A stretch of 64,000 nt of DNA. Source: Thalassococcus halodurans (lineage in GTDB: Bacteria; Pseudomonadota; Alphaproteobacteria; Rhodobacterales; Rhodobacteraceae). Position 1 is the stretch's first letter, and each line of letters starts with the position of its first letter. The stretch spans positions 124,001-188,000 of the forward strand of contig NZ_FNUZ01000007.1 of NCBI RefSeq assembly GCF_900108225.1, written 5' to 3'. The position numbers and the translations under genes were made by a program. This document shows positions 1 through 64,000 of the stretch, one piece after another. Under the pieces are notes generated by a model, which saw only the letters and a program-made list of their open reading frames with translations, ran no database searches and had not been told where the DNA came from.

Positions 1-1463
1 ATGATCGAGAACATGCGCCGTTGCTTTTCGTCCTTTTCCTGCAGTTCCGACAACGTCCGCCGCAGCTTGGTGGCCTGTACATTCTGCTCGGTCACATCCA
101 GCACCAGACCGAAAGCAAGGATCAGACCGCTGTCGGTTTGTTCGGACCAGACATAAATCATCAGATCGCGGATATCGTCTTCGTGTCGCGTGACGCGGAT
201 GTTCAGGTTGGCGTTTTTGCCTGCCTCAAGAAAGTTGATGCTTTCAAGCGCCAGCCGATCTTCGGGCCGCATCCTTTGAAGAACCGTCTCAAGGCTCATG
301 ACCGATTGGTCGATGCCCATGACGCGCATGCCGGTTTTGTCCAAACGGATCAAACCACGCTTCAGGTTAACCGCGAAAATACCCACATCGGCAAAGTCGC
401 GCGCCGCATCCAGACGGTTTATGTTATTGACGTGCTCCTGTTCGCGCGTCTCGAAATAGCTGCGCAGGGCCAGAACGAATGTCCCGATTTGCAAGACGAT
501 GATCGAATAGGTGTCAAGCAACGCCTCTTCGGCAGACACAAAAACCTGATCGTTCAGATAAGTACCCGTGGCCGCAGCGTAAATCGCAACCCCCAACGCC
601 AGCGACAGTGTCGCGATCGAACTTGGCAAAACCACAGCCAGAAAGACCGCCACGACAGAGGCATCAAGCGCCGGAAAGCCGCCCAATCCGTTCGTGTGCA
701 AAAAGGCAAGCGCGATGAACAGAAGAATGGTCGCGGCCAATGACCGGAAATCACGGCGTTTCGGACGCTGCAAAATGATCAGGAAGAACGCCAACACGAC
801 CGAACCGCCGCGCAACGCACGACGAATGGCTAGCTCGACATAGTTGTCGCCCAATCCGGCCATCGCCCGAATGTCCGGATCAAGCCCCTGAAAAACGACC
901 GAGGTCGTCAGGATAAAGGTCACGTTCACGATTAAGAAAATCGCTGCAGTCAGCATCACCTGCGCGATGTCCGCGCCGTAGGGCGTGAACCGCTGCGGAC
1001 CAAGATTGATGCTGGCCACGGAAAGGCCGATGATCGTGCCCATGACCATATTGGAAATCAGGAAATACAGCACGATCTCGGGCGCTTGTTGCAGCGTGAA
1101 CTGCCATGCATCGTTGTTCAGCGCCGGGATCATGATCGGCACAAGGAAAATGGCCCCCGCCGCCAAGGTCGGCATCCAGAACAGGCGCACCGGATAGACA
1201 AGAATGCCCAGAATGATGGAATAGAGCGAGATTGCTGGCGAGTACTGAACGGCAAAGTCGTTCCGCCCATGCACCAGCGCCCCGTAGGTCATCGCCACGG
1301 TCCAGAACAGCACCAGAGGAGCAAAATAGATCAGCCCTTTGACGGGGTGTTTTTTGATCGCCCTGCGCAAACGGAAAAGGCGCGAAACCGAAAAGGTTTC
1401 ACGCAAAGGCTCGGGTACACCCAGATCACTTCTGAAAGGTTGGCCGTCCGTGTGCTCAGTCAT
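1..1463 (-). CDS. Membrane-bound sensor histidine kinase (partial, 3' end outside window)
   Basis: Read by eye on the minus strand, this frame is open from an ATG at 1463 to the window edge (487 codons plus two bases). The N-terminal ~330 residues form a multi-pass membrane region of about eight hydrophobic segments, recalling MASE1-like integral membrane sensor domains. A PAS-like segment follows at about 350-460 (LDAARDFADVGIFAVNL to LVLDVTEQN), then a charged linker that ends in RRMFSII just at the edge. That ending is typical of the residues immediately before the ISHELRTP phosphoacceptor box, so a HisKA/HATPase module, perhaps with a receiver, probably lies outside. The signal sensed cannot be told. 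Kinase identity is inferred because the catalytic part is not visible. Confidence 0.7.
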   Translation of the reverse strand, partial: MTEHTDGQPFRSDLGVPEPLRETFSVSRLFRLRRAIKKHPVKGLIYFAPLVLFWTVAMTYGALVHGRNDFAVQYSPAISLYSIILGILVYPVRLFWMPTLAAGAIFLVPIMIPALNNDAWQFTLQQAPEIVLYFLISNMVMGTIIGLSVASINLGPQRFTPYGADIAQVMLTAAIFLIVNVTFILTTSVVFQGLDPDIRAMAGLGDNYVELAIRRALRGGSVVLAFFLIILQRPKRRDFRSLAATILLFIALAFLHTNGLGGFPALDASVVAVFLAVVLPSSIATLSLALGVAIYAAATGTYLNDQVFVSAEEALLDTYSIIVLQIGTFVLALRSYFETREQEHVNNINRLDAARDFADVGIFAVNLKRGLIRLDKTGMRVMGIDQSVMSLETVLQRMRPEDRLALESINFLEAGKNANLNIRVTRHEDDIRDLMIYVWSEQTDSGLILAFGLVLDVTEQNVQATKLRRTLSELQEKDEKQRRMFSI

Positions 1464-1646
1464 TTCTTATGGCGCTTCAATCGGCTTACACTTGATATCG
1501 GTTCGTTACTTGCAAATTTAGATGTCGCCCATAATCACCTTATCCCATGGGAATACGACGTTTTCAGGGCACAACAGGCTTACAAACACATAGCACTCGG
1601 CCTTTTGTTGCTAGCTATCCGAAAGGTGACAGTACTGCCCGATCTG

Positions 1647-2471
1647 CTAGGCAGCTCTGCGCCCTAACCCGCTGCGCCACACCAAGCTTAGTACGAAAAG
1701 CCCCGAAAAAATAAGGATAATTGTCGGAGCTGGGGCGCTATCTATCCAAAAGCTCAGGTAGATGCCGGATATGCACGAAAGAAGTGCGACTAGTACGGAA
1801 TAGATCAACATTAGCGAGAACTTATCGGTCATCAGATAGGCGATTGCGCCCGGTGCAATCAGCATGCCAATCGCCAGAACCAACCCCACAGACGACAGCA
1901 TCGCTACGATCATGCCCGACAACATCGCCAGCAATCCGTAATGGATCACCCGAACTGGCAGTCCCGCAATGCGGGCGTGCATCGGGTCAAACGCATGGGC
2001 CAGAACCATGCGCCATGTCGCCAGAAGGATGACCGCGACTGCAATGGAAATCGCACCTGCCGTCCACAAATCCTCGGGCCCGACACCCAGCATGTTGCCG
2101 AACAAGATATGATCCAGATGCACATCGCTTTCGATCGCGGTGTAAAGCACGATGCCAAGCCCGAACATGCCGGAAAACACGACGCCCATTACCGTATCCT
2201 GTTTGACCCGTGATGTGTTCGCCAGAAATCCGGTGGACACGGCACAAAACAGCCCCGCCAGAAACGCGCCAAGGATCAGGGGCGCGCCAACCACATAGGC
2301 CAGCACCACACCCGGCAAAACCGCGTGGCTCACCGCGTCGCCCATCAGGGACCAGCCTTTAAGAACCAGAAAACATGACAGCATCGCAGCGGCTGGTGCG
2401 ATCAGCATCATGATCAGAAAGGCGTTCTGCATGAACGGAAACTGGAACGGCAGCAGCAGCTCTTGGATCAT
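1647..2471 (-). CDS. sitD: Manganese/iron ABC transporter permease SitD-like
   Basis: Integral membrane permease of the ABC-3 (ZnuB/MntB/SitCD) family, 274 residues with about eight hydrophobic segments. The family signature GWSLMGDAVSHAVLPGVV near residues 39-56 is present. It overlaps the preceding permease gene by four bases and is the last gene of the minus-strand order sitA-sitB-sitC-sitD. Two different permeases in one operon are characteristic of SitABCD rather than ZnuABC. Substrate preference (Mn(II) and possibly Fe(II)) is inferred from the binding-protein ligands and the adjacent Mur-like regulator. Confidence 0.88.
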   Translation of the reverse strand: MIQELLLPFQFPFMQNAFLIMMLIAPAAAMLSCFLVLKGWSLMGDAVSHAVLPGVVLAYVVGAPLILGAFLAGLFCAVSTGFLANTSRVKQDTVMGVVFSGMFGLGIVLYTAIESDVHLDHILFGNMLGVGPEDLWTAGAISIAVAVILLATWRMVLAHAFDPMHARIAGLPVRVIHYGLLAMLSGMIVAMLSSVGLVLAIGMLIAPGAIAYLMTDKFSLMLIYSVLVALLSCISGIYLSFWIDSAPAPTIILIFSGLFVLSLVWRSGLGRRAA

Positions 2472-3319
2472 TCCGCCACCTCTGCAGCAACCCGTCGTTT
2501 CGCCGCCAAAAGCCCGTGTTTTGGTGCAAACAGATAGGCCATCAGGAACAGCGCCGTTTGCAGGCAGACGATAATGCCGCCAGTCGCGCCGTTCAGGAAA
2601 TAGCTCAGATAAGCCCCCACCGCGCAGGTCACCGCGCCGAAGATCACCGAAATCAGGATCAGACGCGGGAAGTGATCGCTTAGCAGATAGGCCGTCGCCC
2701 CCGGTGTCACCACCAGCGCAATCACCAGAAACGCGCCCACAGTCTGCATCGCCGCCACGGTACAGGCCGCCAGAAGCGTAAAGAACACAACGCGCAGGCC
2801 CGTCACTGGCAGGCCAATGCTGCGTGCGTGGTTTTCATCGAAAAACACCGCCATCAGATCACGCCATTTGGCCAGCAGCACAATCATCGACACCGCCCCG
2901 ATGATGACCAGTTGCACCGTATCCTCGACCGAGATCGCCAGAATGTTGCCCATTGTTATGGTCTGCACAGACACCGACATCGGGTTCAGCGACACCATAA
3001 ACAGGCCCAGTCCGAAAAAGCCGGTAAAGATTAGCCCGATGATCGCGTCTTCCTTGAGGCCCGTCCGGCTGCGCAAGAACAACATCGACAGCGCCGCCAA
3101 GCCACCCGCCAGAAACGCGCCCAAGGCAAAGGGCAGGCCCAGCATATAAGCTCCCGCCACACCCGGAACGATCGAATGGGACAGCGCGTCGGCAATCAGC
3201 GACCAGCCCTTCAGCATCAGGTAGGATGACAGGAACGCACAGACAGCCCCAACCAACGCCGACACCCAGATCGCGTTGGTCATGTAGTTATAGGCAAAGG
3301 GTTCCAGCAGGACCGACAT
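2468..3319 (-). CDS. sitC: Manganese/iron ABC transporter permease SitC-like
   Basis: Second ABC-3 family permease, 283 residues and mostly hydrophobic, with the conserved LKGWSLIADALSHSIVPGVA segment near residues 37-56. It pairs with the downstream permease to form the inner-membrane channel. It starts three bases after the ATPase stop and overlaps sitD by four bases, so translation is probably coupled. The C-terminal tail is charged (AAKRRVAAEVAE) and presumably cytoplasmic. Confidence 0.88.
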   Translation of the reverse strand: MSVLLEPFAYNYMTNAIWVSALVGAVCAFLSSYLMLKGWSLIADALSHSIVPGVAGAYMLGLPFALGAFLAGGLAALSMLFLRSRTGLKEDAIIGLIFTGFFGLGLFMVSLNPMSVSVQTITMGNILAISVEDTVQLVIIGAVSMIVLLAKWRDLMAVFFDENHARSIGLPVTGLRVVFFTLLAACTVAAMQTVGAFLVIALVVTPGATAYLLSDHFPRLILISVIFGAVTCAVGAYLSYFLNGATGGIIVCLQTALFLMAYLFAPKHGLLAAKRRVAAEVAE

Positions 3320-3322
3320 GGC

Positions 3323-4072
3323 CTATTCCGCCGCATCCAGAAAGATCGCGTTGCTGCGCCCGCCACCAAAGGCACGGCGAAGCTTTTCCGGTGTGAAGGT
3401 TTGCTCCAAAGGCCCCGCATCCAGAACAGTGCCATCCACCAGAACCGCATGATCGCAGAACTGCGGCACGGTGTTCAGGTGGTGCGTCGCAACGAGGATC
3501 ACGGCACCTTCGTCACGCAAAGCGCGCAGCAGGTCCATGATCTGCTCTTCGGTCTGGACGTCAACACCGGCAAAGGGTTCGTCCAGCAGAATAACCTGCG
3601 CCTCTTGTGCCAGCGCACGGGCCAAGAAGACCCGCTTTTTCTGACCCCCAGACAGCTCACCAATCTGGCGGTTCTGATAGTCCTGCATGCCGACACGGCT
3701 TAGCACGGCCTCGACCGCCAGTTTGTCAGCCGCCTTCGGACGACGCAGAAATCCCATCCGGCCATAGCGGCCCATCATGACCACATCCTTGACCAGCACG
3801 GGGAAAGACCAATCAACCTCTTCCGACTGGGGAACATAGGCAACCATTTGTTGATCCAGCGCCTGTTCGGCGGGTTTGCCCAGAAACTCGACCGTGCCTG
3901 ATGTAACTTTCACAAAGCCCATCAGCGCCTTGAACAACGTGGACTTCCCCGCGCCGTTCACACCCAAAAGCGCGGTGATCGATTTTTCTGGCAGTTCGAA
4001 ACTCGCATCACGCAGCGCAACATGGCCGTTGGGGTACGTGACCCCGATCCCGTTTGCGCGCAGGCCGGTCAT
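3323..4072 (-). CDS. sitB: Manganese/iron ABC transporter ATP-binding protein SitB-like
   Basis: Cytoplasmic ATPase of 249 residues. Walker A GVNGAGKST lies near residue 38, the signature LSGGQKKR near 140, Walker B VILLDEPFAGVD near 160, and the H-loop His in ILVATHH. It overlaps the stop of the binding-protein gene by four bases (ATGA). Architecture and length match MntB/SitB ATPases of metal-type ABC systems. Confidence 0.9.
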   Translation of the reverse strand: MTGLRANGIGVTYPNGHVALRDASFELPEKSITALLGVNGAGKSTLFKALMGFVKVTSGTVEFLGKPAEQALDQQMVAYVPQSEEVDWSFPVLVKDVVMMGRYGRMGFLRRPKAADKLAVEAVLSRVGMQDYQNRQIGELSGGQKKRVFLARALAQEAQVILLDEPFAGVDVQTEEQIMDLLRALRDEGAVILVATHHLNTVPQFCDHAVLVDGTVLDAGPLEQTFTPEKLRRAFGGGRSNAIFLDAAE

Positions 4073-4968
4073 GATTGTAAGCCTTCCAAGATCGTCTCGG
4101 ATGTGACCCGCAGCAAATCCAGATAGGTCGGCACGGGGCCGTCAGCCTCGGATAGGGAGTCCACAAAAAGCACCCCGCCATAGGCCGCGCCGGTTTCACG
4201 GGCGATCTGTTTGGCCGGACGATCCGAGACTGTGGATTCCGAGAAAACGGCAGGCACGCCATTCGCGCGGACCGCGTCGATGACATCCTTGATCTGCTTC
4301 GGCGTGCCCTGCTGATCCGCATTGATCGGCCAGAGGTACAGTTCCTTCAGGTCAAAATCCCGCGCCAGATAGGAAAACGCGCCCTCGGACGTTGCCAGCC
4401 AGCGCTGGTTTTCGGGCAGCGCACGCACCGCATCCCGCAACGGGCCAATCGTGTCGGCAATCTGGGTTTTGTAGACCTCGGCGTTGGCGGCATAGGCCTC
4501 GGCATTCGCTGGGTCGACCTCAGACAGCGCATCGCGGATGTTGTCCACATAAATCAGCGCGGAATCCAGCGCCATCCATGCATGCGGGTTCGGCTTGCCT
4601 TCATAGGACCCGCTGCTGATCGGCATCGGATCAACGCCGTCAGACAGAACAGCCGCAGGCACATTCCGCAGATTGCGGAAAAACTGTTCGAACCACAGTT
4701 CAAGGTTCATCCCGTTCCACAGGATCAAATCGGCATCTTGTGCCGCCAGAATATCGCGCGGGGTCGGCTGGTAGCCGTGGATTTCCGAACCCGGCTTGGT
4801 GATCGACACCACATCGGCCAGATCACCCGCCACGTTCTGCGCCATGTCTGCGATAATGGTGAAGGTGGTCGCCACCTTGATACGGCCGGATGCAAAGGCC
4901 CCTGCCCCCGTTCCGGCGAAAGCCGCGAAACCGGTGGTGCCAGCAATAAAGCCACGTCTTGTGAACAT
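4069..4968 (-). CDS. sitA: Periplasmic Mn(II)/Fe(II)-binding protein SitA-like
   Basis: Cluster A-I metal-binding lipoprotein-like family (PsaA/ZnuA/SitA), 299 residues. The start at 4968 is preferred because GGGAGC precedes it and the protein then opens with a twin-arginine-type leader (TRRGFIAG). The likely metal ligands are His64 (GSEIHGYQPTP), His129 (PNPHAW), Glu195 (ATSEGAFSY) and Asp270 (LFVDSL). The His-His-Glu-Asp set is that of Mn/Fe-binding members; zinc members have His at the third position. No His-rich zinc loop is present. It is the first gene of the sit operon, divergent from the Fur-family gene. Confidence 0.9.
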   Translation of the reverse strand: MFTRRGFIAGTTGFAAFAGTGAGAFASGRIKVATTFTIIADMAQNVAGDLADVVSITKPGSEIHGYQPTPRDILAAQDADLILWNGMNLELWFEQFFRNLRNVPAAVLSDGVDPMPISSGSYEGKPNPHAWMALDSALIYVDNIRDALSEVDPANAEAYAANAEVYKTQIADTIGPLRDAVRALPENQRWLATSEGAFSYLARDFDLKELYLWPINADQQGTPKQIKDVIDAVRANGVPAVFSESTVSDRPAKQIARETGAAYGGVLFVDSLSEADGPVPTYLDLLRVTSETILEGLQS

Positions 4969-4998
4969 GAAATGCTCCCATCTTGTCCCTTTATGCAT

Positions 4999-5015
4999 TT
5001 GCAACTGATTTGCAA
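4999..5015. promoter_or_regulatory. Candidate Mur/Fur-family operator, distal copy
   Basis: The 17-bp element TTGCAACTGATTTGCAA is an inverted repeat (TTGCAA-N5-TTGCAA) placed 31 bp upstream of the sitA start, in the sitA/mur divergent region. Known alphaproteobacterial Mur sites are TGCAA-rich palindromes. Assignment to the adjacent regulator is inference. Confidence 0.6.
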
Positions 5016-5028
5016 CTTGTCAAGCTTG

Positions 5029-5045
5029 TTGCGAACGATTTGCAA
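5029..5045. promoter_or_regulatory. Candidate Mur/Fur-family operator, proximal copy
   Basis: The 17-bp element TTGCGAACGATTTGCAA is an imperfect copy of the site at 4999-5015, exactly 30 bp away (three helical turns). It lies 43 bp before the mur start. Two in-phase sites suggest cooperative binding controlling both divergent genes. Confidence 0.55.
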
Positions 5046-5087
5046 GAAGGCTTGATGATTTTTCCGCCCCGTGCCAAAGAATAGGGC

Positions 5088-5504
5088 ATGACCAAAGCAG
5101 ATGACCTGACCCAAGCCCTGCGCGACGCAGGTGTGCGCATCACCCGCCAGCGGGCGGCTTTGCTGACCGTGATCGCGGGCGCAGATGACCATCCAGACGC
5201 CGTGGAACTGCACCGCCGCGCGTCCAAGGATATGCCAAGTCTGTCGCTGTCCACCGTCTACCGCACTCTGACCGCGCTTGAGGATCAGGGCGTCATCCAG
5301 CGCCATCAGTTCGACGGCACCCCTTCCCGCTTTGAGAAAGCCGAAGATGACCACCACGATCACATGATCGACGTGGACACCGGCGAAGTGATCGAATTCT
5401 GCTCGGACCGCATCGAACAGTTGCAAACCGAACTGGCCGCCGAAATCGGCTATGAAATCGTCCACCACCGGATGGAGCTCTACGTCCGGAAAAAGGACGG
5501 CTGA
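5088..5504 (+). CDS. mur: Fur-family transcriptional regulator, probably manganese-responsive Mur
   Basis: 138-residue Fur-family repressor. The N-terminal winged helix includes ITRQRAALLTVI and SLSTVYRTLTALEDQGVIQRH. The dimerisation domain carries the HHDH metal motif at residues 89-92, followed by MIDVDTGEVIEF. The CxxC zinc pairs of Zur or E. coli Fur are absent; only one Cys is seen. Location divergent from sitABCD and two shared palindromes favour Mur over Fur. Irr is unlikely because a haem regulatory motif is lacking. Confidence 0.85.
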   Translation: MTKADDLTQALRDAGVRITRQRAALLTVIAGADDHPDAVELHRRASKDMPSLSLSTVYRTLTALEDQGVIQRHQFDGTPSRFEKAEDDHHDHMIDVDTGEVIEFCSDRIEQLQTELAAEIGYEIVHHRMELYVRKKDG

Positions 5505-5588
5505 CTTTTTCCGCCGATAGGTGCGCGGGCTCTTTTCCCCGATTTGTCCTAAGGCTAGAACGAACCTCCAACACTTTCGGAGGCCTCC

Positions 5589-7913
5589 TTGGACACCAAC
5601 GCACGTATCGCCCAGCTGATCGCCACTGACATTTCGGCACAACCCCGTCAGGTGGATGCCGCCGTCAAACTGCTGGACGAAGGATCGACCGTTCCTTTCA
5701 TCGCCCGCTACCGGAAAGAGGCCACAGGTGGCTTGGACGATTCCCAACTGCGCACGCTGGCTGATCGGCTGTCTTACCTGCGTGAACTGGAAGCCCGCCG
5801 CGCGACCATCCTTGAATCCGTCAAATCCCAGGACAAGCTGACCGACGAACTGGCGCGGTCGATCGTGAACGCGACAACCAAGTCCGAGTTGGAAGACATC
5901 TACCTGCCCTATCGCCCCAAACGGCGCACCAAGGCGACCATCGCCAAGGAAAACGGGCTGGAACCACTGGCCGACGGCATCCTGAATGATCGCAGCGTCG
6001 ACCCCGAGGCCTTGGCCGCAACCTTTATCACCGAAAACGTGCCCGACGTAAAAACGGCCCTGAACGGCGCGCGCGACATCATCGCCGAACGCCTGTCCGA
6101 GGACGCCACCCTGCTGGGCCGCCTGCGCGATTTCATGCGGGCAGAGGCATGGCTGACATCCTCTGTCGTCGCAGGGAAAGAGGCTGAGGGTGCGAAATTC
6201 CAGGACTATTTTGACAAGCGGGAAAAATGGGCTGACGTTCCCTCTCACCGTGCATTGGCAATGCTTCGTGCTGCCAATGAGGGTATCGTAACGCTCGATA
6301 TCGCGCCCGATCCCGAAACCGGCGCACCCCGCGCGGCGGGTATTGTGGCGCAGGCACTGAACGTCGGTCAGGGTGGCAAAGGCGACGACTGGCTGCGCAC
6401 CATGGCGGGCTGGACGTGGCGCATCAAACTGTCACTGACCATGATGGTCGATCTGATGGGCGAAATGCGCGCCCGCGCCCATGAAGAGGCCATTCAGGTC
6501 TTTGCCCGCAACCTGAAGGATCTGCTACTGGCCGCCCCCGCTGGTGCAAAATCCGTGCTGGGCCTCGACCCCGGTATCCGGACAGGTGTGAAGGCCGCGG
6601 TGGTGGATGCGACGGGCAAGGTGCTGGCGACAGACACGCTCTATCCCTTCCAGCCCAAGAACGATGTGAACGGCGCGATTGCAGCCATCCACCGCCACAT
6701 CGCCCAGCACAACGTCGCCCTGATTGCCATCGGCAACGGCACAGCCAGCCGCGAAACCGAACGTCTGGTCGCGGACGCCATCAAACTGCTGCCCAAGGGC
6801 ATCCCCGCCCCCACCAAGGTCGTCGTGTCCGAGGCGGGTGCATCGGTCTATTCGGCCTCGGAGCTTGCCGCCAAGGAATTCCCCGATCTCGACGTGTCGC
6901 TGCGTGGCGCCGTGTCCATCGCCCGCCGCCTACAGGATCCGCTGGCCGAACTGGTCAAGATCGAGCCCAAAGCCATCGGCGTGGGCCAGTATCAGCACGA
7001 CGTGGACCAATCCCGCCTGACCAAAGCGCTGGATGCCGTGGTCGAAGACGCCGTGAACGCGGTTGGCGTTGATCTGAACACGGCCTCGGCCCCGCTTCTG
7101 GCGCATGTGTCGGGCCTTGGCCCTGTGTTGGCCGAGGCTGTCGTCGCCCATCGCGACTCCAACGGACCCTTCAAAGATCGCAAATCCCTGCTCAAGGTCG
7201 CGCGCCTTGGGCCCAAGGCGTTTGAACAATGTGCGGGCTTCTTGCGTATCCGCGACGGCGAGGAACCTCTGGATGCGTCCTCGGTCCACCCCGAAGCCTA
7301 TGGCGTCGCGCGCAAGATCGTTGCCGCCTGTGGCCGTGATCTACGCGATGTGATGAAGGACCCTGCCCTTCTGAAACGCCTGAACCCTGCTGATTTCGCC
7401 GATGACACCTTCGGTCTGCCCACCGTTCGCGACATCTTTGGCGAATTGGAAAAGCCCGGACGCGACCCTCGCCCGAGCTTCAAGACCGCGCAATTCACCG
7501 ACGGCGTCGAAACCATCAACGATCTGCGCGAAGGTATGGTTCTGGAAGGCACCGTCACCAACGTCGCCGCCTTCGGGGCCTTCGTTGATATCGGCGTCCA
7601 TCAGGATGGTCTGGTCCACGTCAGCCAACTGGCCGACCGGTTCGTGAAAGACCCGCATGAGGTGGTCAAAACCGGCGATGTCGTCAAAGTCCGCGTGACC
7701 GAGGTCGACGTCCCCCGCAAACGCATCGGCCTGTCCATGCGCAAAGACGGCGGCACCTCCGCGAAAGAGGCCCGCACCGAACGCAGCGCCGGTCCGTCCC
7801 ATGGCACGGGTCGCCCCCAGCGGCACAACGGCAAATCCGCGCCAAAACCCAAACAGGACAATTCACAGGGCGCACTTGGTGCTGCCCTGCTGGAAGCGAT
7901 GAAAAAGCGCTAA
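5589..7913 (+). CDS. tex: Tex family RNA-binding transcription accessory protein
   Basis: 774 residues, full length for Tex. In order: N-terminal helical Tex domain (1-190), central YqgF/RNase H-like domain (about 320-450, [19 protein letters not shown]), helix-hairpin-helix repeats (about 490-560) and a C-terminal S1 domain (about 645-715, [21 protein letters not shown]). The tail is basic and low complexity. The chosen start is TTG, directly behind a GGAGG sequence at 5579-5583; no suitable ATG is nearby. Tex binds nucleic acid and affects transcription in other bacteria. It overlaps the convergent GntR gene by four bases. Confidence 0.93.
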
Positions 7914-8578
7914 ACGTCCACGTTGGACAGGATATGTTCGGCTGAGAACGCGATATGCGTTTTCAGCGCCTCTTCTGCCTGAACAGCATCGCGATTGCGC
8001 AGCGCCCGCACGATTGCCCCGTGCTGATCGTGCGAGGTATTCAGCCGCGCGGGCGTGTCCACCTGACGGGCCACCAGCCCGATCAAACGCCCCCGCACAC
8101 CGGTGCGCATCACAACCAGGTCTGGGTTTTTGGTGCTGCGGCAGATCATATCGTGAAAGCGCGCGTTCGCACGGTCATAGGCATCGTAATCCTCGGCCTC
8201 GACCATCGCCCCCATCTGGCGGTGCAACTCTTCCAATGCCCATACTTCGCCAAGCGTCATCCGCTCGGCCGCAAGCCTGACACAAAGCAGATCAATCTCG
8301 CTCAGCGCCTCGAACATCTGCGCAATCCGTTCTCGGGTGATCTCGGCAACCACCAGACCTTTGGAATAACTCCGCTCTGCCAGATTGCGCGCCACGAGCG
8401 TGTGCATCACCGACTGGATATCCGCCCGTTCAACTCGATACTTTTCGGACAACCAAACTTCGTCCAAAACAGTGCCAGCGGGAAGTGCACCGCTGACAAT
8501 ATCAGATTCAAGAGCGGCCGAAATTGCCGCTATCTGCGAAACCTGTTCGCTGTGAATAAATGTGCCTGTGGTGTTCAT
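7910..8578 (-). CDS. GntR/FadR-family transcriptional regulator (FCD domain)
   Basis: 222 residues from the ATG at 8578. An N-terminal winged helix (residues ~15-80, [21 protein letters not shown]) is followed by an all-helical FCD domain with candidate metal-binding residues in [18 protein letters not shown] and LKTHIAF. The helix-turn-helix is less canonical than usual (no LSRTPVREAL-type segment). The gene converges on tex and lies near, but not inside, the hexuronate operon, so its target is unknown. An upstream GTG at 8599 is a possible longer start but has no better ribosome binding site. Confidence 0.8.
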
Positions 8579-8718
8579 GGATCGACAATAATCACCCACA
8601 CGCTACAGGCGAATGACAATCAAACTGTCAGTATCTTTTGCCTACTCACATCCAGCTTATCCGCTCAATCCTTGGGCAAACGTCCAATTTTCAAGCAATC
8701 GGTGATTTTGAACGAAAA

Positions 8719-8753
8719 CAGGGGGGCGAAAAACTTCCCGTTTCGCCCCCCTG
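8719..8753 (-). terminator. Strong Rho-independent terminator downstream of hemP
   Basis: Perfect 13-bp stem (CAGGGGGGCGAAA with TTTCGCCCCCCTG) around a 9-base loop. On the minus strand it is followed by TTTTCGTTC. It sits 89 bases after the hemP stop and also separates hemP from the gntR promoter. Confidence 0.85.
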
Positions 8754-8841
8754 CTTCCGCTTATCGAACCAATCCAACAGGTCACTATATGTTTGCAGGA
8801 CAGACCTATTGGCAGCGCGTGCCATCGCCGGTTCTTCAGGA

Positions 8842-8997
8842 TTATTTCGTCAAAATCAGTTTGCCCGCGCGGGTGATCCGCAGCGTGTAGACTTGGTCGT
8901 TCAAACGGATATGGGCCAGTGTGCCGCCCGAGGTCAGAAGCTCGGCTTCATGCGTGGGGACGATTTGCGCGCCTTCGACGCTAACTTCACGGTTCAT
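8842..8997 (-). CDS. hemP: HemP family hemin uptake protein (small orphan)
   Basis: 51 residues: MNREVSVEGAQIVP, then the conserved HemP core (LLTSGGTLAHI, LNDQVYTLRITRAGKLILTK). HemP proteins of this size accompany haem uptake loci and are iron regulated; in some bacteria they act as regulators of haem-uptake genes. Here no hmu genes are adjacent, so it is a single-gene unit with its own terminator. GAGGG lies about 11 bases upstream, and an alternative ATG codon lies immediately upstream at 9000. The upstream region holds an AT-rich ATTCCTGATAGAATTA element near 9112-9127, a weak candidate for an iron-responsive operator. Confidence 0.85.
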   Translation of the reverse strand: MNREVSVEGAQIVPTHEAELLTSGGTLAHIRLNDQVYTLRITRAGKLILTK

Positions 8998-9171
8998 CAT
9001 TGTGTGTGCCCTCAGTCAGGGTTGGCCATTTCGGCAAATTGCAGGAACGCCAAGGGCAACCCCCTGGCACAGCGATCTGATCTGGCTGACCCTGTGCGGG
9101 GTGGCTGAGTTATTCCTGATAGAATTAGTAGGGTTTGTCAAGGCGGGAATCCGAGCACCCCCTAAAACAAA

Positions 9172-9197
9172 AAACGCGAAGGTTTCCCTTCGCGTTT
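9172..9197 (-). terminator. Rho-independent terminator of the hexuronate operon
   Basis: Perfect 11-bp stem AAACGCGAAGG / CCTTCGCGTTT with a four-base loop. On the minus strand it is followed by a T-rich tract (TTTGTTTTAGG). It begins six bases after the uxaA stop and ends the ten-gene operon. Confidence 0.9.
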
Positions 9198-9202
9198 CGA
9201 TC

Positions 9203-10726
9203 TTACATCACAGCCCCGACTTGCCATGGCACGGTTTCGTTGTCGCCTAGCCCCAGTTCTTCGCTTTTGCTGGGCTGGCCCGAGGCGACAGCAAGGAAGT
9301 GTTCCAACATCTCGCGGCCCTTGTCAGGGATCGATACGCCTTGGCTCAGGATATCGCCGCAGTTGATATCCATGTCCTCGGACATCGACTGATACAGCCG
9401 GTCATTGGTGGCCACCTTGATCGTCGGCGCAGGTTTCGATCCGAACGCCGATCCGCGCCCCGTGGTAAACACAATCAACTGCGCCCCACCGGCGATCTGA
9501 CCCGTCACAGACACAGGATCATATCCGGGCGTGTCCATAAAGATCAGGCCCTTGTTGTCGATCTTCTCGCCATAGTGCAGCACATCCGACAGCGGCGCAG
9601 ACCCCGCCTTGGCCACAGCGCCCAAGGATTTTTCAAGGATCGTGGTCAACCCGCCCGCCTTGTTGCCGGGGCTCGGGTTGTTGTCCATCGAACCGCCGTT
9701 CATCTGCGTATACTCTTCCCACCAGCGTATACGTTCGATCAGCTTGTCGGCAACGCGCCCATTCACAGCACGCCTCAGCAACAGTTGTTCGGCGCCATAG
9801 ATCTCGGGCGTTTCGGACAGAACGGTCGTGCCGCCCTGCGCCACCAGCAAATCAGATGCGGCCCCCAAAGCGGGGTTCGCAGTGATGCCGGAATAGCCGT
9901 CAGAGCCACCACACTGAAGCCCGATCACCAGATCAGAGGCAGGACAGGTCGTACGTTCGGCCTTGGCCACCTCGGGCAGCAGTTCTGCCACCTTGGCAAC
10001 AATCGCTTCAATCGTGGCGCGCGTGCCGCCTGTGTCCTGAATGGTCAGTCCATGAAACCGTTCGCTCCCCTCGGCCCCGAACAGCGTTTTCATCCGCGCA
10101 ATCTGCATCACCTCACAGCCGAGGCCCACAAACACCGCCGCGCCCACATTGGGGTGCGTCGCATGCCCCCAAAGGACACGCTGAAGGTTATCCCAACCCG
10201 CACCCTCCGACGCCATGCCACAACCCGTTCCATGGGCCAAAGCAAAGATGCCATCCACGTTGGGATAAGGTGCAAGCAGACCACGACGCACAACCTCATC
10301 CGCCGCTTTCCGAATGACGGTGGCTGAACAATTCACAGTGGCACAAAGCGCGATATAGTTCCGCGTTCCCACGCGCCCGTCTTCACGGCGGTAACCCTGA
10401 AAGGTCATCGGCTTTTGCGGGGCAACAGCCGCCTTGGCAGCCTCCAGATCCGCACCGATCTCATAGCCCCGATCGTGATCCCCGATGGCACAGTTGTGGC
10501 TGTGTACATGCTCACCCGCGGAAATGTCTGCCGTGGCATAGCCGATGATCTGCCCGAACTTCCGAATCGCGGAGCCTTTGACCAAACCATGCCGCGCAAC
10601 CTTATGCCCCTGCGCAACAGGCGTGTCCAAAGGCGCACCCAGTCCCAAAGGATCATCCCCCGCACCGGCCTTGGCCGTCAGAATGGCCACGTCATCTTTC
10701 GGGTCCAGAACAATCGGCTCAGCCAT
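9203..10726 (-). CDS. uxaA: Altronate dehydratase family protein (UxaA)
   Basis: About 507 residues. A short N-terminal SAF-type domain (residues ~10-85, DDVAILTAKAGAG...AIGDHDRGYE) is joined to the large dehydratase domain, with GTRNYIALCATVNCSATV and LQCGGSDGYSGITANPALG motifs. It converts D-altronate to 2-keto-3-deoxygluconate. It is the last gene of the hexuronate operon and its start overlaps the uxuA stop. The ATG at 10726 is chosen; in-frame ATGs at 10735 and 10741 are also possible and none has a clear Shine-Dalgarno, which fits translational coupling. Confidence 0.9.
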   Translation of the reverse strand: MAEPIVLDPKDDVAILTAKAGAGDDPLGLGAPLDTPVAQGHKVARHGLVKGSAIRKFGQIIGYATADISAGEHVHSHNCAIGDHDRGYEIGADLEAAKAAVAPQKPMTFQGYRREDGRVGTRNYIALCATVNCSATVIRKAADEVVRRGLLAPYPNVDGIFALAHGTGCGMASEGAGWDNLQRVLWGHATHPNVGAAVFVGLGCEVMQIARMKTLFGAEGSERFHGLTIQDTGGTRATIEAIVAKVAELLPEVAKAERTTCPASDLVIGLQCGGSDGYSGITANPALGAASDLLVAQGGTTVLSETPEIYGAEQLLLRRAVNGRVADKLIERIRWWEEYTQMNGGSMDNNPSPGNKAGGLTTILEKSLGAVAKAGSAPLSDVLHYGEKIDNKGLIFMDTPGYDPVSVTGQIAGGAQLIVFTTGRGSAFGSKPAPTIKVATNDRLYQSMSEDMDINCGDILSQGVSIPDKGREMLEHFLAVASGQPSKSEELGLGDNETVPWQVGAVM

Positions 10727-11906
10727 GTGTGGCATCCGCATAGGTCAAACCGGCGATCACACCGCGCAATTCCGCCAAACCGCGCAAACGCCCGACCAAC
10801 GGATAGCCCGGATGGGTATTGCGCCCTTCATCCGTCAACAAGGCATGACCATGGTCCGGGCGGAACGGAATATCCGCATCCCTACGCCCGTCTTTCCGGC
10901 GACGCTTCTCTTCCGCCAGCAAAACCGCAACCAGGGCCGGCATATCCGTGTCCCCATCCAGATGCGCTGCTTCCTCGAACGACCCATCCGGTTCCTTCCG
11001 GACATTCCTGAGATGGGCAAAGTGAATCCGGTCAGCAAACTCTGCCGCGATGGCAGGCACATCATTGGCCGGATTAGCCCCCAGCGAACCAGCACACAGC
11101 GTCAGCCCGTTGGCCACATCATCCACCATGCCCATGATCGCCGCGATATGATCGCGCGATGAAACGATGCGCGGCAATCCCAACAACGGACGCGGCGGAT
11201 CATCGGGATGGATACACATCCGCATCCTCAACTCGGACGCCGTCGGGATAACCTCTTCCAGAAACCGCTTCAGGTTCGCCTGCAAATCTTCCGTGGTAAA
11301 CCCCTGCCAAGGCGCAAGCGCCGCTCGCAGGCCCTCAACATCATACCGCGCATAGGCCCCCGGCAAACCGGACATGATCGCCGTCAACAACCGCTGCCGC
11401 TCTGCCTCATCCGCACCGTCGGCCCACTTGGCGGCCTGATCCAGTATATCCTGAGTATACTCGTTCTCCGCGCCTTCGCGGCCCAGCATATGAACCTCGA
11501 ACCCGGCCATCTCGACCTGCGAAAACCGCAGCGACGTACCGCCATCCGGCAAAGCAGCATCCAACCGCGTCCGCGTCCAGTCAAGAAGCGGCATAAAGTT
11601 ATAGCAAACGGTCGTCACGCCCTGCGACGCAAGGTTCGCAAGCGACTGGCGGTAGTTCTCGAACAGCCCATCCAGATCGCCTTGCCCCAGCTTGATATCC
11701 TCATGCACCGGCAGGCTCTCCACCACCGCCCAATGCGCACAAGAGGCTTCAATTATCGCCTTGCGTTCGGCAATCGCCTCAACCGGCCAGACCTCACCAT
11801 AGGGAATGTCGTGCAAGGCGGTCACAATACCCCGCGCCCCAGTCTGCGCAATCTCGGACAAATCAATCGCGTCCAACGGACCAAACCAGCGCCACGTCTC
11901 GATCAT
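10719..11906 (-). CDS. uxuA: Mannonate dehydratase
   Basis: 395-residue UxuA with the family opening MIETWRWFGPLDAIDLSEIAQ and motifs VCYNFMPLLDWTRT (~160) and LRMRMCIHPDDPPRPLLGLPRI (~225-246). The latter carry the conserved Cys/His metal ligands. It dehydrates D-mannonate to KDG, following UxuB. It overlaps uxuB by four bases. Length matches the family. Confidence 0.95.
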   Translation of the reverse strand: MIETWRWFGPLDAIDLSEIAQTGARGIVTALHDIPYGEVWPVEAIAERKAIIEASCAHWAVVESLPVHEDIKLGQGDLDGLFENYRQSLANLASQGVTTVCYNFMPLLDWTRTRLDAALPDGGTSLRFSQVEMAGFEVHMLGREGAENEYTQDILDQAAKWADGADEAERQRLLTAIMSGLPGAYARYDVEGLRAALAPWQGFTTEDLQANLKRFLEEVIPTASELRMRMCIHPDDPPRPLLGLPRIVSSRDHIAAIMGMVDDVANGLTLCAGSLGANPANDVPAIAAEFADRIHFAHLRNVRKEPDGSFEEAAHLDGDTDMPALVAVLLAEEKRRRKDGRRDADIPFRPDHGHALLTDEGRNTHPGYPLVGRLRGLAELRGVIAGLTYADATHG

Positions 11907-13360
11907 GCCACCAACTCCTGCACCATGGCGCGCGCGCCTTTGGCAACCAGCCCCGCATAGGCCCCCGTCACCGCATCCCGAAAACCGTCATGCGCCGCCA
12001 ACTCGGGCGCGAACACATCCTCAACCGCCAACAGGGCGGCCACCTTCGCAGCGGGCGTTGCCGCACCTTCCGACAACTCGCGCAAGCGCGCCGCCAAAGG
12101 ATCACGCACATCAATCATTGCCCCGGCCTCATCCACGCCACCCACGTAACGCATCCACCCCGCCACAGCGAGCGCAAGTCCAGGCACGGTCCGACCCGCC
12201 GCCAAAGCATCACTTACCGTTCCCAAAATCCGCTGGGGCAGCTTCTGCGATCCGTCCATAGCAATCTGCCACGTCCGGTGACGAATGGCCGGATTGCGAT
12301 ACCGCTCTAACAAAGCCGCCGCATATGCCGCCAAATCCTCGCCTTCGGGCTGGGGCACTGTGGGTATGATTTCATCTGTCCATAAATACTCACACAGCAC
12401 AGCGAATGCCGCATCGGACACCGTGTCGGAAATCGTCTCATACCCCGCCAAGTAGCCCAGATAGGCCAGCGTCGAATGGGTGCCGTTCAGACAGCGCAGC
12501 TTCATGGTTTCATGGGCGTCCACGTCCCGCACGAACTGCGCGCCGCCCAAATGCCAATCAGGCCGCGCGCCGCCGACGAAGTCATCCTCGATGACCCATT
12601 GGCGGAAGGGTTCATGCTGAACACAGGCCGGATCATAATAGCCCTGCGCCTCTTCCAGCGCGGCGATATCGGCCTCGGTCGTCGCGGGCGTGATCCGGTC
12701 CACCATGGTGGCCGGAAACCGCCCCTCGGACGCGATCCAGTCGCGGAGACCGGCGTCCACTTGCCCCGCAAACTCCAACACCATGCCGCGCGCCAGATGG
12801 CCGTTCGACGGCAGGTTATCGCAGCTTAACACCGTGAAGGGTGCAACACCTGCTGCGCGACGCCGCGCCAAGGCACCCACGATAAACCCGAGCGCCGATT
12901 GCGGCGCATCCAGATGCGCCAGATCATGCACGATGTCGGCATGATCCAACCGCAGCCGCCCCGTAGACGGCTCATGGCAGTACCCCTTTTCGGTGATGGT
13001 CAACGACACGATCTTCACCGCCGGATCAGCCATCACATCCAAAACCGCAGAAGGGTTTTCCGGTGCGACAAGCACCTTGTTGATCGAACCGATCAAGGTA
13101 TGCGTAACGCCCTCGGCCCCCAAGGACACGGATGTATAAACACCCCCCTGCGGTTCAAGCTGGTCACGCGCCGTGGGGCTGCGTAGGCTTACAGCCGTAA
13201 TGCCCCAATCGCCGCCCGCGGCCTCCATGGCCTCTTGCGTATAGATCGCATTGAATGCGCGAAAGAACGCGCCGGGGCCAAGGTGGACGATGCCGGTTTT
13301 CGGCGCGTCGCCTTGGCGGTTCAGTCTCGGGTTAGCGGGCAAGCCAGCCTCCATCCACAT
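11903..13360 (-). CDS. uxuB: Mannitol dehydrogenase family protein, fructuronate reductase
   Basis: 485-residue long-chain polyol dehydrogenase. The N-terminal Rossmann segment is GIVHLGPGAFFRAFNA (~23-38), and the C-terminal catalytic domain includes KLRCLNGTHSTLAYLGYL with the conserved Lys/Asn/His. Reduction of D-fructuronate to D-mannonate is inferred from its position between uxuA and kduD. No separate uxaB (tagaturonate reductase) is visible, so it might serve both branches. It overlaps kduD by 29 bases. Confidence 0.88.
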   Translation of the reverse strand: MWMEAGLPANPRLNRQGDAPKTGIVHLGPGAFFRAFNAIYTQEAMEAAGGDWGITAVSLRSPTARDQLEPQGGVYTSVSLGAEGVTHTLIGSINKVLVAPENPSAVLDVMADPAVKIVSLTITEKGYCHEPSTGRLRLDHADIVHDLAHLDAPQSALGFIVGALARRRAAGVAPFTVLSCDNLPSNGHLARGMVLEFAGQVDAGLRDWIASEGRFPATMVDRITPATTEADIAALEEAQGYYDPACVQHEPFRQWVIEDDFVGGARPDWHLGGAQFVRDVDAHETMKLRCLNGTHSTLAYLGYLAGYETISDTVSDAAFAVLCEYLWTDEIIPTVPQPEGEDLAAYAAALLERYRNPAIRHRTWQIAMDGSQKLPQRILGTVSDALAAGRTVPGLALAVAGWMRYVGGVDEAGAMIDVRDPLAARLRELSEGAATPAAKVAALLAVEDVFAPELAAHDGFRDAVTGAYAGLVAKGARAMVQELVA

Positions 13361-14078
13361 TCAGAACCGCACCTGTCACGTATTTCGCAGCAGGCGTGCA
13401 CAGGAAGGTCACAGCACCGGCGATATCCTCTGCATCGCCCCAGCGACCCGCCGGAATACGATCCAAAATCGCCTGATTGCGCGCCGCGTCGTTACGCAGC
13501 GCTTCGGTGTTGTTGGTCGCGATATAGCCAGGTGCCACGGCATTCACGTTGATGCCCTTCGCGGCCCATTCATTGGCGAAAATCTTGGTCAGACCAGCCA
13601 CACCATGTTTCGACGCGGTATAGGCAGGCACGCGGATGCCGCCCTGAAAGCTCAGGAGCGAGGCGATATTCACAATCCGTCCCTCGGCCCCACGTGCAAT
13701 CGCCGCCTTGGCAAAAGCCTGACACAGCAGGAACACGGCCTTCAGGTTCACATCCATCACGTCGTCCCAGTCGGCCTCGGAATAATCGACCGAGTCCTCG
13801 CGCCGGATGATGCCGGCGTTGTTCACCAGAATGTCCAGATCACCGGCCTTGGCCAGCTCGCCCGCGCCTTTGACCGGATCGGACAGGTCGAGCGTCAGCG
13901 CTTCGGCACTGCCACCTGCGGCGGTGATCTGCGCGACCGTGTCATCACAGGACGACCGGCCAGCGGCGATCACATGGGCACCGGCGGCGGCCAGACCAAT
14001 GGCAATCGCCTGACCGATCCCTGTGTTCGCCCCCGTCACCAGCGCGCGCTTGCCTTCGATGCTGAAGGGGTTGGTCAT
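13332..14078 (-). CDS. kduD: 2-deoxy-D-gluconate 3-dehydrogenase / DKII reductase KduD
   Basis: 248-residue classical short-chain dehydrogenase. The cofactor motif is TGANTGIGQAIAIGL (~16-30), the NNAG motif is at ~86, catalytic Ser lies in ASLLSFQGG, and YTASKHGVAG holds the Tyr/Lys pair. KduD reduces 2,5-diketo-3-deoxygluconate to KDG. Adjacent kduI and kdgF strongly support this assignment over other SDR functions. Overlaps kduI by four bases. Confidence 0.9.
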   Translation of the reverse strand: MTNPFSIEGKRALVTGANTGIGQAIAIGLAAAGAHVIAAGRSSCDDTVAQITAAGGSAEALTLDLSDPVKGAGELAKAGDLDILVNNAGIIRREDSVDYSEADWDDVMDVNLKAVFLLCQAFAKAAIARGAEGRIVNIASLLSFQGGIRVPAYTASKHGVAGLTKIFANEWAAKGINVNAVAPGYIATNNTEALRNDAARNQAILDRIPAGRWGDAEDIAGAVTFLCTPAAKYVTGAVLNVDGGWLAR

Positions 14079-14899
14079 CGCAGGTCCTCCATCGCGACCA
14101 TGTCCATGTCGGTAAAGTCGACGTTGTCACCGGCCATCGCCCAGCAGAACGTGTAAGAGCCTGTGCCCGCGCCCGAGTGGATGGACCACGGCGGGGAAAT
14201 CACGGCTTCTTCGTTCGCGACGACGATATGACGCGTCTCGCTCGGCTGGCCCATGAAGTGGAACACGCGCTGGTCTGTCGTCATGTCAAAATACAGATAG
14301 GCCTCCATCCGGCGGTCATGCAGGTGGGCGGGCATCGTGTTCCAGACAGAGCCTTCTTTGAACTGGGTGTAGCCCATCAACAGCTGACAGCTTTCGCAGA
14401 CATCGGGGTGCAGCAGCTGGATAATGACCCGCTCGTTGGCTGTCGCGATCGAACCCAGTTCAACCCGCTTGGCTTCGGCCAGTGTGATCAGCTTGGTCGG
14501 GCATGTGCGGTGCGCTGGGGCGGACAGGATGTAGTAACGGCCTGCCCCGCTAAAGGTGATCGCACCTGCGCCCATGCCGATGTACAGAACTTCGCCGTTG
14601 GCAATTTCATAGGTTTCGCCACCAACATACACCGTGCCGGTGTCGCCGATATTCAGAATGCCCATTTCGCGGCGTTCCAGAATGGTGGCGGTGCCCGTTT
14701 CAGGCACGTGATCCAGCGTTAGGTCCTTGCCCGCAGGCACGGCCGAGCCAAGGATCAGACGATCGTAATGGGAATACACCAGCTTGATCGCGCCCTCGGC
14801 GAACAGGCCGCCCACGTGGAAATGATCGCGCAGACCTTGGGTATCCAGTGTCTTGGAGGTTGCGGGATCAATGGCGTAGCGGGTTTCAGCGGTGGTCAT
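14075..14899 (-). CDS. kduI: 5-dehydro-4-deoxy-D-glucuronate isomerase
   Basis: 274 residues, the usual length for KduI, with a double cupin architecture. Metal-binding motif candidates are TMPAHLHDRRMEAYLYFD (His-His-Glu) and SIHSGAGTGSYTFCWAMAGDN near the C-terminus. It isomerises DKI, derived from unsaturated uronates released by pectate, alginate or ulvan lyases, to DKII for KduD. Overlaps kduD by four bases. Confidence 0.93.
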   Translation of the reverse strand: MTTAETRYAIDPATSKTLDTQGLRDHFHVGGLFAEGAIKLVYSHYDRLILGSAVPAGKDLTLDHVPETGTATILERREMGILNIGDTGTVYVGGETYEIANGEVLYIGMGAGAITFSGAGRYYILSAPAHRTCPTKLITLAEAKRVELGSIATANERVIIQLLHPDVCESCQLLMGYTQFKEGSVWNTMPAHLHDRRMEAYLYFDMTTDQRVFHFMGQPSETRHIVVANEEAVISPPWSIHSGAGTGSYTFCWAMAGDNVDFTDMDMVAMEDLR

Positions 14900-14914
14900 G
14901 GAAATGGCTCCTAT

Positions 14915-15226
14915 TCAAAGAAAATCGTCGCGGCGGGGGGTAAAGGTGTCGATCAGCTCGCCCGGCTCAAGGCAGGTGCAGCCGTGTTCAGCACCCGACG
15001 GGATGACAAAGCTGTCGCCGGGTTTGACGTCAAAGCTGTTGCCAGCCACGGAAAAGCGGAACTTGCCGGTCTTCACATAGGTCGACTGGACATGCGGATG
15101 GCTGTGCAGCGCGCCCTTTGCACCCTCTTCGAATGCGAAGGACACAACCATCAGTTCAGGACTGTCGGACAACACCTGACGGGTCACGCCCTGATCAGGG
15201 TGAACAACCGGAAACGTGCGGATCAT
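14915..15226 (-). CDS. kdgF: Cupin protein KdgF, unsaturated uronate ring opening
   Basis: 103-residue single cupin with HSHPHVQSTYVKTGKFRF and PGDSFVIPSGAEHGCTCLEPGEL, giving the His-x-His...Gln/Tyr...His metal site. KdgF homologues convert 4,5-unsaturated monouronates to the linear ketonised form (DKI), the step before KduI. The ATG at 15226 is preferred over an in-frame TTG at 15238 because GGAG lies nine bases before it. Neighbours kduI and kduD support the assignment. Confidence 0.88.
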   Translation of the reverse strand: MIRTFPVVHPDQGVTRQVLSDSPELMVVSFAFEEGAKGALHSHPHVQSTYVKTGKFRFSVAGNSFDVKPGDSFVIPSGAEHGCTCLEPGELIDTFTPRRDDFL

Positions 15227-15238
15227 CGAAAACTCCAA

Positions 15239-16519
15239 TCAGCGGAATAGAGAGGGCAGCCAGAGCGACAGCGCAGGCACATAGGTGACCAGCAGCAGCA
15301 CGCCAAAGGCCGCAAAGTAGAAAGGCCAGATCGTGCGCATGGCCTGCCCGATCCCGATCTTGCCCACGGCACAGCCAACGAACAGCACGGCACCCACGGG
15401 CGGTGTGCACAGGCCGATGCCAAGGTTCAGGATCAGGATGATGCCGAACTGCACCGGATCGACGCCAAAGGCGGTGGCGACCGGCAGGAAGATCGGCGTG
15501 GTGATCACGATCAGCGGGCTCATGTCCATGAAGGTGCCCAGAACCAGCAGGCTGATGTTGATCAGCAGCAGGATCACGATCGGGTTGTCCGACACGCCCT
15601 TCAGGAAGGTCACCATTTCGGAAGGCACCTTAAGGAAGGCCAGAAGCCAGCCGAAGGCCGCCGCCATGCCGATGACCAGAAGAACCATCGCCGTTGTGCG
15701 CACGGCGGCAAAGGTCGCTTCGCAGAACTCGGTCCAGTTCAGGCTGCGATAGGCGAATACCGTCACAAGGAAGGCATAGACCACGGCAATACAGGAGCTT
15801 TCAGATGCGGTGAAAATGCCCGAACGCACGCCACCGAAGATGATTGCCACAAGGATCAGACCCGGCACAGCCGAGGCCAGCAGAACACCCATCATCCGCA
15901 TTCCGGGGAATGGCTCGGTCGGATAGCCGCGCTTCCGCGCCACAAGCCACGCCGCGACCATCAGCGCGACTGCCAACAAAAGGCCGGGAACGATGCCAGC
16001 GGTGAACAGATCGGCGATGGACAGACGCCCACCTGCCGAAATCGAGTAGATGATCAGGTTGTGCGACGGCGGCAGCATCAGCGCGATGATCGACGACACG
16101 ACCGTTACGTTCACCGCATAGTCGGTGTCATAGCCCTTCTTCTCCATCTGCGGGATCATCAGGCCCCCGATGGCCGACGCATCCGCCGCGGCAGAGCCCG
16201 AGATGCCACCAAACAGCACAGACGCCGTGATGTTCACTTGGCCCAGACCACCGCGTAAGTGGCCCACAAGCCCCCCCGCCAAGGCGACCAGCCGTCGGGC
16301 GATATCGCCCCTGACCATCAGTTCGCCCGCGTAGATAAAGAAGGGGATCGCCATAAGCGCAAAGACGGACACGCCCGAATTCAGGCGCTGAAACACCACC
16401 ACCGGCGGCAGGCCCATGTACAGAACTGTCGCAAAGCTGGACACACCCAGACAGAAGGCGACCGGCGTACCGATCAGCAAAAGAAAGGTGAAGGTTCCGA
16501 AAAGAATCCAGAGTTCCAT
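15239..16519 (-). CDS. dctM: TRAP transporter large permease DctM (hexuronate locus)
   Basis: 426 residues with about 12 hydrophobic segments; typical DctM length and motifs (GGISGSAAADASAIG, LPPSHNLIIYS, MDMSPLIVITTPIFLP). It forms the sodium-driven uptake channel with the adjacent DctQ and DctP. Position inside the uronate operon implies (oligo)uronate uptake. Confidence 0.93.
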   Translation of the reverse strand: MELWILFGTFTFLLLIGTPVAFCLGVSSFATVLYMGLPPVVVFQRLNSGVSVFALMAIPFFIYAGELMVRGDIARRLVALAGGLVGHLRGGLGQVNITASVLFGGISGSAAADASAIGGLMIPQMEKKGYDTDYAVNVTVVSSIIALMLPPSHNLIIYSISAGGRLSIADLFTAGIVPGLLLAVALMVAAWLVARKRGYPTEPFPGMRMMGVLLASAVPGLILVAIIFGGVRSGIFTASESSCIAVVYAFLVTVFAYRSLNWTEFCEATFAAVRTTAMVLLVIGMAAAFGWLLAFLKVPSEMVTFLKGVSDNPIVILLLINISLLVLGTFMDMSPLIVITTPIFLPVATAFGVDPVQFGIILILNLGIGLCTPPVGAVLFVGCAVGKIGIGQAMRTIWPFYFAAFGVLLLVTYVPALSLWLPSLFR

Positions 16520-16522
16520 AGG

Positions 16523-17029
16523 TCAGTCGTCCAGTTCTTCGCCAAAGCGGGCGGTCGGCAATCCGGCGGCGCGGCGCGCCAGCCGTTCCAGTGAAAACAG
16601 CACCACAAGGACGCCGCCCACCACGATGGGAAGGAAATCATAAGCGCCGGAAATACCCAGCGACGGGATCTTGTTGCCGGCGGTTTTCATGGCCAGCAGC
16701 GTGCCGTACCACACCATGCCAAAGCCGAAGGCCGTCACCACAATGTCCGAGATCGAATACAGGATCAGCTTCAGCCGGTCCGGTGCAAAGTGCAAAAACA
16801 CCTCGAACGACAGGTGATAGCCTTCGCGGATTCCCACGGCGGCCCCCAGCAGAATGAACCAGCCCATCACCATGACGGATGCGGGTTCGGTCCAGATGAT
16901 GCTGTCGTTCAGAACATACCGCCACCAGACCTGCGCCGCGATCATGACGGTCATGGCAACAAGCCCCGCCCCCGCGATCCACAGCCCGATACGGGCAAGT
17001 TTCCCTGTGATGATCGCAATCGTTTCCAC
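16523..17029 (-). CDS. dctQ: TRAP transporter small permease DctQ (hexuronate locus)
   Basis: 168 residues with four hydrophobic segments (about 13-33, 47-67, 87-110 and 131-150). The start is GTG at 17029 behind a weak AAAGAC ribosome site. A GC-rich hairpin separates it from dctP, and it is three bases from dctM. Confidence 0.9.
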   Translation of the reverse strand: METIAIITGKLARIGLWIAGAGLVAMTVMIAAQVWWRYVLNDSIIWTEPASVMVMGWFILLGAAVGIREGYHLSFEVFLHFAPDRLKLILYSISDIVVTAFGFGMVWYGTLLAMKTAGNKIPSLGISGAYDFLPIVVGGVLVVLFSLERLARRAAGLPTARFGEELDD

Positions 17030-17054
17030 GGCGCGTCTTTCTGTTAGGAGGGGC

Positions 17055-17080
17055 GCGCGCGGTAAGAGGACACCGCGCGC
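17055..17080 (-). other. Intercistronic hairpin after dctP
   Basis: Perfect 9-bp stem GCGCGCGGT / ACCGCGCGC with an 8-base loop, between dctP and dctQ. No T-tract follows, so it more likely protects the abundant dctP message or attenuates the permease genes than terminates fully. Confidence 0.65.
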
Positions 17081-17096
17081 ACCGATCAGGGTCAGA

Positions 17097-18071
17097 TTAC
17101 TCTGTCGCCTGAATACGTGTGACGAGGTCTTTCAGCTTGTCGGATGTGACGTGCTTTTCATAGACCGGCTTCATCGCTTCGATGAACGGGGTTTTGTCGA
17201 TGTCGGTGATCACCTCGACACCCGCGTCACGGACCTTTTGCTCGGACACTTTTTCACGCTCGGCCCACAGGGCGCGCATGACCGGAACGGCGTCTTTTGC
17301 CGCCTGACGGACAATCGCCTGATCGTCGGCGCTCAGCTTGTCAAAGCTGGCTTTGGACATGACCAGAACTTCGGGAACGATCAGGTGCTGGTCCAGTGTG
17401 TAGTAGCCAGCAACTTCGAAGTGACCCGAGGATTCATAGGACGGCCAGTTGTTTTCCGCGCCATCGATAACGCCGGTCTGGATCGAGGAGTATACCTCGC
17501 CGTAAGGCATCGGTGTCGCGTTCGCGCCAAGAGCACCAACCATGTCGACAAAGATATCCGACTGCATCACGCGAAACTTCATGCCCGCCAGATCTTCCAT
17601 CGATGTGATGGGTTTCTGCGAGTTGTAGAAGCTGCGCGAACCGCCGTCGAAGTACGCCAGACCGACCAGATCATGCTGCTCAAACGCCGCAAGAATTTCG
17701 TCGCCAATCGGGCCGTCCATGACATTGTGCATGTGCTCGACCGAACGGAAGACGTAAGGAAGCGATACGACCTGTGTTTCTTCGATGATGTTGTTGAACG
17801 GGCCCATCGAGACGCGGTTCATGTCGATCACGCCGAACTGCGTCTGTTCGATGGTGTCTTTTTCCTGACCCAGCTGCGCCGAGTGGAACACTTCGATGCA
17901 CAGACGGCCATTGGTGCGCTCTTCCAGCATCTTGCCCATTTCCTGAACGGCAACCACGGTGGGGTAGCCTTCGGGGTGCGTGTCGGACGACCGCAGGGTG
18001 ACTTCGCAGGCGCTGGCCGCTGTGGCCATCGCGGATGTGGCAAGCAGCGCTGCCATCAGGTGACGTTTCAT
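17097..18071 (-). CDS. dctP: TRAP transporter periplasmic substrate-binding protein DctP (hexuronate locus)
   Basis: 324 residues from the ATG at 18071, which follows GGGAGGATTATCA. A Sec signal peptide of about 22 residues ends near ATAASA. The body has DctP family hallmarks: a [11 protein letters not shown] start strand, [25 protein letters not shown] and [18 protein letters not shown]. Genetic context indicates hexuronates such as glucuronate or galacturonate as ligands. Confidence 0.92.
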
Positions 18072-18100
18072 TGATAATCCTCCCTTGGATTTTTGGCCTG

Positions 18101-19507
18101 TCACAGCCGGTATGCCTCTTTGGCGAGGCGATAGGTCAGGTCCTGTGCCACCTCGAACGCCTCGTCCTCTCTCAGGCGTCCAGTCGCGACCAGAGTCGCG
18201 AGGTAGGCACAGTCCGACCGCCGCGCGACGTCGTGGCGCGCGGGGATCGAACAGAAAGCACGGGTGTCGTCGTTGAACCCGGCTGTATTGTAGAAACCGC
18301 AGGTTTCGGTCGTGGCTTCGCGGAATTTCCGGATGCCTTCGTAGCTGTCAAAGAACCACCACGGCGGGCCCAGACGCAGGGCCGGATAGGCCCCTGCCAT
18401 CGGCGCCAGTTCGCGGCCATAGGTGGTTTCATCCAGCGTAAACAGGATGACCGTCAGGTCACGTTCCATCCCCACCGCATCCAGCAGCGGGCGCAGCGCG
18501 CCGACGTAATCGGTGCGGCCCGGAATATCGAAGCCCTTGTCGCGGCCATGGGCGGCAAAGACCGGTGCCGAATGGTTCCGTCGTGCGCCCGGATGGATTT
18601 GCAGGGTCAGCCCGTCTTCAAGGCTCATCCGCGCCATTTCTGTCAGCATGTGACCACGGAAGGCGTCCGCCTCGTCCGCAGTGCAGGTGCCTTTCAACGC
18701 CTTCTGGAACAGCGCATTGGCATCCGCCGCAGACAGGTCTTCGGTCCGCGCGGTAGCATGCCCGTGATCCGATGCGGTTGCGCCGAATTCCTTGAAATAG
18801 GCGCGGCGTGCGCGATGGGCATTCAGATAGCCATCCCACGTTGCGGTATCTTCACCAGTGATCGCACCCAGTTCGGCGACATTGTCCGCGAACCCTTCGA
18901 ATTCCGGATCAACCACAGCATCGGGGCGGTAGGTGGTGATCACCCTGCCCTGCCAACCGCTTTCGCGGATTTGGCGGTGCCATTTCAGATCGTCCAGCGC
19001 GCCTTCGGTCGTGGCCAGCGCCTCGATCTTGAAGCGGTCAAACAACGCGCGCGGGCGGAAATCATCCTGCGCGAGCTTCGCGTCGATATGATCGTAATAC
19101 ATATCCGCCGTTTCGGCAGAAAGCGGTACATCCAGACCGAACACATGTTCAAACGAATGGTTCAACCACATCGCCGAAGGCGTGCCGCGCAGCAGGTAGT
19201 AATGCTCGGCAAAGCGTTTCCAGATCAGGCGCGGATCGGTTTCGGTCGGGCCGCCGTCAACGCGGGGCACACCCAGATCGGTCAGGGGCACACCCTGCGA
19301 CACCAGCATGCGGAAGACGTAGTGATCGGGGATTACGAACAACTCGGCGGGGTTCGGGAAACGTTTGTTTTCCGCAAACCACTGCGGATCGCAGTGACCG
19401 TGGGGCGAAATAATCGGCAGGTCTGCCACGCTTTCATACAGCGCGCGCGTCAAACCACGCAGGCCTGTTTCGACCGGAAATAGGCGATCCGGATCAACCA
19501 AAGCCAT
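18101..19507 (-). CDS. uxaC: Glucuronate (uronate) isomerase
   Basis: 468 residues, full family length. The N-terminal [12 protein letters not shown] motif carries the HxH metal pair of the amidohydrolase-like fold; [12 protein letters not shown] and [19 protein letters not shown] are further UxaC signatures. It isomerises D-glucuronate to D-fructuronate and D-galacturonate to D-tagaturonate. It is the first gene of the minus-strand operon, divergent from gntR-kdgK. Confidence 0.95.
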
Positions 19508-19542
19508 AATGTCCCCCCACTTTGCGACTCGTCATTTTTCCA

Positions 19543-19566
19543 AACTAATATGCTAGTTGATTAGTT
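19543..19566. promoter_or_regulatory. Candidate GntR operator in the uxaC/gntR divergent region
   Basis: Perfect 7-bp inverted repeat AACTAAT-N10-ATTAGTT centred about 47 bases before uxaC and 74 before gntR. It is the most conspicuous palindrome in the 121-base divergent intergenic region. Binding by the adjacent GntR regulator is inference. Confidence 0.5.
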
Positions 19567-19628
19567 GTGTCAAAAAAGATTTCGTCTATACTGTCCAAAG
19601 CTTGGAAAAACGGGACGACGCCTTGCCT

Positions 19629-20327
19629 ATGAATGACCTTTCCATTGCGCCCCTGTCGGCGATCCAGACTGTCACCACGACAGATCAGGTTTTTGAATCG
19701 CTCTACCACGCGCTCATCACGTTCAAGCTGGCCCCCGGAACCAAGGTTTCCGAAATCGAGATTGCCAAGGCGCTTGGCGTTTCGCGCCAGCCCGTGCGCG
19801 ACGCGTTCTTTCGCCTGTCGCAAGTGGGCTTCCTGCTGATCCGCCCGCAACGCGCGACACTGATCACCAAGATTTCCTCACAGGCAGTGCTTCAGGCCAG
19901 CTTTATCCGGACCGCGCTGGAAACCGCCTGCTTCCTTGATGCGGTCAACACCATGACCGAGGATGACTTCGACGAAATCCGCAGTCTGCTCGCACAACAG
20001 AAAACCGCCATCGCCGCAGATGAACGATCCAAGTTCCACGAACTGGATGACCGCATGCACCAGCGCATCTGTGAAATGTCCGGTCACGGCTATGCCTGGG
20101 CGCTGATCCAGGAACAAAAGGCCCATATGGACCGCGTGCGGTTTCTGTCCCTGTCGTTCGGCCAGCAAACCGCCTTTGACCAGCACCTGTCGATCACCGA
20201 CGCGCTGTTCGCCCGCGACGCGGATGCGGTTCAAAAACACCTCGAGGAACATCTGGGCCGGATCAAATACATCCTGCCCCAGATCCGCGAAGAACATCCC
20301 CAATATTTCGAAGATAGCGACACATGA
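19629..20327 (+). CDS. GntR/FadR-family regulator of the hexuronate locus
   Basis: 232 residues from the ATG at 19629. Winged helix with KVSEIEIAKALGVSRQPVRDAFFRLSQVGFLLIRPQR at about 38-75, followed by an FCD effector domain (FHELDDRMHQRICEMSGH; FDQHLSITDAL; LEEHLGRIKYIL) with the usual metal/effector His residues. It overlaps kdgK by four bases and is divergent from uxaC, so it is the likely local repressor responding to a uronate intermediate (UxuR/ExuR-like role). Confidence 0.88.
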   Translation: MNDLSIAPLSAIQTVTTTDQVFESLYHALITFKLAPGTKVSEIEIAKALGVSRQPVRDAFFRLSQVGFLLIRPQRATLITKISSQAVLQASFIRTALETACFLDAVNTMTEDDFDEIRSLLAQQKTAIAADERSKFHELDDRMHQRICEMSGHGYAWALIQEQKAHMDRVRFLSLSFGQQTAFDQHLSITDALFARDADAVQKHLEEHLGRIKYILPQIREEHPQYFEDSDT

Positions 20328-21220
20328 CGCAGACAGTTCTCGCCATTGGCGAATGTATGGTCGAAATGGCCCCGACAGGCGACGGCCATTACGCGATGGG
20401 CTTTGCCGGCGATACGTTCAACACCGCGTGGTACCTGCGCAAACTGGCGGGCGATGACCTGACCGTGTCCTATTTCAGCGCCGTGGGCGATGACGCGGCC
20501 TCGGCCCAGATGACCGCCTTTATGCAAGACGCGGGCGTGACGCCCGAACTACGGGTAATCCCCGGCGCGTCGGTCGGCCTGTATATGATTTCCCTGAAGG
20601 ACGGAGAGCGTAGTTTTTCCTACTGGCGCAGCGCCTCTGCCGCGCGGCAGATGGCAGACGGGCTGAGCGAACTGCCGAACCTGAAAGCAGGCGATGTGGC
20701 GTTTTTCTCGGGCATCACCTTGGCGATTTTGCCGGTTGAGGGGCGCGAAACGTTGCTGTCTGTTCTGGCAAAAGCCCGTGCGAAAGGCGTGCGCATCGTG
20801 TTCGACCCGAACCTGCGCCCGCGCCTCTGGGCTTCGGATCAAGAGATGTGTGATTGGATCATGCGCGGCGCGGCAGTGGCGGACATCGCCCTGCCCTCGT
20901 TCGAGGATGAAGCCACCTATTTCAACGATGCCGACAAGGCCGCGACAGCCAAACGTTATGCCGACGCGGGCGTTACCCTGTCGATCGTGAAGGACGGCGC
21001 AGATGCCGTTCTTATCGACGCCGCAGGCCAGCCACAGGAAACCGTTACGCCCCTCAAAGTGACCCAAGTGGTCGACACTACGGCGGCGGGCGATTCCTTT
21101 AACGCGGGCTTCCTAAGCGGTTTGATGTCGGGTCAGTCCAACGCCGATGCGGTGCGCGCGGGCTGTGCCCTAGCCGCGCAGGTCGTGGGCAAACGTGGTG
21201 CATTGGTCGATCTGGACTAA
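20324..21220 (+). CDS. kdgK: 2-keto-3-deoxygluconate kinase
   Basis: 298-residue PfkB/ribokinase family sugar kinase. The C-terminal signature DTTAAGDSFNAGFLSG (near 250) contains the catalytic Asp, and the N-terminal segment AIGECMVEMAPTGDG fits KdgK. It phosphorylates KDG, the common product of UxaA, UxuA and KduD, to KDPG. The aldolase (eda) is not in this window. Confidence 0.92.
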   Translation: MTQTVLAIGECMVEMAPTGDGHYAMGFAGDTFNTAWYLRKLAGDDLTVSYFSAVGDDAASAQMTAFMQDAGVTPELRVIPGASVGLYMISLKDGERSFSYWRSASAARQMADGLSELPNLKAGDVAFFSGITLAILPVEGRETLLSVLAKARAKGVRIVFDPNLRPRLWASDQEMCDWIMRGAAVADIALPSFEDEATYFNDADKAATAKRYADAGVTLSIVKDGADAVLIDAAGQPQETVTPLKVTQVVDTTAAGDSFNAGFLSGLMSGQSNADAVRAGCALAAQVVGKRGALVDLD

Positions 21221-21226
21221 AGCGCG

Positions 21227-21952
21227 CTATTCCTCGACCGAGAACTTGGCGCAATCGCTGCCGAAGGGCATCGAGATATCGCTGCCCGTAACCCCGCGCA
21301 GCAATTCGCCCAGTTCGACCTTGGATTTGGCCAAGCGGACCTTGGCGCTCATGATGTTGGTGAAATCGAATTCGTAGTCGGAATCCGGTAGGCCGGTTTC
21401 AAGGAAGGCCTCATTGCAAACCGGCTCTAACAAAGCGGCGGCAGGGTCCGACGCATAGAGGTCGTAACAGACCTTCATGGTCATATGCTCGGCCTCTTGC
21501 GTGCGGGCCAGTTTGAAGTTGTCATACTCTGCCTCAAGGCTTTTGACCGACTCTTGCGCAGCCGAGATTTCGCATTCCAGCCGCGCCCGTTCGTTCTGAT
21601 AATCGATTTGGTTCGAGGCCTTTTTGTTCATCGCCTTGTCGATATAGTCCTGCTCCATATCCGCCTCCATGCCAGTCAGGAAACGGCTTTTGGTGGTGAA
21701 ATATGTCCACTCGCCCCCTTTGGCGGCTTCAAGACAGGATTTCGCGTCAGCGATGACTTGGGTTGCGAACAAGGCGCGCCATTCGATGATCTGATCAGCA
21801 AGGGTTTCGGCGCGTTCCATGTCATCGGAACGAACGGCTTCCAGACAGGCCGCGACCGTTTCCTTGTGGGTGTCCGCCTGCGCGCCCGGACCCACGGCAT
21901 AGGTCACACCGGACAAAACCGCCAAAGGCGCAAATCGGATAATGCCATTCAT
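21227..21952 (-). CDS. Exported hypothetical protein with coiled-coil segment
   Basis: 241 residues from the ATG at 21952 (GGGGAT upstream). An N-terminal signal peptide ends near AQADT, followed by a helical acidic body. Residues about 118-160 are rich in E, Q, A and K in a coiled-coil pattern. Four Cys at about 36, 72, 126 and 163, plus two near the C-terminus, could form disulfides in the periplasm. I do not recognise the family. It converges on kdgK with a six-base gap and shows no functional link to either neighbour. Confidence 0.6.
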   Translation of the reverse strand: MNGIIRFAPLAVLSGVTYAVGPGAQADTHKETVAACLEAVRSDDMERAETLADQIIEWRALFATQVIADAKSCLEAAKGGEWTYFTTKSRFLTGMEADMEQDYIDKAMNKKASNQIDYQNERARLECEISAAQESVKSLEAEYDNFKLARTQEAEHMTMKVCYDLYASDPAAALLEPVCNEAFLETGLPDSDYEFDFTNIMSAKVRLAKSKVELGELLRGVTGSDISMPFGSDCAKFSVEE

Positions 21953-22053
21953 CAAAATATCCCCGCAGGCTTAATGCGTAAATTCGCGTAGGGCCGCAGA
22001 GCAATAATGAAACAGCAACAGCATCACCTGAGCGGCCATGCTGTTTAACGAAA

Positions 22054-22079
22054 CAGGGCGGGGTTTGTTCCCCGCCCTG
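22054..22079 (-). terminator. Rho-independent terminator of the GS/TRAP operon
   Basis: Perfect 10-bp stem CAGGGCGGGG / CCCCGCCCTG with a 6-base loop. On the minus strand it is followed by TTTCGTT. It begins seven bases past the alcohol dehydrogenase stop. Confidence 0.85.
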
Positions 22080-22085
22080 AGTGTT

Positions 22086-23231
22086 TTAGATCACCGCTTC
22101 GAACAGCGCTGTGACGTTTTCGGTGGTCAGTTCCACCGGATTGCCACCGCAGGACGGATCGGACAGCGCCATGGGCACCAGCACATCCATCTTATCCCCC
22201 GTCACGCCCATCTCGGACAGTTTGCGCGGGATGTTAAAGCTGTCGTTGAACGTCTGAACAAAGGCGCGGAAGCCGTCATATCCGCCATCAATGCCCAGAT
22301 ATCCCGCCGCGCGATCAAACCGGTCGCGGATCATGGGTTCGTTCAGGTCTAGAACCGCAGGCATACAGACCGCGTTGGTGGTGCCGTGGTGCGTGTTGAA
22401 CACCGCGCCAATCGGGTGGGACAGCGCGTGGATCGCCCCCAGACCTTTCTGGAACGCCGTCGCCCCCATCGCCGCCGCCGACATCATCTGTGCGCGGGCC
22501 TCGACATCCGTGCCGTCCTGATAGGCGCGGGGCAGGTAGTCGATGACCAACCGCATACCTTCCAGCGCGATGCCTTGGCTCATGGGATGGTAGAAGGGTG
22601 ACGAAAAAGCCTCGACACAGTGGGCAAAGGCATCAAGGCCCGTGCCTGCCGTGATCATGGGCGGCATGCCGACGGTCAGTTCGGGGTCACAGATCACCAC
22701 CGATGGCAAAACCTTGGGGTGGAAGATGATCTTTTTCTCATGCGTGGCCGAATTGGTGATGACACTGGCGCGCCCCACCTCAGACCCTGTACCAGCGGTG
22801 GTCGGCACAGCCACGATCGGCGCGATGGCGTCGGCATCCGCACGGGTCCACCAATCGCCGATATCCTCAAAGTCCCAAACAGGGCGCGTTTGACCAGCCA
22901 TAAAGGCGACCATTTTGCCAAGGTCGAGACCCGAGCCACCACCAAAAGCGATCACACCGTCATGGCCGCCTTCTTTATAAGCGGCCACACCAGCGGCCAG
23001 ATTGATCTCGGACGGGTTCGGATCGACGTCCGAGAAAATGCCACGGCCAAGGCCTGCGGCCTCCATGATGTCCAGCGTCGCGGCTGTGATCGGCAGCGGC
23101 GCAAGGCCCTTGTCCGTCACCAGAAGCGGGCGCTTGATGCCAGCGGCTTCGCACGCGCCGGGCAGTTCGGCGATGCGCCCTGCCCCGAATTTCACTGCGG
23201 TCGGATAGGACCAGTTTCCAACAAGGCTCAT
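22086..23231 (-). CDS. Iron-containing alcohol dehydrogenase
   Basis: 381-residue group III (Fe-ADH) dehydrogenase. The nucleotide-binding motif GGGSGLDLGKMVAF lies near 97, TAGTGSEVGRASVIT near 145, and metal ligands lie in the segments DAFAHCVEAFSS and GAIHALSHPIGAVFNTHHG. NAD(P)-dependent oxidation of an alcohol to an aldehyde is the likely reaction. It is the last gene of the operon, overlapping the aldehyde dehydrogenase by four bases, so the two probably run consecutive oxidations. Confidence 0.9.
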   Translation of the reverse strand: MSLVGNWSYPTAVKFGAGRIAELPGACEAAGIKRPLLVTDKGLAPLPITAATLDIMEAAGLGRGIFSDVDPNPSEINLAAGVAAYKEGGHDGVIAFGGGSGLDLGKMVAFMAGQTRPVWDFEDIGDWWTRADADAIAPIVAVPTTAGTGSEVGRASVITNSATHEKKIIFHPKVLPSVVICDPELTVGMPPMITAGTGLDAFAHCVEAFSSPFYHPMSQGIALEGMRLVIDYLPRAYQDGTDVEARAQMMSAAAMGATAFQKGLGAIHALSHPIGAVFNTHHGTTNAVCMPAVLDLNEPMIRDRFDRAAGYLGIDGGYDGFRAFVQTFNDSFNIPRKLSEMGVTGDKMDVLVPMALSDPSCGGNPVELTTENVTALFEAVI

Positions 23232-24604
23232 TTCGTCACCTTCTTAAGATGGTAGGATTTCGGACGGGTCAGGTTCTGATAGCCGATCACCGACAATCCC
23301 CCGCCACGTCCTGTGTTTTTGCACCCCGTCCAGCACAGACCGGGGTCAAGGTAATCGGCGCGGTTCATGAACACCGTGCCGGTTTCGATCTGGTCGCCCA
23401 CTCGCTGCGCACGGTCCACATCCGCCGTCCAAAGGCTGGCGGTCAGACCGAATTCGCTGTCGTTCATCAGGGCAACCGCCTCTTCGTCGCTTTTGACGGA
23501 CATGATGCCGACCACGGGGCCAAAGCTTTCGTCGCGCATCACGCGCATGTCGTGGGTGACATTGGTCAGGATTTGCGGCGTCAGATAAGCGCCGCCGTCA
23601 TCCTCTGGGAAGGTATCGATATGGGTCTTTGCACCCATCTCGACCGCCTCGGCGATTTGCGCACGCACCTCTTTGGCAAAGCGGATGTTGGCCATCGGGC
23701 CGATGGTAGTTTCCGCATCCAACGGGTTGCCAAGCTTGTAGCCATTGACCACGGCAACGGCCTTTTCAACAAAGGCGTCAAAAAGGCTTTCGTGCACGTA
23801 AATCCGTTCGATCCCGCAGCAGCACTGACCCGAGTTGAACATCGCGCCGTCGATCAGCGTATCAACGGCCGCATCCAGATCGGCGTCTTCCATGACATAG
23901 CCCGGATCCTTGCCCCCCAGTTCGGTGCCCACGCCGGTAAACGTGCCCGCCGCTGCGCGTTCCATCGCCTGACCACCGCCGACGGAGCCTGTGAAGTTCA
24001 CAAAGTCGAAGGCCTTTTCCGAAATCAGGGCCGAGGTCGTGTCGTGATCAAGGAACACGTTCTGGAACACGTCCTCAGGCACGCCCGCATCGTGGAACGC
24101 CTTGGCCATGCGTTCGCCCACCAACAGGGTCTGCGCCGCATGCTTCAGCACAACGGTGTTCCCCGCGATCAGCGCAGGCGCGACCGTGTTGATCGCGGTC
24201 ATGTAGGGGTAGTTCCAAGGCGCCACGACAAAGACGACGCCGTGGGGAATGCGTTTGATATAGCGTTTGAAAGTGGCGTCTTCGCCGACCTGAATATCAG
24301 CCAGCGCCTCGGCTGCGATGTCCGCCATGTAAGACGCGCGTTCGTTGAAACCGCCGAATTCGCCGCCGTAGCGCACGGGACGCCCCATCATATGGGCCAG
24401 TTCCGGCACGATTTCGTCGTTCATCGCACCCACAGCGGCCACGCCTGCCATAACCAGATCGATGCGTTCCTGAAGCGGGCGCCCGGCCCAAGCCGGTTGC
24501 GCCGCGCGGGACGCACTTACCACATCGCGCGCGGCCTCAAGCGTCAGAGTTGGACGTTCTGCATAAACCGATCCGTCGATCGGCGAGATACAAGTGACGG
24601 TCAT
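23228..24604 (-). CDS. Aldehyde dehydrogenase family protein
   Basis: 458 residues from the ATG at 24604, which follows GGAGAGG; an upstream in-frame ATG has no ribosome site. ALDH motifs include VVAPWNYPYMTAINTVAPAL (~134), FTGSVGGGQAME (~205), ELGGKDPGYVMEDAD (~234) and the catalytic Cys in FNSGQCCCGIERIYV (~269). Oxidises an aldehyde to the acid with NAD(P). Its place between a GS-like ligase and an alcohol dehydrogenase suggests a gamma-glutamyl-aminoaldehyde type substrate (inference). Confidence 0.93.
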   Translation of the reverse strand: MTVTCISPIDGSVYAERPTLTLEAARDVVSASRAAQPAWAGRPLQERIDLVMAGVAAVGAMNDEIVPELAHMMGRPVRYGGEFGGFNERASYMADIAAEALADIQVGEDATFKRYIKRIPHGVVFVVAPWNYPYMTAINTVAPALIAGNTVVLKHAAQTLLVGERMAKAFHDAGVPEDVFQNVFLDHDTTSALISEKAFDFVNFTGSVGGGQAMERAAAGTFTGVGTELGGKDPGYVMEDADLDAAVDTLIDGAMFNSGQCCCGIERIYVHESLFDAFVEKAVAVVNGYKLGNPLDAETTIGPMANIRFAKEVRAQIAEAVEMGAKTHIDTFPEDDGGAYLTPQILTNVTHDMRVMRDESFGPVVGIMSVKSDEEAVALMNDSEFGLTASLWTADVDRAQRVGDQIETGTVFMNRADYLDPGLCWTGCKNTGRGGGLSVIGYQNLTRPKSYHLKKVTK

Positions 24605-24656
24605 GCGACCTCTCCATAGTGATTTCGGTTCGATGGAACCGACGTGTTTGTAAAAC

Positions 24657-26009
24657 TCAGGCCCGTTCGAAATTCCGGCGGATTTCGTAGTCGGTGACGA
24701 TGCGGTCATAGTCTTCGATCTCGACCTCGGCAGCGCGGGCGTAATGGGTGATTACGTCTTCGCCAAAGGCCTCTTTCAGCATGTCGGAAGCGATCAGCGC
24801 TTCGCGCGCATCCCGCAGGGTCGAAGGGATTTCACCGGCGTCCGCGACTTCATAGGCGTCGCCTTTCAGCGCGTCCGACAGGCTCAACTTTTCCTCGATC
24901 CCCTTCAGGCCCGCCGCCAACATTGCCGCCTGCGCCAGATAGGGGTTCATATCCGCGCCCGGGATACGGCATTCAACGCGCACGCCTTTGGTGCCATCGC
25001 CACACAGACGGAAGGCGGCGGTGCGGTTATCGACCGACCAGACAGTGCGCGTGGGCGCAAAGGTGCCTTTGGCAAAGCGCTTGTAGCTGTTGATGTAGGG
25101 CGCCATGAAGTAGGTGTAATCGCTGGCATAGGCGATCAGACCCGCCATGTAGTGATCCATCAGTTCGGACTTCGCCAAGGGGCGGTCGGCGTCATAAAAC
25201 GCGTTCGTTCCGTCCTTCCAAAGCGACTGATGCACATGGGCAGCACTGCCAACGCGATCATGATGCCACTTGGACATGAAGGTCGCCGCAGCACCGTTCT
25301 GATGGGCAATTTCCTTGACCGCGTGCTTGGCAATCGTGTGGTGATCGGCGCAGGCCAAGGCCTCGGCGTATTTGATGTTCAGCTCTTCCTGACCGGCCTC
25401 GGCCTCGCCCTTGGACCCTTCCACCGGCACACCCATCGCGCGCAGGTGGTTCCGGATCGGGCGCATGATGTGCTCTTCCTTGGACGTCTGGAAGATGTGG
25501 TAGTCTTCGTTGTAGCGCGAGATCGTCTTCATCTCGCGGAAGCCTTCCGCACCGATCTGGTCATGCGTGCCTTGGAACAGGAAGAACTCAAGCTCCGTCG
25601 CCATAACCGGCGTCAGACCCATCGCAGTCGCCCGCGCGATCTGGTTCTTCAGCATCTGGCGCGGCGCGTGCGGCACGGGTTTATGAGTGTGGTGATCAAT
25701 AATATCGCACAGAACCATCGCGGTGCCTTCCAGCCACGGCGTGGGCCGGATCGTGCTCAGATCAGGCTTCATGACATAGTCGCCATAGCCCTGTTCCCAA
25801 CTGGTCGATTTGTACCCTTCAGGCGTCGACATCACCAGATCGGTCGCCAGCAGGTAATTACAGCAATGGGTTTCATCCTCGGCTATGTCCAGAAACGCCT
25901 CGGCGTGGAAACGTTTGCCCATCAGACGTCCCTGCATATCGATCATACAGGTCAGAACGGTGTCGATGGCACCGCTTGCGATCTGGGTCTTAAGCTCTTC
26001 AAATGTCAT
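24657..26009 (-). CDS. Glutamine synthetase family protein, probable gamma-glutamyl-amine ligase
   Basis: 450 residues. It has the GS catalytic domain (ATELEFFLF near 140, GEAEAGQEELNIKYA near 205, metal-binding HVHQSLW, NSYKRFAKGTFAPTRTVWSVDNRTAAFRLCG near 310-340). The N-terminal beta-grasp is short, and no adenylylation-type Tyr loop (NLY[DE]LP) is seen. This matches PuuA/IpuC/GlnA4-type ligases that attach glutamate to amines rather than ammonia-assimilating GlnA. Operon partners (alcohol and aldehyde dehydrogenases, HutG-like hydrolase, TRAP system) support amine or amino-alcohol catabolism. The exact amine cannot be told. Confidence 0.85.
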   Translation of the reverse strand: MTFEELKTQIASGAIDTVLTCMIDMQGRLMGKRFHAEAFLDIAEDETHCCNYLLATDLVMSTPEGYKSTSWEQGYGDYVMKPDLSTIRPTPWLEGTAMVLCDIIDHHTHKPVPHAPRQMLKNQIARATAMGLTPVMATELEFFLFQGTHDQIGAEGFREMKTISRYNEDYHIFQTSKEEHIMRPIRNHLRAMGVPVEGSKGEAEAGQEELNIKYAEALACADHHTIAKHAVKEIAHQNGAAATFMSKWHHDRVGSAAHVHQSLWKDGTNAFYDADRPLAKSELMDHYMAGLIAYASDYTYFMAPYINSYKRFAKGTFAPTRTVWSVDNRTAAFRLCGDGTKGVRVECRIPGADMNPYLAQAAMLAAGLKGIEEKLSLSDALKGDAYEVADAGEIPSTLRDAREALIASDMLKEAFGEDVITHYARAAEVEIEDYDRIVTDYEIRRNFERA

Positions 26010-26029
26010 GTCAGCCTCGGAATTGATGC

Positions 26030-26066
26030 GCGGGACAGACAGCCCGACAGGGCCCGCCCATCCCGC
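26030..26066 (-). other. Intercistronic hairpin between dctP and the GS-like gene
   Basis: GCGGGA and TCCCGC arms enclose a GC-rich 25-base segment that can fold further. No T-tract is present. Probably stabilises the upstream dctP mRNA, as with the hairpin at 17055-17080. Confidence 0.4.
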
Positions 26067-26077
26067 TAATGTTAGGA

Positions 26078-27106
26078 TCAGCCGTAGCGATACGGACGAC
26101 CGGCCTTTGTCATGTCGGCATTGTACTTCTTGAAGATCTCGACGACTTTGGCCTTTGTCTCGGATTCAGCCGCGATCTCGTCCCAGAACTTGACGGCCGC
26201 TTCTTCAACTGTGGCCCATTCTTCATCGGGAATCGAGGTCAGTTGCATCTTGTCGCCGTTGACGCGCAGCGATGCTTCGCCACCCCAATACCACCACTGA
26301 CGATAGTAGTGCGACTGGTCACAGCAGACGCGGAACAATGTCTGCAGGTCTTCCGGCAGTTCGTTCCAGCGGTCCATGTTGGCAAAGAACGATCCTGCCC
26401 ACGCGCCCGAGATGTTGTTGGTCAGGAAGTAGTTGGTCACATCCGCCCAGCCGACTGTGTAGTCTTCGGTGATGCCGGACCACGCGATGCCGTCCAGTTC
26501 GCCTGTCTGAACCGCGACCTCGATGTCTTCCCAAGGCAGCGTGACCGGCACGACGCCGAACTGTGACAGGAAGCGGCCCGCTGTCGGGAAGGTAAAGACG
26601 CGCTTCCCTTTCAGGTCTTCCAGCGAACGGATCGGGTCTTTGGTGGCAAAGTGGCACGGGTCCCAGGAACCGGCCGAGATATGTTTGACGCCAACCTTGG
26701 AATATTCCTCATCCCAGATTTCGTTCAGGCCGTACTGGTTGAACAGCACCGGCACATCCAGCGAATAGCGCGACCCGAACGGGAAGTAGCCGCCGAACAC
26801 GGTGACTTCTGTCGGCGACGCCATGGAGTCATCATCAGACTGAACCGCATCAATCGTGCCACGCTGCATTGCGCGGAACAATTCGCCCGTGGGCACCAGC
26901 TGATCGGCATAGAACAGTTCGATCTGCATGCGGTCGCCTGCGATCTTGTTAAACATCTCGATCGCGGGGTCGATCACGTGAGCGGCCAGTGCGGGGCCCG
27001 CGTATGTCTGCATGCGCCATTTGATGGTGCTTTGTGCCAGCGCCGGTGTGGCCAAGGCCGCCGGAGCTGTGGCCGCGCCGGCCAGAAACTTACGTCTTGA
27101 AGTCAT
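26078..27106 (-). CDS. dctP: TRAP transporter substrate-binding protein DctP (TakP-like), GS operon
   Basis: 342 residues with a twin-arginine-like leader (TSRRKFLAGAATAPAALA) and cleavage near ALA-QS. Motifs include IELFYADQLVPTGELFRAMQRGTIDAVQ (~60-88), GSWDPCHFATKDPIRSLEDLKGKRVFTFP (~150-178), VAVQTGELDGIAWSG and a C-terminal Trp-rich helix. This looks like the TakP/large-ligand subgroup. Ligand unknown; operon context suggests a nitrogenous substrate. Confidence 0.9.
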   Translation of the reverse strand: MTSRRKFLAGAATAPAALATPALAQSTIKWRMQTYAGPALAAHVIDPAIEMFNKIAGDRMQIELFYADQLVPTGELFRAMQRGTIDAVQSDDDSMASPTEVTVFGGYFPFGSRYSLDVPVLFNQYGLNEIWDEEYSKVGVKHISAGSWDPCHFATKDPIRSLEDLKGKRVFTFPTAGRFLSQFGVVPVTLPWEDIEVAVQTGELDGIAWSGITEDYTVGWADVTNYFLTNNISGAWAGSFFANMDRWNELPEDLQTLFRVCCDQSHYYRQWWYWGGEASLRVNGDKMQLTSIPDEEWATVEEAAVKFWDEIAAESETKAKVVEIFKKYNADMTKAGRPYRYG

Positions 27107-27163
27107 GTCTTCTCTCCTACTGTTGGGTGGACGGGCCGGTTTTCCCAGCCTCTTGGTGATGAA

Positions 27164-28489
27164 TTATTTTCCGTAAACAAGGTCCGGCAGCCAAAGCGCG
27201 ATCTGCGGGAAGATCATCACAAGCGCGAGCGCGACAATCATCACGGCCACAAACGGCACGATAGAGCGGTAGATATCTTTGATGGTGATTTCCGGCGGGG
27301 CCATGGCCCGCATCAGGAACAGGTTATAGCCGAAGGGCGGCGTCATATACGCGATCTGGCAGGTGATGGTGTAAAGCACGCCGTACCACACCAGATCAAA
27401 GCCAAGCGCACCGACCAAAGGCACATAAAGCGGCGCCACGATGACTAACATCGCGGTGTCGTCCAGAAACGTGCCCATGACGATGAACGACAGCTGCATC
27501 AGGATCAGGATGACCCACGGGTTCAGGCCCAGACGTTCGGTAAACAAGTCCTCGATGGCGCGCACAGCGCCCAGACCATCAAACACCGCCCCAAAGGCCA
27601 GCGCCGCAAGGATGATCCACATGAACATGCAGGTGATGGCCAGTGTCTGACGCACCGATGTTTCAAACACCACACGTGTCATCCGCCCTTTCAGCACCGC
27701 CGCAACAAAGGCCGCGATCGCGCCGATGGCCGAGCTTTCGACAAGGCTGGTCCAGCCGTTCACGAACGGCACCATCATAACGGCAAAGATTCCAACAGGC
27801 AGCAGACCCGCGCGGAGCAGGCGCAGCTTTTCGGCCATGCCAATATCGCGTTCCTCGGGCGGTAGCGCCGGACCCAGTTCAGGGTTCAGGCGGCAACGGA
27901 TCGCAATGTAGATGATGAACAGCGTCGCCATCATCAGGCCTGGAATGGCCCCCGCCAGCCACAGCTGACCCACCGGCTGCCGCGCGATCATCGCATAAAG
28001 CACCAAGACGACAGAGGGCGGCACAAGGATACCCAGACTGGAGCCCGCCTGAATGACGCCGGTCACCATCAGTTTGTCATAATTTCGCTTCAGCAATTCG
28101 GGCAGCGCGATGGTCGCACCAATCGCCATACCTGCCACCGACAGGCCGTTCATTGCCGAAATCAGCACCATCAGCCCGATTGTCCCAATGGCCAGACCGC
28201 CGCGCAAACCGCCCATCCAGACGTGGAACATTTTGTACAGATCGTCGGCAATTTTGGATTCCGACAGCACGTAGCCCATGAAGATAAACATCGGCAGCGT
28301 CAGCAGTGGATACCACTTCATCAGCTTCATCGCGGCGGAGAACCCGATGTCATAGCCGCCACGGTCGCCCCACAGGAACAACGCTGCCATGACCGCTACA
28401 AAGCCAATCGCCGCAAAGACGCGCTGACCTGTGAACAGCATCAGCATCATGGTCGAGAACATGAGGATGGCGATCAATTCATACGGCAT
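27164..28489 (-). CDS. dctM: TRAP transporter large permease DctM, GS operon
   Basis: 441 residues with about 12 hydrophobic segments and DctM hallmarks (GLSVAGMAIGATIALPELLKR, GSSLGILVPPSVVLVLYAM, MGTFLDDTAMLVIVAPLYVPL). Overlaps the upstream dctQ gene by 11 bases. Confidence 0.93.
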   Translation of the reverse strand: MPYELIAILMFSTMMLMLFTGQRVFAAIGFVAVMAALFLWGDRGGYDIGFSAAMKLMKWYPLLTLPMFIFMGYVLSESKIADDLYKMFHVWMGGLRGGLAIGTIGLMVLISAMNGLSVAGMAIGATIALPELLKRNYDKLMVTGVIQAGSSLGILVPPSVVLVLYAMIARQPVGQLWLAGAIPGLMMATLFIIYIAIRCRLNPELGPALPPEERDIGMAEKLRLLRAGLLPVGIFAVMMVPFVNGWTSLVESSAIGAIAAFVAAVLKGRMTRVVFETSVRQTLAITCMFMWIILAALAFGAVFDGLGAVRAIEDLFTERLGLNPWVILILMQLSFIVMGTFLDDTAMLVIVAPLYVPLVGALGFDLVWYGVLYTITCQIAYMTPPFGYNLFLMRAMAPPEITIKDIYRSIVPFVAVMIVALALVMIFPQIALWLPDLVYGK

Positions 28490-29000
28490 CGCGCATCTCC
28501 TCGCCTGTTTTCAGGAACAGGATGTCTTTCGCCAGTTCAGACAGGCTTTGCAGCAGCATCAGAACAATGCCGAACACCATCGTCACCTTGATCGGCCACA
28601 GATACGGGCGCCACGCGGTCGGGCTGCGTTCGCCGCCGTACTGGAAGGAATACATGGTTGAATCGATCCCGCCCCACAGCAGGACGCCTAGGTAGGCGAT
28701 CAGGAACAGCACCGTGATACAGTCCATCTGCGCCTTTTTCTGCGGGGTGAATTCGCCATAGAACAAATCCATCCGCACATTTGCGCCCATCTGCATCGCG
28801 TAGGGCCCGCCAAGGATGTAGTAGCCCACCATCACGAACTGGGCCATTTCCAGCGTCCAGAGCGACGGGGTGAAGAACGCCTTACTGATCGACGACCACA
28901 GAAGAATGCCCATCAGAACGAACAGCCCGTACATGACGAACCGCCCGATGGTGCGGTTAAACCGGTCAACGATGCGGATGTATGACCGCAGAAATTTCAT
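28479..29000 (-). CDS. dctQ: TRAP transporter small permease DctQ, GS operon
   Basis: 173 residues with four hydrophobic segments and a charged N-terminus. Overlaps dctM by 11 bases and the hydrolase gene by four, consistent with one transcript. Confidence 0.9.
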   Translation of the reverse strand: MKFLRSYIRIVDRFNRTIGRFVMYGLFVLMGILLWSSISKAFFTPSLWTLEMAQFVMVGYYILGGPYAMQMGANVRMDLFYGEFTPQKKAQMDCITVLFLIAYLGVLLWGGIDSTMYSFQYGGERSPTAWRPYLWPIKVTMVFGIVLMLLQSLSELAKDILFLKTGEEMRDAV

Positions 29001-29773
29001 CCCGCCTGCCCCTCTGTTTCGGTGATCTGCGCCACGGCTTTGGTTAGCACCTCTTGCAGATGCGCGGCGACGCTGGCGGCGTTTTTCGAGGTGTCGATCA
29101 GGTCATTTCGAACCTCGATCATCACATTCTCGCGCCCCTGACTGTCGCCATGCAGAACCAAGGTGTGGGTCACACCATCCTTGGGCGCGTAGGGTTCGTT
29201 CAGGGCCGCCTTGAACTGCCCTGCCCCCTGCTCGGCCGTCAATGCGGACTCGGCCAGCGCGGGACGGCTGTCGAACAGATAGCCGATGTCCAGATCCCGC
29301 CGAACGCCGTTATAGACGGGCGTAAAGCTGTGCACGGTGACAAGGATGGGCGGACGCGCCATGGCCTGCTCTTGTGCAAACAGGATGTTCGCCACCGCTG
29401 CATGGAATGGCTGATGGATCAGGTCATAGCGGCGCTGACGTTCCTCATTCGACAGGCCCACATTCCCTGGCACGTCGTAGATTTCGCTTTTGGCAGGGAT
29501 CGCACCAGCGGACTCAAGCGGGCGGTTACAGTCGTAAACCAACCGCGACACTCGGCCCGCGACAAGCGGGGCGCCAAGGCCAGATGACAGGAATTTGGCA
29601 ACATCCAGCGCCCCGATGTCCCATGCCGCATGGGAACTTGCTGCGTCACGGGTTAAACCCAGCCCACCGAATTCTTCGGGAATGAAAGCCGACGCATGTT
29701 CACAGACCAGCACAATCGGGCTCTGCCCAATCGGTCCTGTCACATCGACAGCGATCCAGTCGTCTGTGTCCAT
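28997..29773 (-). CDS. N-formylglutamate amidohydrolase family protein (HutG-like)
   Basis: 258 residues. Family motifs: VLVCEHASAFIPEEFGGLGL (~20-40), LSSGLGAPLVAGRVSRLVYDCNRP (~64-87), VTVHSFTPVYNGVRR (~147-161) and NVMIEVRNDLI (~213). Characterised members hydrolyse N-formylglutamate or related N-acylated amino acids. No histidine (hut) genes are nearby. As first gene of the TRAP/GS/ALDH/ADH operon it may release glutamate from a glutamyl conjugate; this is inference. Confidence 0.85.
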   Translation of the reverse strand: MDTDDWIAVDVTGPIGQSPIVLVCEHASAFIPEEFGGLGLTRDAASSHAAWDIGALDVAKFLSSGLGAPLVAGRVSRLVYDCNRPLESAGAIPAKSEIYDVPGNVGLSNEERQRRYDLIHQPFHAAVANILFAQEQAMARPPILVTVHSFTPVYNGVRRDLDIGYLFDSRPALAESALTAEQGAGQFKAALNEPYAPKDGVTHTLVLHGDSQGRENVMIEVRNDLIDTSKNAASVAAHLQEVLTKAVAQITETEGQAG

Positions 29774-29809
29774 TCGTCTTCAATCCCCTTCGGTGTGTGT
29801 AAACATCAC

Positions 29810-29875
29810 TACAAAAATTCTTGGAGCGTCAAGGAATTTTCTGTATCTTTTTTTACAACGCTCCAAATTTTGTAA
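29810..29875. promoter_or_regulatory. Candidate RpiR operator: long inverted repeat in divergent promoter region
   Basis: TTGGAGCGT at 29821-29829 is exactly inverted as ACGCTCCAA at 29858-29866. Flanks extend the symmetry: TACAAAAATT at 29810 and AAATTTTGTA at 29865. Between the arms is an AT-rich spacer with seven consecutive T. It lies between the HutG-like gene and rpiR, placing it to control both. Confidence 0.5.
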
Positions 29876-29889
29876 CGAATGGAACGAAA

Positions 29890-30753
29890 ATGGACAGGAA
29901 GCGGCTGGTCAAAGACCTGATCAAAGACAAGCAATCGGACCTTACCGCGTCCGAGCGAAAGGTGACCGCCCTGCTTCAGGACGATTCGATGGTTGCCGGT
30001 CTGCAATCCATCACAAAGCTGGCCGAAGACGCCGGTGTGTCCACGCCAACCATCATCCGTCTTGCCCGCAAACTGGGGTTCGAAGGCTTCCCCGATCTAC
30101 AAAACGCTATCCGCGATGAGGTCGCCGCACGGATGCGCGAACCGTTGGCCAAACTGGAAATGGCCGAACGCGCGGACCATCAGGATCACATCGTCAGCCG
30201 CTTTGCCGTCGCCATGGCGCACAACATCAACCGCACCATCGACCGGCTTGACCTGGCCGAGTTCGACGAGGTCGCGGCCCTGCTATCCGATCCCGCGCGC
30301 ACCCTGTTTCTATTGGGCGGCCGCATCACCCGTTCGAACGCGCATTACTTCTACAACCACCTGCAAATCATCCGCTCGGGCGTGTCGGCGCTGGATTCAT
30401 CGCCCAGTGTCTGGCCCCAGTCGCTATTGGATATGACCGACCAGTCGGTGCTCATCATCTTCGATATCCGCCGCTATGAAAAAGAACTGGAACGCCTTGC
30501 AGAACTGGCCGTCGAACAGGGCGCAACCATCGTGCTGTTCACCGATCAATGGGGATCGCCCATCGAAAAACACGCACGCTACAGCTTCCGCGCGATGGTC
30601 GAGGCCCCATCAAGTTGGGACTCGACCCTAGCCATCAACTTCCTGATCGAAGCGATGGTGGCAGACATCCAAAGCCTACGGTCCGACTCCAGTTCAGAGC
30701 GTATTTCTGCGTTGGAAAAGATGTTGGGCCAAAGCCGGATATTTCGATCTTGA
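29890..30753 (+). CDS. RpiR/MurR-family transcriptional regulator
   Basis: 287 residues. An N-terminal HTH_6 domain (residues ~1-77, ASERKVTALLQDDSMVAGL; VSTPTIIRLARKLGFEGFPDLQNAI) precedes a SIS domain (about 125-260, TLFLLGGRITRSNAHYFYNHLQ; SVLIIFDIRRYEKELERLAELA). The ATG at 29890 is chosen because the upstream in-frame ATG has no ribosome site and falls inside the operator. It is divergent from the TRAP/GS operon and probably its repressor. Confidence 0.9.
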   Translation: MDRKRLVKDLIKDKQSDLTASERKVTALLQDDSMVAGLQSITKLAEDAGVSTPTIIRLARKLGFEGFPDLQNAIRDEVAARMREPLAKLEMAERADHQDHIVSRFAVAMAHNINRTIDRLDLAEFDEVAALLSDPARTLFLLGGRITRSNAHYFYNHLQIIRSGVSALDSSPSVWPQSLLDMTDQSVLIIFDIRRYEKELERLAELAVEQGATIVLFTDQWGSPIEKHARYSFRAMVEAPSSWDSTLAINFLIEAMVADIQSLRSDSSSERISALEKMLGQSRIFRS

Positions 30754-30772
30754 CCAAATTTGTCCAATTTTT

Positions 30773-31855
30773 TTAGAATGGAATAAAACTATTGGGATCA
30801 TCCCAATTTTGAAACTCTAAGATATTATCCGAACGCTTTATTATCGTTCTTTTGCCCAGCTTTCTACGCCAATAATTATCCGCGGAAATTTCTTTCGACT
30901 CCAAAACGTCACTATCATCAGAAAAATGCTTGGAGCCACTCCACTCTATAACAAATTTACGACCTTTGAACTTTTCTTTTATAATCCGATTTAAATGGTC
31001 ATCAAATCCACCATATCCAAACAAGATAACCTCATCAGCCTCACCAAGAGCCTTGCTAAACATTTTCCAATAAAGTCTTAGAACCTCCGATCTCTCAATT
31101 AGAAAAGGCTTCAGTGCACCATCGGACAAAATAATATGTCGTGCGCTTTTTGGATCATGCCCATTTACTTTGTGCCTTTTTAGTTTCCTAGGCGCATTAC
31201 GCCTGTCGACGATAAGAGGGCTACCATGTAAATGGAGATAATAACCGAAGTCTTCTCCCGTCTCCCTGTCGAAATTAGCTTCATCAAAGCCTGTCTTTCG
31301 ATAACCATCATTAAGGCAAGTTCTACTCGAATATCGATGACAAATTCTGTAAGATTTACCATCAACTTCTTGGTCGTCATTAAATTCTGAATAAAATAAA
31401 GTGTCGTAATTCAGCGTTGCAAAATGAGATCTTGTATCGTTCAAAAATGGTATTAAATCATCTATAAATTTCCGAAATCTGAGATCATCCTGAAACTCTT
31501 CTGAGTTACAATTTAAAGTACGTGCAACATTGTAAATATATTTCGCAATTACTTTTTGATATTGCATTGCCGGAGAGGTAAACTAATCAGTTAGCTTGTT
31601 TTCGTCAACGGAATTACTAATCAGCTCATGCCCAAGTTGCGCAATCTGCGCATTCATCAGCTGTGATTCTTGCGTTGGTCCTTCTTCGCTATTTACTCCC
31701 TTTAGGCAGTGAGCAATTAGTTCACGCTCGGCCTTATCTGAGTCTGAGCAACAAAAGTTTTCCCAAACAGCAGGCATGACACTTTTCAGGTCAAATTTTT
31801 CAGGACAAAGTGCCATTCCAACACCATTGCCAATAACTATCAGTTTTCTCTTCAT
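30773..31855 (-). pseudogene. SIR2/AbiH-like defence-type protein interrupted by one in-frame amber codon
   Basis: Two stretches in the same frame, 31855-31586 and 31567-30773, are separated by a single TAG at 31583-31585 plus five sense codons. Without it the product would have about 360 residues. Conserved features span both parts: KLIVIGNGVGMAL near the N-terminus (nucleotide-binding-like), FATLNYDTLFYSEF, YYLHLHGSPLI, HIILSDGALKPFL and VILFGYGGFDDHLNRII. Together these recall SIR2-like/DUF4917/AbiH proteins of anti-phage systems. No ribosome site precedes the ATG at 31567, which argues for a broken gene rather than two. The stretch is strikingly AT-rich against its neighbours, so recent horizontal acquisition is likely. 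Readthrough or two functional pieces cannot be excluded. Confidence 0.65.
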
Positions 31856-31929
31856 TTTTTCTCTACACGACTGACGTGCCACCTATACGTGTATAGCTTT
31901 TCTTTGTGAAGAGACCTTCATCCAAAAAG

Positions 31930-33336
31930 TCAAAGTGTCAGCCACGGCGTATTCCCGCTGTCCTCTAGCGACCACTGTGCTTCCCAAAGTCCATTCAACC
32001 GCCGAAAATTCAGGTAATTCCGTTCGGCGGAATAGTTGTGGTGCTGACCGGGCAAGGGCGCGATCTTGATTGGATGGCCCGCCAAAGGTGCCTCACCCAG
32101 CCGTGCGAAGGTCCCCAGTGACAGGGCGTAAAGCTTGGGTGGTGCAGGATGCGAAATGCCCGAGGCCACCAGCTGCTGGACACCGCCCTTGGGGCTATCC
32201 ATGACGGCACGGGTCGCCAGATGGATTTCGCCCGAAACGGCCGTCACCGTCGCGCCCTGATCCTCAAGGTTCAGGACCGTCTGCAACATCCTCTGCCATT
32301 CCACCCGATGGGCACGGCTTTGCCACTGGTCACGCAGGTCGTCATGGTATTTTTTCACGATATGGAAGGTGTTGAAAATCCACTCCAGCACCGACAAACG
32401 CGGCCCAAGAAGCGGAACAGAGGACACAAGGATCACCCGTTCCTGCACGTCTTGCGTAGCACTCTCCATCGCCGCCCAGCCATTTTCGCCCATGATCCGG
32501 TCGCGCGTGCGCTCGGATCGCAGATCAGGCGCGATGATGCTGACGCCGGGCAGATCATAGCGCCATGCCAAAGACCGCCCCGTCTGATCCAGAAACAGCT
32601 GCGGTACATCCGCATCGGTCGCGGCGTGTTGGAACAGCAAAAACGCCTCACGCGCAGCGCGGAACAGGGTTTGCGCGATGGGATGATCGACGATTTCGGG
32701 TTTCAACGACCCCCAGCCATCGCAAATGTCATGATCGTCCCACATCATCAGCGACGGCGTCCGCGCCATCACGCGGGCAAAAGGTGCCGCGCTATAAACC
32801 TGCCCGTAGCGGTGCAGATAAGCCGCGCGCAATGACTGGAACAGGTCTTCAAGCTCTGCTTCGGTGAAATCATCGCTCAGATCGTCAGGCCAGTGGCGGG
32901 TCAGTTTATGTGCGTTCGTCACCTCGTCGGCGTAAACCTGATCCCCACCGTGCAGCATCAGATGATAGGGCGTCGCATCGGCTCGCGCCGCAAGATCGTT
33001 CCACATCAGGTTGCGTTCTTCGGGATCACGTTCCAGATCACCGTTTTCCTGCCCGTTACACGACACAAAACCGATGTTCAGATCCCCGTCATACCGGGTA
33101 TCGACCGGAAACGTCTGTTCGCCATAGGCGTATTCGGCCACCTGCCCCACTGGCAGGGCAAAATCGAACCGCCAGATCACATGCCCGTCGATTTCCGCCA
33201 AGCGTTTGGGATCAACAGGCATGTTCCCGACCGAAAAGCCCAACGGCGGGTTTTCTGACCGTAATGACATCACCGCAGCCAATGACACATTGTCGCTGTC
33301 TGTGCCGCGCCAGATCAAAATCGGTCCGAATTCCAC
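31930..33336 (-). CDS. PhoD-like phosphoesterase (alkaline phosphatase D family)
   Basis: 468 residues. Metallophosphatase motifs: IGFVSCNGQEN (~88), LMLHGGDQVYADEV (~125-138), LMMWDDHDICDGWGS (~196-210), VSGEIHLATRAV (~378-389). No signal peptide is evident, so it is probably cytoplasmic, as for the fungal/bacterial PhoD-like subgroup. Substrate unknown. It stands alone between the AT-rich SIR2-like remnant and a divergent TetR gene. Confidence 0.85.
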   Translation of the reverse strand: MEFGPILIWRGTDSDNVSLAAVMSLRSENPPLGFSVGNMPVDPKRLAEIDGHVIWRFDFALPVGQVAEYAYGEQTFPVDTRYDGDLNIGFVSCNGQENGDLERDPEERNLMWNDLAARADATPYHLMLHGGDQVYADEVTNAHKLTRHWPDDLSDDFTEAELEDLFQSLRAAYLHRYGQVYSAAPFARVMARTPSLMMWDDHDICDGWGSLKPEIVDHPIAQTLFRAAREAFLLFQHAATDADVPQLFLDQTGRSLAWRYDLPGVSIIAPDLRSERTRDRIMGENGWAAMESATQDVQERVILVSSVPLLGPRLSVLEWIFNTFHIVKKYHDDLRDQWQSRAHRVEWQRMLQTVLNLEDQGATVTAVSGEIHLATRAVMDSPKGGVQQLVASGISHPAPPKLYALSLGTFARLGEAPLAGHPIKIAPLPGQHHNYSAERNYLNFRRLNGLWEAQWSLEDSGNTPWLTL

Positions 33337-33537
33337 ACCAAAGCCCTTTTATCATTGCCTGTTTTTGCATTTGGGAACGATTTGCCGCAAAAACCAGTCA
33401 GCAGATCGAATTTGCTGACTTATAGGCCCTTTGTGCTAGGTACAAACCCACGTAGAAAGGTTTATCAACGGTTTTATGACGCGAACGTACCGGTTTTTGA
33501 AAAGATCAGTAGTGCCCAACACGAAAGCACACACAGC

Positions 33538-34170
33538 ATGACAACCATGGCAGCGAACAAACCCCGCCGCGGTCGTCCTCCGGTGTGCGATCCGGCGGAC
33601 CGTCGCGATCAGATCCTTGATGCAATGCAGGCTGTGTACAATCAGGACGGCATGGCCGGACTGACGATGTCCGCCGTTGCCAAAGCGGCCGGCATGTCGA
33701 AACGCACGCTTTATACCGTGTTCGAAGACCGCGCCGATATGCTCGAGGCTTATACCGAACGCCGCGTGAACAGGATCGTCAGCAACCTGACGCCCGCAGA
33801 AACCGAATTGCCCTTGGCCGAACGTCTGCGCCTGTTGTTAACGCCCGACGAAAGCAGCCTGTCGCTGCCCATCGCGATCTTGCGCACCATCATCATCGAC
33901 GCCGTCGACCAGCCCGAAATGGCCGAGCGTATCTTTTCCCGCTCGCTTCCCGTGATCCGGACCCGCATCAAGGCCGAACTGGACCGCGCCAACGAACGCG
34001 GCGAGGCGCAGATCGACGACACGCAACAAATGGCCGAACTGCTGGCAGATATGGTGCGCCCGTCGCCTATGGATGCGCTGATCCTGCAGAAAAACCGCGA
34101 CCCGTCGGAAATCATGGCGCGGTTTGAGCTGGGTCTGGATATTTTCCTGAAGGGACTGAACCTGAAATAG
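33538..34170 (+). CDS. TetR-family transcriptional regulator
   Basis: 210 residues. Basic start (NKPRRGRPP), then a TetR_N helix-turn-helix (about 20-65, DGMAGLTMSAVAKAAGMSKRTLYTVFEDRADML). The C-terminal ligand domain is of the AefR-like type and ends LELGLDIFLKGL. The ATG at 33538 is chosen; one at 33547 is equally possible. Divergent from the PhoD-like gene and convergent with the AglD-like gene. Target unknown. Confidence 0.87.
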   Translation: MTTMAANKPRRGRPPVCDPADRRDQILDAMQAVYNQDGMAGLTMSAVAKAAGMSKRTLYTVFEDRADMLEAYTERRVNRIVSNLTPAETELPLAERLRLLLTPDESSLSLPIAILRTIIIDAVDQPEMAERIFSRSLPVIRTRIKAELDRANERGEAQIDDTQQMAELLADMVRPSPMDALILQKNRDPSEIMARFELGLDIFLKGLNLK

Positions 34171-34172
34171 GC

Positions 34173-35102
34173 CTAGTGCTTGCGCTTCAGGATCGCGATC
34201 ACACCGGGAAGAACGGCGGCCAGAAACACCAGACCAAAGGCGATCGACGCGGCCAATCCTGCGGACGCAGTCGCGCCTGTGATCGGGAAGAGCGCCGCCG
34301 CCACCCCTTCGCGCACGCCCCAGCCCGACACCGTCACCGGCACCAGCATCATAAACAAGATCAACGGCACCAACCCGAAGGTCGCCGCCATTGGAAGCTC
34401 GGTCCCCGTCGCCAGGGCGCACAGGTAAAACGCCCCGATATTGCAAAGCGCCGTCAACAGGCTCAGCACCACCTGCACCGGCAATGCCTTGCCCTTTAAC
34501 ATCGACGCAATCACCGCCTGCCACATGCTATCAAGCGCGCGTTTCTGCGGGCCGGGCAACTGCCACCCCAGCCAGAACACCACCGGCAAACCAAGGCTGA
34601 TCAGTACCGCTGGCGTCACGATCGAATTCAACCACAAAGGCCATGACAGCCCCCCTGGCAGGATCGTTGTGATGATGAAGGCCGCAAGGAAGAAAAAGAA
34701 AATACCCGCCTGCTGTGCAGCGCGTTCGAAAAACACTGCCTGCCCCGCTTTGACCAGCCCCGCGTGATGACGCGCACGATAGGCGCGGCCCGCGTCGCCG
34801 ATCATCCCACCGGGCAGCGACTGGTTGATAAACTGGCTCAGGTAATATTCCGACACGGCGGTTTTCCACGTGAACCGCTGGCCCAGCTTGAAAGCGATCA
34901 GCTTCCACCGCACCGCAGACAACACCGTTTGCAGCCCCATGATCAGCCACGCCAAGGCCAAAAGCCCCAGATCAGCGCGGCGCAGGATGCGCATTGCTTC
35001 GGCCCCGTCGACAGCATGGAACAGAATGAACAGCAGGCCGAAACTGACGGCCAATTGCACAATCCGCATCTGAGCGCGCGTGAGGCGCGGAAGCCATGCC
35101 AT
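34173..35102 (-). CDS. Lysylphosphatidylglycerol synthase TM region / AglD-like membrane protein
   Basis: 309 residues with about eight hydrophobic segments. Contains the family motifs SEYYLSQFINQSLPGGMIGDAGRAYRA (about 83-110) and LVPVTVSGWGVREGVAAALF near the C-terminus. It lacks the soluble aminoacyl-transferase domain of MprF, so it resembles flippase-type members. It is divergent from a CDP-alcohol phosphatidyltransferase, which suggests a shared lipid role. Confidence 0.82.
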   Translation of the reverse strand: MAWLPRLTRAQMRIVQLAVSFGLLFILFHAVDGAEAMRILRRADLGLLALAWLIMGLQTVLSAVRWKLIAFKLGQRFTWKTAVSEYYLSQFINQSLPGGMIGDAGRAYRARHHAGLVKAGQAVFFERAAQQAGIFFFFLAAFIITTILPGGLSWPLWLNSIVTPAVLISLGLPVVFWLGWQLPGPQKRALDSMWQAVIASMLKGKALPVQVVLSLLTALCNIGAFYLCALATGTELPMAATFGLVPLILFMMLVPVTVSGWGVREGVAAALFPITGATASAGLAASIAFGLVFLAAVLPGVIAILKRKH

Positions 35103-35325
35103 TCTGGAGTGTGCCTTTTCCGTCCCTTTGGTCGTCCCGCATATACGGGCCTGCAAAGCCATGAGCAACACGAACCAAAGACTGCCGGAACATGCCCGCC
35201 CCCCTTGCCAAGTCAGCAAATCGCCCAACCTCTTATAATCGCAGGGTGTTCACGTTCTCGTATGAAGAATTGCAACAAACGACATCCTTGTGTCTTTATG
35301 CCCGAAACCGTCCCAGAGACCCCGA

Positions 35326-35937
35326 ATGCTTGACGCCCGCGCCCGCCAGATCATCGACCCGCCGCTGAATGCCCTTGGCCGCACTTTGGCCAGAACCGGC
35401 GTCAGTGCAAACGCCGTCACGCTGATCGGCTTGGTGCTTGGCCTGCTATCTGCTGTCATGATCGCCCAAGGCGCGCCGCTTGCCGCGCTGATCCCCCTTC
35501 TGGCCAGCCGTCTGGCCGACGGGCTGGACGGGGCCATTGCGCGGGCCACGCATAAAACCGACTTTGGCGGTTACCTCGATATCGCCAGCGATTTCCTGTT
35601 CTACGGCGCGGTGCCTGTGGGCTTTGTGGTGTTGAACCCCACCGACAATGCCATTGCGGGCGCGGTCTTGCTGTTGTCGTTCTACTTCAACGCCGCAAGT
35701 TTTCTGGGCTTTGCGATCCTTGCTGAAAAACGCGGGATGGAGACATCGGCCCAAGGATCGAAATCGCTTTATTATTCGAATGGCCTGCTGGAAGGGACAG
35801 AAACCATCCTGTTCTTTGTGGCCCTTTGCCTGATGCCATGGGCCTTTGCCCCCTTGGCATGGGTCTTTGCCATTCTCTGCTTTGCCACCGCAGCGCTGCG
35901 CATCTGGGCCGCGCGCGAGATTTTCCAAGACGTTTAA
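35326..35937 (+). CDS. CDP-alcohol phosphatidyltransferase family protein
   Basis: 203 residues, membrane embedded. The catalytic signature DGx2ARx7Gx3Dx3D is complete (DGAIARATHKTDFGGYLD then IASD, around residues 67-88). It transfers a phosphatidyl or related group from a CDP-activated donor to an alcohol; the acceptor cannot be told. Nine bases upstream of the ABC binding-protein gene, so possibly cotranscribed with ynjBCD-like genes. Confidence 0.88.
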   Translation: MLDARARQIIDPPLNALGRTLARTGVSANAVTLIGLVLGLLSAVMIAQGAPLAALIPLLASRLADGLDGAIARATHKTDFGGYLDIASDFLFYGAVPVGFVVLNPTDNAIAGAVLLLSFYFNAASFLGFAILAEKRGMETSAQGSKSLYYSNGLLEGTETILFFVALCLMPWAFAPLAWVFAILCFATAALRIWAAREIFQDV

Positions 35938-35946
35938 GGAGTGCTT

Positions 35947-37158
35947 ATGAAAACCCTTCTGACCGCCCTGCCCCTGCTGGCCACGCTTGGCCTGCCGATG
36001 GCGGCGCTTGCCGAAACCGATCCCGCCGACTGGGACGCCGTCACCAGCGCCGCCAAGGGCCAGACCGTTTATTGGTACGCATGGGGCGGCTCGACCGCCA
36101 CAAACGATTTCATCGCATGGGTCGGTGATCGAGTGTCCGAAGATTACGGCGTGACCCTGGAACATGTGAAACTGACCGACACCGCAGATGCGGTCACCCG
36201 CGTTCTGACTGAAAAGCAGGCCGGTCAGGATGACGACAGCGCCGTCGATATGATCTGGATTAACGGTGCCAACTTTGCCTCGATGAAAGAGGCCGATCTG
36301 CTGTTCGGTCCCTTCGCCGAAGATCTGCCCAACTGGCAGTACGTCGATGTGGACGGCAAAACCGTTCAGACCGATTTCACTGTTCCGGTCGAAGGCTACG
36401 AAAGCCCTTGGGCCATGGCGCAGGTGGTGTTCATGTACGACACCGCCGACATGGACGCGACCCTACCCACGGCCGAGGCGATGCTGGAATGGGCGCAGGC
36501 CAATCCCGGTCGTTTCACCTACCCCCAGCCGCCGGATTTCCTTGGCGCGACGTTCCTGAAACAGGTTCTGATCGAACTGACCGATGACAACGACGTTCTG
36601 GCCAAACCGGTGGACGAGGCCAACTTTGCCGCCGTCACCGCCCCGCTTTGGGACTATCTGGATGCGTTGACGCCCGTCCTTTGGCGTCAGGGTCAGGCCT
36701 ATCCGGCAACAGGCCCTGCGCAGTTGCAGCTGATGGCCGATAACGAGATCGATCTGGCGATTTCCTTCAGCCCGGGCGAAGCATCGACGGCCATCGCCAA
36801 CAACCAACTGCCCGACACCGTGCGCACTTTTGTTCTAGAGGCCGGCACATTGGGCAACGCATCCTTCGTAGCCGTTCCCTATAACTCCGGCTCCAAAGAA
36901 GGCGCGATGGTTGTCGCCAACTTCCTGATGTCGCCCGAGGCACAGCTTCGCGCGCAAGACCCGAGCATCCTTGGCTACGGCACCGTTCTGGACATGTCCA
37001 AACTGTCCGAGGATGAGCGCACCGCCTTTGCCAACCTTGATCTGGGCATCGCCACGCTCAGCCCTGCCGAGCTTGGCACGGTCCAACCCGAACCCCACGG
37101 GTCGTGGATGACGCGCATCACGCAGGAATGGACCGAACGCTACGGCGCGGGCCAGTAA
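35947..37158 (+). CDS. ABC transporter substrate-binding protein, YnjB-like
   Basis: 403 residues with a Sec signal peptide (MKTLLTALPLLATLGL...ALA). The start at 35947 follows AAGGAG. Motifs such as VYWYAWGGSTATNDFIAWVGDRV (~40-60) and IDLAISFSPGEASTAI match the YnjB group of the thiamine/iron/spermidine-type binding proteins. Followed directly by its permease and ATPase. Substrate is uncertain; thiamine-related molecules have been proposed for the family by comparative genomics. Confidence 0.85.
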   Translation: MKTLLTALPLLATLGLPMAALAETDPADWDAVTSAAKGQTVYWYAWGGSTATNDFIAWVGDRVSEDYGVTLEHVKLTDTADAVTRVLTEKQAGQDDDSAVDMIWINGANFASMKEADLLFGPFAEDLPNWQYVDVDGKTVQTDFTVPVEGYESPWAMAQVVFMYDTADMDATLPTAEAMLEWAQANPGRFTYPQPPDFLGATFLKQVLIELTDDNDVLAKPVDEANFAAVTAPLWDYLDALTPVLWRQGQAYPATGPAQLQLMADNEIDLAISFSPGEASTAIANNQLPDTVRTFVLEAGTLGNASFVAVPYNSGSKEGAMVVANFLMSPEAQLRAQDPSILGYGTVLDMSKLSEDERTAFANLDLGIATLSPAELGTVQPEPHGSWMTRITQEWTERYGAGQ

Positions 37159-37173
37159 GCGTGGACCTCTAAC

Positions 37174-38898
37174 ATGACAGACCGCGCCGTCAGGCGCCCC
37201 GCATCGGCGGCGCGGTCTTTCTGGGGCGCGCTGCCCCTACTAACCCTGATCATCATGATCGGCCCCGTTCTGGCGGGGCTTTTGGGCACTGTGCTGCCTG
37301 CCTTCGGCTATCTACCCGCCGCGGGTCTGGGCGCATTTTCAATCACCCCCTTCACCGACCTTTTTGCATGGAACGGCATCTGGGCAGCCACGCGCCTGTC
37401 GGTCATCACGGGCTTTGCCGCAACCTTTTTGTCCTTGGCTATCGTCACGCTTCTGATGGCCGGTTGGTCCGGCACCCGCGCCTTTCGTTGGTTGGAAACA
37501 CTGCTCTCCCCGCTTCTGTCCGTCCCCCACGCCGCAACCGCCTTTGGCATCGCCTTCCTGATCGCCCCCTCGGGCTGGATCGCCCGCATGATTTCGCCTT
37601 GGCTAACCGGTTGGGAACGCCCACCTGACGTGCTGATCACCCAAGACCCTTTGGGCATCGCGCTGACCTTGGGCCTTGTGACCAAAGAGGTGCCGTTCCT
37701 GCTTCTCATGGCGCTGGCCGCCAAGGGCCAAAGCGCCAGCACACAACGGATGCGCGTCGCGCAGTCGCTGGGATACGGACGCGTCAGCGGATGGCTGAAA
37801 TCGGTCTTTCCGGTGATCTACGCCCAGATCCGCCTGCCGGTGCTGGTCGTGCTGGCCTACTCCATGTCGGTCGTCGACGTCGCCATGATCCTCGGCCCCA
37901 CAACGCCGCCACCGCTATCGGTTCAGGTGGTGAAATGGATGTCCGATCCCGACCTATCCAAACGCCTGATCGCCAGCGCCGCAGCGCTCTGGCAACTGGC
38001 GCTGGTGATCGCCGCGCTCGGGGTCTGGTGGATCGGCGAACGCATCACCGCCCGCTTGGGTCTGGCGTGGGTGGAACGCGGCACACGCAATCTGCACCTC
38101 GATAAAACAACGCGGCCCCTTGGCATCATCTTGGGCACACTCTCTGCGCTTTCGGTGCTGCTTGGCCTGCTCTGCCTTGGCGTCTGGAGCGTCGCTGGTT
38201 TCTGGGGCTACCCCGACGCGCTCCCCCAATCCCTGACCCCCAAAAACTGGGCCCGCCACTGGCCAGATATCAGCGATAGCCTGATCACCACCCTTCTGAT
38301 CGCAGCCCTATCCGTGGCCGTCGCCGTAACGCTGGTGATCGCCTGCCTTGAGGCCGAACACCGCACAGGGCGCAGCCTGTCACAAAAGGCCCTCTGGCTG
38401 ATCTATGCGCCTCTGCTGATCCCACAGATCGCCTTCTTGCCGGGCGTGCAAACGGGGCTGTTGATGACAGGCGCGACCTCGGGTCTCTGGCCCGTAACAT
38501 TGATGCATGTGGTCTTTGTCCTGCCTTACGTGTTCCTGTCCCTTACCGACCCATGGCGCAACTGGGACCCGCGCATCGACACCATCGCCCGCAGTCTCGG
38601 CACCTCGCCCACGCGCGTCCTGTTCACACTCCGCTTGCCCATGCTCCTCCGCCCCATCCTGACCGCCGCCGCCGTCGGCTTTGCCGTCAGCGTCGGTCAA
38701 TACCTGCCCACCCTTCTGGCAGGTGGCGGTAGAGTTGCAACACTGACGACCGAAGCCGTCGCGCTCAGCTCGGGCGGCGACCGCCGCGCGATCGGCGCAT
38801 TCGGTGTCATGCAAACTTTGGCCGTCATCGCCCCCTTTGCCATCGCAACGCTTCTGCCCTACTGGATGTGGCGGAACAGAAAGGGGCTTCATGGATAA
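37174..38898 (+). CDS. ABC transporter permease, YnjC-like (fused double permease)
   Basis: 574 residues containing two tandem permease domains, each with an EAA-type loop (RVAQSLGYGRVSGWLKSVFPVI near 193; TIARSLGTSPTRVLFTLRLPML near 470). Such a fusion is typical of YnjC and ThiP. About twelve hydrophobic segments. The last eight bases overlap the ATPase gene. Confidence 0.88.
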   Translation: MTDRAVRRPASAARSFWGALPLLTLIIMIGPVLAGLLGTVLPAFGYLPAAGLGAFSITPFTDLFAWNGIWAATRLSVITGFAATFLSLAIVTLLMAGWSGTRAFRWLETLLSPLLSVPHAATAFGIAFLIAPSGWIARMISPWLTGWERPPDVLITQDPLGIALTLGLVTKEVPFLLLMALAAKGQSASTQRMRVAQSLGYGRVSGWLKSVFPVIYAQIRLPVLVVLAYSMSVVDVAMILGPTTPPPLSVQVVKWMSDPDLSKRLIASAAALWQLALVIAALGVWWIGERITARLGLAWVERGTRNLHLDKTTRPLGIILGTLSALSVLLGLLCLGVWSVAGFWGYPDALPQSLTPKNWARHWPDISDSLITTLLIAALSVAVAVTLVIACLEAEHRTGRSLSQKALWLIYAPLLIPQIAFLPGVQTGLLMTGATSGLWPVTLMHVVFVLPYVFLSLTDPWRNWDPRIDTIARSLGTSPTRVLFTLRLPMLLRPILTAAAVGFAVSVGQYLPTLLAGGGRVATLTTEAVALSSGGDRRAIGAFGVMQTLAVIAPFAIATLLPYWMWRNRKGLHG

Positions 38899-39523
38899 CG
38901 GACTGCACCTGAAAGCCGTCGAAATCTGCCGGGGCGGACAGCCCCTGCTGCAAATCGATGCGCAGGTAGCCCCAGGCGAAATCCTGACGGTCATGGGCCC
39001 GTCGGGGTCCGGAAAATCGACGCTTCTGTCTTTCCTGACTGGCCACCTTGCCCCCGCTTTCGCGGCAACAGGACAGGTGGTCTTGGATGGCTCCGACGTC
39101 ACGGCCCAACCGCCAGAACACCGCAAAATCGGTATTCTCTTTCAGGACGACCTGCTCTTCCCCCACCTCAGTGTCGGCGCAAACCTTGCGTTCGGCCTGC
39201 GTGGCGGAACCAAGTCCGAGCGACAGAAGACCATTGAAACCGCGCTGAGCGACGTCGGGCTTAAAGGTTTTGAAACCCGCGACCCCGCAACACTTTCTGG
39301 CGGTCAAAAGGCACGTGTCGCGCTGATGCGGGTTCTCCTGTCCGACCCAAAGGCGCTGCTGCTAGACGAGGCCTTCTCAGGCCTCGACACAGACCGCCGC
39401 GCCCAGATCCGCGACCTGACCTTCGATCACGCGCGAAAGAAAAACTTGCCGGTCGTTATGGTGACCCACGATATCGACGATGCCAAAGCAGCGGGCGGGC
39501 GTGTGATCCAGTTGGGCCCATAG
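38891..39523 (+). CDS. ABC transporter ATP-binding protein, YnjD-like
   Basis: 210-residue ATPase from the ATG at 38891 (AAAGGGG upstream). Walker A GPSGSGKST near 37, Q-loop ILFQDDLLFPHL, signature LSGGQKARVAL near 135, Walker B ALLLDEAFSGLD near 155. Note Glu-Ala in place of Glu-Pro after Walker B. Completes the YnjBCD-type system. Confidence 0.9.
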   Translation: MDNGLHLKAVEICRGGQPLLQIDAQVAPGEILTVMGPSGSGKSTLLSFLTGHLAPAFAATGQVVLDGSDVTAQPPEHRKIGILFQDDLLFPHLSVGANLAFGLRGGTKSERQKTIETALSDVGLKGFETRDPATLSGGQKARVALMRVLLSDPKALLLDEAFSGLDTDRRAQIRDLTFDHARKKNLPVVMVTHDIDDAKAAGGRVIQLGP

Positions 39524-39551
39524 GGGCTTTGCCCCCTTGGCCTTCGGCCAA
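39523..39551 (+). terminator. Tandem short hairpins after the ynjD-like gene
   Basis: GGGGC-TTT-GCCCC at 39523-39535 and TTGGCC-TTC-GGCCAA at 39537-39551 follow the ATPase stop directly. No T-tract follows; instead comes CCCCCAAGGTATTTATGGAA, a phrase I associate with recurrent intergenic sequences in Rhodobacteraceae genomes (from memory, unverified). Terminator or repeat element. Confidence 0.45.
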
Positions 39552-39700
39552 TTCCCCCAAGGTATTTATGGAAAGAAAATACATCTGTTCTAGGCGCCAA
39601 ACCCGAGGACGCGGGCCGAAGGCCCAAGGACGAGATGGCCTGTGCGGCGCAGCCGCGCATTTGGATTGCGTTCCGCGCGAAAATAGGGACTGATCCCCAT

Positions 39701-40054
39701 ATGATCCGCGCCATTTGCATATTGCTGCTGTTCCAGCTTGCGGGCGAAAGCCTGTCGCGGGGCTTTGATCTGTTTGTTCCGGGTCCTGTGATCGGTCTGG
39801 CCGCGCTTTTCATCGCTCTGCTGATTTTCCCCAAACTGGCCGAGGTCATCCGCGTTGCCGCCAATGGCCTTTTGGCGCATCTGTCGCTGCTCTTTGTGCC
39901 TGCGGGCGTGGGCGTCATCGCGCATCTGGGCACGTTTGGCACCAACGGGATTGGCCTGATCGTGGCACTCATCGTCAGCACCGCGCTGGCCATTCTGGCC
40001 GCTGTGTTGACCTTCGTCCTTTTCGCGCGGCTCATGGGGCAACGCCATGAATGA
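39701..40054 (+). CDS. lrgA: CidA/LrgA family holin-like protein
   Basis: 117 residues from the ATG at 39701, four hydrophobic segments. Conserved GESLSRGFDLFVPGPVIGLAALF (~14-36) and SLLFVPAGVGVIAH (~64-77) motifs identify LrgA/CidA. Forms a membrane complex with LrgB; roles proposed for the family include control of lysis or transport of small organic acids. No LytSR regulator nearby. Confidence 0.88.
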   Translation: MIRAICILLLFQLAGESLSRGFDLFVPGPVIGLAALFIALLIFPKLAEVIRVAANGLLAHLSLLFVPAGVGVIAHLGTFGTNGIGLIVALIVSTALAILAAVLTFVLFARLMGQRHE

Positions 40055-40763
40055 CGCGGTTCTGCTCTGGTCCTATCTCGCGCAGGAGCCATTGCTGTGG
40101 CTGACCACGACGCTGGTCGCCTACACCATCTCGGACTGGGCGGCGGGCAAAGCCGGACGGCATGCGTTGGCCAATCCGGTTCTGATGGCGGTGATTCTGA
40201 TCGCCTTGGTTCTCTGGGTCACCAGCACACCCTATGCGACCTATTTCGAGGGCGCTCAGTTTGTGCATTTTATGTTGGGGCCGGCCACTGTCGCGCTGGC
40301 GCTACCGCTTTATGACAATCTGCCCAAGGTCAAAGCCGCCCTGGTCCCGATGATTGCCGCGCTGTTTGCCGGATCGCTCACCGCAATCATCACCGCCCTA
40401 GGCATTGCCAAAGCCATGGGCATCACCGGCGAAACGCTTATGTCGCTTGCCCCGAAATCGGCTACCGCCCCCGTGGCGCTTGGTGTATCCGAGGCCATTG
40501 GCGGGCAGCCTACGCTGACAGCAGTCTTGGTGATCCTGACCGGTATTTCCGGCGCGATCATTGCCACGCCCATGTTGAACGCTTTGAAAATCACCGACTG
40601 GCGCGCGCGGGGCTTTGCGGTTGGCGTCGCCGCCCACGGGATCGGGACGGCGCATGCCTTTCGTATCAATTCCACAGCAGGCGCATTCTCAGGGATCGGC
40701 ATGGGGCTGAACGCGGTGCTGACCGCCCTACTGGCCCCGCTGATCGCGCGCCTGTTTCTGTAG
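40047..40763 (+). CDS. lrgB: LrgB family membrane protein
   Basis: 238 residues, hydrophobic throughout. Family motifs: LGPATVALALPLYDNL (~79-94), LAPKSATAPVALGVSEAIGG (~136-155) and AHGIGTAHAFRINSTAGAFSG (~197-217). Overlaps lrgA by eight bases. Its stop lies three bases from the convergent end of the PQQ accessory operon. Confidence 0.92.
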   Translation: MNDAVLLWSYLAQEPLLWLTTTLVAYTISDWAAGKAGRHALANPVLMAVILIALVLWVTSTPYATYFEGAQFVHFMLGPATVALALPLYDNLPKVKAALVPMIAALFAGSLTAIITALGIAKAMGITGETLMSLAPKSATAPVALGVSEAIGGQPTLTAVLVILTGISGAIIATPMLNALKITDWRARGFAVGVAAHGIGTAHAFRINSTAGAFSGIGMGLNAVLTALLAPLIARLFL

Positions 40764-40766
40764 CGT

Positions 40767-41201
40767 TTACTCGATGTTGATATCCACCCGCTGGCTTTCA
40801 CCGTTCGAGCCCGGGATTTTCAGGAAATAACGACCCGGTTTGATCGCCAGAAACTCGATCTCCATCGTGCCTTCTTCGTCGAACTCCACGGATTCCAGAC
40901 CGAAGGGACGGATTTCCAGACCGTTCACCACGACCTCATTGATCCAGATCGCACGGAAAAAGCCCGAGCCTTCCAGCGCCAGTTCGCCGGAACCGTCCGC
41001 GTAAATCTCCAACTCGTACACCATGCCCGAATTCAGCGTGATCGGACCGTCCGCCAGCGGCTTGCCCAAGGCCAGAGTGATCCCCGGCATCTCGCCTTTG
41101 TTTGTGTTCGACAGAACGCCCGCAAAACCGAAATCATGCGCGGCCGCCATACCCGCCGCGCCCATCGCCAAAGCCGTCACAGCTGCAAAAATCTTCTTCA
41201 T
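40767..41201 (-). CDS. Exported cupredoxin-like protein lacking copper ligands, xox cluster
   Basis: 144 residues with a Sec signal peptide (cleavage near AAA-HD). The body is predicted all-beta, with a C-terminal strand-loop-strand IKPGRYFLKIPGSNGESQRV shaped like a cupredoxin ligand loop but with no Cys, Met or His. The only His lies at mature position 1 or 2. Residues 105-118 are acidic. It overlaps the ATPase gene by four bases and has a strong GGGAG ribosome site. Last gene of the accessory operon. Function unknown; a periplasmic partner of the ABC transporter or of quinoprotein electron transfer is plausible. Confidence 0.7.
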   Translation of the reverse strand: MKKIFAAVTALAMGAAGMAAAHDFGFAGVLSNTNKGEMPGITLALGKPLADGPITLNSGMVYELEIYADGSGELALEGSGFFRAIWINEVVVNGLEIRPFGLESVEFDEEGTMEIEFLAIKPGRYFLKIPGSNGESQRVDINIE

Positions 41202-41818
41202 GGTATCTCTCCCGTTTCTACCAAATGAGGCGCCAACACTGCTGGTTGACCGCGCAATTCCAGAATTCTGTCGGCCAGTCGCGTGGCCTCTTCCCGTGCA
41301 TGGGTCACAAACAAAACCGCAGGTCCGGTTTCCGCGATCAGCGTTTCGGTCAGGCCCAGCATGGTGTCTGCTGTTTCCGGGTCAAGCGACACGAAAGGCT
41401 CATCCATGATCAGAAAATCGGGCTGACCGGCAAAGGCACGCGCCAGTGCCAGACGACGTTGCTGGCCCAGCGAAGTCTGACCCGGAAACAGATGTGCCTT
41501 GTCGGCAATGCCCACCTTTTTCAGCATCCGCATGGCCGCGTTTTCGGACAGATCAGGGTGCACCAGCGTGACGTTCTGCAACACCGTCCGCCACGGCAGC
41601 AGTGTGGGTTCCTGAAACACGATGGCCATTTTATCGGGCCGCGCAACGGTGCCCTGATAATCGGGATCAATGCCGGCCACGATCCGCAACAGCGTCGATT
41701 TCCCCACACCCGAAGGCCCCAATATGGCGACCGTTTCGCCCTTGGGGATCTGGAACGCAACGCGCCCCAAAATCGGGGTATCGCCATAGGATTTCTGCTG
41801 GATGTCGACGCTGATCAT
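41198..41818 (-). CDS. ABC transporter ATP-binding protein, xox/PQQ cluster
   Basis: 206 residues from the ATG at 41818, overlapping the permease stop by four bases. Walker A GPSGVGKST near 38, Q-loop VFQEPTLLPW, Walker B FLIMDEPFVSLD near 141. The signature sequence is degenerate: TSLGQQRRLALARA rather than LSGGQ. SsuB/TauB-type subfamily. Energises the adjacent permease. Confidence 0.88.
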   Translation of the reverse strand: MISVDIQQKSYGDTPILGRVAFQIPKGETVAILGPSGVGKSTLLRIVAGIDPDYQGTVARPDKMAIVFQEPTLLPWRTVLQNVTLVHPDLSENAAMRMLKKVGIADKAHLFPGQTSLGQQRRLALARAFAGQPDFLIMDEPFVSLDPETADTMLGLTETLIAETGPAVLFVTHAREEATRLADRILELRGQPAVLAPHLVETGEIP

Positions 41819-42564
41819 GCGGCCCTCCAGCGGCGCACGCGCCGTTCCCATGGCTGAAGCAACAGCCATTCGACCGCCAACATCACAAAGATGAACGAAA
41901 ACGCATAAACCAGCACCATCGCCACATCAAACAGTTGGAAATACAGATGGATTTGAAAGCCCACGCCAGACGAGCGGCCCAGAAATTCAACCACCAGAAC
42001 GATCTTCCAGATCACGGCCACCCCGTTGCGCGCAGCACCGGCGATAAAAGGGGCCATCTGCGGCAGGGTCACATGGCGCAGCTTGGTCCAGCGCGACATG
42101 CGATAGACCTGCGCCATGGCATCCAGATCACGCGAGGTCGCGCGCGCCCCTTCGCGGATCACCGTTGTCACGTTCGGAATTTTGTTCAACGTCACCGCCG
42201 CGATCGCGGCCGTTTCGTTCAGCCCGATCCACAGGTAGCACAGCACGATCAGGACCAGAGCAGGCAGGTTCAGGAACACCACCAACCACGGGTCCAGCCA
42301 GCGGTTGATCCGTTCGGACCGCCCCATGATCAGGCCAAGCGCAATCCCCACGCCCATAGCCAGTGCAAAGGCCCAGAGCACGCGGATCAGCGTTTGGAAC
42401 AGATGATATGGCAGCTCGCCCGACGCGACCTCTTGCAAAAAGGGGTCAATCAACGCCCAAGGCTGGGGAAGGACCGTGGGATCGCCGGAAATAGCGGCGG
42501 CCACGATCCAAAGACCCAATAGCGCAATCAGAGAAAACGCCGGAACAAGCCTGTTTTCAGTCAT
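41815..42564 (-). CDS. ABC transporter permease (SsuC/TauC type), xox/PQQ cluster
   Basis: 249 residues with six hydrophobic segments and an EAA loop near 150-185 (DLDAMAQVYRMSRWTKLRHVTLPQMAP). Nitrate/sulfonate/taurine-type inner-membrane permease. Position between the binding protein and ATPase, inside a quinoprotein accessory operon, suggests a substrate related to methanol dehydrogenase function rather than sulfonates (inference). Confidence 0.88.
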   Translation of the reverse strand: MTENRLVPAFSLIALLGLWIVAAAISGDPTVLPQPWALIDPFLQEVASGELPYHLFQTLIRVLWAFALAMGVGIALGLIMGRSERINRWLDPWLVVFLNLPALVLIVLCYLWIGLNETAAIAAVTLNKIPNVTTVIREGARATSRDLDAMAQVYRMSRWTKLRHVTLPQMAPFIAGAARNGVAVIWKIVLVVEFLGRSSGVGFQIHLYFQLFDVAMVLVYAFSFIFVMLAVEWLLLQPWERRVRRWRAA

Positions 42565-42573
42565 CCAGAGGGA

Positions 42574-43548
42574 TCATTCTACGGCTGCAAAAAGACCCTC
42601 GGGCACAGTGGACGCGCCACCGACCAGATCGGCACCACCCAGATCGAACATAACCTTCAGGAACGCTTCCGCGCCTTCGGCATCTACCGGACCACGCGCA
42701 GGCACACCGGCCAGCCAGTCATTCTTAAGCTGTTCGAACTGCGCGTCTGTCTTGGCGTTCATACGCGGTCGCACGGCCTCCCATGCGGCAGGGTCAGAGG
42801 CCAGCAAATCCTTGGCGTCGCGGCTTGCGTTATAGAACGCCTGCGCCAGACCCGGGTTCGCATCCAGATAGCTTTGCTTAAAGAAGTAGCCCAACAAAGG
42901 CGTATCCGTGTTCAGGCCCAGTTCTTTGGCAGCGGTCTGAACCGACATAACCTCTTTCATACCGGCGGCTTTCATCTTGGCAAGGAAGTGCCAGAAGTTG
43001 ATCGCGCCGTTCAGTTCGCCACCCAGACCGGATTTGAAAATCAGCGGCGGGGCACCAAACACCTGTTCGGTGTCTGCCTTCAGATCCATGCCGTATTCCT
43101 GCTGCGCATAGGCGCGCAGGATCAGCCAGCTTTTGTCCAAGGGACCACCGGCAATGCCGATCTTGCCGCCTGCCAGATCCTTCAGGCTGGTGGCAGTACT
43201 GTCCTTGGGCACCACGATACCGCCCACGGCCTTGGAGTACGGCACAACGACGTAATCCTTGCCATCGGCGTTCTGGCGCGCGACCCAGATCCAGTCGGCA
43301 ACGGCCATATCGGCTTCGTCGCCTTCCACGGCGACACGGGTCGCGCCGTTGTCTGCGTAGGGCATCACCTCGAGCTTGAAGCCGTGCTTTTCGTCCAGAC
43401 CGTTTTCGACAATCGTCGCCAGTTCCCAGTTGACCGTTCCGATCTTAAGAACCGCTGCACGAACTGTCGGCAGATCCTGCGCAAAGGCCGCGCCTGCCAT
43501 GGCCACAGCAACCGCCGTTGCGCCCAGTCTTGTCAGAAAATGTTTCAT
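42574..43548 (-). CDS. ABC transporter periplasmic binding protein (SsuA/NMT1 type), xox/PQQ cluster
   Basis: 324 residues with a Sec signal peptide (cleavage near AFA-QD); start at 43548 follows GGGAGG. Type II binding-protein fold of the NMT1/SsuA group: LKIGTVNWELATIVENGLDEKHGFKLEV, DEADMAVADWIWVARQNADG, SVQTAAKELG. Contains LAGGKIGIAGGPLDKSW, typical of this group. Directly downstream of the acidic PepSY-like gene. Ligand unknown; metal chelates, PQQ or small organics are candidates. Confidence 0.88.
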   Translation of the reverse strand: MKHFLTRLGATAVAVAMAGAAFAQDLPTVRAAVLKIGTVNWELATIVENGLDEKHGFKLEVMPYADNGATRVAVEGDEADMAVADWIWVARQNADGKDYVVVPYSKAVGGIVVPKDSTATSLKDLAGGKIGIAGGPLDKSWLILRAYAQQEYGMDLKADTEQVFGAPPLIFKSGLGGELNGAINFWHFLAKMKAAGMKEVMSVQTAAKELGLNTDTPLLGYFFKQSYLDANPGLAQAFYNASRDAKDLLASDPAAWEAVRPRMNAKTDAQFEQLKNDWLAGVPARGPVDAEGAEAFLKVMFDLGGADLVGGASTVPEGLFAAVE

Positions 43549-43587
43549 CACGTTTCCTCCCACGGGTGATGGTGCCTGCGCGTCAGG

Positions 43588-43848
43588 TTATTCCTGACGG
43601 CGGCTCACTTCATTCAGGTCCAGATCAAGCTTGATGTCCTGCTGACCACTGCCTGCACAAATGACATCATCCAGATCGTACCCGTCTTCTTCAACCTCGA
43701 TATCATCGGGGTCCATTTCGCACTGCTGTTCCGCCAGAAGCGCCATGATCTGTGCAACCACCTCTTCGGATGCTTCCTCTTCATGAGAGGCTGCAAAGAC
43801 CGGTGCCGCAAGTGTCAGGCACAGGGCGGATGTCATCAGTTTCTTCAT
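43588..43848 (-). CDS. Small exported, extremely acidic PepSY-like protein; candidate metal (lanthanide) binder
   Basis: 86 residues with a clear signal peptide (MKKLMTSALCLTLAAPVFA) and an AGGAG ribosome site. The mature ~66 residues contain 22 Asp/Glu and only three Lys/Arg. Predicted layout is one helix (residues 27-43) followed by beta strands (EVEEDGYDLDDVICAG; DIKLDLDLNE), resembling a single PepSY half-domain. Cys43 and Cys64 could form a disulfide. It lies between the beta-propeller and the ABC binding protein of the xox accessory operon. A PepSY protein that binds lanthanides (LanPepSY) is known from a methylotroph; relation to that protein is inferred from fold and context only. Confidence 0.7.
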   Translation of the reverse strand: MKKLMTSALCLTLAAPVFAASHEEEASEEVVAQIMALLAEQQCEMDPDDIEVEEDGYDLDDVICAGSGQQDIKLDLDLNEVSRRQE

Positions 43849-43870
43849 GTCTATAACTCCTGAAACGAAA

Positions 43871-44845
43871 TCAATTCGGCGTCACGACAACGCCCCAAGG
43901 CTGTTGTCCGACTTGTACAGATTTGATGGCCTTTTCCTTTTCAACATCGATAACAGTGATGTCGTTGGAATTGCCATTGGTCGTTAGTAGGTACTTCTGG
44001 TCAGGGGTGAACCCCAACTGCCAGACGCGCTGCCCCACAATGATGTAATCCTTCACCTCAAGCGTCGCGCCATCGACGACAGCGACACGGTTTGCAGGCC
44101 CCAGCGCGATGAAAATCTTGGATCCGTCCGCCGTCACTTTCAGGCCCACAGGCTGCAGCCATTCCGGCAAAACGCCCGGCACCTCAAAGCTGATCTTGCC
44201 CGCAACGGTCGGCGCGCCGGTGTCATCGATATCCATCACCGTGACCGTGCCGCCGATTTCAGACGTTACGAACAGACGCTTGCCGTCATCGGTGTATTGC
44301 GCATAGCGCGGGCGCTGATCGACCAGCACGTTGTGCTTGATCTTATAGTCTTCGGTCGAAATGAAATGCGCCATGTTGGTGGTTTCAGAGGTGTTCACCA
44401 CAAACTTGGTGTCCGGCGAAATGCCCATGCCTTCGGGTTCAACACCCACCGGCACCTCGGCCAGAATGGTACGCGTTTCCGTATCCGTCACGGTCACAAG
44501 GTTGTCGTCCTCGTTCGCGATATAGAGCGGGTTGCCGCTGGGATGCAGAACGAACAGCTCGGGGTCAGGACCAGACGGAAGGGTGTGGATTTCCTTATAC
44601 GTCTCGGTATCGAACACCCGCACAGTGTCGTCGTCCGATGCCGCAACATAAAGCTTTTTCCCATCGGGGCTGATGGTGATGCCGCGGGGGCGGTTGCCAG
44701 CATCAAACTCTGCCAGCACTTCCCAGGTGTCGGTGTCCACCACGGTGACCGTGTTGCCCTTTTCGTTCGACACGAACGCCTTGTTCGCCATGGCGGGCAT
44801 CGCCACCACGGATGCCAACGCCGCAGACAAAAACAACGATTTCAT
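43871..44845 (-). CDS. PQQ-dependent catabolism-associated YVTN beta-propeller protein
   Basis: 324 residues; start at 44845 behind TTGGAG. Signal peptide then a full set of YVTN-type repeats (GNTVTVVDTDTWEVLAEFDAG; DDTVRVFDTETYKEIHTLPSG; DNLVTVTDTETRTILAEVPVG), about seven blades. It fits the family found beside quinoprotein alcohol dehydrogenases (TIGR03866-like, from memory). Periplasmic; role unknown, possibly scaffold or chaperone. A second propeller gene lies at 47223-48161 on the opposite strand. Confidence 0.88.
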   Translation of the reverse strand: MKSLFLSAALASVVAMPAMANKAFVSNEKGNTVTVVDTDTWEVLAEFDAGNRPRGITISPDGKKLYVAASDDDTVRVFDTETYKEIHTLPSGPDPELFVLHPSGNPLYIANEDDNLVTVTDTETRTILAEVPVGVEPEGMGISPDTKFVVNTSETTNMAHFISTEDYKIKHNVLVDQRPRYAQYTDDGKRLFVTSEIGGTVTVMDIDDTGAPTVAGKISFEVPGVLPEWLQPVGLKVTADGSKIFIALGPANRVAVVDGATLEVKDYIIVGQRVWQLGFTPDQKYLLTTNGNSNDITVIDVEKEKAIKSVQVGQQPWGVVVTPN

Positions 44846-44860
44846 CACGGTAATCTCCAA

Positions 44861-46048
44861 TCAGTTAAATGCGGTGCAAGAAGATTCAGGCTTATCCAAC
44901 CCGAGTGTATCGAGCGGCGAAACCTGATGCAGGAACCCGTCCTGCGGCGACACGCTGACTGTTATCCGCCCGTCATAAAGCAGAATTGGCTGGCGCAACT
45001 GGCCGTTCCAAGGCCGGAACGTCACTGGCACGCCCTTGAAGGCGGCCAGTTCGAATTCATCACTGATCGCATAGTCCAGAATGGTCTGCGGATCGTTTGA
45101 CGAGGTCCGGATCACCGCCTCGCCCAGCACGCGCAGGGACAGCCAGACCTGATAATCCTCTTCACGGATATAGCGGCCTGTCAGTTCTTCGAACCGGCGC
45201 TGGAACTGGGTCGCGCCCCATGCCTCATGCGCGCCGTGGATTGTCACAGGCCGCAGCCCCGCCGCCCCCATCACAGGGCGCGGTGTCCACAAATGGAACG
45301 GAAGGTATGGCGCGAACACGTCGGACTCATCGGCGGCGATCACCACCTCGTGGTCGTCGGCATCTTGGGTAAAGACCGGCAACTGACGCTGAACCAGAAC
45401 GTGGCCCGTATCGGTACGGCGCGACCCGCCGGTGTCTTCGAACTCACGCTCTTCTGCGATACGCCCGCCGAATTTCTTTGCCGCACGGCGATAGGCACCA
45501 GCCAAAGCCTGATCTTCGGGGTTCGAGCCGTGGATCAGGAACCAGCGCGGCCAGCGCTTCCACAAGGCAAACTGCGCCACCGCATCGGCCCGCATCGCGC
45601 GGGATGGCGCCACATGCAAAACGTTTGCGCGGCATTCATTGTCACGCAGCGCAACGCCCTCGGCCTGCGCGTTAAACACCACCGCCCCATCCTGTGCAGC
45701 GCGGTCCGCCAGTCGGGTCAGATCGGCATCATCGGCCATCAGAATGATGAACCTGATCCCGTCGGCCAGGATCGCATCCAGCGCGGCATCGGCCTCTTCT
45801 GGCGGCACGGCAACTGTCGTGGTTTCATAGGTGTGGCCAAGGAACGTGCCCGTGGTACCGTTGTCTTCATCCGCTAGCTGCGCACCGGCAAAGCCATTGT
45901 CTTCTGGGAATTTTTCGTAACGCGAAATCGGTGCTAGACGCGGGGGATCAATCCGCAGCACAGCCGCCTTGATTTCCAAAGCCGCCAAATCTATCGACAT
46001 GCCGCCCCACATGAGGGCCGCAAGAAACACCATCAGGATGCGTTGCAA
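44861..46048 (-). CDS. Periplasmic binding-like protein of PQQ alcohol dehydrogenase systems
   Basis: About 395 residues. The TTG at 46048 is chosen because GGGAGG lies six bases before it; the next ATG is at 46033. Signal peptide (MVFLAALMWGG) then a type I (branched-chain amino-acid-like) binding fold, with ILADGIRFIILMADDADLTRLADRA and WPRWFLIHGSNPEDQALAGAYRRAAKKFG. Two Cys occur, one in the centre (NECRAN) and one at the C-terminus (SSCTAFN). Matches the binding-protein family named for PQQ-dependent alcohol dehydrogenase systems (TIGR03863-like). First gene of the minus-strand accessory operon. Confidence 0.83.
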   Translation of the reverse strand: MQRILMVFLAALMWGGMSIDLAALEIKAAVLRIDPPRLAPISRYEKFPEDNGFAGAQLADEDNGTTGTFLGHTYETTTVAVPPEEADAALDAILADGIRFIILMADDADLTRLADRAAQDGAVVFNAQAEGVALRDNECRANVLHVAPSRAMRADAVAQFALWKRWPRWFLIHGSNPEDQALAGAYRRAAKKFGGRIAEEREFEDTGGSRRTDTGHVLVQRQLPVFTQDADDHEVVIAADESDVFAPYLPFHLWTPRPVMGAAGLRPVTIHGAHEAWGATQFQRRFEELTGRYIREEDYQVWLSLRVLGEAVIRTSSNDPQTILDYAISDEFELAAFKGVPVTFRPWNGQLRQPILLYDGRITVSVSPQDGFLHQVSPLDTLGLDKPESSCTAFN

Positions 46049-46082
46049 ATTTTCCTCCCTTGCCGTTCTAACGACGGCTGCG

Positions 46083-46111
46083 TTGACTGTGCCACACACC
46101 ACGCATACGTG
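46083..46111 (+). promoter_or_regulatory. Candidate sigma-70 promoter for the plus-strand PQQ accessory genes
   Basis: TTGACT at 46083-46088, a 17-base spacer, then TACGTG at 46106-46111. The -10 box is weak. It lies in the divergent region between the two accessory operons, with CCGTTCTAACGACGG at 46063-46077 as a possible operator. Confidence 0.3.
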
Positions 46112-46157
46112 AACCGATACTTTTGGAGCATTGAAGCCCAAGGCCCCGAGTTTCACC

Positions 46158-46676
46158 ATGACCGATATGAAGTGGATCGCGGCCTTTTTCCTGACCTGTC
46201 TGGCACCCATTGTGGCGGCGCAACAGCCCGCCCAGCCTGACTTTGATCACAGTGCAAAGGTTGCGTTCTTCGGCATCACATATCTGGATGAATCGCTGCA
46301 AACCCAAACATATGGCCCTGATCCGGCGGAATTCGCGCGGATCGAGATGCTAGAAGACATGGTGCGCGACTGGTTTTCCGAGGCAGGTCTGTCCTTTGTT
46401 GATCTCACACCCGCCGAGGAAGACATCAATCGCGTCGTCAATCTGGCGAAATGCTACGGCTGTGATTCGCGGATCGCGGTCAAACTGGGGGCCCAGTATT
46501 CACTTGTCGGTGAGGTGCAGAAGGTGTCGAACCTGATCCTTTCCATGAACCTGCAGTTGCGCGATGCCGCGACAGGGAACATGGTACGGGGACGGGTTGT
46601 CGATATCCGCGCCAACAACGACGAGGCATGGGCTCGGGGCATGCGCTACATCCTGAAAAATGCATTCTTCAACTGA
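46158..46676 (+). CDS. Exported DUF3280/DUF2380-type protein, PQQ cluster
   Basis: 172 residues from the ATG at 46158 (an ATG at 46167 and a TTG at 46131 are alternatives). Signal peptide (MKWIAAFFLTCLAPIVAA) then an alpha/beta domain with KVAFFGITYLDESLQT, LVGEVQKVSNLILSMNLQLRDAATG and RGMRYILKNAFF. It contains a CYGCDSRIAVKLGA segment with two close Cys. Such proteins recur in quinoprotein dehydrogenase clusters; molecular role unknown. Confidence 0.75.
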   Translation: MTDMKWIAAFFLTCLAPIVAAQQPAQPDFDHSAKVAFFGITYLDESLQTQTYGPDPAEFARIEMLEDMVRDWFSEAGLSFVDLTPAEEDINRVVNLAKCYGCDSRIAVKLGAQYSLVGEVQKVSNLILSMNLQLRDAATGNMVRGRVVDIRANNDEAWARGMRYILKNAFFN

Positions 46677-46696
46677 CGAGGAGACAGAGAAGAACA

Positions 46697-47239
46697 ATGA
46701 AACGGTTTTCAATTCTCATGGCGGTCCTGGGCTTTCTGCTGCCCGCCATGGCCATGGCCCACGGGCCCACACGGCAAAAGGTGACGCTGACCACAGAAGT
46801 GGCCGCTGAACCCGCCGAAGTCTGGGCCGCAATCGGCAACTTTCAGGACATGTCCTGGCATCCTGCGGTCGCCGCCACCAACGGTGAAGGCGGCAATGAG
46901 CTGGACGCAACACGCGTTCTAAGCCTTGGTGCTGCGGACGGCCCGACAATCGCAGAGGTTCTGTACAAGTTCAGCGATGAAAAGATGTCGTATTCCTACC
47001 GGATCACCGACGTCGCCGTCGAAGTTCTGCCGGTCACCAACTATTCGTCGCACCTGACGGTCAAACCCCGCGATGGCGGTGGCTCGATCGTGGAATGGCG
47101 CGGCGCGTTCTATCGCGGCTACCCGAACAACGATCCACCGCCCGAACTGAGCGATGAGGCCGCGATCAACGCCGTCACAGGCGTATACCAGCAAGGTCTT
47201 GATGCATTGGTCGAGAAGTTCGGTGCCCCGAACTCCTAA
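46697..47239 (+). CDS. SRPBCC family protein, MxaD-like
   Basis: 180 residues; start at 46697 (GAGGAGACAGAGAAGAACA upstream). Signal peptide (cleavage near AMA-HG), then a START/polyketide-cyclase-like fold: VAAEPAEVWAAIGNFQDMSWHPAV, YKFSDEKMSYSYRI, SIVEWRGAFYRGYPNNDPPP. MxaD homologues influence electron transfer between methanol dehydrogenase and its cytochrome. The preceding gene ends 20 bases upstream and its own 3' end overlaps the next gene. Confidence 0.85.
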   Translation: MKRFSILMAVLGFLLPAMAMAHGPTRQKVTLTTEVAAEPAEVWAAIGNFQDMSWHPAVAATNGEGGNELDATRVLSLGAADGPTIAEVLYKFSDEKMSYSYRITDVAVEVLPVTNYSSHLTVKPRDGGGSIVEWRGAFYRGYPNNDPPPELSDEAAINAVTGVYQQGLDALVEKFGAPNS

Positions 47240-48161
47240 GGCCCTTTGCCTGATCCTGTCCCTCGCGGCCCTACCGGCTGCGGGGGACATTGCCTTTGTG
47301 ACGAACCAGAACGGCGAGGAACTCAGCGTTCTGGACCTAAGCGCAGGCACCGAAATCAACCGCATCCCCCTGCCCGGCCAACCGGCAGGCATCGCGGTTC
47401 ACGGAACACATATCTTTACCGTTTCACCCGAGGCCAAGACGGTACGCCGCTTTGACCGCGCCACCATGACCGAACAGGCCCGCGTCACACTGGACGGCGG
47501 CCCGACGGGCATCGCCTATGATCCCACACGCGACAGGCTGTTTATCTCGGACTGGTTCAACACGCGGCTTTGGGCGCTGGATGGTGCGACGCTGACCGTA
47601 CAGGCGGAACTGGCCACAGGGGTATCGCCCTCGGGCATCGCGGTGTCCGACGATGGCCGCTGGATTGCCTCGGCCGACAGGGATTCAGACCAGGTGTCGA
47701 TCTTCGACGCCGAAACGCTGGACCTGCACAAAGTGGTACCCGTGGGCGTCCGTCCCTATGGCCTGCGCTTTGATGATCAGCACCGCCTGTTTGTCGGCAA
47801 CGTGGGCACCAACGATGTGTCGGTCATCATCCCCGACACAGGCGAGATCATCGCAACCGTACCCGTGGGCGACCGCCCCTATGGCGTCGCCTTTGCCAAA
47901 GGCCGCGCCTTTGTCACCAACCAATATGAAAACACCATCACCGTCATCGACCTGACCACCTTGGAACCCATCAAAACCATCGAGGGCGGCGAATATCCCG
48001 AAGGCATTGACGCCACAGAAGACGAAACCACCATTGTTGTGGCAAACTGGTTTGAAAATACCGTCACCTTGATTGACGCCGAAACCCTAGAGATTACCGG
48101 CGACATAGAAACGGGGGACGGTCCACGCGCCTTTGGCGTGTTCATTTTAGGGGAGGACTAG
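47223..48161 (+). CDS. YncE-like YVTN beta-propeller protein, PQQ cluster
   Basis: 312 residues if started at the GTG at 47223, behind GAGAAG; this gives a good signal peptide (VPRTPKALCLILSLAALPAA). Upstream in-frame ATG codons lack one. About seven YVTN/NHL blades (GEELSVLDLSAGTEINRIPLPG; SVIIPDTGEIIATVPVGDRPYG; TITVIDLTTLEPIKTIEGG). Overlaps the MxaD-like gene by 17 bases. Distinct in sequence from the propeller at 43871-44845. Confidence 0.85.
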   Translation: MPRTPKALCLILSLAALPAAGDIAFVTNQNGEELSVLDLSAGTEINRIPLPGQPAGIAVHGTHIFTVSPEAKTVRRFDRATMTEQARVTLDGGPTGIAYDPTRDRLFISDWFNTRLWALDGATLTVQAELATGVSPSGIAVSDDGRWIASADRDSDQVSIFDAETLDLHKVVPVGVRPYGLRFDDQHRLFVGNVGTNDVSVIIPDTGEIIATVPVGDRPYGVAFAKGRAFVTNQYENTITVIDLTTLEPIKTIEGGEYPEGIDATEDETTIVVANWFENTVTLIDAETLEITGDIETGDGPRAFGVFILGED

Positions 48162-48162
48162 A

Positions 48163-48969
48163 ATGAAGGGATTTCTACTAACCACCGCATTCACCGCGCT
48201 CGCGCTGCCCGCCGTGGCAGGCGAAAGCTGGGACAATGTTCGTGCCCAGCTTTATGGCGATAAGGCGCTATTGGACGGCACGCAGGTGATTGCGCTGGAT
48301 GTGCCCTATCGAAGCCCCAACGATGGCCGCACCCAGATCGCCGCCCATGTCGCGGCCCCTGCGGGCAAACGGCTGGGCGAAATCACTGTGGTCTTGGATG
48401 AAAACCCGATGCCCGTGTCCGCGGTCTTCGAAATGGATCAGCCGCAAGAACGGTTTTTCTTCGACGTCACCATGCGCGTCAACGGCCCTACCCCGCTGCA
48501 CGTCGTGGCTGAAACCACCGACGGCGCGCTTTACGTGGTCGAGGGGTTTGTGAAGACCTCGGGCCAAGGGGCCTGCGCCGCCCCGCCGGGAACCGATATG
48601 GAAGAGGCGCTGGCCACGCTCGGAAATATGACGATCGGCGTGGATTCCCTTAAATCCGGCGGTGCGCTGGATAAGCTTGCCGCACTCAGCCAACGGCAAC
48701 GCCAGCTTGATCTGGATATCTCGCACCCGTCGAACTCTGGCATGCAGATGGATCAGATCACCCTTCTGTTCGTCCCGATGCGTTATGTCGAAGACGTCCA
48801 GATCGATCTGGACGGCGGCGGATACGTGGGCATGACGGGGTCGATTTCCTTATCGGAAAACCCCCGCGTCAGCCTGTCTGTGCCTGCGCAAACCCAATCG
48901 GTGGATGTCACCATGACAGACACCGACGGGTTCACCAGCCACGCGCACAAGGACCTTGCCGGTTTCTAG
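48163..48969 (+). CDS. Quinoprotein dehydrogenase-associated SoxYZ-like carrier protein
   Basis: 268 residues with a signal peptide (cleavage near AVA-GE). The N-terminal half is SoxY-like; a Cys-bearing arm GQGACAAPPG with Cys138 replaces the usual terminal GGCG. The C-terminal half (about 175-268) is SoxZ-like (ISHPSNSGMQMDQ; DGFTSHAHKDL). Fits the fused SoxYZ carrier family tied to quinoprotein dehydrogenases (TIGR04557-like). No other sox genes occur here, so a sulfur-oxidation role is unlikely. Four-base convergent overlap with the CoA-ligase gene. Confidence 0.85.
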   Translation: MKGFLLTTAFTALALPAVAGESWDNVRAQLYGDKALLDGTQVIALDVPYRSPNDGRTQIAAHVAAPAGKRLGEITVVLDENPMPVSAVFEMDQPQERFFFDVTMRVNGPTPLHVVAETTDGALYVVEGFVKTSGQGACAAPPGTDMEEALATLGNMTIGVDSLKSGGALDKLAALSQRQRQLDLDISHPSNSGMQMDQITLLFVPMRYVEDVQIDLDGGGYVGMTGSISLSENPRVSLSVPAQTQSVDVTMTDTDGFTSHAHKDLAGF

Positions 48970-50474
48970 GCCTCGACCTGCGCCAGTTCCGCTGCGAAGT
49001 GATCCAGCAGACGATGTTTCAGGATCTTGCCCGTCGCCGTCGCGGGCAAGACATCGGTCAGGATGATCCGGTTGGGGCGTTTGTAAGCAGACAGCGTCGT
49101 CTTGACGAATGCGGTCAGATCATCCGGAGTGACATCCGCCGTAGGACCCACCTGCACAAAGGCCAGCACCTCTTCGTTGCCCTCAACCGTCCGGCCAATC
49201 ACAGCCGATTGCACCACCTGCGGATGGTCATTCAGCGCGGCTTCGACCTCGGGCGGATAGACGTTGAAACCGCCACGAATGATCAGTTCCTTGCTGCGCC
49301 CCACAATATGCAAACGGCCTTCTTCATCGATGCGCCCCAGATCGCCGGTGCGCATATAGCCGTCCTCGGTGATCGCCGCCGCCGTCAGATCGGGCGCGCG
49401 GAAATAGCCCTTCATCACCTGCGGGCCTTTGACCTGCACTTCGCCCACTCCGGCCTCGGAGCCGACTGTTTCGTCCAGCCTGACCAGAGTTTCAGGCAGC
49501 GGCGGACCCACCGAAATATCGGGGTGCCCGATAGGATGCTGCGTGCCCGACACCCCCGCCGTGGTTTCCGTCATGCCATAGCCGTTCTGCAGCGCGATGC
49601 CATAAAACGCCTCGGCCTTGCGTTTCCACGTGGGATCAAGCGGCGCGGCACCTGACGACACATAGCGAAGTGATTTGTTCTGCAACGTGCTGTGCCCATG
49701 CTCGGCGGCAAAGGCCATCAACAACGCGTGCATCTGCGGCACCGCAGGCAGCACCGTGACCCCGCCTTCCAATGCCTCGTACAACGCCTTGGGCGTGAAC
49801 CGTGCGGCCAGCTGGATCGTCGCCCCCACAAGGGTCGAGGCCATCAGCATCGACGCCAGCCCGAACACATGGGTCAGCGGCAGCGCGCCATAAACACGAT
49901 CTTCCGCCACCAATTTGCGCAGCCCGACCGAGGCCTCGGCCGCGTAAATCAGGTTGCCATGGGTCAACATCACACCCTTAGGGTCGCCCGTTGTACCCGT
50001 AGTATACAGAATGACCGCAATATCCTGTTCGCCCTTGGGCAGCGAAGACTGAAGTGTTCTGAAATGCACCTGTCCGGCCAAAAGCGCCTCTGGCGTGGCC
50101 GCAGCATCGTCGGCGTGTTTGCCCGCTTCCACCGATATACCTGAAGTATACAGCACCAGATCGGGGTCAGAATGCGCCTCGATCCGTGCAAGCTCGGCCC
50201 CAGACATCCGCGCGTTTACTGGAATGATCCACGCGCCGATCCGGCTGGCAGCAAAAATCGCCACGGGCAGCACAACGGCATTTTCCGCAACAGCCAACAA
50301 ACGCCCGCCAGCCTCCAGCCCATGATCCCGCAACGCGGCTTCCATCTGGTCGATCATCGCGCCGTACTGGTTCCACGTGATCGGCGTTTCATCCGCATCG
50401 ATCATCGCCAGCGCGTCGGCCCGCCCCGCCAGATGCGGGGCCAGCAGATCGTCAATCCGTTCGGCTTTTGTCAT
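48966..50474 (-). CDS. Acyl-CoA synthetase (AMP-forming), PimA-like
   Basis: 502 residues from the ATG at 50474 behind GGGAGGGTGCC. ANL superfamily motifs: ILYTTGTTGDPKGVMLTHGN (~160-180), NGYGMTETTAGVSG (~305), RTGDLGRIDEEGRLHIVGRSK (~380-400) and the C-terminal Lys in TATGKILKHRLLD. Activates a carboxylic acid to its CoA thioester. Last gene of an operon whose other members match the pimelate (pim) beta-oxidation set. Confidence 0.9.
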   Translation of the reverse strand: MTKAERIDDLLAPHLAGRADALAMIDADETPITWNQYGAMIDQMEAALRDHGLEAGGRLLAVAENAVVLPVAIFAASRIGAWIIPVNARMSGAELARIEAHSDPDLVLYTSGISVEAGKHADDAAATPEALLAGQVHFRTLQSSLPKGEQDIAVILYTTGTTGDPKGVMLTHGNLIYAAEASVGLRKLVAEDRVYGALPLTHVFGLASMLMASTLVGATIQLAARFTPKALYEALEGGVTVLPAVPQMHALLMAFAAEHGHSTLQNKSLRYVSSGAAPLDPTWKRKAEAFYGIALQNGYGMTETTAGVSGTQHPIGHPDISVGPPLPETLVRLDETVGSEAGVGEVQVKGPQVMKGYFRAPDLTAAAITEDGYMRTGDLGRIDEEGRLHIVGRSKELIIRGGFNVYPPEVEAALNDHPQVVQSAVIGRTVEGNEEVLAFVQVGPTADVTPDDLTAFVKTTLSAYKRPNRIILTDVLPATATGKILKHRLLDHFAAELAQVEA

Positions 50475-50504
50475 GGCACCCTCCCCTGATGCGCTGAGCA
50501 CAAC

Positions 50505-51638
50505 TTACGCTGCAGACAGACGGATGAACCGTTCCAGATGGAAATCCGTATCGCCAAAGCGGTGGTCGACCATGGTCAGACGTTTGGCGAAATGTGACAG
50601 CGCATATTCCTGCGTCATGCCAATCCCACCATGCATCTGGATCGACTCTTCCACCACCTGACGCGCAACACGCCCGATCAGGTTTTTCGTGGCCGAGACA
50701 TGACGTTCGCGTTCCACACGATCACCGTCCAGATTGCCCGCAAGGTTGATCACCGCGGACCGCGCCTGTTCGATTTCAATCAACACATCTGCCATCCGGT
50801 GTTGCAGCACTTGGAATTTGCCAATCGGCTGGCCGAACTGTTTGCGCTGGCTCAGATAGTCGGTGGTCAGGGTCTTGATGGTTTCCATCAACCCCAGCGC
50901 CTCTGCCGCGATGGCGCAGGTGGCGCGTGCATTGGCATCTTCCAACGCGGCAAATGCCTGCCCTTCGGCACCCAGCAGGGCATCGCCCCCGACAGTCACA
51001 TCCGTCAACGTCACCTCAGCCGCGCGGCCGCCACCATTCAACGGATAGCTGCGCATCTCAACGCCGTCCTGCCCCACAGGCACAAGGAACAGCGAAATCC
51101 CGTCCTGATCCATCGCGTTCCCCGAGGTCCGCGCGGACACGATCAGCATCTGCGCCGACGGCGCGCCCACAACCACAGCCTTGCGTCCGTTAAGGACATA
51201 GCCATCACCCTGCGCCTTGGCCGTCGCCTCAACCCGTGACAGGTCATAACGGCTGTTCGGTTCGCCATGCGCAAAAGCCACCTGCACCGCACCGCCGATG
51301 ATCTCATCCACCAACCCGCGCTGCGTGTCGTTACCCAAAGCGGCGATCAGACCGCCCGACAGCACGCCCACATCCAGCAGCGGCTCGACCAGACCCGCGC
51401 GGCCCGTTTCCTCGAACACCAAGCTCAGGTCAAACCCCGCGCCACCAAAGCCGCCGTCTTCTTCGGAAAACAGCGCGCCGATGACACCCATTTCCGCCAG
51501 ACCGGCCCAAAGGCCCACATCATGCCCCGCTTCGCTTTCGGTCGCAGCCGCCAGCCCTTCGTGCGTCACGCTTTCAGACAGATAGCGCCGCAGGCCGTCC
51601 TGAAGCATCTGCCGTTCTTCGGTAAGTTCAAAGTTCAT
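50505..51638 (-). CDS. Acyl-CoA dehydrogenase, PimD-like small subunit
   Basis: 377 residues with the three-domain acyl-CoA dehydrogenase layout (N-terminal helical 1-115, central beta 116-220, C-terminal helical). Motif QMHGGIGMTQEYALSHFAKRL near the C-terminus. Adjacent to a second, different acyl-CoA dehydrogenase, as in PimC/PimD heteromeric dehydrogenases. Confidence 0.88.
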   Translation of the reverse strand: MNFELTEERQMLQDGLRRYLSESVTHEGLAAATESEAGHDVGLWAGLAEMGVIGALFSEEDGGFGGAGFDLSLVFEETGRAGLVEPLLDVGVLSGGLIAALGNDTQRGLVDEIIGGAVQVAFAHGEPNSRYDLSRVEATAKAQGDGYVLNGRKAVVVGAPSAQMLIVSARTSGNAMDQDGISLFLVPVGQDGVEMRSYPLNGGGRAAEVTLTDVTVGGDALLGAEGQAFAALEDANARATCAIAAEALGLMETIKTLTTDYLSQRKQFGQPIGKFQVLQHRMADVLIEIEQARSAVINLAGNLDGDRVERERHVSATKNLIGRVARQVVEESIQMHGGIGMTQEYALSHFAKRLTMVDHRFGDTDFHLERFIRLSAA

Positions 51639-51641
51639 GGA

Positions 51642-52838
51642 TCACAGCCCCAGAATTGCTTTGCTGATGATCTGGCGCTGCACTTCGTTCGAGCCGCCAT
51701 AGATCGACAGTTTTCGGTTGTTGAAATAAGCCTGCGTGCCCGCCATCGCGTACTCCGGCCCGACCGGATCAGCATTGCTGCCGGCCTCCAGTTCCTCGGA
51801 TACAAACGGCGCGGCATAGGGGCCAATCGCCTGCCGAGTGAGCGCATTGATCTCTTGCCGGATGATTGTGCCTTTGACCTTCAGCATCGAGCTTTCCGCA
51901 CCGGGCGCATTGCCTGCCGCCGCCGCCGCGATCACGCGCAGGTTCGTGGTCGCCATCGCCATCAGGTCAATTTCGACCTGCGCCAAACGCCCCGCAAAAA
52001 ACGGGTTCTGGATTAGCGGCTGACCACCGGATTGTTCCAGCCCCGCAATCCGCCGCAAGTTCGCCAGCCCCTGACGGGCAAAGCCCACGCCTGCGATGTT
52101 CGTGCGTTCGTGGGTCAGCAGATACTTGGCATAGGTCCAGCCCTTGTTCTCCTCGCCCACAAGGTTTTCGACCGGCACACGCACGTTGTCGAACCAGACC
52201 TCGTTCACCTCGGCCTCGCCATCCAGCAGAACAATCGGGCGCACTTCGACGCCAGGCGTGTCCATGTCGACCAGAAGGAAGGAAATGCCTTCCTGCGGCT
52301 TGCCCTCTTTCGAGGTGCGCACAAGGCAGAAGATCATGTTGGCGTACTGGCCCAGCGTGGTCCATGTCTTCTGACCGTTCACCACGTAATGATCGCCATC
52401 GCGCACCGCCGTGGTTTTCACACTGGCAAGGTCCGACCCCGCCCCCGGTTCGGAATAGCCCTGACACCACCAGTCATCCCCGTTCAGGATACGCGGCAAC
52501 CAATAGTCCTTTTGCTGCTGATTGCCGAACTTCTGCAGAACCGGCCCCAGCATGTGCAGACCGAACGGCACGATGCGCGGGGCACCGGCGGCGGTTGTTT
52601 CCATCTCGAAGATATGGCGCTGCACAGCATCCCATCCGGTACCGCCATATTCAGGCGCCCACGTTGCGGCCAGCCAGCCCCGTTCGTTCAGTATGGCGTG
52701 CCATTCCTCATAGTCGGCCTTGCCAAGACGTTTACCGCCTTTGACCTTATCGGACAGATGCGCAGGCAGTTTATCCTGCAGGAAACTCCGCACCTCGTCC
52801 TGAAAGGCAAGTTGTTCCGGCGTATAGCTTAGGTCCAT
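51642..52838 (-). CDS. Acyl-CoA dehydrogenase, PimC-like large subunit
   Basis: 398 residues from the ATG at 52838 (MDLSYTPEQLAFQDEVRSFL). Motifs: WCQGYSEPGAGSDLASVKT (~130-148), YVVNGQKTWTTLGQYAN, and YGGSNEVQRQIISKAILGL at the C-terminus. Resembles the large subunit of pimeloyl-CoA dehydrogenase. Upstream and in tandem with the small-subunit-like gene, three bases apart. Confidence 0.9.
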   Translation of the reverse strand: MDLSYTPEQLAFQDEVRSFLQDKLPAHLSDKVKGGKRLGKADYEEWHAILNERGWLAATWAPEYGGTGWDAVQRHIFEMETTAAGAPRIVPFGLHMLGPVLQKFGNQQQKDYWLPRILNGDDWWCQGYSEPGAGSDLASVKTTAVRDGDHYVVNGQKTWTTLGQYANMIFCLVRTSKEGKPQEGISFLLVDMDTPGVEVRPIVLLDGEAEVNEVWFDNVRVPVENLVGEENKGWTYAKYLLTHERTNIAGVGFARQGLANLRRIAGLEQSGGQPLIQNPFFAGRLAQVEIDLMAMATTNLRVIAAAAAGNAPGAESSMLKVKGTIIRQEINALTRQAIGPYAAPFVSEELEAGSNADPVGPEYAMAGTQAYFNNRKLSIYGGSNEVQRQIISKAILGL

Positions 52839-52854
52839 GGATCCATGTTCCTTC

Positions 52855-54030
52855 TTAGAAAATTTCGAACAGGCCAGCGGCCCCCTGACCGCCCCCGATA
52901 CACATAGTGACAACGCCCAGCTTGGCACCGCGGCGTTTGCCTTCGATCATCAGATGCCCCGTCATCCGCGCGCCGGTCATCCCGAAGGGATGACCCACGG
53001 AAATTGACCCGCCATTGACGTTCAGCTTGTCGTTGTCGATGCCCAGACGGTCACGGCAATAGATCAGCTGGCTGGCGAAGGCCTCGTTCAATTCCCACAG
53101 GTCGATGTCATCGACGGTCAAACCATGGCGCTCCAACAGGCGCGGCACGGCAAAGACGGGGCCGATCCCCATTTCATCCGGCGCACAGCCCGCAACGGCA
53201 AACCCAAGGTAACGCCCCAGCGGCTCCAGCCCCGCTTTCGCGGCCTCAGCCTCATCCATCATAACCAGCGCGGCAGCGCCGTCAGACAGTTGCGATGCGT
53301 TGCCTGCCGTCACGAACTGGCCCTCGCCCCGAACCGGTGTCAGGCCCTGAAGCGCATCCAAAGTGGTGGACGGACGGTTGCATTCATCCTGCGTGAACCG
53401 TGCCTCGACCATGGATGTTTCACCGGTCGCTTTGTCGGTCACCGCCTTGATAACATCCATCGGCGCGATCTCGGCGTCAAAGCGCCCCGCCTCTTGTGCC
53501 GCCGCTGTGCGCTGCTGGCTTTGCAAGGCCAGCGCATCCTGCGCGTCGCGGCTGACGCCATAGCGGTCCGCCACGATGTCGGCGGTTTCGATCATGGTCA
53601 TATACAGGTCGGGCCGGTGTTCGGTGATCCAGTCATCCGCTACCGATTTCGCAGGCGGCTGGACCAGCGAGATGGACTCAAGACCCCCCACCAGAACGGC
53701 ACGTGCCCGTTCGCCAGCGATCATCTGCCCCCCCATGGCGACCGCCTGAAGGCCCGAGGCGCAGAAGCGGTTCACGGTCGTGGCCGCGATGGTATCGGGC
53801 AGGCCCGCACGGATCACCGCCTGCCGCGCGATGTTGCGGCCTGTTTCGGCCTCGGGGTATCCGCAACCCCAGATGCTGTCTTCGATCAGCGCGGGGTCGA
53901 TGCCCGACCGTTCCACGGCGGCGGCGGCAACGTGCCCCGCCATCGTCGCGCCGTGGGTGGCGTTCAGCGCGCCGCGCTTGGCTTTGCCGATGGGTGTACG
54001 GGCGATGGAAACCAGAACTGCGTTTGTCAT
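52855..54030 (-). CDS. Acetyl-CoA acyltransferase (thiolase), PimB-like
   Basis: 391 residues. The nucleophile is Cys90 in [15 protein letters not shown]; other active-site motifs are [24 protein letters not shown] and the second Cys in [15 protein letters not shown]. Degradative thiolase cleaving 3-ketoacyl-CoA. Three bases separate it from the multifunctional gene upstream. Confidence 0.93.
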
Positions 54031-54033
54031 GAA

Positions 54034-56136
54034 TCAGGCTCCCTCGCCCGTGTTCAAACTGTCGAAATCACGGCCTTCGCTGACCAACTGGCGCAGCAAC
54101 GGCGCGGGTGCCCAGAACGCGGGATCGCTTTCGGCAAAACGTTCCAGATCGGCCAAAACCGTGGGCAACCCCGTCAGGTCCGCCCACTTCATCGGGCCGC
54201 CCCTGAACCGTGGAAAGCCATAGCCCGCCACCAAAGTCACATCGATGTCCAAGGGCCGCGCGGCGATACCGTCGCCCAGAACCTTGGCCCCTTCATTGAC
54301 CATCGCGCACATATAGCGGCGCTGGATCTCGTCATCGGTAAAGCTGCACTCGGCAACACCCGCCTTTTCCCGTTCTGCCGCGATCAGGGCATCCACCTCG
54401 GGGTCCGGCGTGCCTTTGCGCGCATCATCATAGATGTAATAGCCACGCCCGCTTTTCTGGCCGATCCGACCCATGTGATAAAGCTCATCCGCCCACGTGG
54501 GCTGAACACTGTCGGCCTTGCCCTCGGCCGCTTTGCGCTGGCGCGTCATGAACCCGATATCCAGACCCGCCAGATCGGCCACCTGATAGGGGCCCATGGC
54601 AAAGCCGAAGTCACGGATCGCGGCATCAACCTGATAGGGGCTGGCCCCGGCCAGAACCATCCGGTCCGCCGCCGCGCGGAAGGTCGACAGGATGCGGTTG
54701 CCGATAAACCCGTCGCAAACACCCGCGCGAACCGGCGTTTTGCGCAGCAGCTTGGCCAGCGCAAAACCCGTCGCGGTCACATCCGCAGCGGTCTGATCCG
54801 CCACAACAATCTCAAGCAGCTTCATGATATGCGCGGGCGAAAAGAAATGCAGGCCGATCACGTCGAACGGACGCGAAGTGCTGGCCGCGATTTCGTTGAT
54901 ATCCAGATAGGACGTGTTGGTCGCCATCACCGCACCGGGCTTCATCACACGGTCGAGTTCGGCAAAGACGGCTTTCTTGACGCCCATGTCCTCGAACACC
55001 GCCTCGATCGCCAGATCAACATCCGACAGCGCATCGTAACCCACCGCACAGGTCAGCCCGTGTTCCAGCAATTGATCCCGCTGGCCTTCGGTCATCTTCC
55101 CGCGTTTGACGGCAGAGTTCAGGTTCTTGGTGATCGTCGCTCGGGCCTTATCGGCGGCCTCTTGGTTCTGTTCGACGACCACGACCGGCAGATGACTTAG
55201 CAATGCCGCCGTTGCGATACCCGATCCCATCAGGCCGCCACCGACAACGCCGATCTTGCCCAGATCGCGCGCCTCAACGCCCTTCAGTTCGGGCAGCTGC
55301 GTGACTTTCCGTTCCGAGAAAAACGCATGGATCAAACCGGCGCGCTGCGGCGTGTCGATCATCTTCATGAACAACTCGCGTTCGGTTTTCAGACCGTCCG
55401 CCAGATCGGTTTGGGTCGCGACCTCAATCGCGTCAATCGCGGTCAGTTGCGCCACCTGCCCTTTGGCCTTCTTGGCCCACAGATCGCGCGCCGCTTTGAA
55501 GGCCTCCGCATCAAACTCGGGACGCGGCATCGCAGCAATGGGGCGCGCGCCCTTGCCATCGGCCAGCAGCGTTTTGGCATAGGCGATGCCCTCGGCCCGC
55601 ATGTCATTGGTGTCGCTCAGCGCGTCGACCAATCCATGCTCCAACGCCTTGCCCGCAGGCCAGCGCCCCGCCGCTGGGATCATTTCCAACGCGGTTGCCA
55701 CACCGGCCAAACGCGGCACCCTCTGTGTGCCACCCGCGCCGGGGATCACACCCAGCGAGACCTCGGGCAGACCAACAACTGCATCCTTCGCCGCAATGCG
55801 ATAGTGGGCTGCCAAAGCCACCTCGAAACCGCCACCCAAAGCGACGCCATGAATGGCCGCGACCACGGGTTTTTCCTGCGCTTCTATCCGGTTCAGAACA
55901 GCAGGCAGAAAGGGCTCTTTCGGCGGCTTGCCGAATTCCGAAATATCCGCGCCGCCGATGAACAACCGCCCCGCGCCAGTAATCACTAACGCCTTTGCAT
56001 CGGCATCTTTGGCAAAGCGGTCGACGGCTACACCCAACCCCTGACGCACCGCATGCGACAGCGCATTGACCGCGCCATTGTCGATTGTGATAACGGCGAT
56101 ATCGCCGTCGCGTTCGTACTTCACATGATCGGTCAT
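54034..56136 (-). CDS. Bifunctional enoyl-CoA hydratase / 3-hydroxyacyl-CoA dehydrogenase, PimF-like
   Basis: 700 residues. Enoyl-CoA hydratase/isomerase domain at about 1-190 (ALVITGAGRLFIGGADISEFG; GLPEVSLGVIPGAGGTQRVPRL). NAD-binding hydroxyacyl-CoA dehydrogenase domain at about 285-475 (KIGVVGGGLMGSGIATAALLS; GLHFFSPAHIMKLLEIV), followed by C-terminal HCDH domains. Start follows GGGAGGACAC. First catabolic gene of the pim-like operon. Confidence 0.93.
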   Translation of the reverse strand: MTDHVKYERDGDIAVITIDNGAVNALSHAVRQGLGVAVDRFAKDADAKALVITGAGRLFIGGADISEFGKPPKEPFLPAVLNRIEAQEKPVVAAIHGVALGGGFEVALAAHYRIAAKDAVVGLPEVSLGVIPGAGGTQRVPRLAGVATALEMIPAAGRWPAGKALEHGLVDALSDTNDMRAEGIAYAKTLLADGKGARPIAAMPRPEFDAEAFKAARDLWAKKAKGQVAQLTAIDAIEVATQTDLADGLKTERELFMKMIDTPQRAGLIHAFFSERKVTQLPELKGVEARDLGKIGVVGGGLMGSGIATAALLSHLPVVVVEQNQEAADKARATITKNLNSAVKRGKMTEGQRDQLLEHGLTCAVGYDALSDVDLAIEAVFEDMGVKKAVFAELDRVMKPGAVMATNTSYLDINEIAASTSRPFDVIGLHFFSPAHIMKLLEIVVADQTAADVTATGFALAKLLRKTPVRAGVCDGFIGNRILSTFRAAADRMVLAGASPYQVDAAIRDFGFAMGPYQVADLAGLDIGFMTRQRKAAEGKADSVQPTWADELYHMGRIGQKSGRGYYIYDDARKGTPDPEVDALIAAEREKAGVAECSFTDDEIQRRYMCAMVNEGAKVLGDGIAARPLDIDVTLVAGYGFPRFRGGPMKWADLTGLPTVLADLERFAESDPAFWAPAPLLRQLVSEGRDFDSLNTGEGA

Positions 56137-56163
56137 GTGTCCTCCCTTTAATCCCGCTGGTCC

Positions 56164-56179
56164 GAATTGGATTCCATTC
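56164..56179. promoter_or_regulatory. Candidate IclR-type operator upstream of the pimF-like gene
   Basis: GAATTGGATTCCATTC contains the exact palindrome TGGA-T-TCCA at 56168-56176. It lies in the 55-base gap between iclR and the pimF-like gene. Its half-site TGGA also occurs in the longer palindrome at 60027-60049 before dctP. Confidence 0.4.
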
Positions 56180-56191
56180 AGCAGAATTTAT

Positions 56192-57040
56192 TCACCCAGA
56201 CCGCCGCACGATGGCGGACGGCAATCCCATCAAATTCTCAAGCTCGCGCACCCCTTCGGCCAGCTTCGGGCCGACCTCTTCGCGCATCCGTTCCTGCGTC
56301 AGATCGGCGGGCAGCGCGCCGCAGGTAAAGACCACAGGCTCGCTCAGATCGCGCGACTGGAACGGCACCGCGACCGCATGGATGTGCGGCGCGAAATAGT
56401 CGGTGGGGTCGGCGATCACATAGCCTTGCGCAATCAACTGCGAATAAGCATCGCGCCGGACCTCGCGGGCACGCTCTTCGGCTAGGCCACGGTCGCCGTC
56501 GATATCATCCATCATGCGGGCAAAACCGTCATCCGTGACCGCCGCCAGCATCGCGTGACCCGACGACGAATTGTTCACCGGCACACGATGCCCGACCTCA
56601 AGCCAGAGCGACGACACATTGCGCGGCCGCCAAGTTTTCGCGATCAGCAGCTTCTTTCCATCCCGCACCAACAACAGCGCCAGCGTGCCGGTTTCATCGG
56701 CCAACCGCTGCATGATGCTGTTTGACAGTTCCACAAAGGAAATCGACGACGCGGCAACGTTGCCAAGTGCCAGCAGCGCGGGGCCCGGGCGATAACGGTC
56801 ATGGCGGTGCGCGTGGTTCAGATACCCCAGCGATTGCAGCGTAAACGTCAGCCGCGACACGGTCGCCTTTGGAATGCCCGTGCGCTCGGATATCTCGGCA
56901 TTGCCCAGCCCGTCATCTGATGGCCGGAACGCCCGCAGCACGGACAGCCCGCGCGCAAGGGTCGTGGCGAAACGGCGGTCGTCTTCCAAACGGTCGGATT
57001 TGGGGGCGGACATGGGGCGTGTTTCCTGCGGTTCGATCAT
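56192..57040 (-). CDS. IclR-family transcriptional regulator
   Basis: 282 residues from the ATG at 57040 (AGGGTGG upstream); GTG 57049 and ATG 57013 are alternatives. N-terminal winged helix (ARGLSVLRAFRPSDDGLGNAEISERTGIPKATVSRLTFTLQSLGYL) then an IclR effector domain (SSSGHAMLAAVTDDGF; VAVPFQSRDLSEPVVFTCGA). Placed between TRAP genes and the pim-like genes in one direction, so it probably regulates uptake and degradation of the same acid. Confidence 0.9.
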   Translation of the reverse strand: MIEPQETRPMSAPKSDRLEDDRRFATTLARGLSVLRAFRPSDDGLGNAEISERTGIPKATVSRLTFTLQSLGYLNHAHRHDRYRPGPALLALGNVAASSISFVELSNSIMQRLADETGTLALLLVRDGKKLLIAKTWRPRNVSSLWLEVGHRVPVNNSSSGHAMLAAVTDDGFARMMDDIDGDRGLAEERAREVRRDAYSQLIAQGYVIADPTDYFAPHIHAVAVPFQSRDLSEPVVFTCGALPADLTQERMREEVGPKLAEGVRELENLMGLPSAIVRRSG

Positions 57041-57050
57041 TTCAGCCACC

Positions 57051-58388
57051 CTACAACGAACTCGGGATCAGAAGCGACAGGATCGGGAAGGCCATGATCA
57101 GCGCCAGCACGATGATATCAACGGTCAGGAACCGAAGGATGCCGCTGAAAATCCGGTCCAGCGGAACCTCTTTACCGACCACACCTGCGATGACGAAAAC
57201 GTTCAGGCCCACAGGTGGTGTGATCAGCCCGATTTCCAGCAACTTGATCACCACAACGCCGAACCAGATCAGGTTGAAGCCATAGCTTTCGACCAGCGGC
57301 ACCAAGAGCGGCAGGGTCAGAACCATGATGCCAATCGGATCAAGGAACATGCCGAGAAGCAGGTAAATCGCCGCAATCGCCAGAAGCAGGGCCAGCACCG
57401 ACAGATCGGCCGAGGTGACAAAGCCCACGATGTCATTGGCCACGCCGGTCAGGGCGATGAAGGCCACGAAAATCTTGGCCCCCGCGGCGATCAAAAAGAT
57501 GGAAGTGGTTTGCAGACAGGTTTCGCGCACCGACTCCCACAGTGCCTTGAACGTCAGCTTGCGCTGCGCAAAGCCGATGATGACCGCCGCGCTGACGCAA
57601 ACAGCCGCAGCTTCGGTCGGGGTAAAGAACCCGCCATAGATGCCGCCCACGATGATCACGAACAGCAGAACCGCCGGCCATGCCTCCCACGCGGCCTGCA
57701 TCCGTTCGGCCCGTGTGATCTGGCCTTCGAACCGCGGCGCAGCCGACGGATCGCGCCAGACCCAGACGAAGATCACCAGCAAAAAGCCCAACAGCGAAAT
57801 CAGACCCGGAATGATCCCCGCAAGGAACAGCGAGGAAATCGAGGTCTCGGTGAAAATGCCGTAGATGATGAACAAAACCGACGGCGGGATCAGTGACCCC
57901 AACGTACCGCCTGCTGCAACGCTGGCTGTGGCCAGTCGCTTGTCATAGCCCATCGACAGCATTTCCGGCGAACAGATGCGGCCCATGGTCGAGGCGCAGG
58001 CAATCGACGATCCGGTGATCGCGGAAAACCCGCCACAGCCCATAACGGACGCCATCGCCACGCCACCGGGGACCGACGCCAACCAGACGCGCGCGGCATG
58101 ATAAATCTTGGTCGTGATCTCGGCCCGGTAAGCGATGTGACCAAGCGCCACAAAAAGCGGGATCATCGACAAGTCATAGGAATGGATCAGATCGAATGAG
58201 TTCGAGAAGACCAAGCTTGTCGTAGGCCGGATCGCACGGTCGGGCATGAACACCCCTGTGCGCATGGCAAAAATCAGGAACGTCCCGATGGTCGCGACAC
58301 CCGCCAGCGCAAAGGCGATAGGCACGCGCAGGCCAAGCAACAACAGGACCGAGGCAAACGCCACAAGGCCGATCAGAGTACCGTCCAT
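57051..58388 (-). CDS. dctM: TRAP transporter large permease DctM, pim-like locus
   Basis: 445 residues with about 12-13 hydrophobic segments and DctM motifs (GCGGFSAITGSSIACASTMGRI; GGTLGSLIPPSVLFIIYGI; LGMFLDPIGIMVLTLPLLVPL). Two bases from dctQ. Likely imports the dicarboxylate or aliphatic acid used by the adjacent beta-oxidation genes. Confidence 0.93.
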   Translation of the reverse strand: MDGTLIGLVAFASVLLLLGLRVPIAFALAGVATIGTFLIFAMRTGVFMPDRAIRPTTSLVFSNSFDLIHSYDLSMIPLFVALGHIAYRAEITTKIYHAARVWLASVPGGVAMASVMGCGGFSAITGSSIACASTMGRICSPEMLSMGYDKRLATASVAAGGTLGSLIPPSVLFIIYGIFTETSISSLFLAGIIPGLISLLGFLLVIFVWVWRDPSAAPRFEGQITRAERMQAAWEAWPAVLLFVIIVGGIYGGFFTPTEAAAVCVSAAVIIGFAQRKLTFKALWESVRETCLQTTSIFLIAAGAKIFVAFIALTGVANDIVGFVTSADLSVLALLLAIAAIYLLLGMFLDPIGIMVLTLPLLVPLVESYGFNLIWFGVVVIKLLEIGLITPPVGLNVFVIAGVVGKEVPLDRIFSGILRFLTVDIIVLALIMAFPILSLLIPSSL

Positions 58389-58390
58389 AA

Positions 58391-58900
58391 TCAGCCCCCT
58401 GCCCCGTCAGCATTCTCGATCAGGGTTTCCCCACGGCGCAACCGCGCAATGTCGCCCACGACCAGAACCAGCAACCGGACCCAGCACACGACGATGCCCA
58501 GCAGGAACAGCACCCGCCCCGGCCATTTCGGCAGTTCCAGATCACCAAAGAAATATGCCCCCGACGCAAAGGTATGCGTCATCTCGCGCCAGCCCGCGTA
58601 GATCAGCGGAGCAAGCGCGATCAGGCCGAACACCGACCCGAACACGACCAGCGCGTTCTGAACAGGCACAGGTAATTTGTTGGAAATGACCTCGACCACG
58701 ATATGGGCGCGGTTGGCCGTTGTGGCCGCTGCCGGCAACAGCACCGCCGCCACCATCAGTTCACGCACCATCACGATCGTATCCGGTACGCCGGAATTCA
58801 TCGTCACCCGCAGCACAACTGTCACAGTGATCAACAGACCCAGCGCAATCACCGCAGCGACAGCAAGGTCCAGCAACCACATCTCAATGCGTCGCAACAT
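58391..58900 (-). CDS. dctQ: TRAP transporter small permease DctQ, pim-like locus
   Basis: 169 residues with four hydrophobic segments. GGAAGACG precedes the ATG. Separated from dctP by 60 bases and from dctM by two. Confidence 0.9.
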   Translation of the reverse strand: MLRRIEMWLLDLAVAAVIALGLLITVTVVLRVTMNSGVPDTIVMVRELMVAAVLLPAAATTANRAHIVVEVISNKLPVPVQNALVVFGSVFGLIALAPLIYAGWREMTHTFASGAYFFGDLELPKWPGRVLFLLGIVVCWVRLLVLVVGDIARLRRGETLIENADGAGG

Positions 58901-58960
58901 CGTCGTCTTCCAAAGTCAGGGGGTCAGGTCCGGCCACTGACAGGCCGGACCAAGTGCCGT

Positions 58961-60007
58961 TTAGCCGCGCAACCAGGGATAGCCCTTGGTGTCACGCTCT
59001 TCGGTGTATTTGTCGATCAGACCACGGTAGGTCTCCAACAGCGCTTCGCCGTCCAGACCAACCGCATTCGCCTTTTCGACCCATTCGCCGATAAAGACAT
59101 TGCCCTTCTCGACAAGCTTCGAGCGTTCTTCCGCAGCCAGTTCGATCACCTCGACGCCCGCGTCCTTCATGGTCTGCACAGCTTTTTCGTTGTCAGCCGT
59201 GATCAGTTCACCCAGCAGATCCGGAACTTCGGCACCAGCGGTCAACAGCGCCTCTTGGGCGGATGCATCCAGCGCATCATAGGCGTCTTTGTTCATGAAG
59301 ATGCCAAGTGCGCCCACCTGACCCCAGTTCAGCAAAGTGTAGCTGTCGATCACTTCCTGCTGCTTCAGCGCCGCGATGGCATAGGAATAGCCCTGCGAAC
59401 AATCCAGCAGGCCGGTGTCCAGACCCTGATAGGCGTCGTAGATCGACATCGGCACCATGTTCGCGCCGAATTCCTTGAACGTGTTGCCGTAGGCACCAAC
59501 GCCGCGCACTTTCTTGCCCGCGATGTCATCCACAGACCGGATCGCGCCGCCCTTACAGGCGATGTGCACAGCCGAGGTTGTGAACGTGCCGATGTAGACA
59601 AGGTTCATATCCGCAAGGTTTGCCTGAATGCTGGCGTCTGTGCGCATCAGTTCATCCGTGGCTTTCATGCCAACCCATGCATCAGGGTTTTCCAGAGGAA
59701 GGTCTGCGATGCCGTAGGCGACCATTTCCTTCGGGAAGTAGACCGCGATGATCGTACCCAGATCGGCCACGCCATCGGCAATACCTGCCAGCGCCGCGTT
59801 CGCCTTGAACAGCGCACCGCCCCATTGGATATCCATTGTTACAGAACCGCCCGATGCCTCGGCCGCCGCATCGGCAAAGCCCTGCAACGCCGCAGCGCGC
59901 GCGCCACGGTTCGGCCCGGCTTCACCAACAAACAGGGTTTGCGCTTGCGAGATACCCGCAGCAAACATCCCGAGGCCCATTACGGCCCCGCCCAGCAATC
60001 TTTTCAT
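58961..60007 (-). CDS. dctP: TRAP transporter substrate-binding protein DctP, pim-like locus
   Basis: 348 residues with a signal peptide (MKRLLGGAVMGLGMFAAGISQA) and GGGAGGAGACT before the start. DctP body with GVADLGTIIAVYFPKEM, IACKGGAIRSVDDIAGKKVRGVG and QGLDTGLLDCSQGYSYAI. First gene of the minus-strand TRAP-iclR-pim block. A long palindrome lies 20-42 bases upstream. Confidence 0.9.
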   Translation of the reverse strand: MKRLLGGAVMGLGMFAAGISQAQTLFVGEAGPNRGARAAALQGFADAAAEASGGSVTMDIQWGGALFKANAALAGIADGVADLGTIIAVYFPKEMVAYGIADLPLENPDAWVGMKATDELMRTDASIQANLADMNLVYIGTFTTSAVHIACKGGAIRSVDDIAGKKVRGVGAYGNTFKEFGANMVPMSIYDAYQGLDTGLLDCSQGYSYAIAALKQQEVIDSYTLLNWGQVGALGIFMNKDAYDALDASAQEALLTAGAEVPDLLGELITADNEKAVQTMKDAGVEVIELAAEERSKLVEKGNVFIGEWVEKANAVGLDGEALLETYRGLIDKYTEERDTKGYPWLRG

Positions 60008-60026
60008 AGTCTCCTCCCAATTTTAC

Positions 60027-60049
60027 TATGTGGAATTGCATTTCACATA
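60027..60049. promoter_or_regulatory. Candidate IclR operator upstream of dctP
   Basis: 23-bp near-perfect palindrome: TATGTGGAAT-TGC-ATTTCACATA, one mismatch per arm. Its core TGGAATTGCATTTCA resembles the classical IclR consensus TGGAAATNATTTCCA in most positions. Overlaps the expected promoter of the TRAP operon. Confidence 0.6.
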
Positions 60050-60130
60050 ATAGGCTAAGCGAGACTCGGGCGACGGTTCAACAGTTAATTTCGCACCTTC
60101 CGTCGCGCAGGCGGACAAGCGCACGAAAAA

Positions 60131-60154
60131 CGCCGCCCTGATCCCAAGGCGGCG
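60131..60154 (-). terminator. Rho-independent terminator of the xoxFGJ operon
   Basis: Stem CGCCGCC / GGCGGCG with a 10-base loop; on the minus strand it is followed by TTTTT. It starts 27 bases past the stop of the CXXXCW gene and separates it from the TRAP/pim block. Confidence 0.8.
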
Positions 60155-60180
60155 GCGCGGAAATCGACGTTGAATTGCGG

Positions 60181-60720
60181 TTAGGGCTGCGGCTCTTCCG
60201 GCGTGATCTGTTCCAGCGGATAATCCCACAAAGACCAGCCATCCGTGCCTTCTGGCAGCCAATAGACGGTGGTGTAGCCGTATTCCAAGGCGCGCTTGGC
60301 GGCGTTCCAGCTCATCCAGCATTCTTCCAAACAGAACATCAGAACGGGATGCGTTTTGTCCCCATTCGTCACTTTTGCAAGACCGCGTTTGAAATAGTCG
60401 TGGGTCACATCCGCCAGCGCGCCATAGCCCACATTCGGCAACCAGATCGCGCCGGGGATGCTGTTGCGCGGCTTATCGCGCCAGATCGTTCCGGGTGGCA
60501 GGTTGGCTGGCTTGGGGGCTTGGGGCAGCACGTCGATAAAGGCCGTTGCACCTTCTTCCCACAGGCGATGCGCCTCTTCGGGGCCGACCACAGTGCCGCC
60601 AGCCAATGTGGTGGGCACCGGACCACGATAATGGTCCATCCGGTAATCGCTGGGTTCGTCCTGCGCGGTTGCGCAAATGGGCAGCAAGCTGATCGCCAGT
60701 GCTGCCCAGATCCGTTTCAT
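60181..60720 (-). CDS. PQQ-dependent catabolism-associated CXXXCW rhodanese-like protein
   Basis: 179 residues with a signal peptide (cleavage near ATA-QD). Rhodanese-like fold (FIDVLPQAP; NSIPGAIWLPNVGYGAL) with the redox-type motif at Cys130/Cys134-Trp135 (FCLEECWMSWNAAKRAL). Matches the family named for this motif in PQQ alcohol oxidation clusters (TIGR03865-like). Overlaps xoxJ by four bases. Role unproven. Confidence 0.88.
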   Translation of the reverse strand: MKRIWAALAISLLPICATAQDEPSDYRMDHYRGPVPTTLAGGTVVGPEEAHRLWEEGATAFIDVLPQAPKPANLPPGTIWRDKPRNSIPGAIWLPNVGYGALADVTHDYFKRGLAKVTNGDKTHPVLMFCLEECWMSWNAAKRALEYGYTTVYWLPEGTDGWSLWDYPLEQITPEEPQP

Positions 60721-61565
60721 TGACCGACCTCGATCACGGCGTTGCCCATGTCATTGACCAAGGGCACGCCCGCGTCGGACAGAATGGCGTTAATTTCGTC
60801 CTGATGGCGGCGGATCAGCGAATTCAGCTTACGCTCCCACACCTTTTCACCCTGACGCACACCCATAGTGATCCGGAAAAACAGCCGTGGCGGCAGCGTT
60901 TCCTTGACCAAAGGCACAACCATCAGATCGGGGTAGTTTTCCTTGACCAACGGACCGGCCAAAGGCCCCCACAAAATCGCCGCATCGGTGTCGCCTGCGT
61001 TGACGTCGTTCAACATCGTTTCGACCGGATTTTCGTAGCGCCGGTCCACGACCAGATCATAGGGCTTGGCCCGCGCCAGCAACCGGTTACGCGCCATGTG
61101 ATCCGCAGGCGGGCTGCCCGCAATGATGCCAATCCGTTTGCCCTGCAACGCCGGATCGCCCATCGTATCAACAGCGGCCAACGGCCCGTTCTTGGGCATG
61201 ACCAACGCAAAAACAGACGTCATATAATGGTTGGTGTTCAGAACCAGCTCGTGGCCCTGCGCATATCCCATAATGACATCGCATTTGTTGGCTTTCAGCG
61301 TGTTGCGCACAAAGCCTGTCGCCATCGGATACCATTCATAGGACACCGGCAATTCCAGCTTGGACGCAATCAGATCGGCCAGCTTGTTCTCGTACCCCGT
61401 CTCTTCTTTGGTCGACATGGGATAGTTGGCCGGATCGGCACAGACGCGAAACGATGTCTTGGACACCAGATCGGACGTCTGTGCGGCACCGGGCCCTACC
61501 TGCGCCAGCAGGAGGGCCACAGCACCAATCAATGTCGTGACAGAGTTACGAACCCATGCAGGCAT
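60717..61565 (-). CDS. xoxJ: XoxJ/MoxJ-like periplasmic binding protein
   Basis: 282 residues with a signal peptide (cleavage near GAA-QT). Type II binding-protein fold opening FRVCADPANYPMSTKEETGYENKL, with GYAQGHELVL and TDAAILWGPLAG. MoxJ/XoxJ proteins are proposed to assist activation or maturation of the methanol dehydrogenase. GAGG lies about eight bases before the ATG, and the start overlaps xoxG by 20 bases. Confidence 0.9.
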   Translation of the reverse strand: MPAWVRNSVTTLIGAVALLLAQVGPGAAQTSDLVSKTSFRVCADPANYPMSTKEETGYENKLADLIASKLELPVSYEWYPMATGFVRNTLKANKCDVIMGYAQGHELVLNTNHYMTSVFALVMPKNGPLAAVDTMGDPALQGKRIGIIAGSPPADHMARNRLLARAKPYDLVVDRRYENPVETMLNDVNAGDTDAAILWGPLAGPLVKENYPDLMVVPLVKETLPPRLFFRITMGVRQGEKVWERKLNSLIRRHQDEINAILSDAGVPLVNDMGNAVIEVGQ

Positions 61566-62091
61566 CTTCAGCCTCGCGGATCATATCAGACTTCGCCTCT
61601 TTCTTGGCGGGCCGTCCACGGGGAATTGCCTCCATGCCGCGTGCCTTCAGGTACGTATAGATATCGTCCAGATAGCACATGACGTTGGCGTTATCGCCAA
61701 AGTGCGGCATGACCGAGTTGCCGTTCATACGGCCGTTCACAACCACGTCGACGAAATCATAGTAGTCCATGTTCACGGCCGAGTTCTTGATCTTCGGCGC
61801 GTAGGTCGATCCTTCGCCATCAGGGCCATGGCATACATGGCATTCCGAATGATAACGGCGGAAACCCGAGAATGTCAGCCAGTCGACAGCGCCATCGTCA
61901 TTGATGTTGAACGTCGGGATGTCGTCTTCGGTGTAGTAGCGGCCATCTTCGTCATACGAGACGGCGATATTCGGATCGTCTGCAGCAGCCTCGATAGGCT
62001 GGTCGCTCCAGGAAGCAGATTGTGCGAACGCAGCGAACGGTAGTCCAACCACAAATGCCGCAGCGACGAAAAGGGGAGATGCTGTACGCAT
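61546..62091 (-). CDS. xoxG: Cytochrome c, electron acceptor of XoxF (XoxG-like)
   Basis: 181 residues with a signal peptide (cleavage near AFA-QS). A single haem motif CHVCH at residues 84-88 and a probable axial Met128 in SVMPHFGDN. Extra Cys139 and Cys178. A basic stretch (RGRPAKKEAKSD) lies near the C-terminus. Cytochrome cL class; takes electrons from the PQQ enzyme in the periplasm. Position directly after xoxF supports the role. Confidence 0.92.
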   Translation of the reverse strand: MRTASPLFVAAAFVVGLPFAAFAQSASWSDQPIEAAADDPNIAVSYDEDGRYYTEDDIPTFNINDDGAVDWLTFSGFRRYHSECHVCHGPDGEGSTYAPKIKNSAVNMDYYDFVDVVVNGRMNGNSVMPHFGDNANVMCYLDDIYTYLKARGMEAIPRGRPAKKEAKSDMIREAEDACMGS

Positions 62092-62125
62092 GTCAGCGCA
62101 GACCTTTCAATTTGTGAGAAAACGC

Positions 62126-62156
62126 GGGCCGGCACACCGGTGAGGCGTACCGGCCC
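62126..62156 (-). other. Hairpin between xoxF and xoxG
   Basis: Arms GGGCCGG and CCGGCCC enclose 17 bases that contain a second CCGG pair. On the minus strand GCGTTTTC follows. It could act as a partial terminator or 3' stabiliser so that xoxF mRNA exceeds xoxG. Confidence 0.55.
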
Positions 62157-62173
62157 TATTCATGTGGTTTCGC

Positions 62174-63979
62174 TTAGTTCGGCAGCGAGAACACTGTCAG
62201 CTGACCACCCAGAGCGGTGTAGTCGCTCAGAGCAGCGTAGCCGCCCACAGCACCCAGACCGTCGTTCGGGTTTGTCAGACCAGCCGCCAGGCCGATGCCT
62301 GCCCAACCACCGATACCGGACAAGATGCCGATGTACTGCTTGTCATCATGCATGTAGGTCATCACGTTGCCGATGATGCCGGACGGTGTTTTGAAGCGAT
62401 ACAGCTCTGTGCCGTCTGTTGTGGACACGGCTTTCAGGTAGCCTTCCAGCGTGCCATAGAACACGACGTCACCCGCGGTAGCCAGAGCGCCGGACCATAC
62501 CGAGAACTGCTCGGGGATGGACCATTCGATCTCACCGTTGATGTTGTCCCAAGCGATGAAGTTACCCATACCGCCGTGGCTGTCAGGTGCCGGATACATC
62601 GCCAGTGTCGCGCCAACGTAGGGCTGACCAGCTGTGTAGGACACGCGGAACGGTTCGTAGTCCATGCAAACGTGGTTTGTCGGAACGTAGAACAGTTCTG
62701 TTTCGGGCGAGTACGCAGCAGGCTGCTGGTCTTTTGTACCAAGAGCCGCAGGACAGATGCCTGTCGAGTTCACGTCTTCGCCGTTCTGCTCGGTCGAGTA
62801 CTGAGCAACAACAGCCGGACGGCCATAGGTCTCAGACGCAGGGTCCATGTCGACGCCTGTTGTCCAGTTTACAGCCGGGTCATACTTTTCAGCAACCAGC
62901 AGTTCACCGGAAACACGGTCCATGGTGTACGCCAGACCGTTACGGTCGAAGTGGGTCAGAAGCTTGCGCTCAACGCCATCAATTTCCTGCTCCGTGAGGA
63001 TCATTTCGTTGATGCCGTCATAGTCCCACTCATCGTGCGGTGTCATCTGGTAGAACCACTTGGCCATACCTGTGTCGATGTCACGTGCCATGATGGTCAT
63101 GGACCAACGGTTGTCACCCGGACGCTGTGCAGGGTTCCATGTGGAAGGGTTACCTGTACCGTAGTACATCAGGTTTTCTTCCAGATCCGCGGAATACCAG
63201 CCCCATGTGGTGCCGCCACCGATCATCCACTGGTCGCCTTCCCAGGTGTTTGTACCCGAGTCTGCGCCAACCGGCTGGCCGAGGTGTGTTGTATTCTCGG
63301 GATCAGCCAGAATGTCGCTGTCCGGACCCATGGAATACGCGCGCCATGCAAGCGAACCGTCTGCGATGTTGTACGCGGTTACAGAACCACGAACACCGAA
63401 TTCACCACCGGAAATACCGACGATGACTTTGTCTTTCACCGGCAGAACTGTGGCTGTGTTGGTTTCACCGATGGACGGATCGCCGTTTACGACGGACCAT
63501 TCAACAGCACCTGTGTCTGCATTCAGCGCAACAACAGTTGTGTCAGCCTGGTGCAGGAAGATTTTGCCTTCTGCGTATGCTACGCCGCGGTTAACGGTGT
63601 CACAGCACATGACCGGAATAACGTTCGGGTCCTGCTTGGGCTCATACTTCCACTTGATCTTGCCTTCGTTGGCCAGGTCCAGAGCATAAACAATGTTCGG
63701 GAACGGCGTGTGCAGATACATTGTATCGCCAACAACCAGCGGCGAACCTTCGTGACCGCGCAGAACGCCGGTCGAGAATGTCCATGCAACCTGCAGGTCG
63801 CCCACGTTTTCCGCATTGATCTGGTCCAGCTGCGAGAAGCGCTGGTTTTTATAATCGCCGGTTTGGATGGCCCACTGGTTGGGGTTTGCCATATCAGCGA
63901 CGAGACCGTCATTTGCTGCCGCCATAGACGCGCAAAGTGCAATCCCGGATGTCAAAAGCGCTAGCTTTTTCATTTCCAA
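62174..63979 (-). CDS. xoxF: PQQ-dependent lanthanide-type methanol dehydrogenase XoxF
   Basis: 601 residues, full length, with a signal peptide (cleavage near MAA-AN). Eight-bladed quinoprotein propeller with Trp-docking repeats. Key residues: vicinal Cys125-Cys126 disulfide ([11 protein letters not shown]), metal ligands Glu193 (GGEFGVRG) and Asn277 (GTGNPSTW), catalytic Asp319, and Asp321 in DEWDYDG. The extra Asp two residues after the catalytic base distinguishes lanthanide-dependent XoxF from calcium MxaF, which has Ala. Oxidises methanol (and often other alcohols) in the periplasm. GGGAG precedes the ATG; the promoter is outside the window. Confidence 0.96.
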
Positions 63980-64000
63980 CTCCCTTGTTGAGACTTCAGT

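Follow-up and report, generated by a model that had tools for sequence, protein, structure and literature searches.

An 86-residue, acidic, exported PepSY_2 protein encoded in Thalassococcus halodurans has a well-supported place in the lanthanide system of its host. We propose that this protein is a periplasmic accessory of the PedA1A2BC/Lut importer that serves the methanol dehydrogenase XoxF, with a putative role as an Ln(III) buffer or relay in the manner of a one-domain LanPepSY; we give this reading somewhat better than an even chance. New here is the single-domain PepSY candidate linked to the Ped/Lut importer; the PepSY_2 family and the importer were already known. The window, throughout, refers to the whole stretch of 64,000 nucleotides that was analyzed.

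The gene and its product

The gene and the two parts of its product map to the window as follows.

43588..43848, minus strand: gene for the acidic PepSY_2 protein, 86 aa (open reading frame and translation, PF13670 match, alignment, AlphaFold2 model)
about 43792-43848, minus strand: signal peptide of the acidic PepSY_2 protein
about 43588-43791, minus strand: mature part of the acidic PepSY_2 protein

The protein reads MKKLMTSALCLTLAAPVFA before and ASHEEEASEEVVAQIMALLAEQQCEMDPDDIEVEEDGYDLDDVICAGSGQQDIKLDLDLNEVSRRQE after the likely cleavage site, which was placed before A20 by eye from an AxA motif. Its gene starts with ATG, features an AGGAG 8 nt upstream of this codon, and is separated from the preceding beta-propeller gene by 22 nt. 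The mature chain (67 aa from A20) contains 22 Asp or Glu residues, 3 Lys or Arg residues, and two cysteines (C43 and C64), which agrees with the earlier note's description of a tiny, highly acidic exported protein with two Cys. At 25.6%, the acidic fraction of the full-length protein is the highest among the 212 window ORFs of 80 aa or more; the runner-up reaches 19.6%. Codon differences relative to the nearest relative, from a Thalassococcus halodurans MAG (L026), are 14 synonymous and 3 non-synonymous, and about 50 named homologues are conserved; judged from these comparisons, the ORF is a real, constrained gene. Public plasmid records label the homologues only as “PepSY domain-containing protein” or “hypothetical protein”, and a literature search of partial coverage found no description of this acidic PepSY_2 family.

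Fold family and conserved residues

The Pfam family PepSY_2 (PF13670) matches the window protein across profile positions 3-82 of 83 (E 7e-5) with a score of 23.2 bits, 1.1 bits under the gathering cut-off of 24.3. Among the 49 aligned relatives, 47 match PepSY_2 with E values of 0.01 or lower, down to 3.5e-13, and none matches a different family; a two-domain relative from Neomegalonema (L074) scores over the cut-off. The AlphaFold2 model, built from 49 sequences, consists of a helix (28-40) and four strands (50-53, 56-64, 69-75, and 80-85) with a pLDDT of about 95 in the folded part. Because the profile is covered nearly end to end and the model has the helix-plus-four-strand form, the window protein is a complete small PepSY_2 domain. 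The earlier note had called it a PepSY half-domain, a description that we abandon, and had staked its proposal on finding a PepSY-like fold, which the profile match, the relatives, and the model all supply.

Searches of solved structures with Foldseek gave a best E value of 0.24, which is not significant, with the DUF2874/periplasmic entries 3due, 3db7, and 3elg ranked second to fourth; as support for the modeled fold, such DUF2874/PepSY-like structures are only suggestive. Foldseek against viral models yielded no significant match, and an NCBIfam profile search with the window protein yielded nothing meaningful. Asl1650, the best PDB sequence match to the family profile (E 0.12), was rejected.

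Residues C43, I50, E51, L59, D60, D61, C64, Q69, D71, and E86 are invariant across the 49 aligned sequences; position 58 is Asp or Glu in all of them, and D46, D49, and D75 are conserved at 90% or more. If the modeled strands pair as simple hairpins, E51, D58, D60, D71, and D75 would lie on one face of the sheet. PepSY_2 relatives outside both the clade and the xox clusters retain E51, D60/D61, and D71 (L111-L113), and some outside relatives also retain the Cys pair (L162-L164). The acidic residues and the Cys pair are, therefore, marks of a wider PepSY_2 branch and no proof of lanthanide binding. We rejected “acidic plus Cys pair” alone as a marker of lanthanide function, since much of this pattern is common to PepSY_2 proteins outside xox clusters. 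The window protein resembles PF13670 members at large in having a signal peptide and one full-length domain; relative to them, the acidic clade is more acidic than basic, features a CxMDPDDIE...LDDVxC pattern, and is associated with pedA1A2BC and XoxF5.

Phylogenetically, the acidic PepSY family forms a single clade (99/99) apart from other PepSY_2 proteins, with few alignment columns limiting its inner resolution. The proteins from Neomegalonema (L074) and Jannaschia pagri (L072) have two domains: the second falls in the acidic PepSY clade, and the first shows weak grouping with PepSY_2 proteins from outside it. Their genes are located at L074:9683-10159 (+) and L072:9683-10183 (+), and their architecture is like that of LanPepSY.

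Genomic neighborhood

The genes surrounding the PepSY gene, and the xox genes further upstream, are listed below.

40767..41201, minus strand: 144-aa exported cupredoxin-fold protein (alignment, model, Foldseek, synteny)
41198..41869, minus strand: ABC ATPase of Ssu/Tau type, not PedB (NCBIfam)
41815..42564, minus strand: ABC permease of Ssu/Tau/nitrate type (NCBIfam matches below cut-off)
42574..43563, minus strand: NMT1-type ABC substrate-binding protein (PF09084), its gene being the next one after the PepSY gene in 40 of 56 loci
43871..44860, minus strand: PedA2-type beta-propeller (TIGR03866 over cut-off, 511.5 bits)
44861..46210, minus strand: PedA1-type binding protein of the lanthanide importer (TIGR03863 over cut-off, 470.7 bits)
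46131..48969, plus strand: divergent accessory genes for DUF3280, an SRPBCC/polyketide cyclase, a second YVTN propeller, and a SoxYZ-like carrier (TIGR04557), kept in relatives
60181..63979, minus strand: CXXCW protein, XoxJ, XoxG, and XoxF (TIGR03865, TIGR03871, TIGR03874, and TIGR03075, all over cut-off)

Based on profile matches, the TIGR03866 and TIGR03863 proteins upstream of the PepSY gene correspond to PedA2 and PedA1 of the P. putida importer; the true pedA1 start is probably inside the listed ORF, which overlaps a divergent gene. PedA2 is annotated as a PQQ-dependent catabolism-associated beta-propeller (PMC12997753). Deletion of PedA1A2BC in P. putida raises the La requirement for PedH-dependent growth about 100-fold (PMC6839425), and the lut genes of M. 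extorquens, homologous to those of PedA1A2BC, are required for lanthanide transport (PMC7391723). The earlier note had correctly seen a beta-propeller and an ABC binding protein flanking the gene but missed the PedA1/PedA2 identity, and with it lanthanide import. The PedB (TIGR03864, over cut-off) and PedC of this genome are encoded on contig C4. Beyond the window, contig C12 of the same genome (G000 C12:92055-93092, minus strand) encodes another binding protein of PedA1 type (TIGR03863 over cut-off), which suggests a further PQQ dehydrogenase locus.

XoxF itself (62174-63979, minus strand) carries the Asp-Tyr-Asp lanthanide site that the earlier note had read, D319-Y-D321 in EWDYDGIN. Its start is 18 kb upstream of the PepSY gene, with acyl-CoA and TRAP transporter genes between; about 11 kb of these separate the SoxYZ-like gene from the CXXCW gene. 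Most roseobacters do not have this insert, and in them CXXCW adjoins SoxYZ. The supposed position in one operon with XoxF does not, therefore, apply to the window, where XoxF is 18 kb away; in most relatives, the xox and ped blocks are close. The intervening region (48966-60180) encodes an acyl-CoA ligase/dehydrogenase, a thiolase, a FadB-like protein, an IclR-type regulator, and TRAP genes, and has the look of an inserted segment that broke up the xox cluster.

Synteny across relatives

In the 56 loci compared, the same-strand gene immediately upstream of the PepSY gene encodes the 144-aa cupredoxin-fold protein in 42 cases and is pedA2 in 8. On the downstream side, the immediate neighbor encodes the NMT1-type binding protein in 40 loci and a pedB-type ATPase in 6 (L085, scored as “ATPase” in this count, is PedB-like). 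In relatives, the PepSY gene is situated between pedA2 and pedB, usually just after the cupredoxin-fold gene. It is contiguous with PedA1A2 or PedBC genes in several genera, sits immediately 5’ of pedB-pedC in L071, L073, L074, L085, L114, and L122, and overlaps the ATPase gene by 4 bp in Paracoccus alcaliphilus (L122). Sinorhizobium fredii, of a different order, harbors the whole cluster in the order xoxF-G-J ... pedA1-pedA2-144aa-PepSY-SBP-permease-ATPase-pedB-pedC. In another alphaproteobacterium, an unrelated exported protein of 80 aa, which has two Cys and matches no Pfam family, is encoded between the cupredoxin-fold gene and pedB (L132:3358-3600, +).

Gene order also bears on a regulatory function, in which the protein would bind the sensor domain of a histidine kinase and tune lanthanide-responsive expression. 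The precedent is DbfQ of Vibrio cholerae, likewise a small exported protein with a single PepSY domain, which binds its kinase at 30 nM (PMC12714742), and two-component genes do occur in some clusters (e.g., L122 and L123). DbfQ, however, is 135 aa long and encoded with its kinase and regulator (PMC12714742), whereas the partners of the PepSY gene are metal ABC importer genes: pedA2 lies before it, and the genes after it encode transporters, not kinases. Only 7 of the 56 loci have two-component genes resembling those of L122 and L123 within 4.5 kb, and annotation of the window's cluster genes identified none. We ranked a DbfQ-like role lower and regard it as quite unlikely.

The cupredoxin-fold partner

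The 144-aa protein is modeled with a cupredoxin fold at a mean pLDDT of 86.9, and Foldseek matches it to copper proteins at E 3e-6. Its alignment of 35 sequences contains no invariant Cys, His, or Met, and E96, E106, and D108 are invariant; the protein may itself be a hard-metal binder. Since its gene recurs in PedA1A2BC operons without a PepSY gene (homologues L127, L130, L132, L136, and L142), it may be the more general component of the pair.

The partner is relevant to the idea that the PepSY protein binds another metal of the pathway (Ca, Cu, or Fe), for example as a counter-ion buffer or as a copper chaperone acting with the cupredoxin-fold protein. The absence of an invariant Cys, His, or Met from the partner argues against the copper version. 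A homologue on a Sinorhizobium meliloti plasmid (L121:9902-10159, +) has genes for YcnI, CopC/CopD, and an iron ABC transporter next to it, which would fit such a function, but in the tree this copy is sister to the one in the S. fredii xox cluster (100/99) and so looks like a later move. Low-significance structural neighbors of the PepSY protein, 3db7 and 3u1w, are annotated as calcium-regulated or calcium-binding periplasmic proteins. Taken together, we consider binding of another metal distinctly improbable.

Co-occurrence with XoxF5 and the importer

Among 248 genomes of the family, 22 encode a strong PepSY homologue (two further matches at E about 0.005 are left out of this number), 31 encode XoxF5, and 21 encode both (Fisher 6e-22). 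PedA1 is present in 22/22 PepSY carriers and in 73/248 family genomes overall. When only PedA1 carriers are compared, the PepSY gene occurs in 21/31 with XoxF5 versus 1/42 without it (p 7e-10). These tests treat genomes as independent, so their significance is overstated; gene order and moved copies agree with them in direction. The single carrier without XoxF5 (G109) has its PepSY gene beside pedBC, genes reading as pqqBCE, and a PQQ dehydrogenase with a DYD motif, and ten additional carrier genomes, including those in which the gene has moved from the cluster, encode XoxF5 (nine) or a DYD-type PQQ dehydrogenase (one). A DYD-type PQQ dehydrogenase is present in every PepSY carrier examined. 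The association with xoxF, which the earlier note would have doubted had homologues been common in genomes lacking xoxF, is borne out by XoxF5 in 21/22 carriers and a DYD-type dehydrogenase in the remaining one.

The same distribution weighs against a non-metal function, in which a propeptide- or chaperone-like PepSY protein would aid folding or protease shielding of PedA1, PedA2, or other secreted proteins of the cluster, with its acidic surface serving solubility. Both protease inhibition and metal binding have been linked to PepSY domains (PMC12714742), and the acidic positions are common to PepSY_2 proteins unlinked to lanthanide genes. Such a helper would leave unexplained both the near-absence of the gene from PedA1 carriers that lack XoxF5 (1/42) and its tracking of Ln-type dehydrogenases even after moving from the cluster; we deem it unlikely.

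A strong PepSY homologue is absent from 10/31 XoxF5 genomes of the family, which indicates that the gene is dispensable and would be expected of a conserved but functionally unrelated gene traveling with the cluster. Retention with XoxF5 outside the cluster (L054, L063, L068, and L070) and a gene order conserved across two bacterial orders speak against such hitch-hiking, to which we assign a very small chance. In the two Salipiger loci of this set (L068 and L070), the PepSY gene lies outside the xox cluster with XoxF5 elsewhere in the genome; the gene beside it in L070 resembles, by eye, one for a TRAP transporter permease.

Beyond the family, PedA1 was found in 54/385 genomes of the class and a strong PepSY homologue in the window genome only; likewise, none of 19 PedA1A2BC importer loci from the class contained the PepSY gene. 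We therefore rejected the PepSY gene as a general PedA1A2BC component, given that PedA1 genomes of the class mostly lack it. Phylum-wide sampling recovered strong PepSY homologues in the same family only, plus weaker PepSY_2 proteins.

Proposed role in the periplasm

Under the importer-accessory model that we favor, the exported chain would form a single PepSY_2 domain in which the helix lies against a sheet of four strands and a disulfide between C43 and C64 may hold the fold together. Conserved carboxylates of the sheet (E51, D58 or E58, D60, D71, and D75), together with D46 and D49 of the preceding loop, would bind Ln(III), and the protein would thereby buffer scarce Ln(III) in the periplasm. 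It would then hand the metal, perhaps with the cupredoxin-fold protein, to PedA1A2 for import or, secondarily, to XoxF. Metal binding is inferred from the LanPepSY analogy and the charge pattern, and operon position points to PedA1A2 rather than XoxF as the recipient; metal selectivity, the disulfide, and the direction of transfer are putative elements of the model. The lanthanide buffer or delivery role suggested in the earlier note is plausible, and its genomic support is stronger than was known when that note was made.

Comparison with known systems and significance

LanPepSY is a PepSY protein that binds lanthanides; two reports describe LanP of Methylobacillus flagellatus as a 19 kDa protein with two PepSY domains, reported among methanotrophs mainly in Gammaproteobacteria (PMC12482762; PMC11845868). 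The likeness is that of a periplasmic PepSY protein tied to lanthanide methylotrophy, the window protein being predicted periplasmic, and the difference, by description only, is two PepSY domains versus one. A search for LanPepSY through a two-domain relative in plasmid records and the PDB did not find it. Because the window protein does not have the two-domain feature, we do not class the family as LanPepSY, but it would work like LanPepSY if the model is right.

In M. extorquens, the small periplasmic proteins LutC and LutD are encoded between lutB and lutE, and LutD binds Ln (PMC9260416, PMC7391723). They occupy the same operon slot in Methylorubrum extorquens as the PepSY gene does here, a likeness drawn by position and description only.

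Lanmodulin is also a small acidic periplasmic protein of a lanthanide gene cluster but has EF-hands, whereas Pfam gave no EF-hand family match to the window protein, as the earlier note had anticipated. A Pro at loop position 2 is typical of lanmodulin EF-hands, and the EF-hand proteins found in the window genome are without it.

A 2025 marine study could find homologues of neither lanmodulin nor LanPepSY in an important ocean methylotroph and appealed to unknown proteins (PMC12542740). The PepSY protein is a strong candidate for a putative rare-earth carrier in organisms without a recognized known one. More tentatively, and at somewhat less than an even chance, single-domain PepSY candidate Ln binders and the cupredoxin-fold partner, which lacks conserved copper ligands and keeps invariant carboxylates, may form a periplasmic Ln(III) relay to PedA1A2BC in marine Rhodobacterales, replacing lanmodulin and LanPepSY there. 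The PepSY gene is present in Marinibacterium profundimaris (L073), a relative of strain La 6, the roseobacter whose use of XoxF was studied genetically (PMC5934484).

If selective Ln(III) binding proves true, the domain would offer a compact, EF-hand-free scaffold for rare-earth capture. For roseobacters, the analysis provides a small PepSY candidate that should express easily, plus an equally uncharacterized cupredoxin-fold partner. The PepSY family is a candidate for the capture of picomolar lanthanides and their hand-over between the outer membrane and the importer or XoxF.
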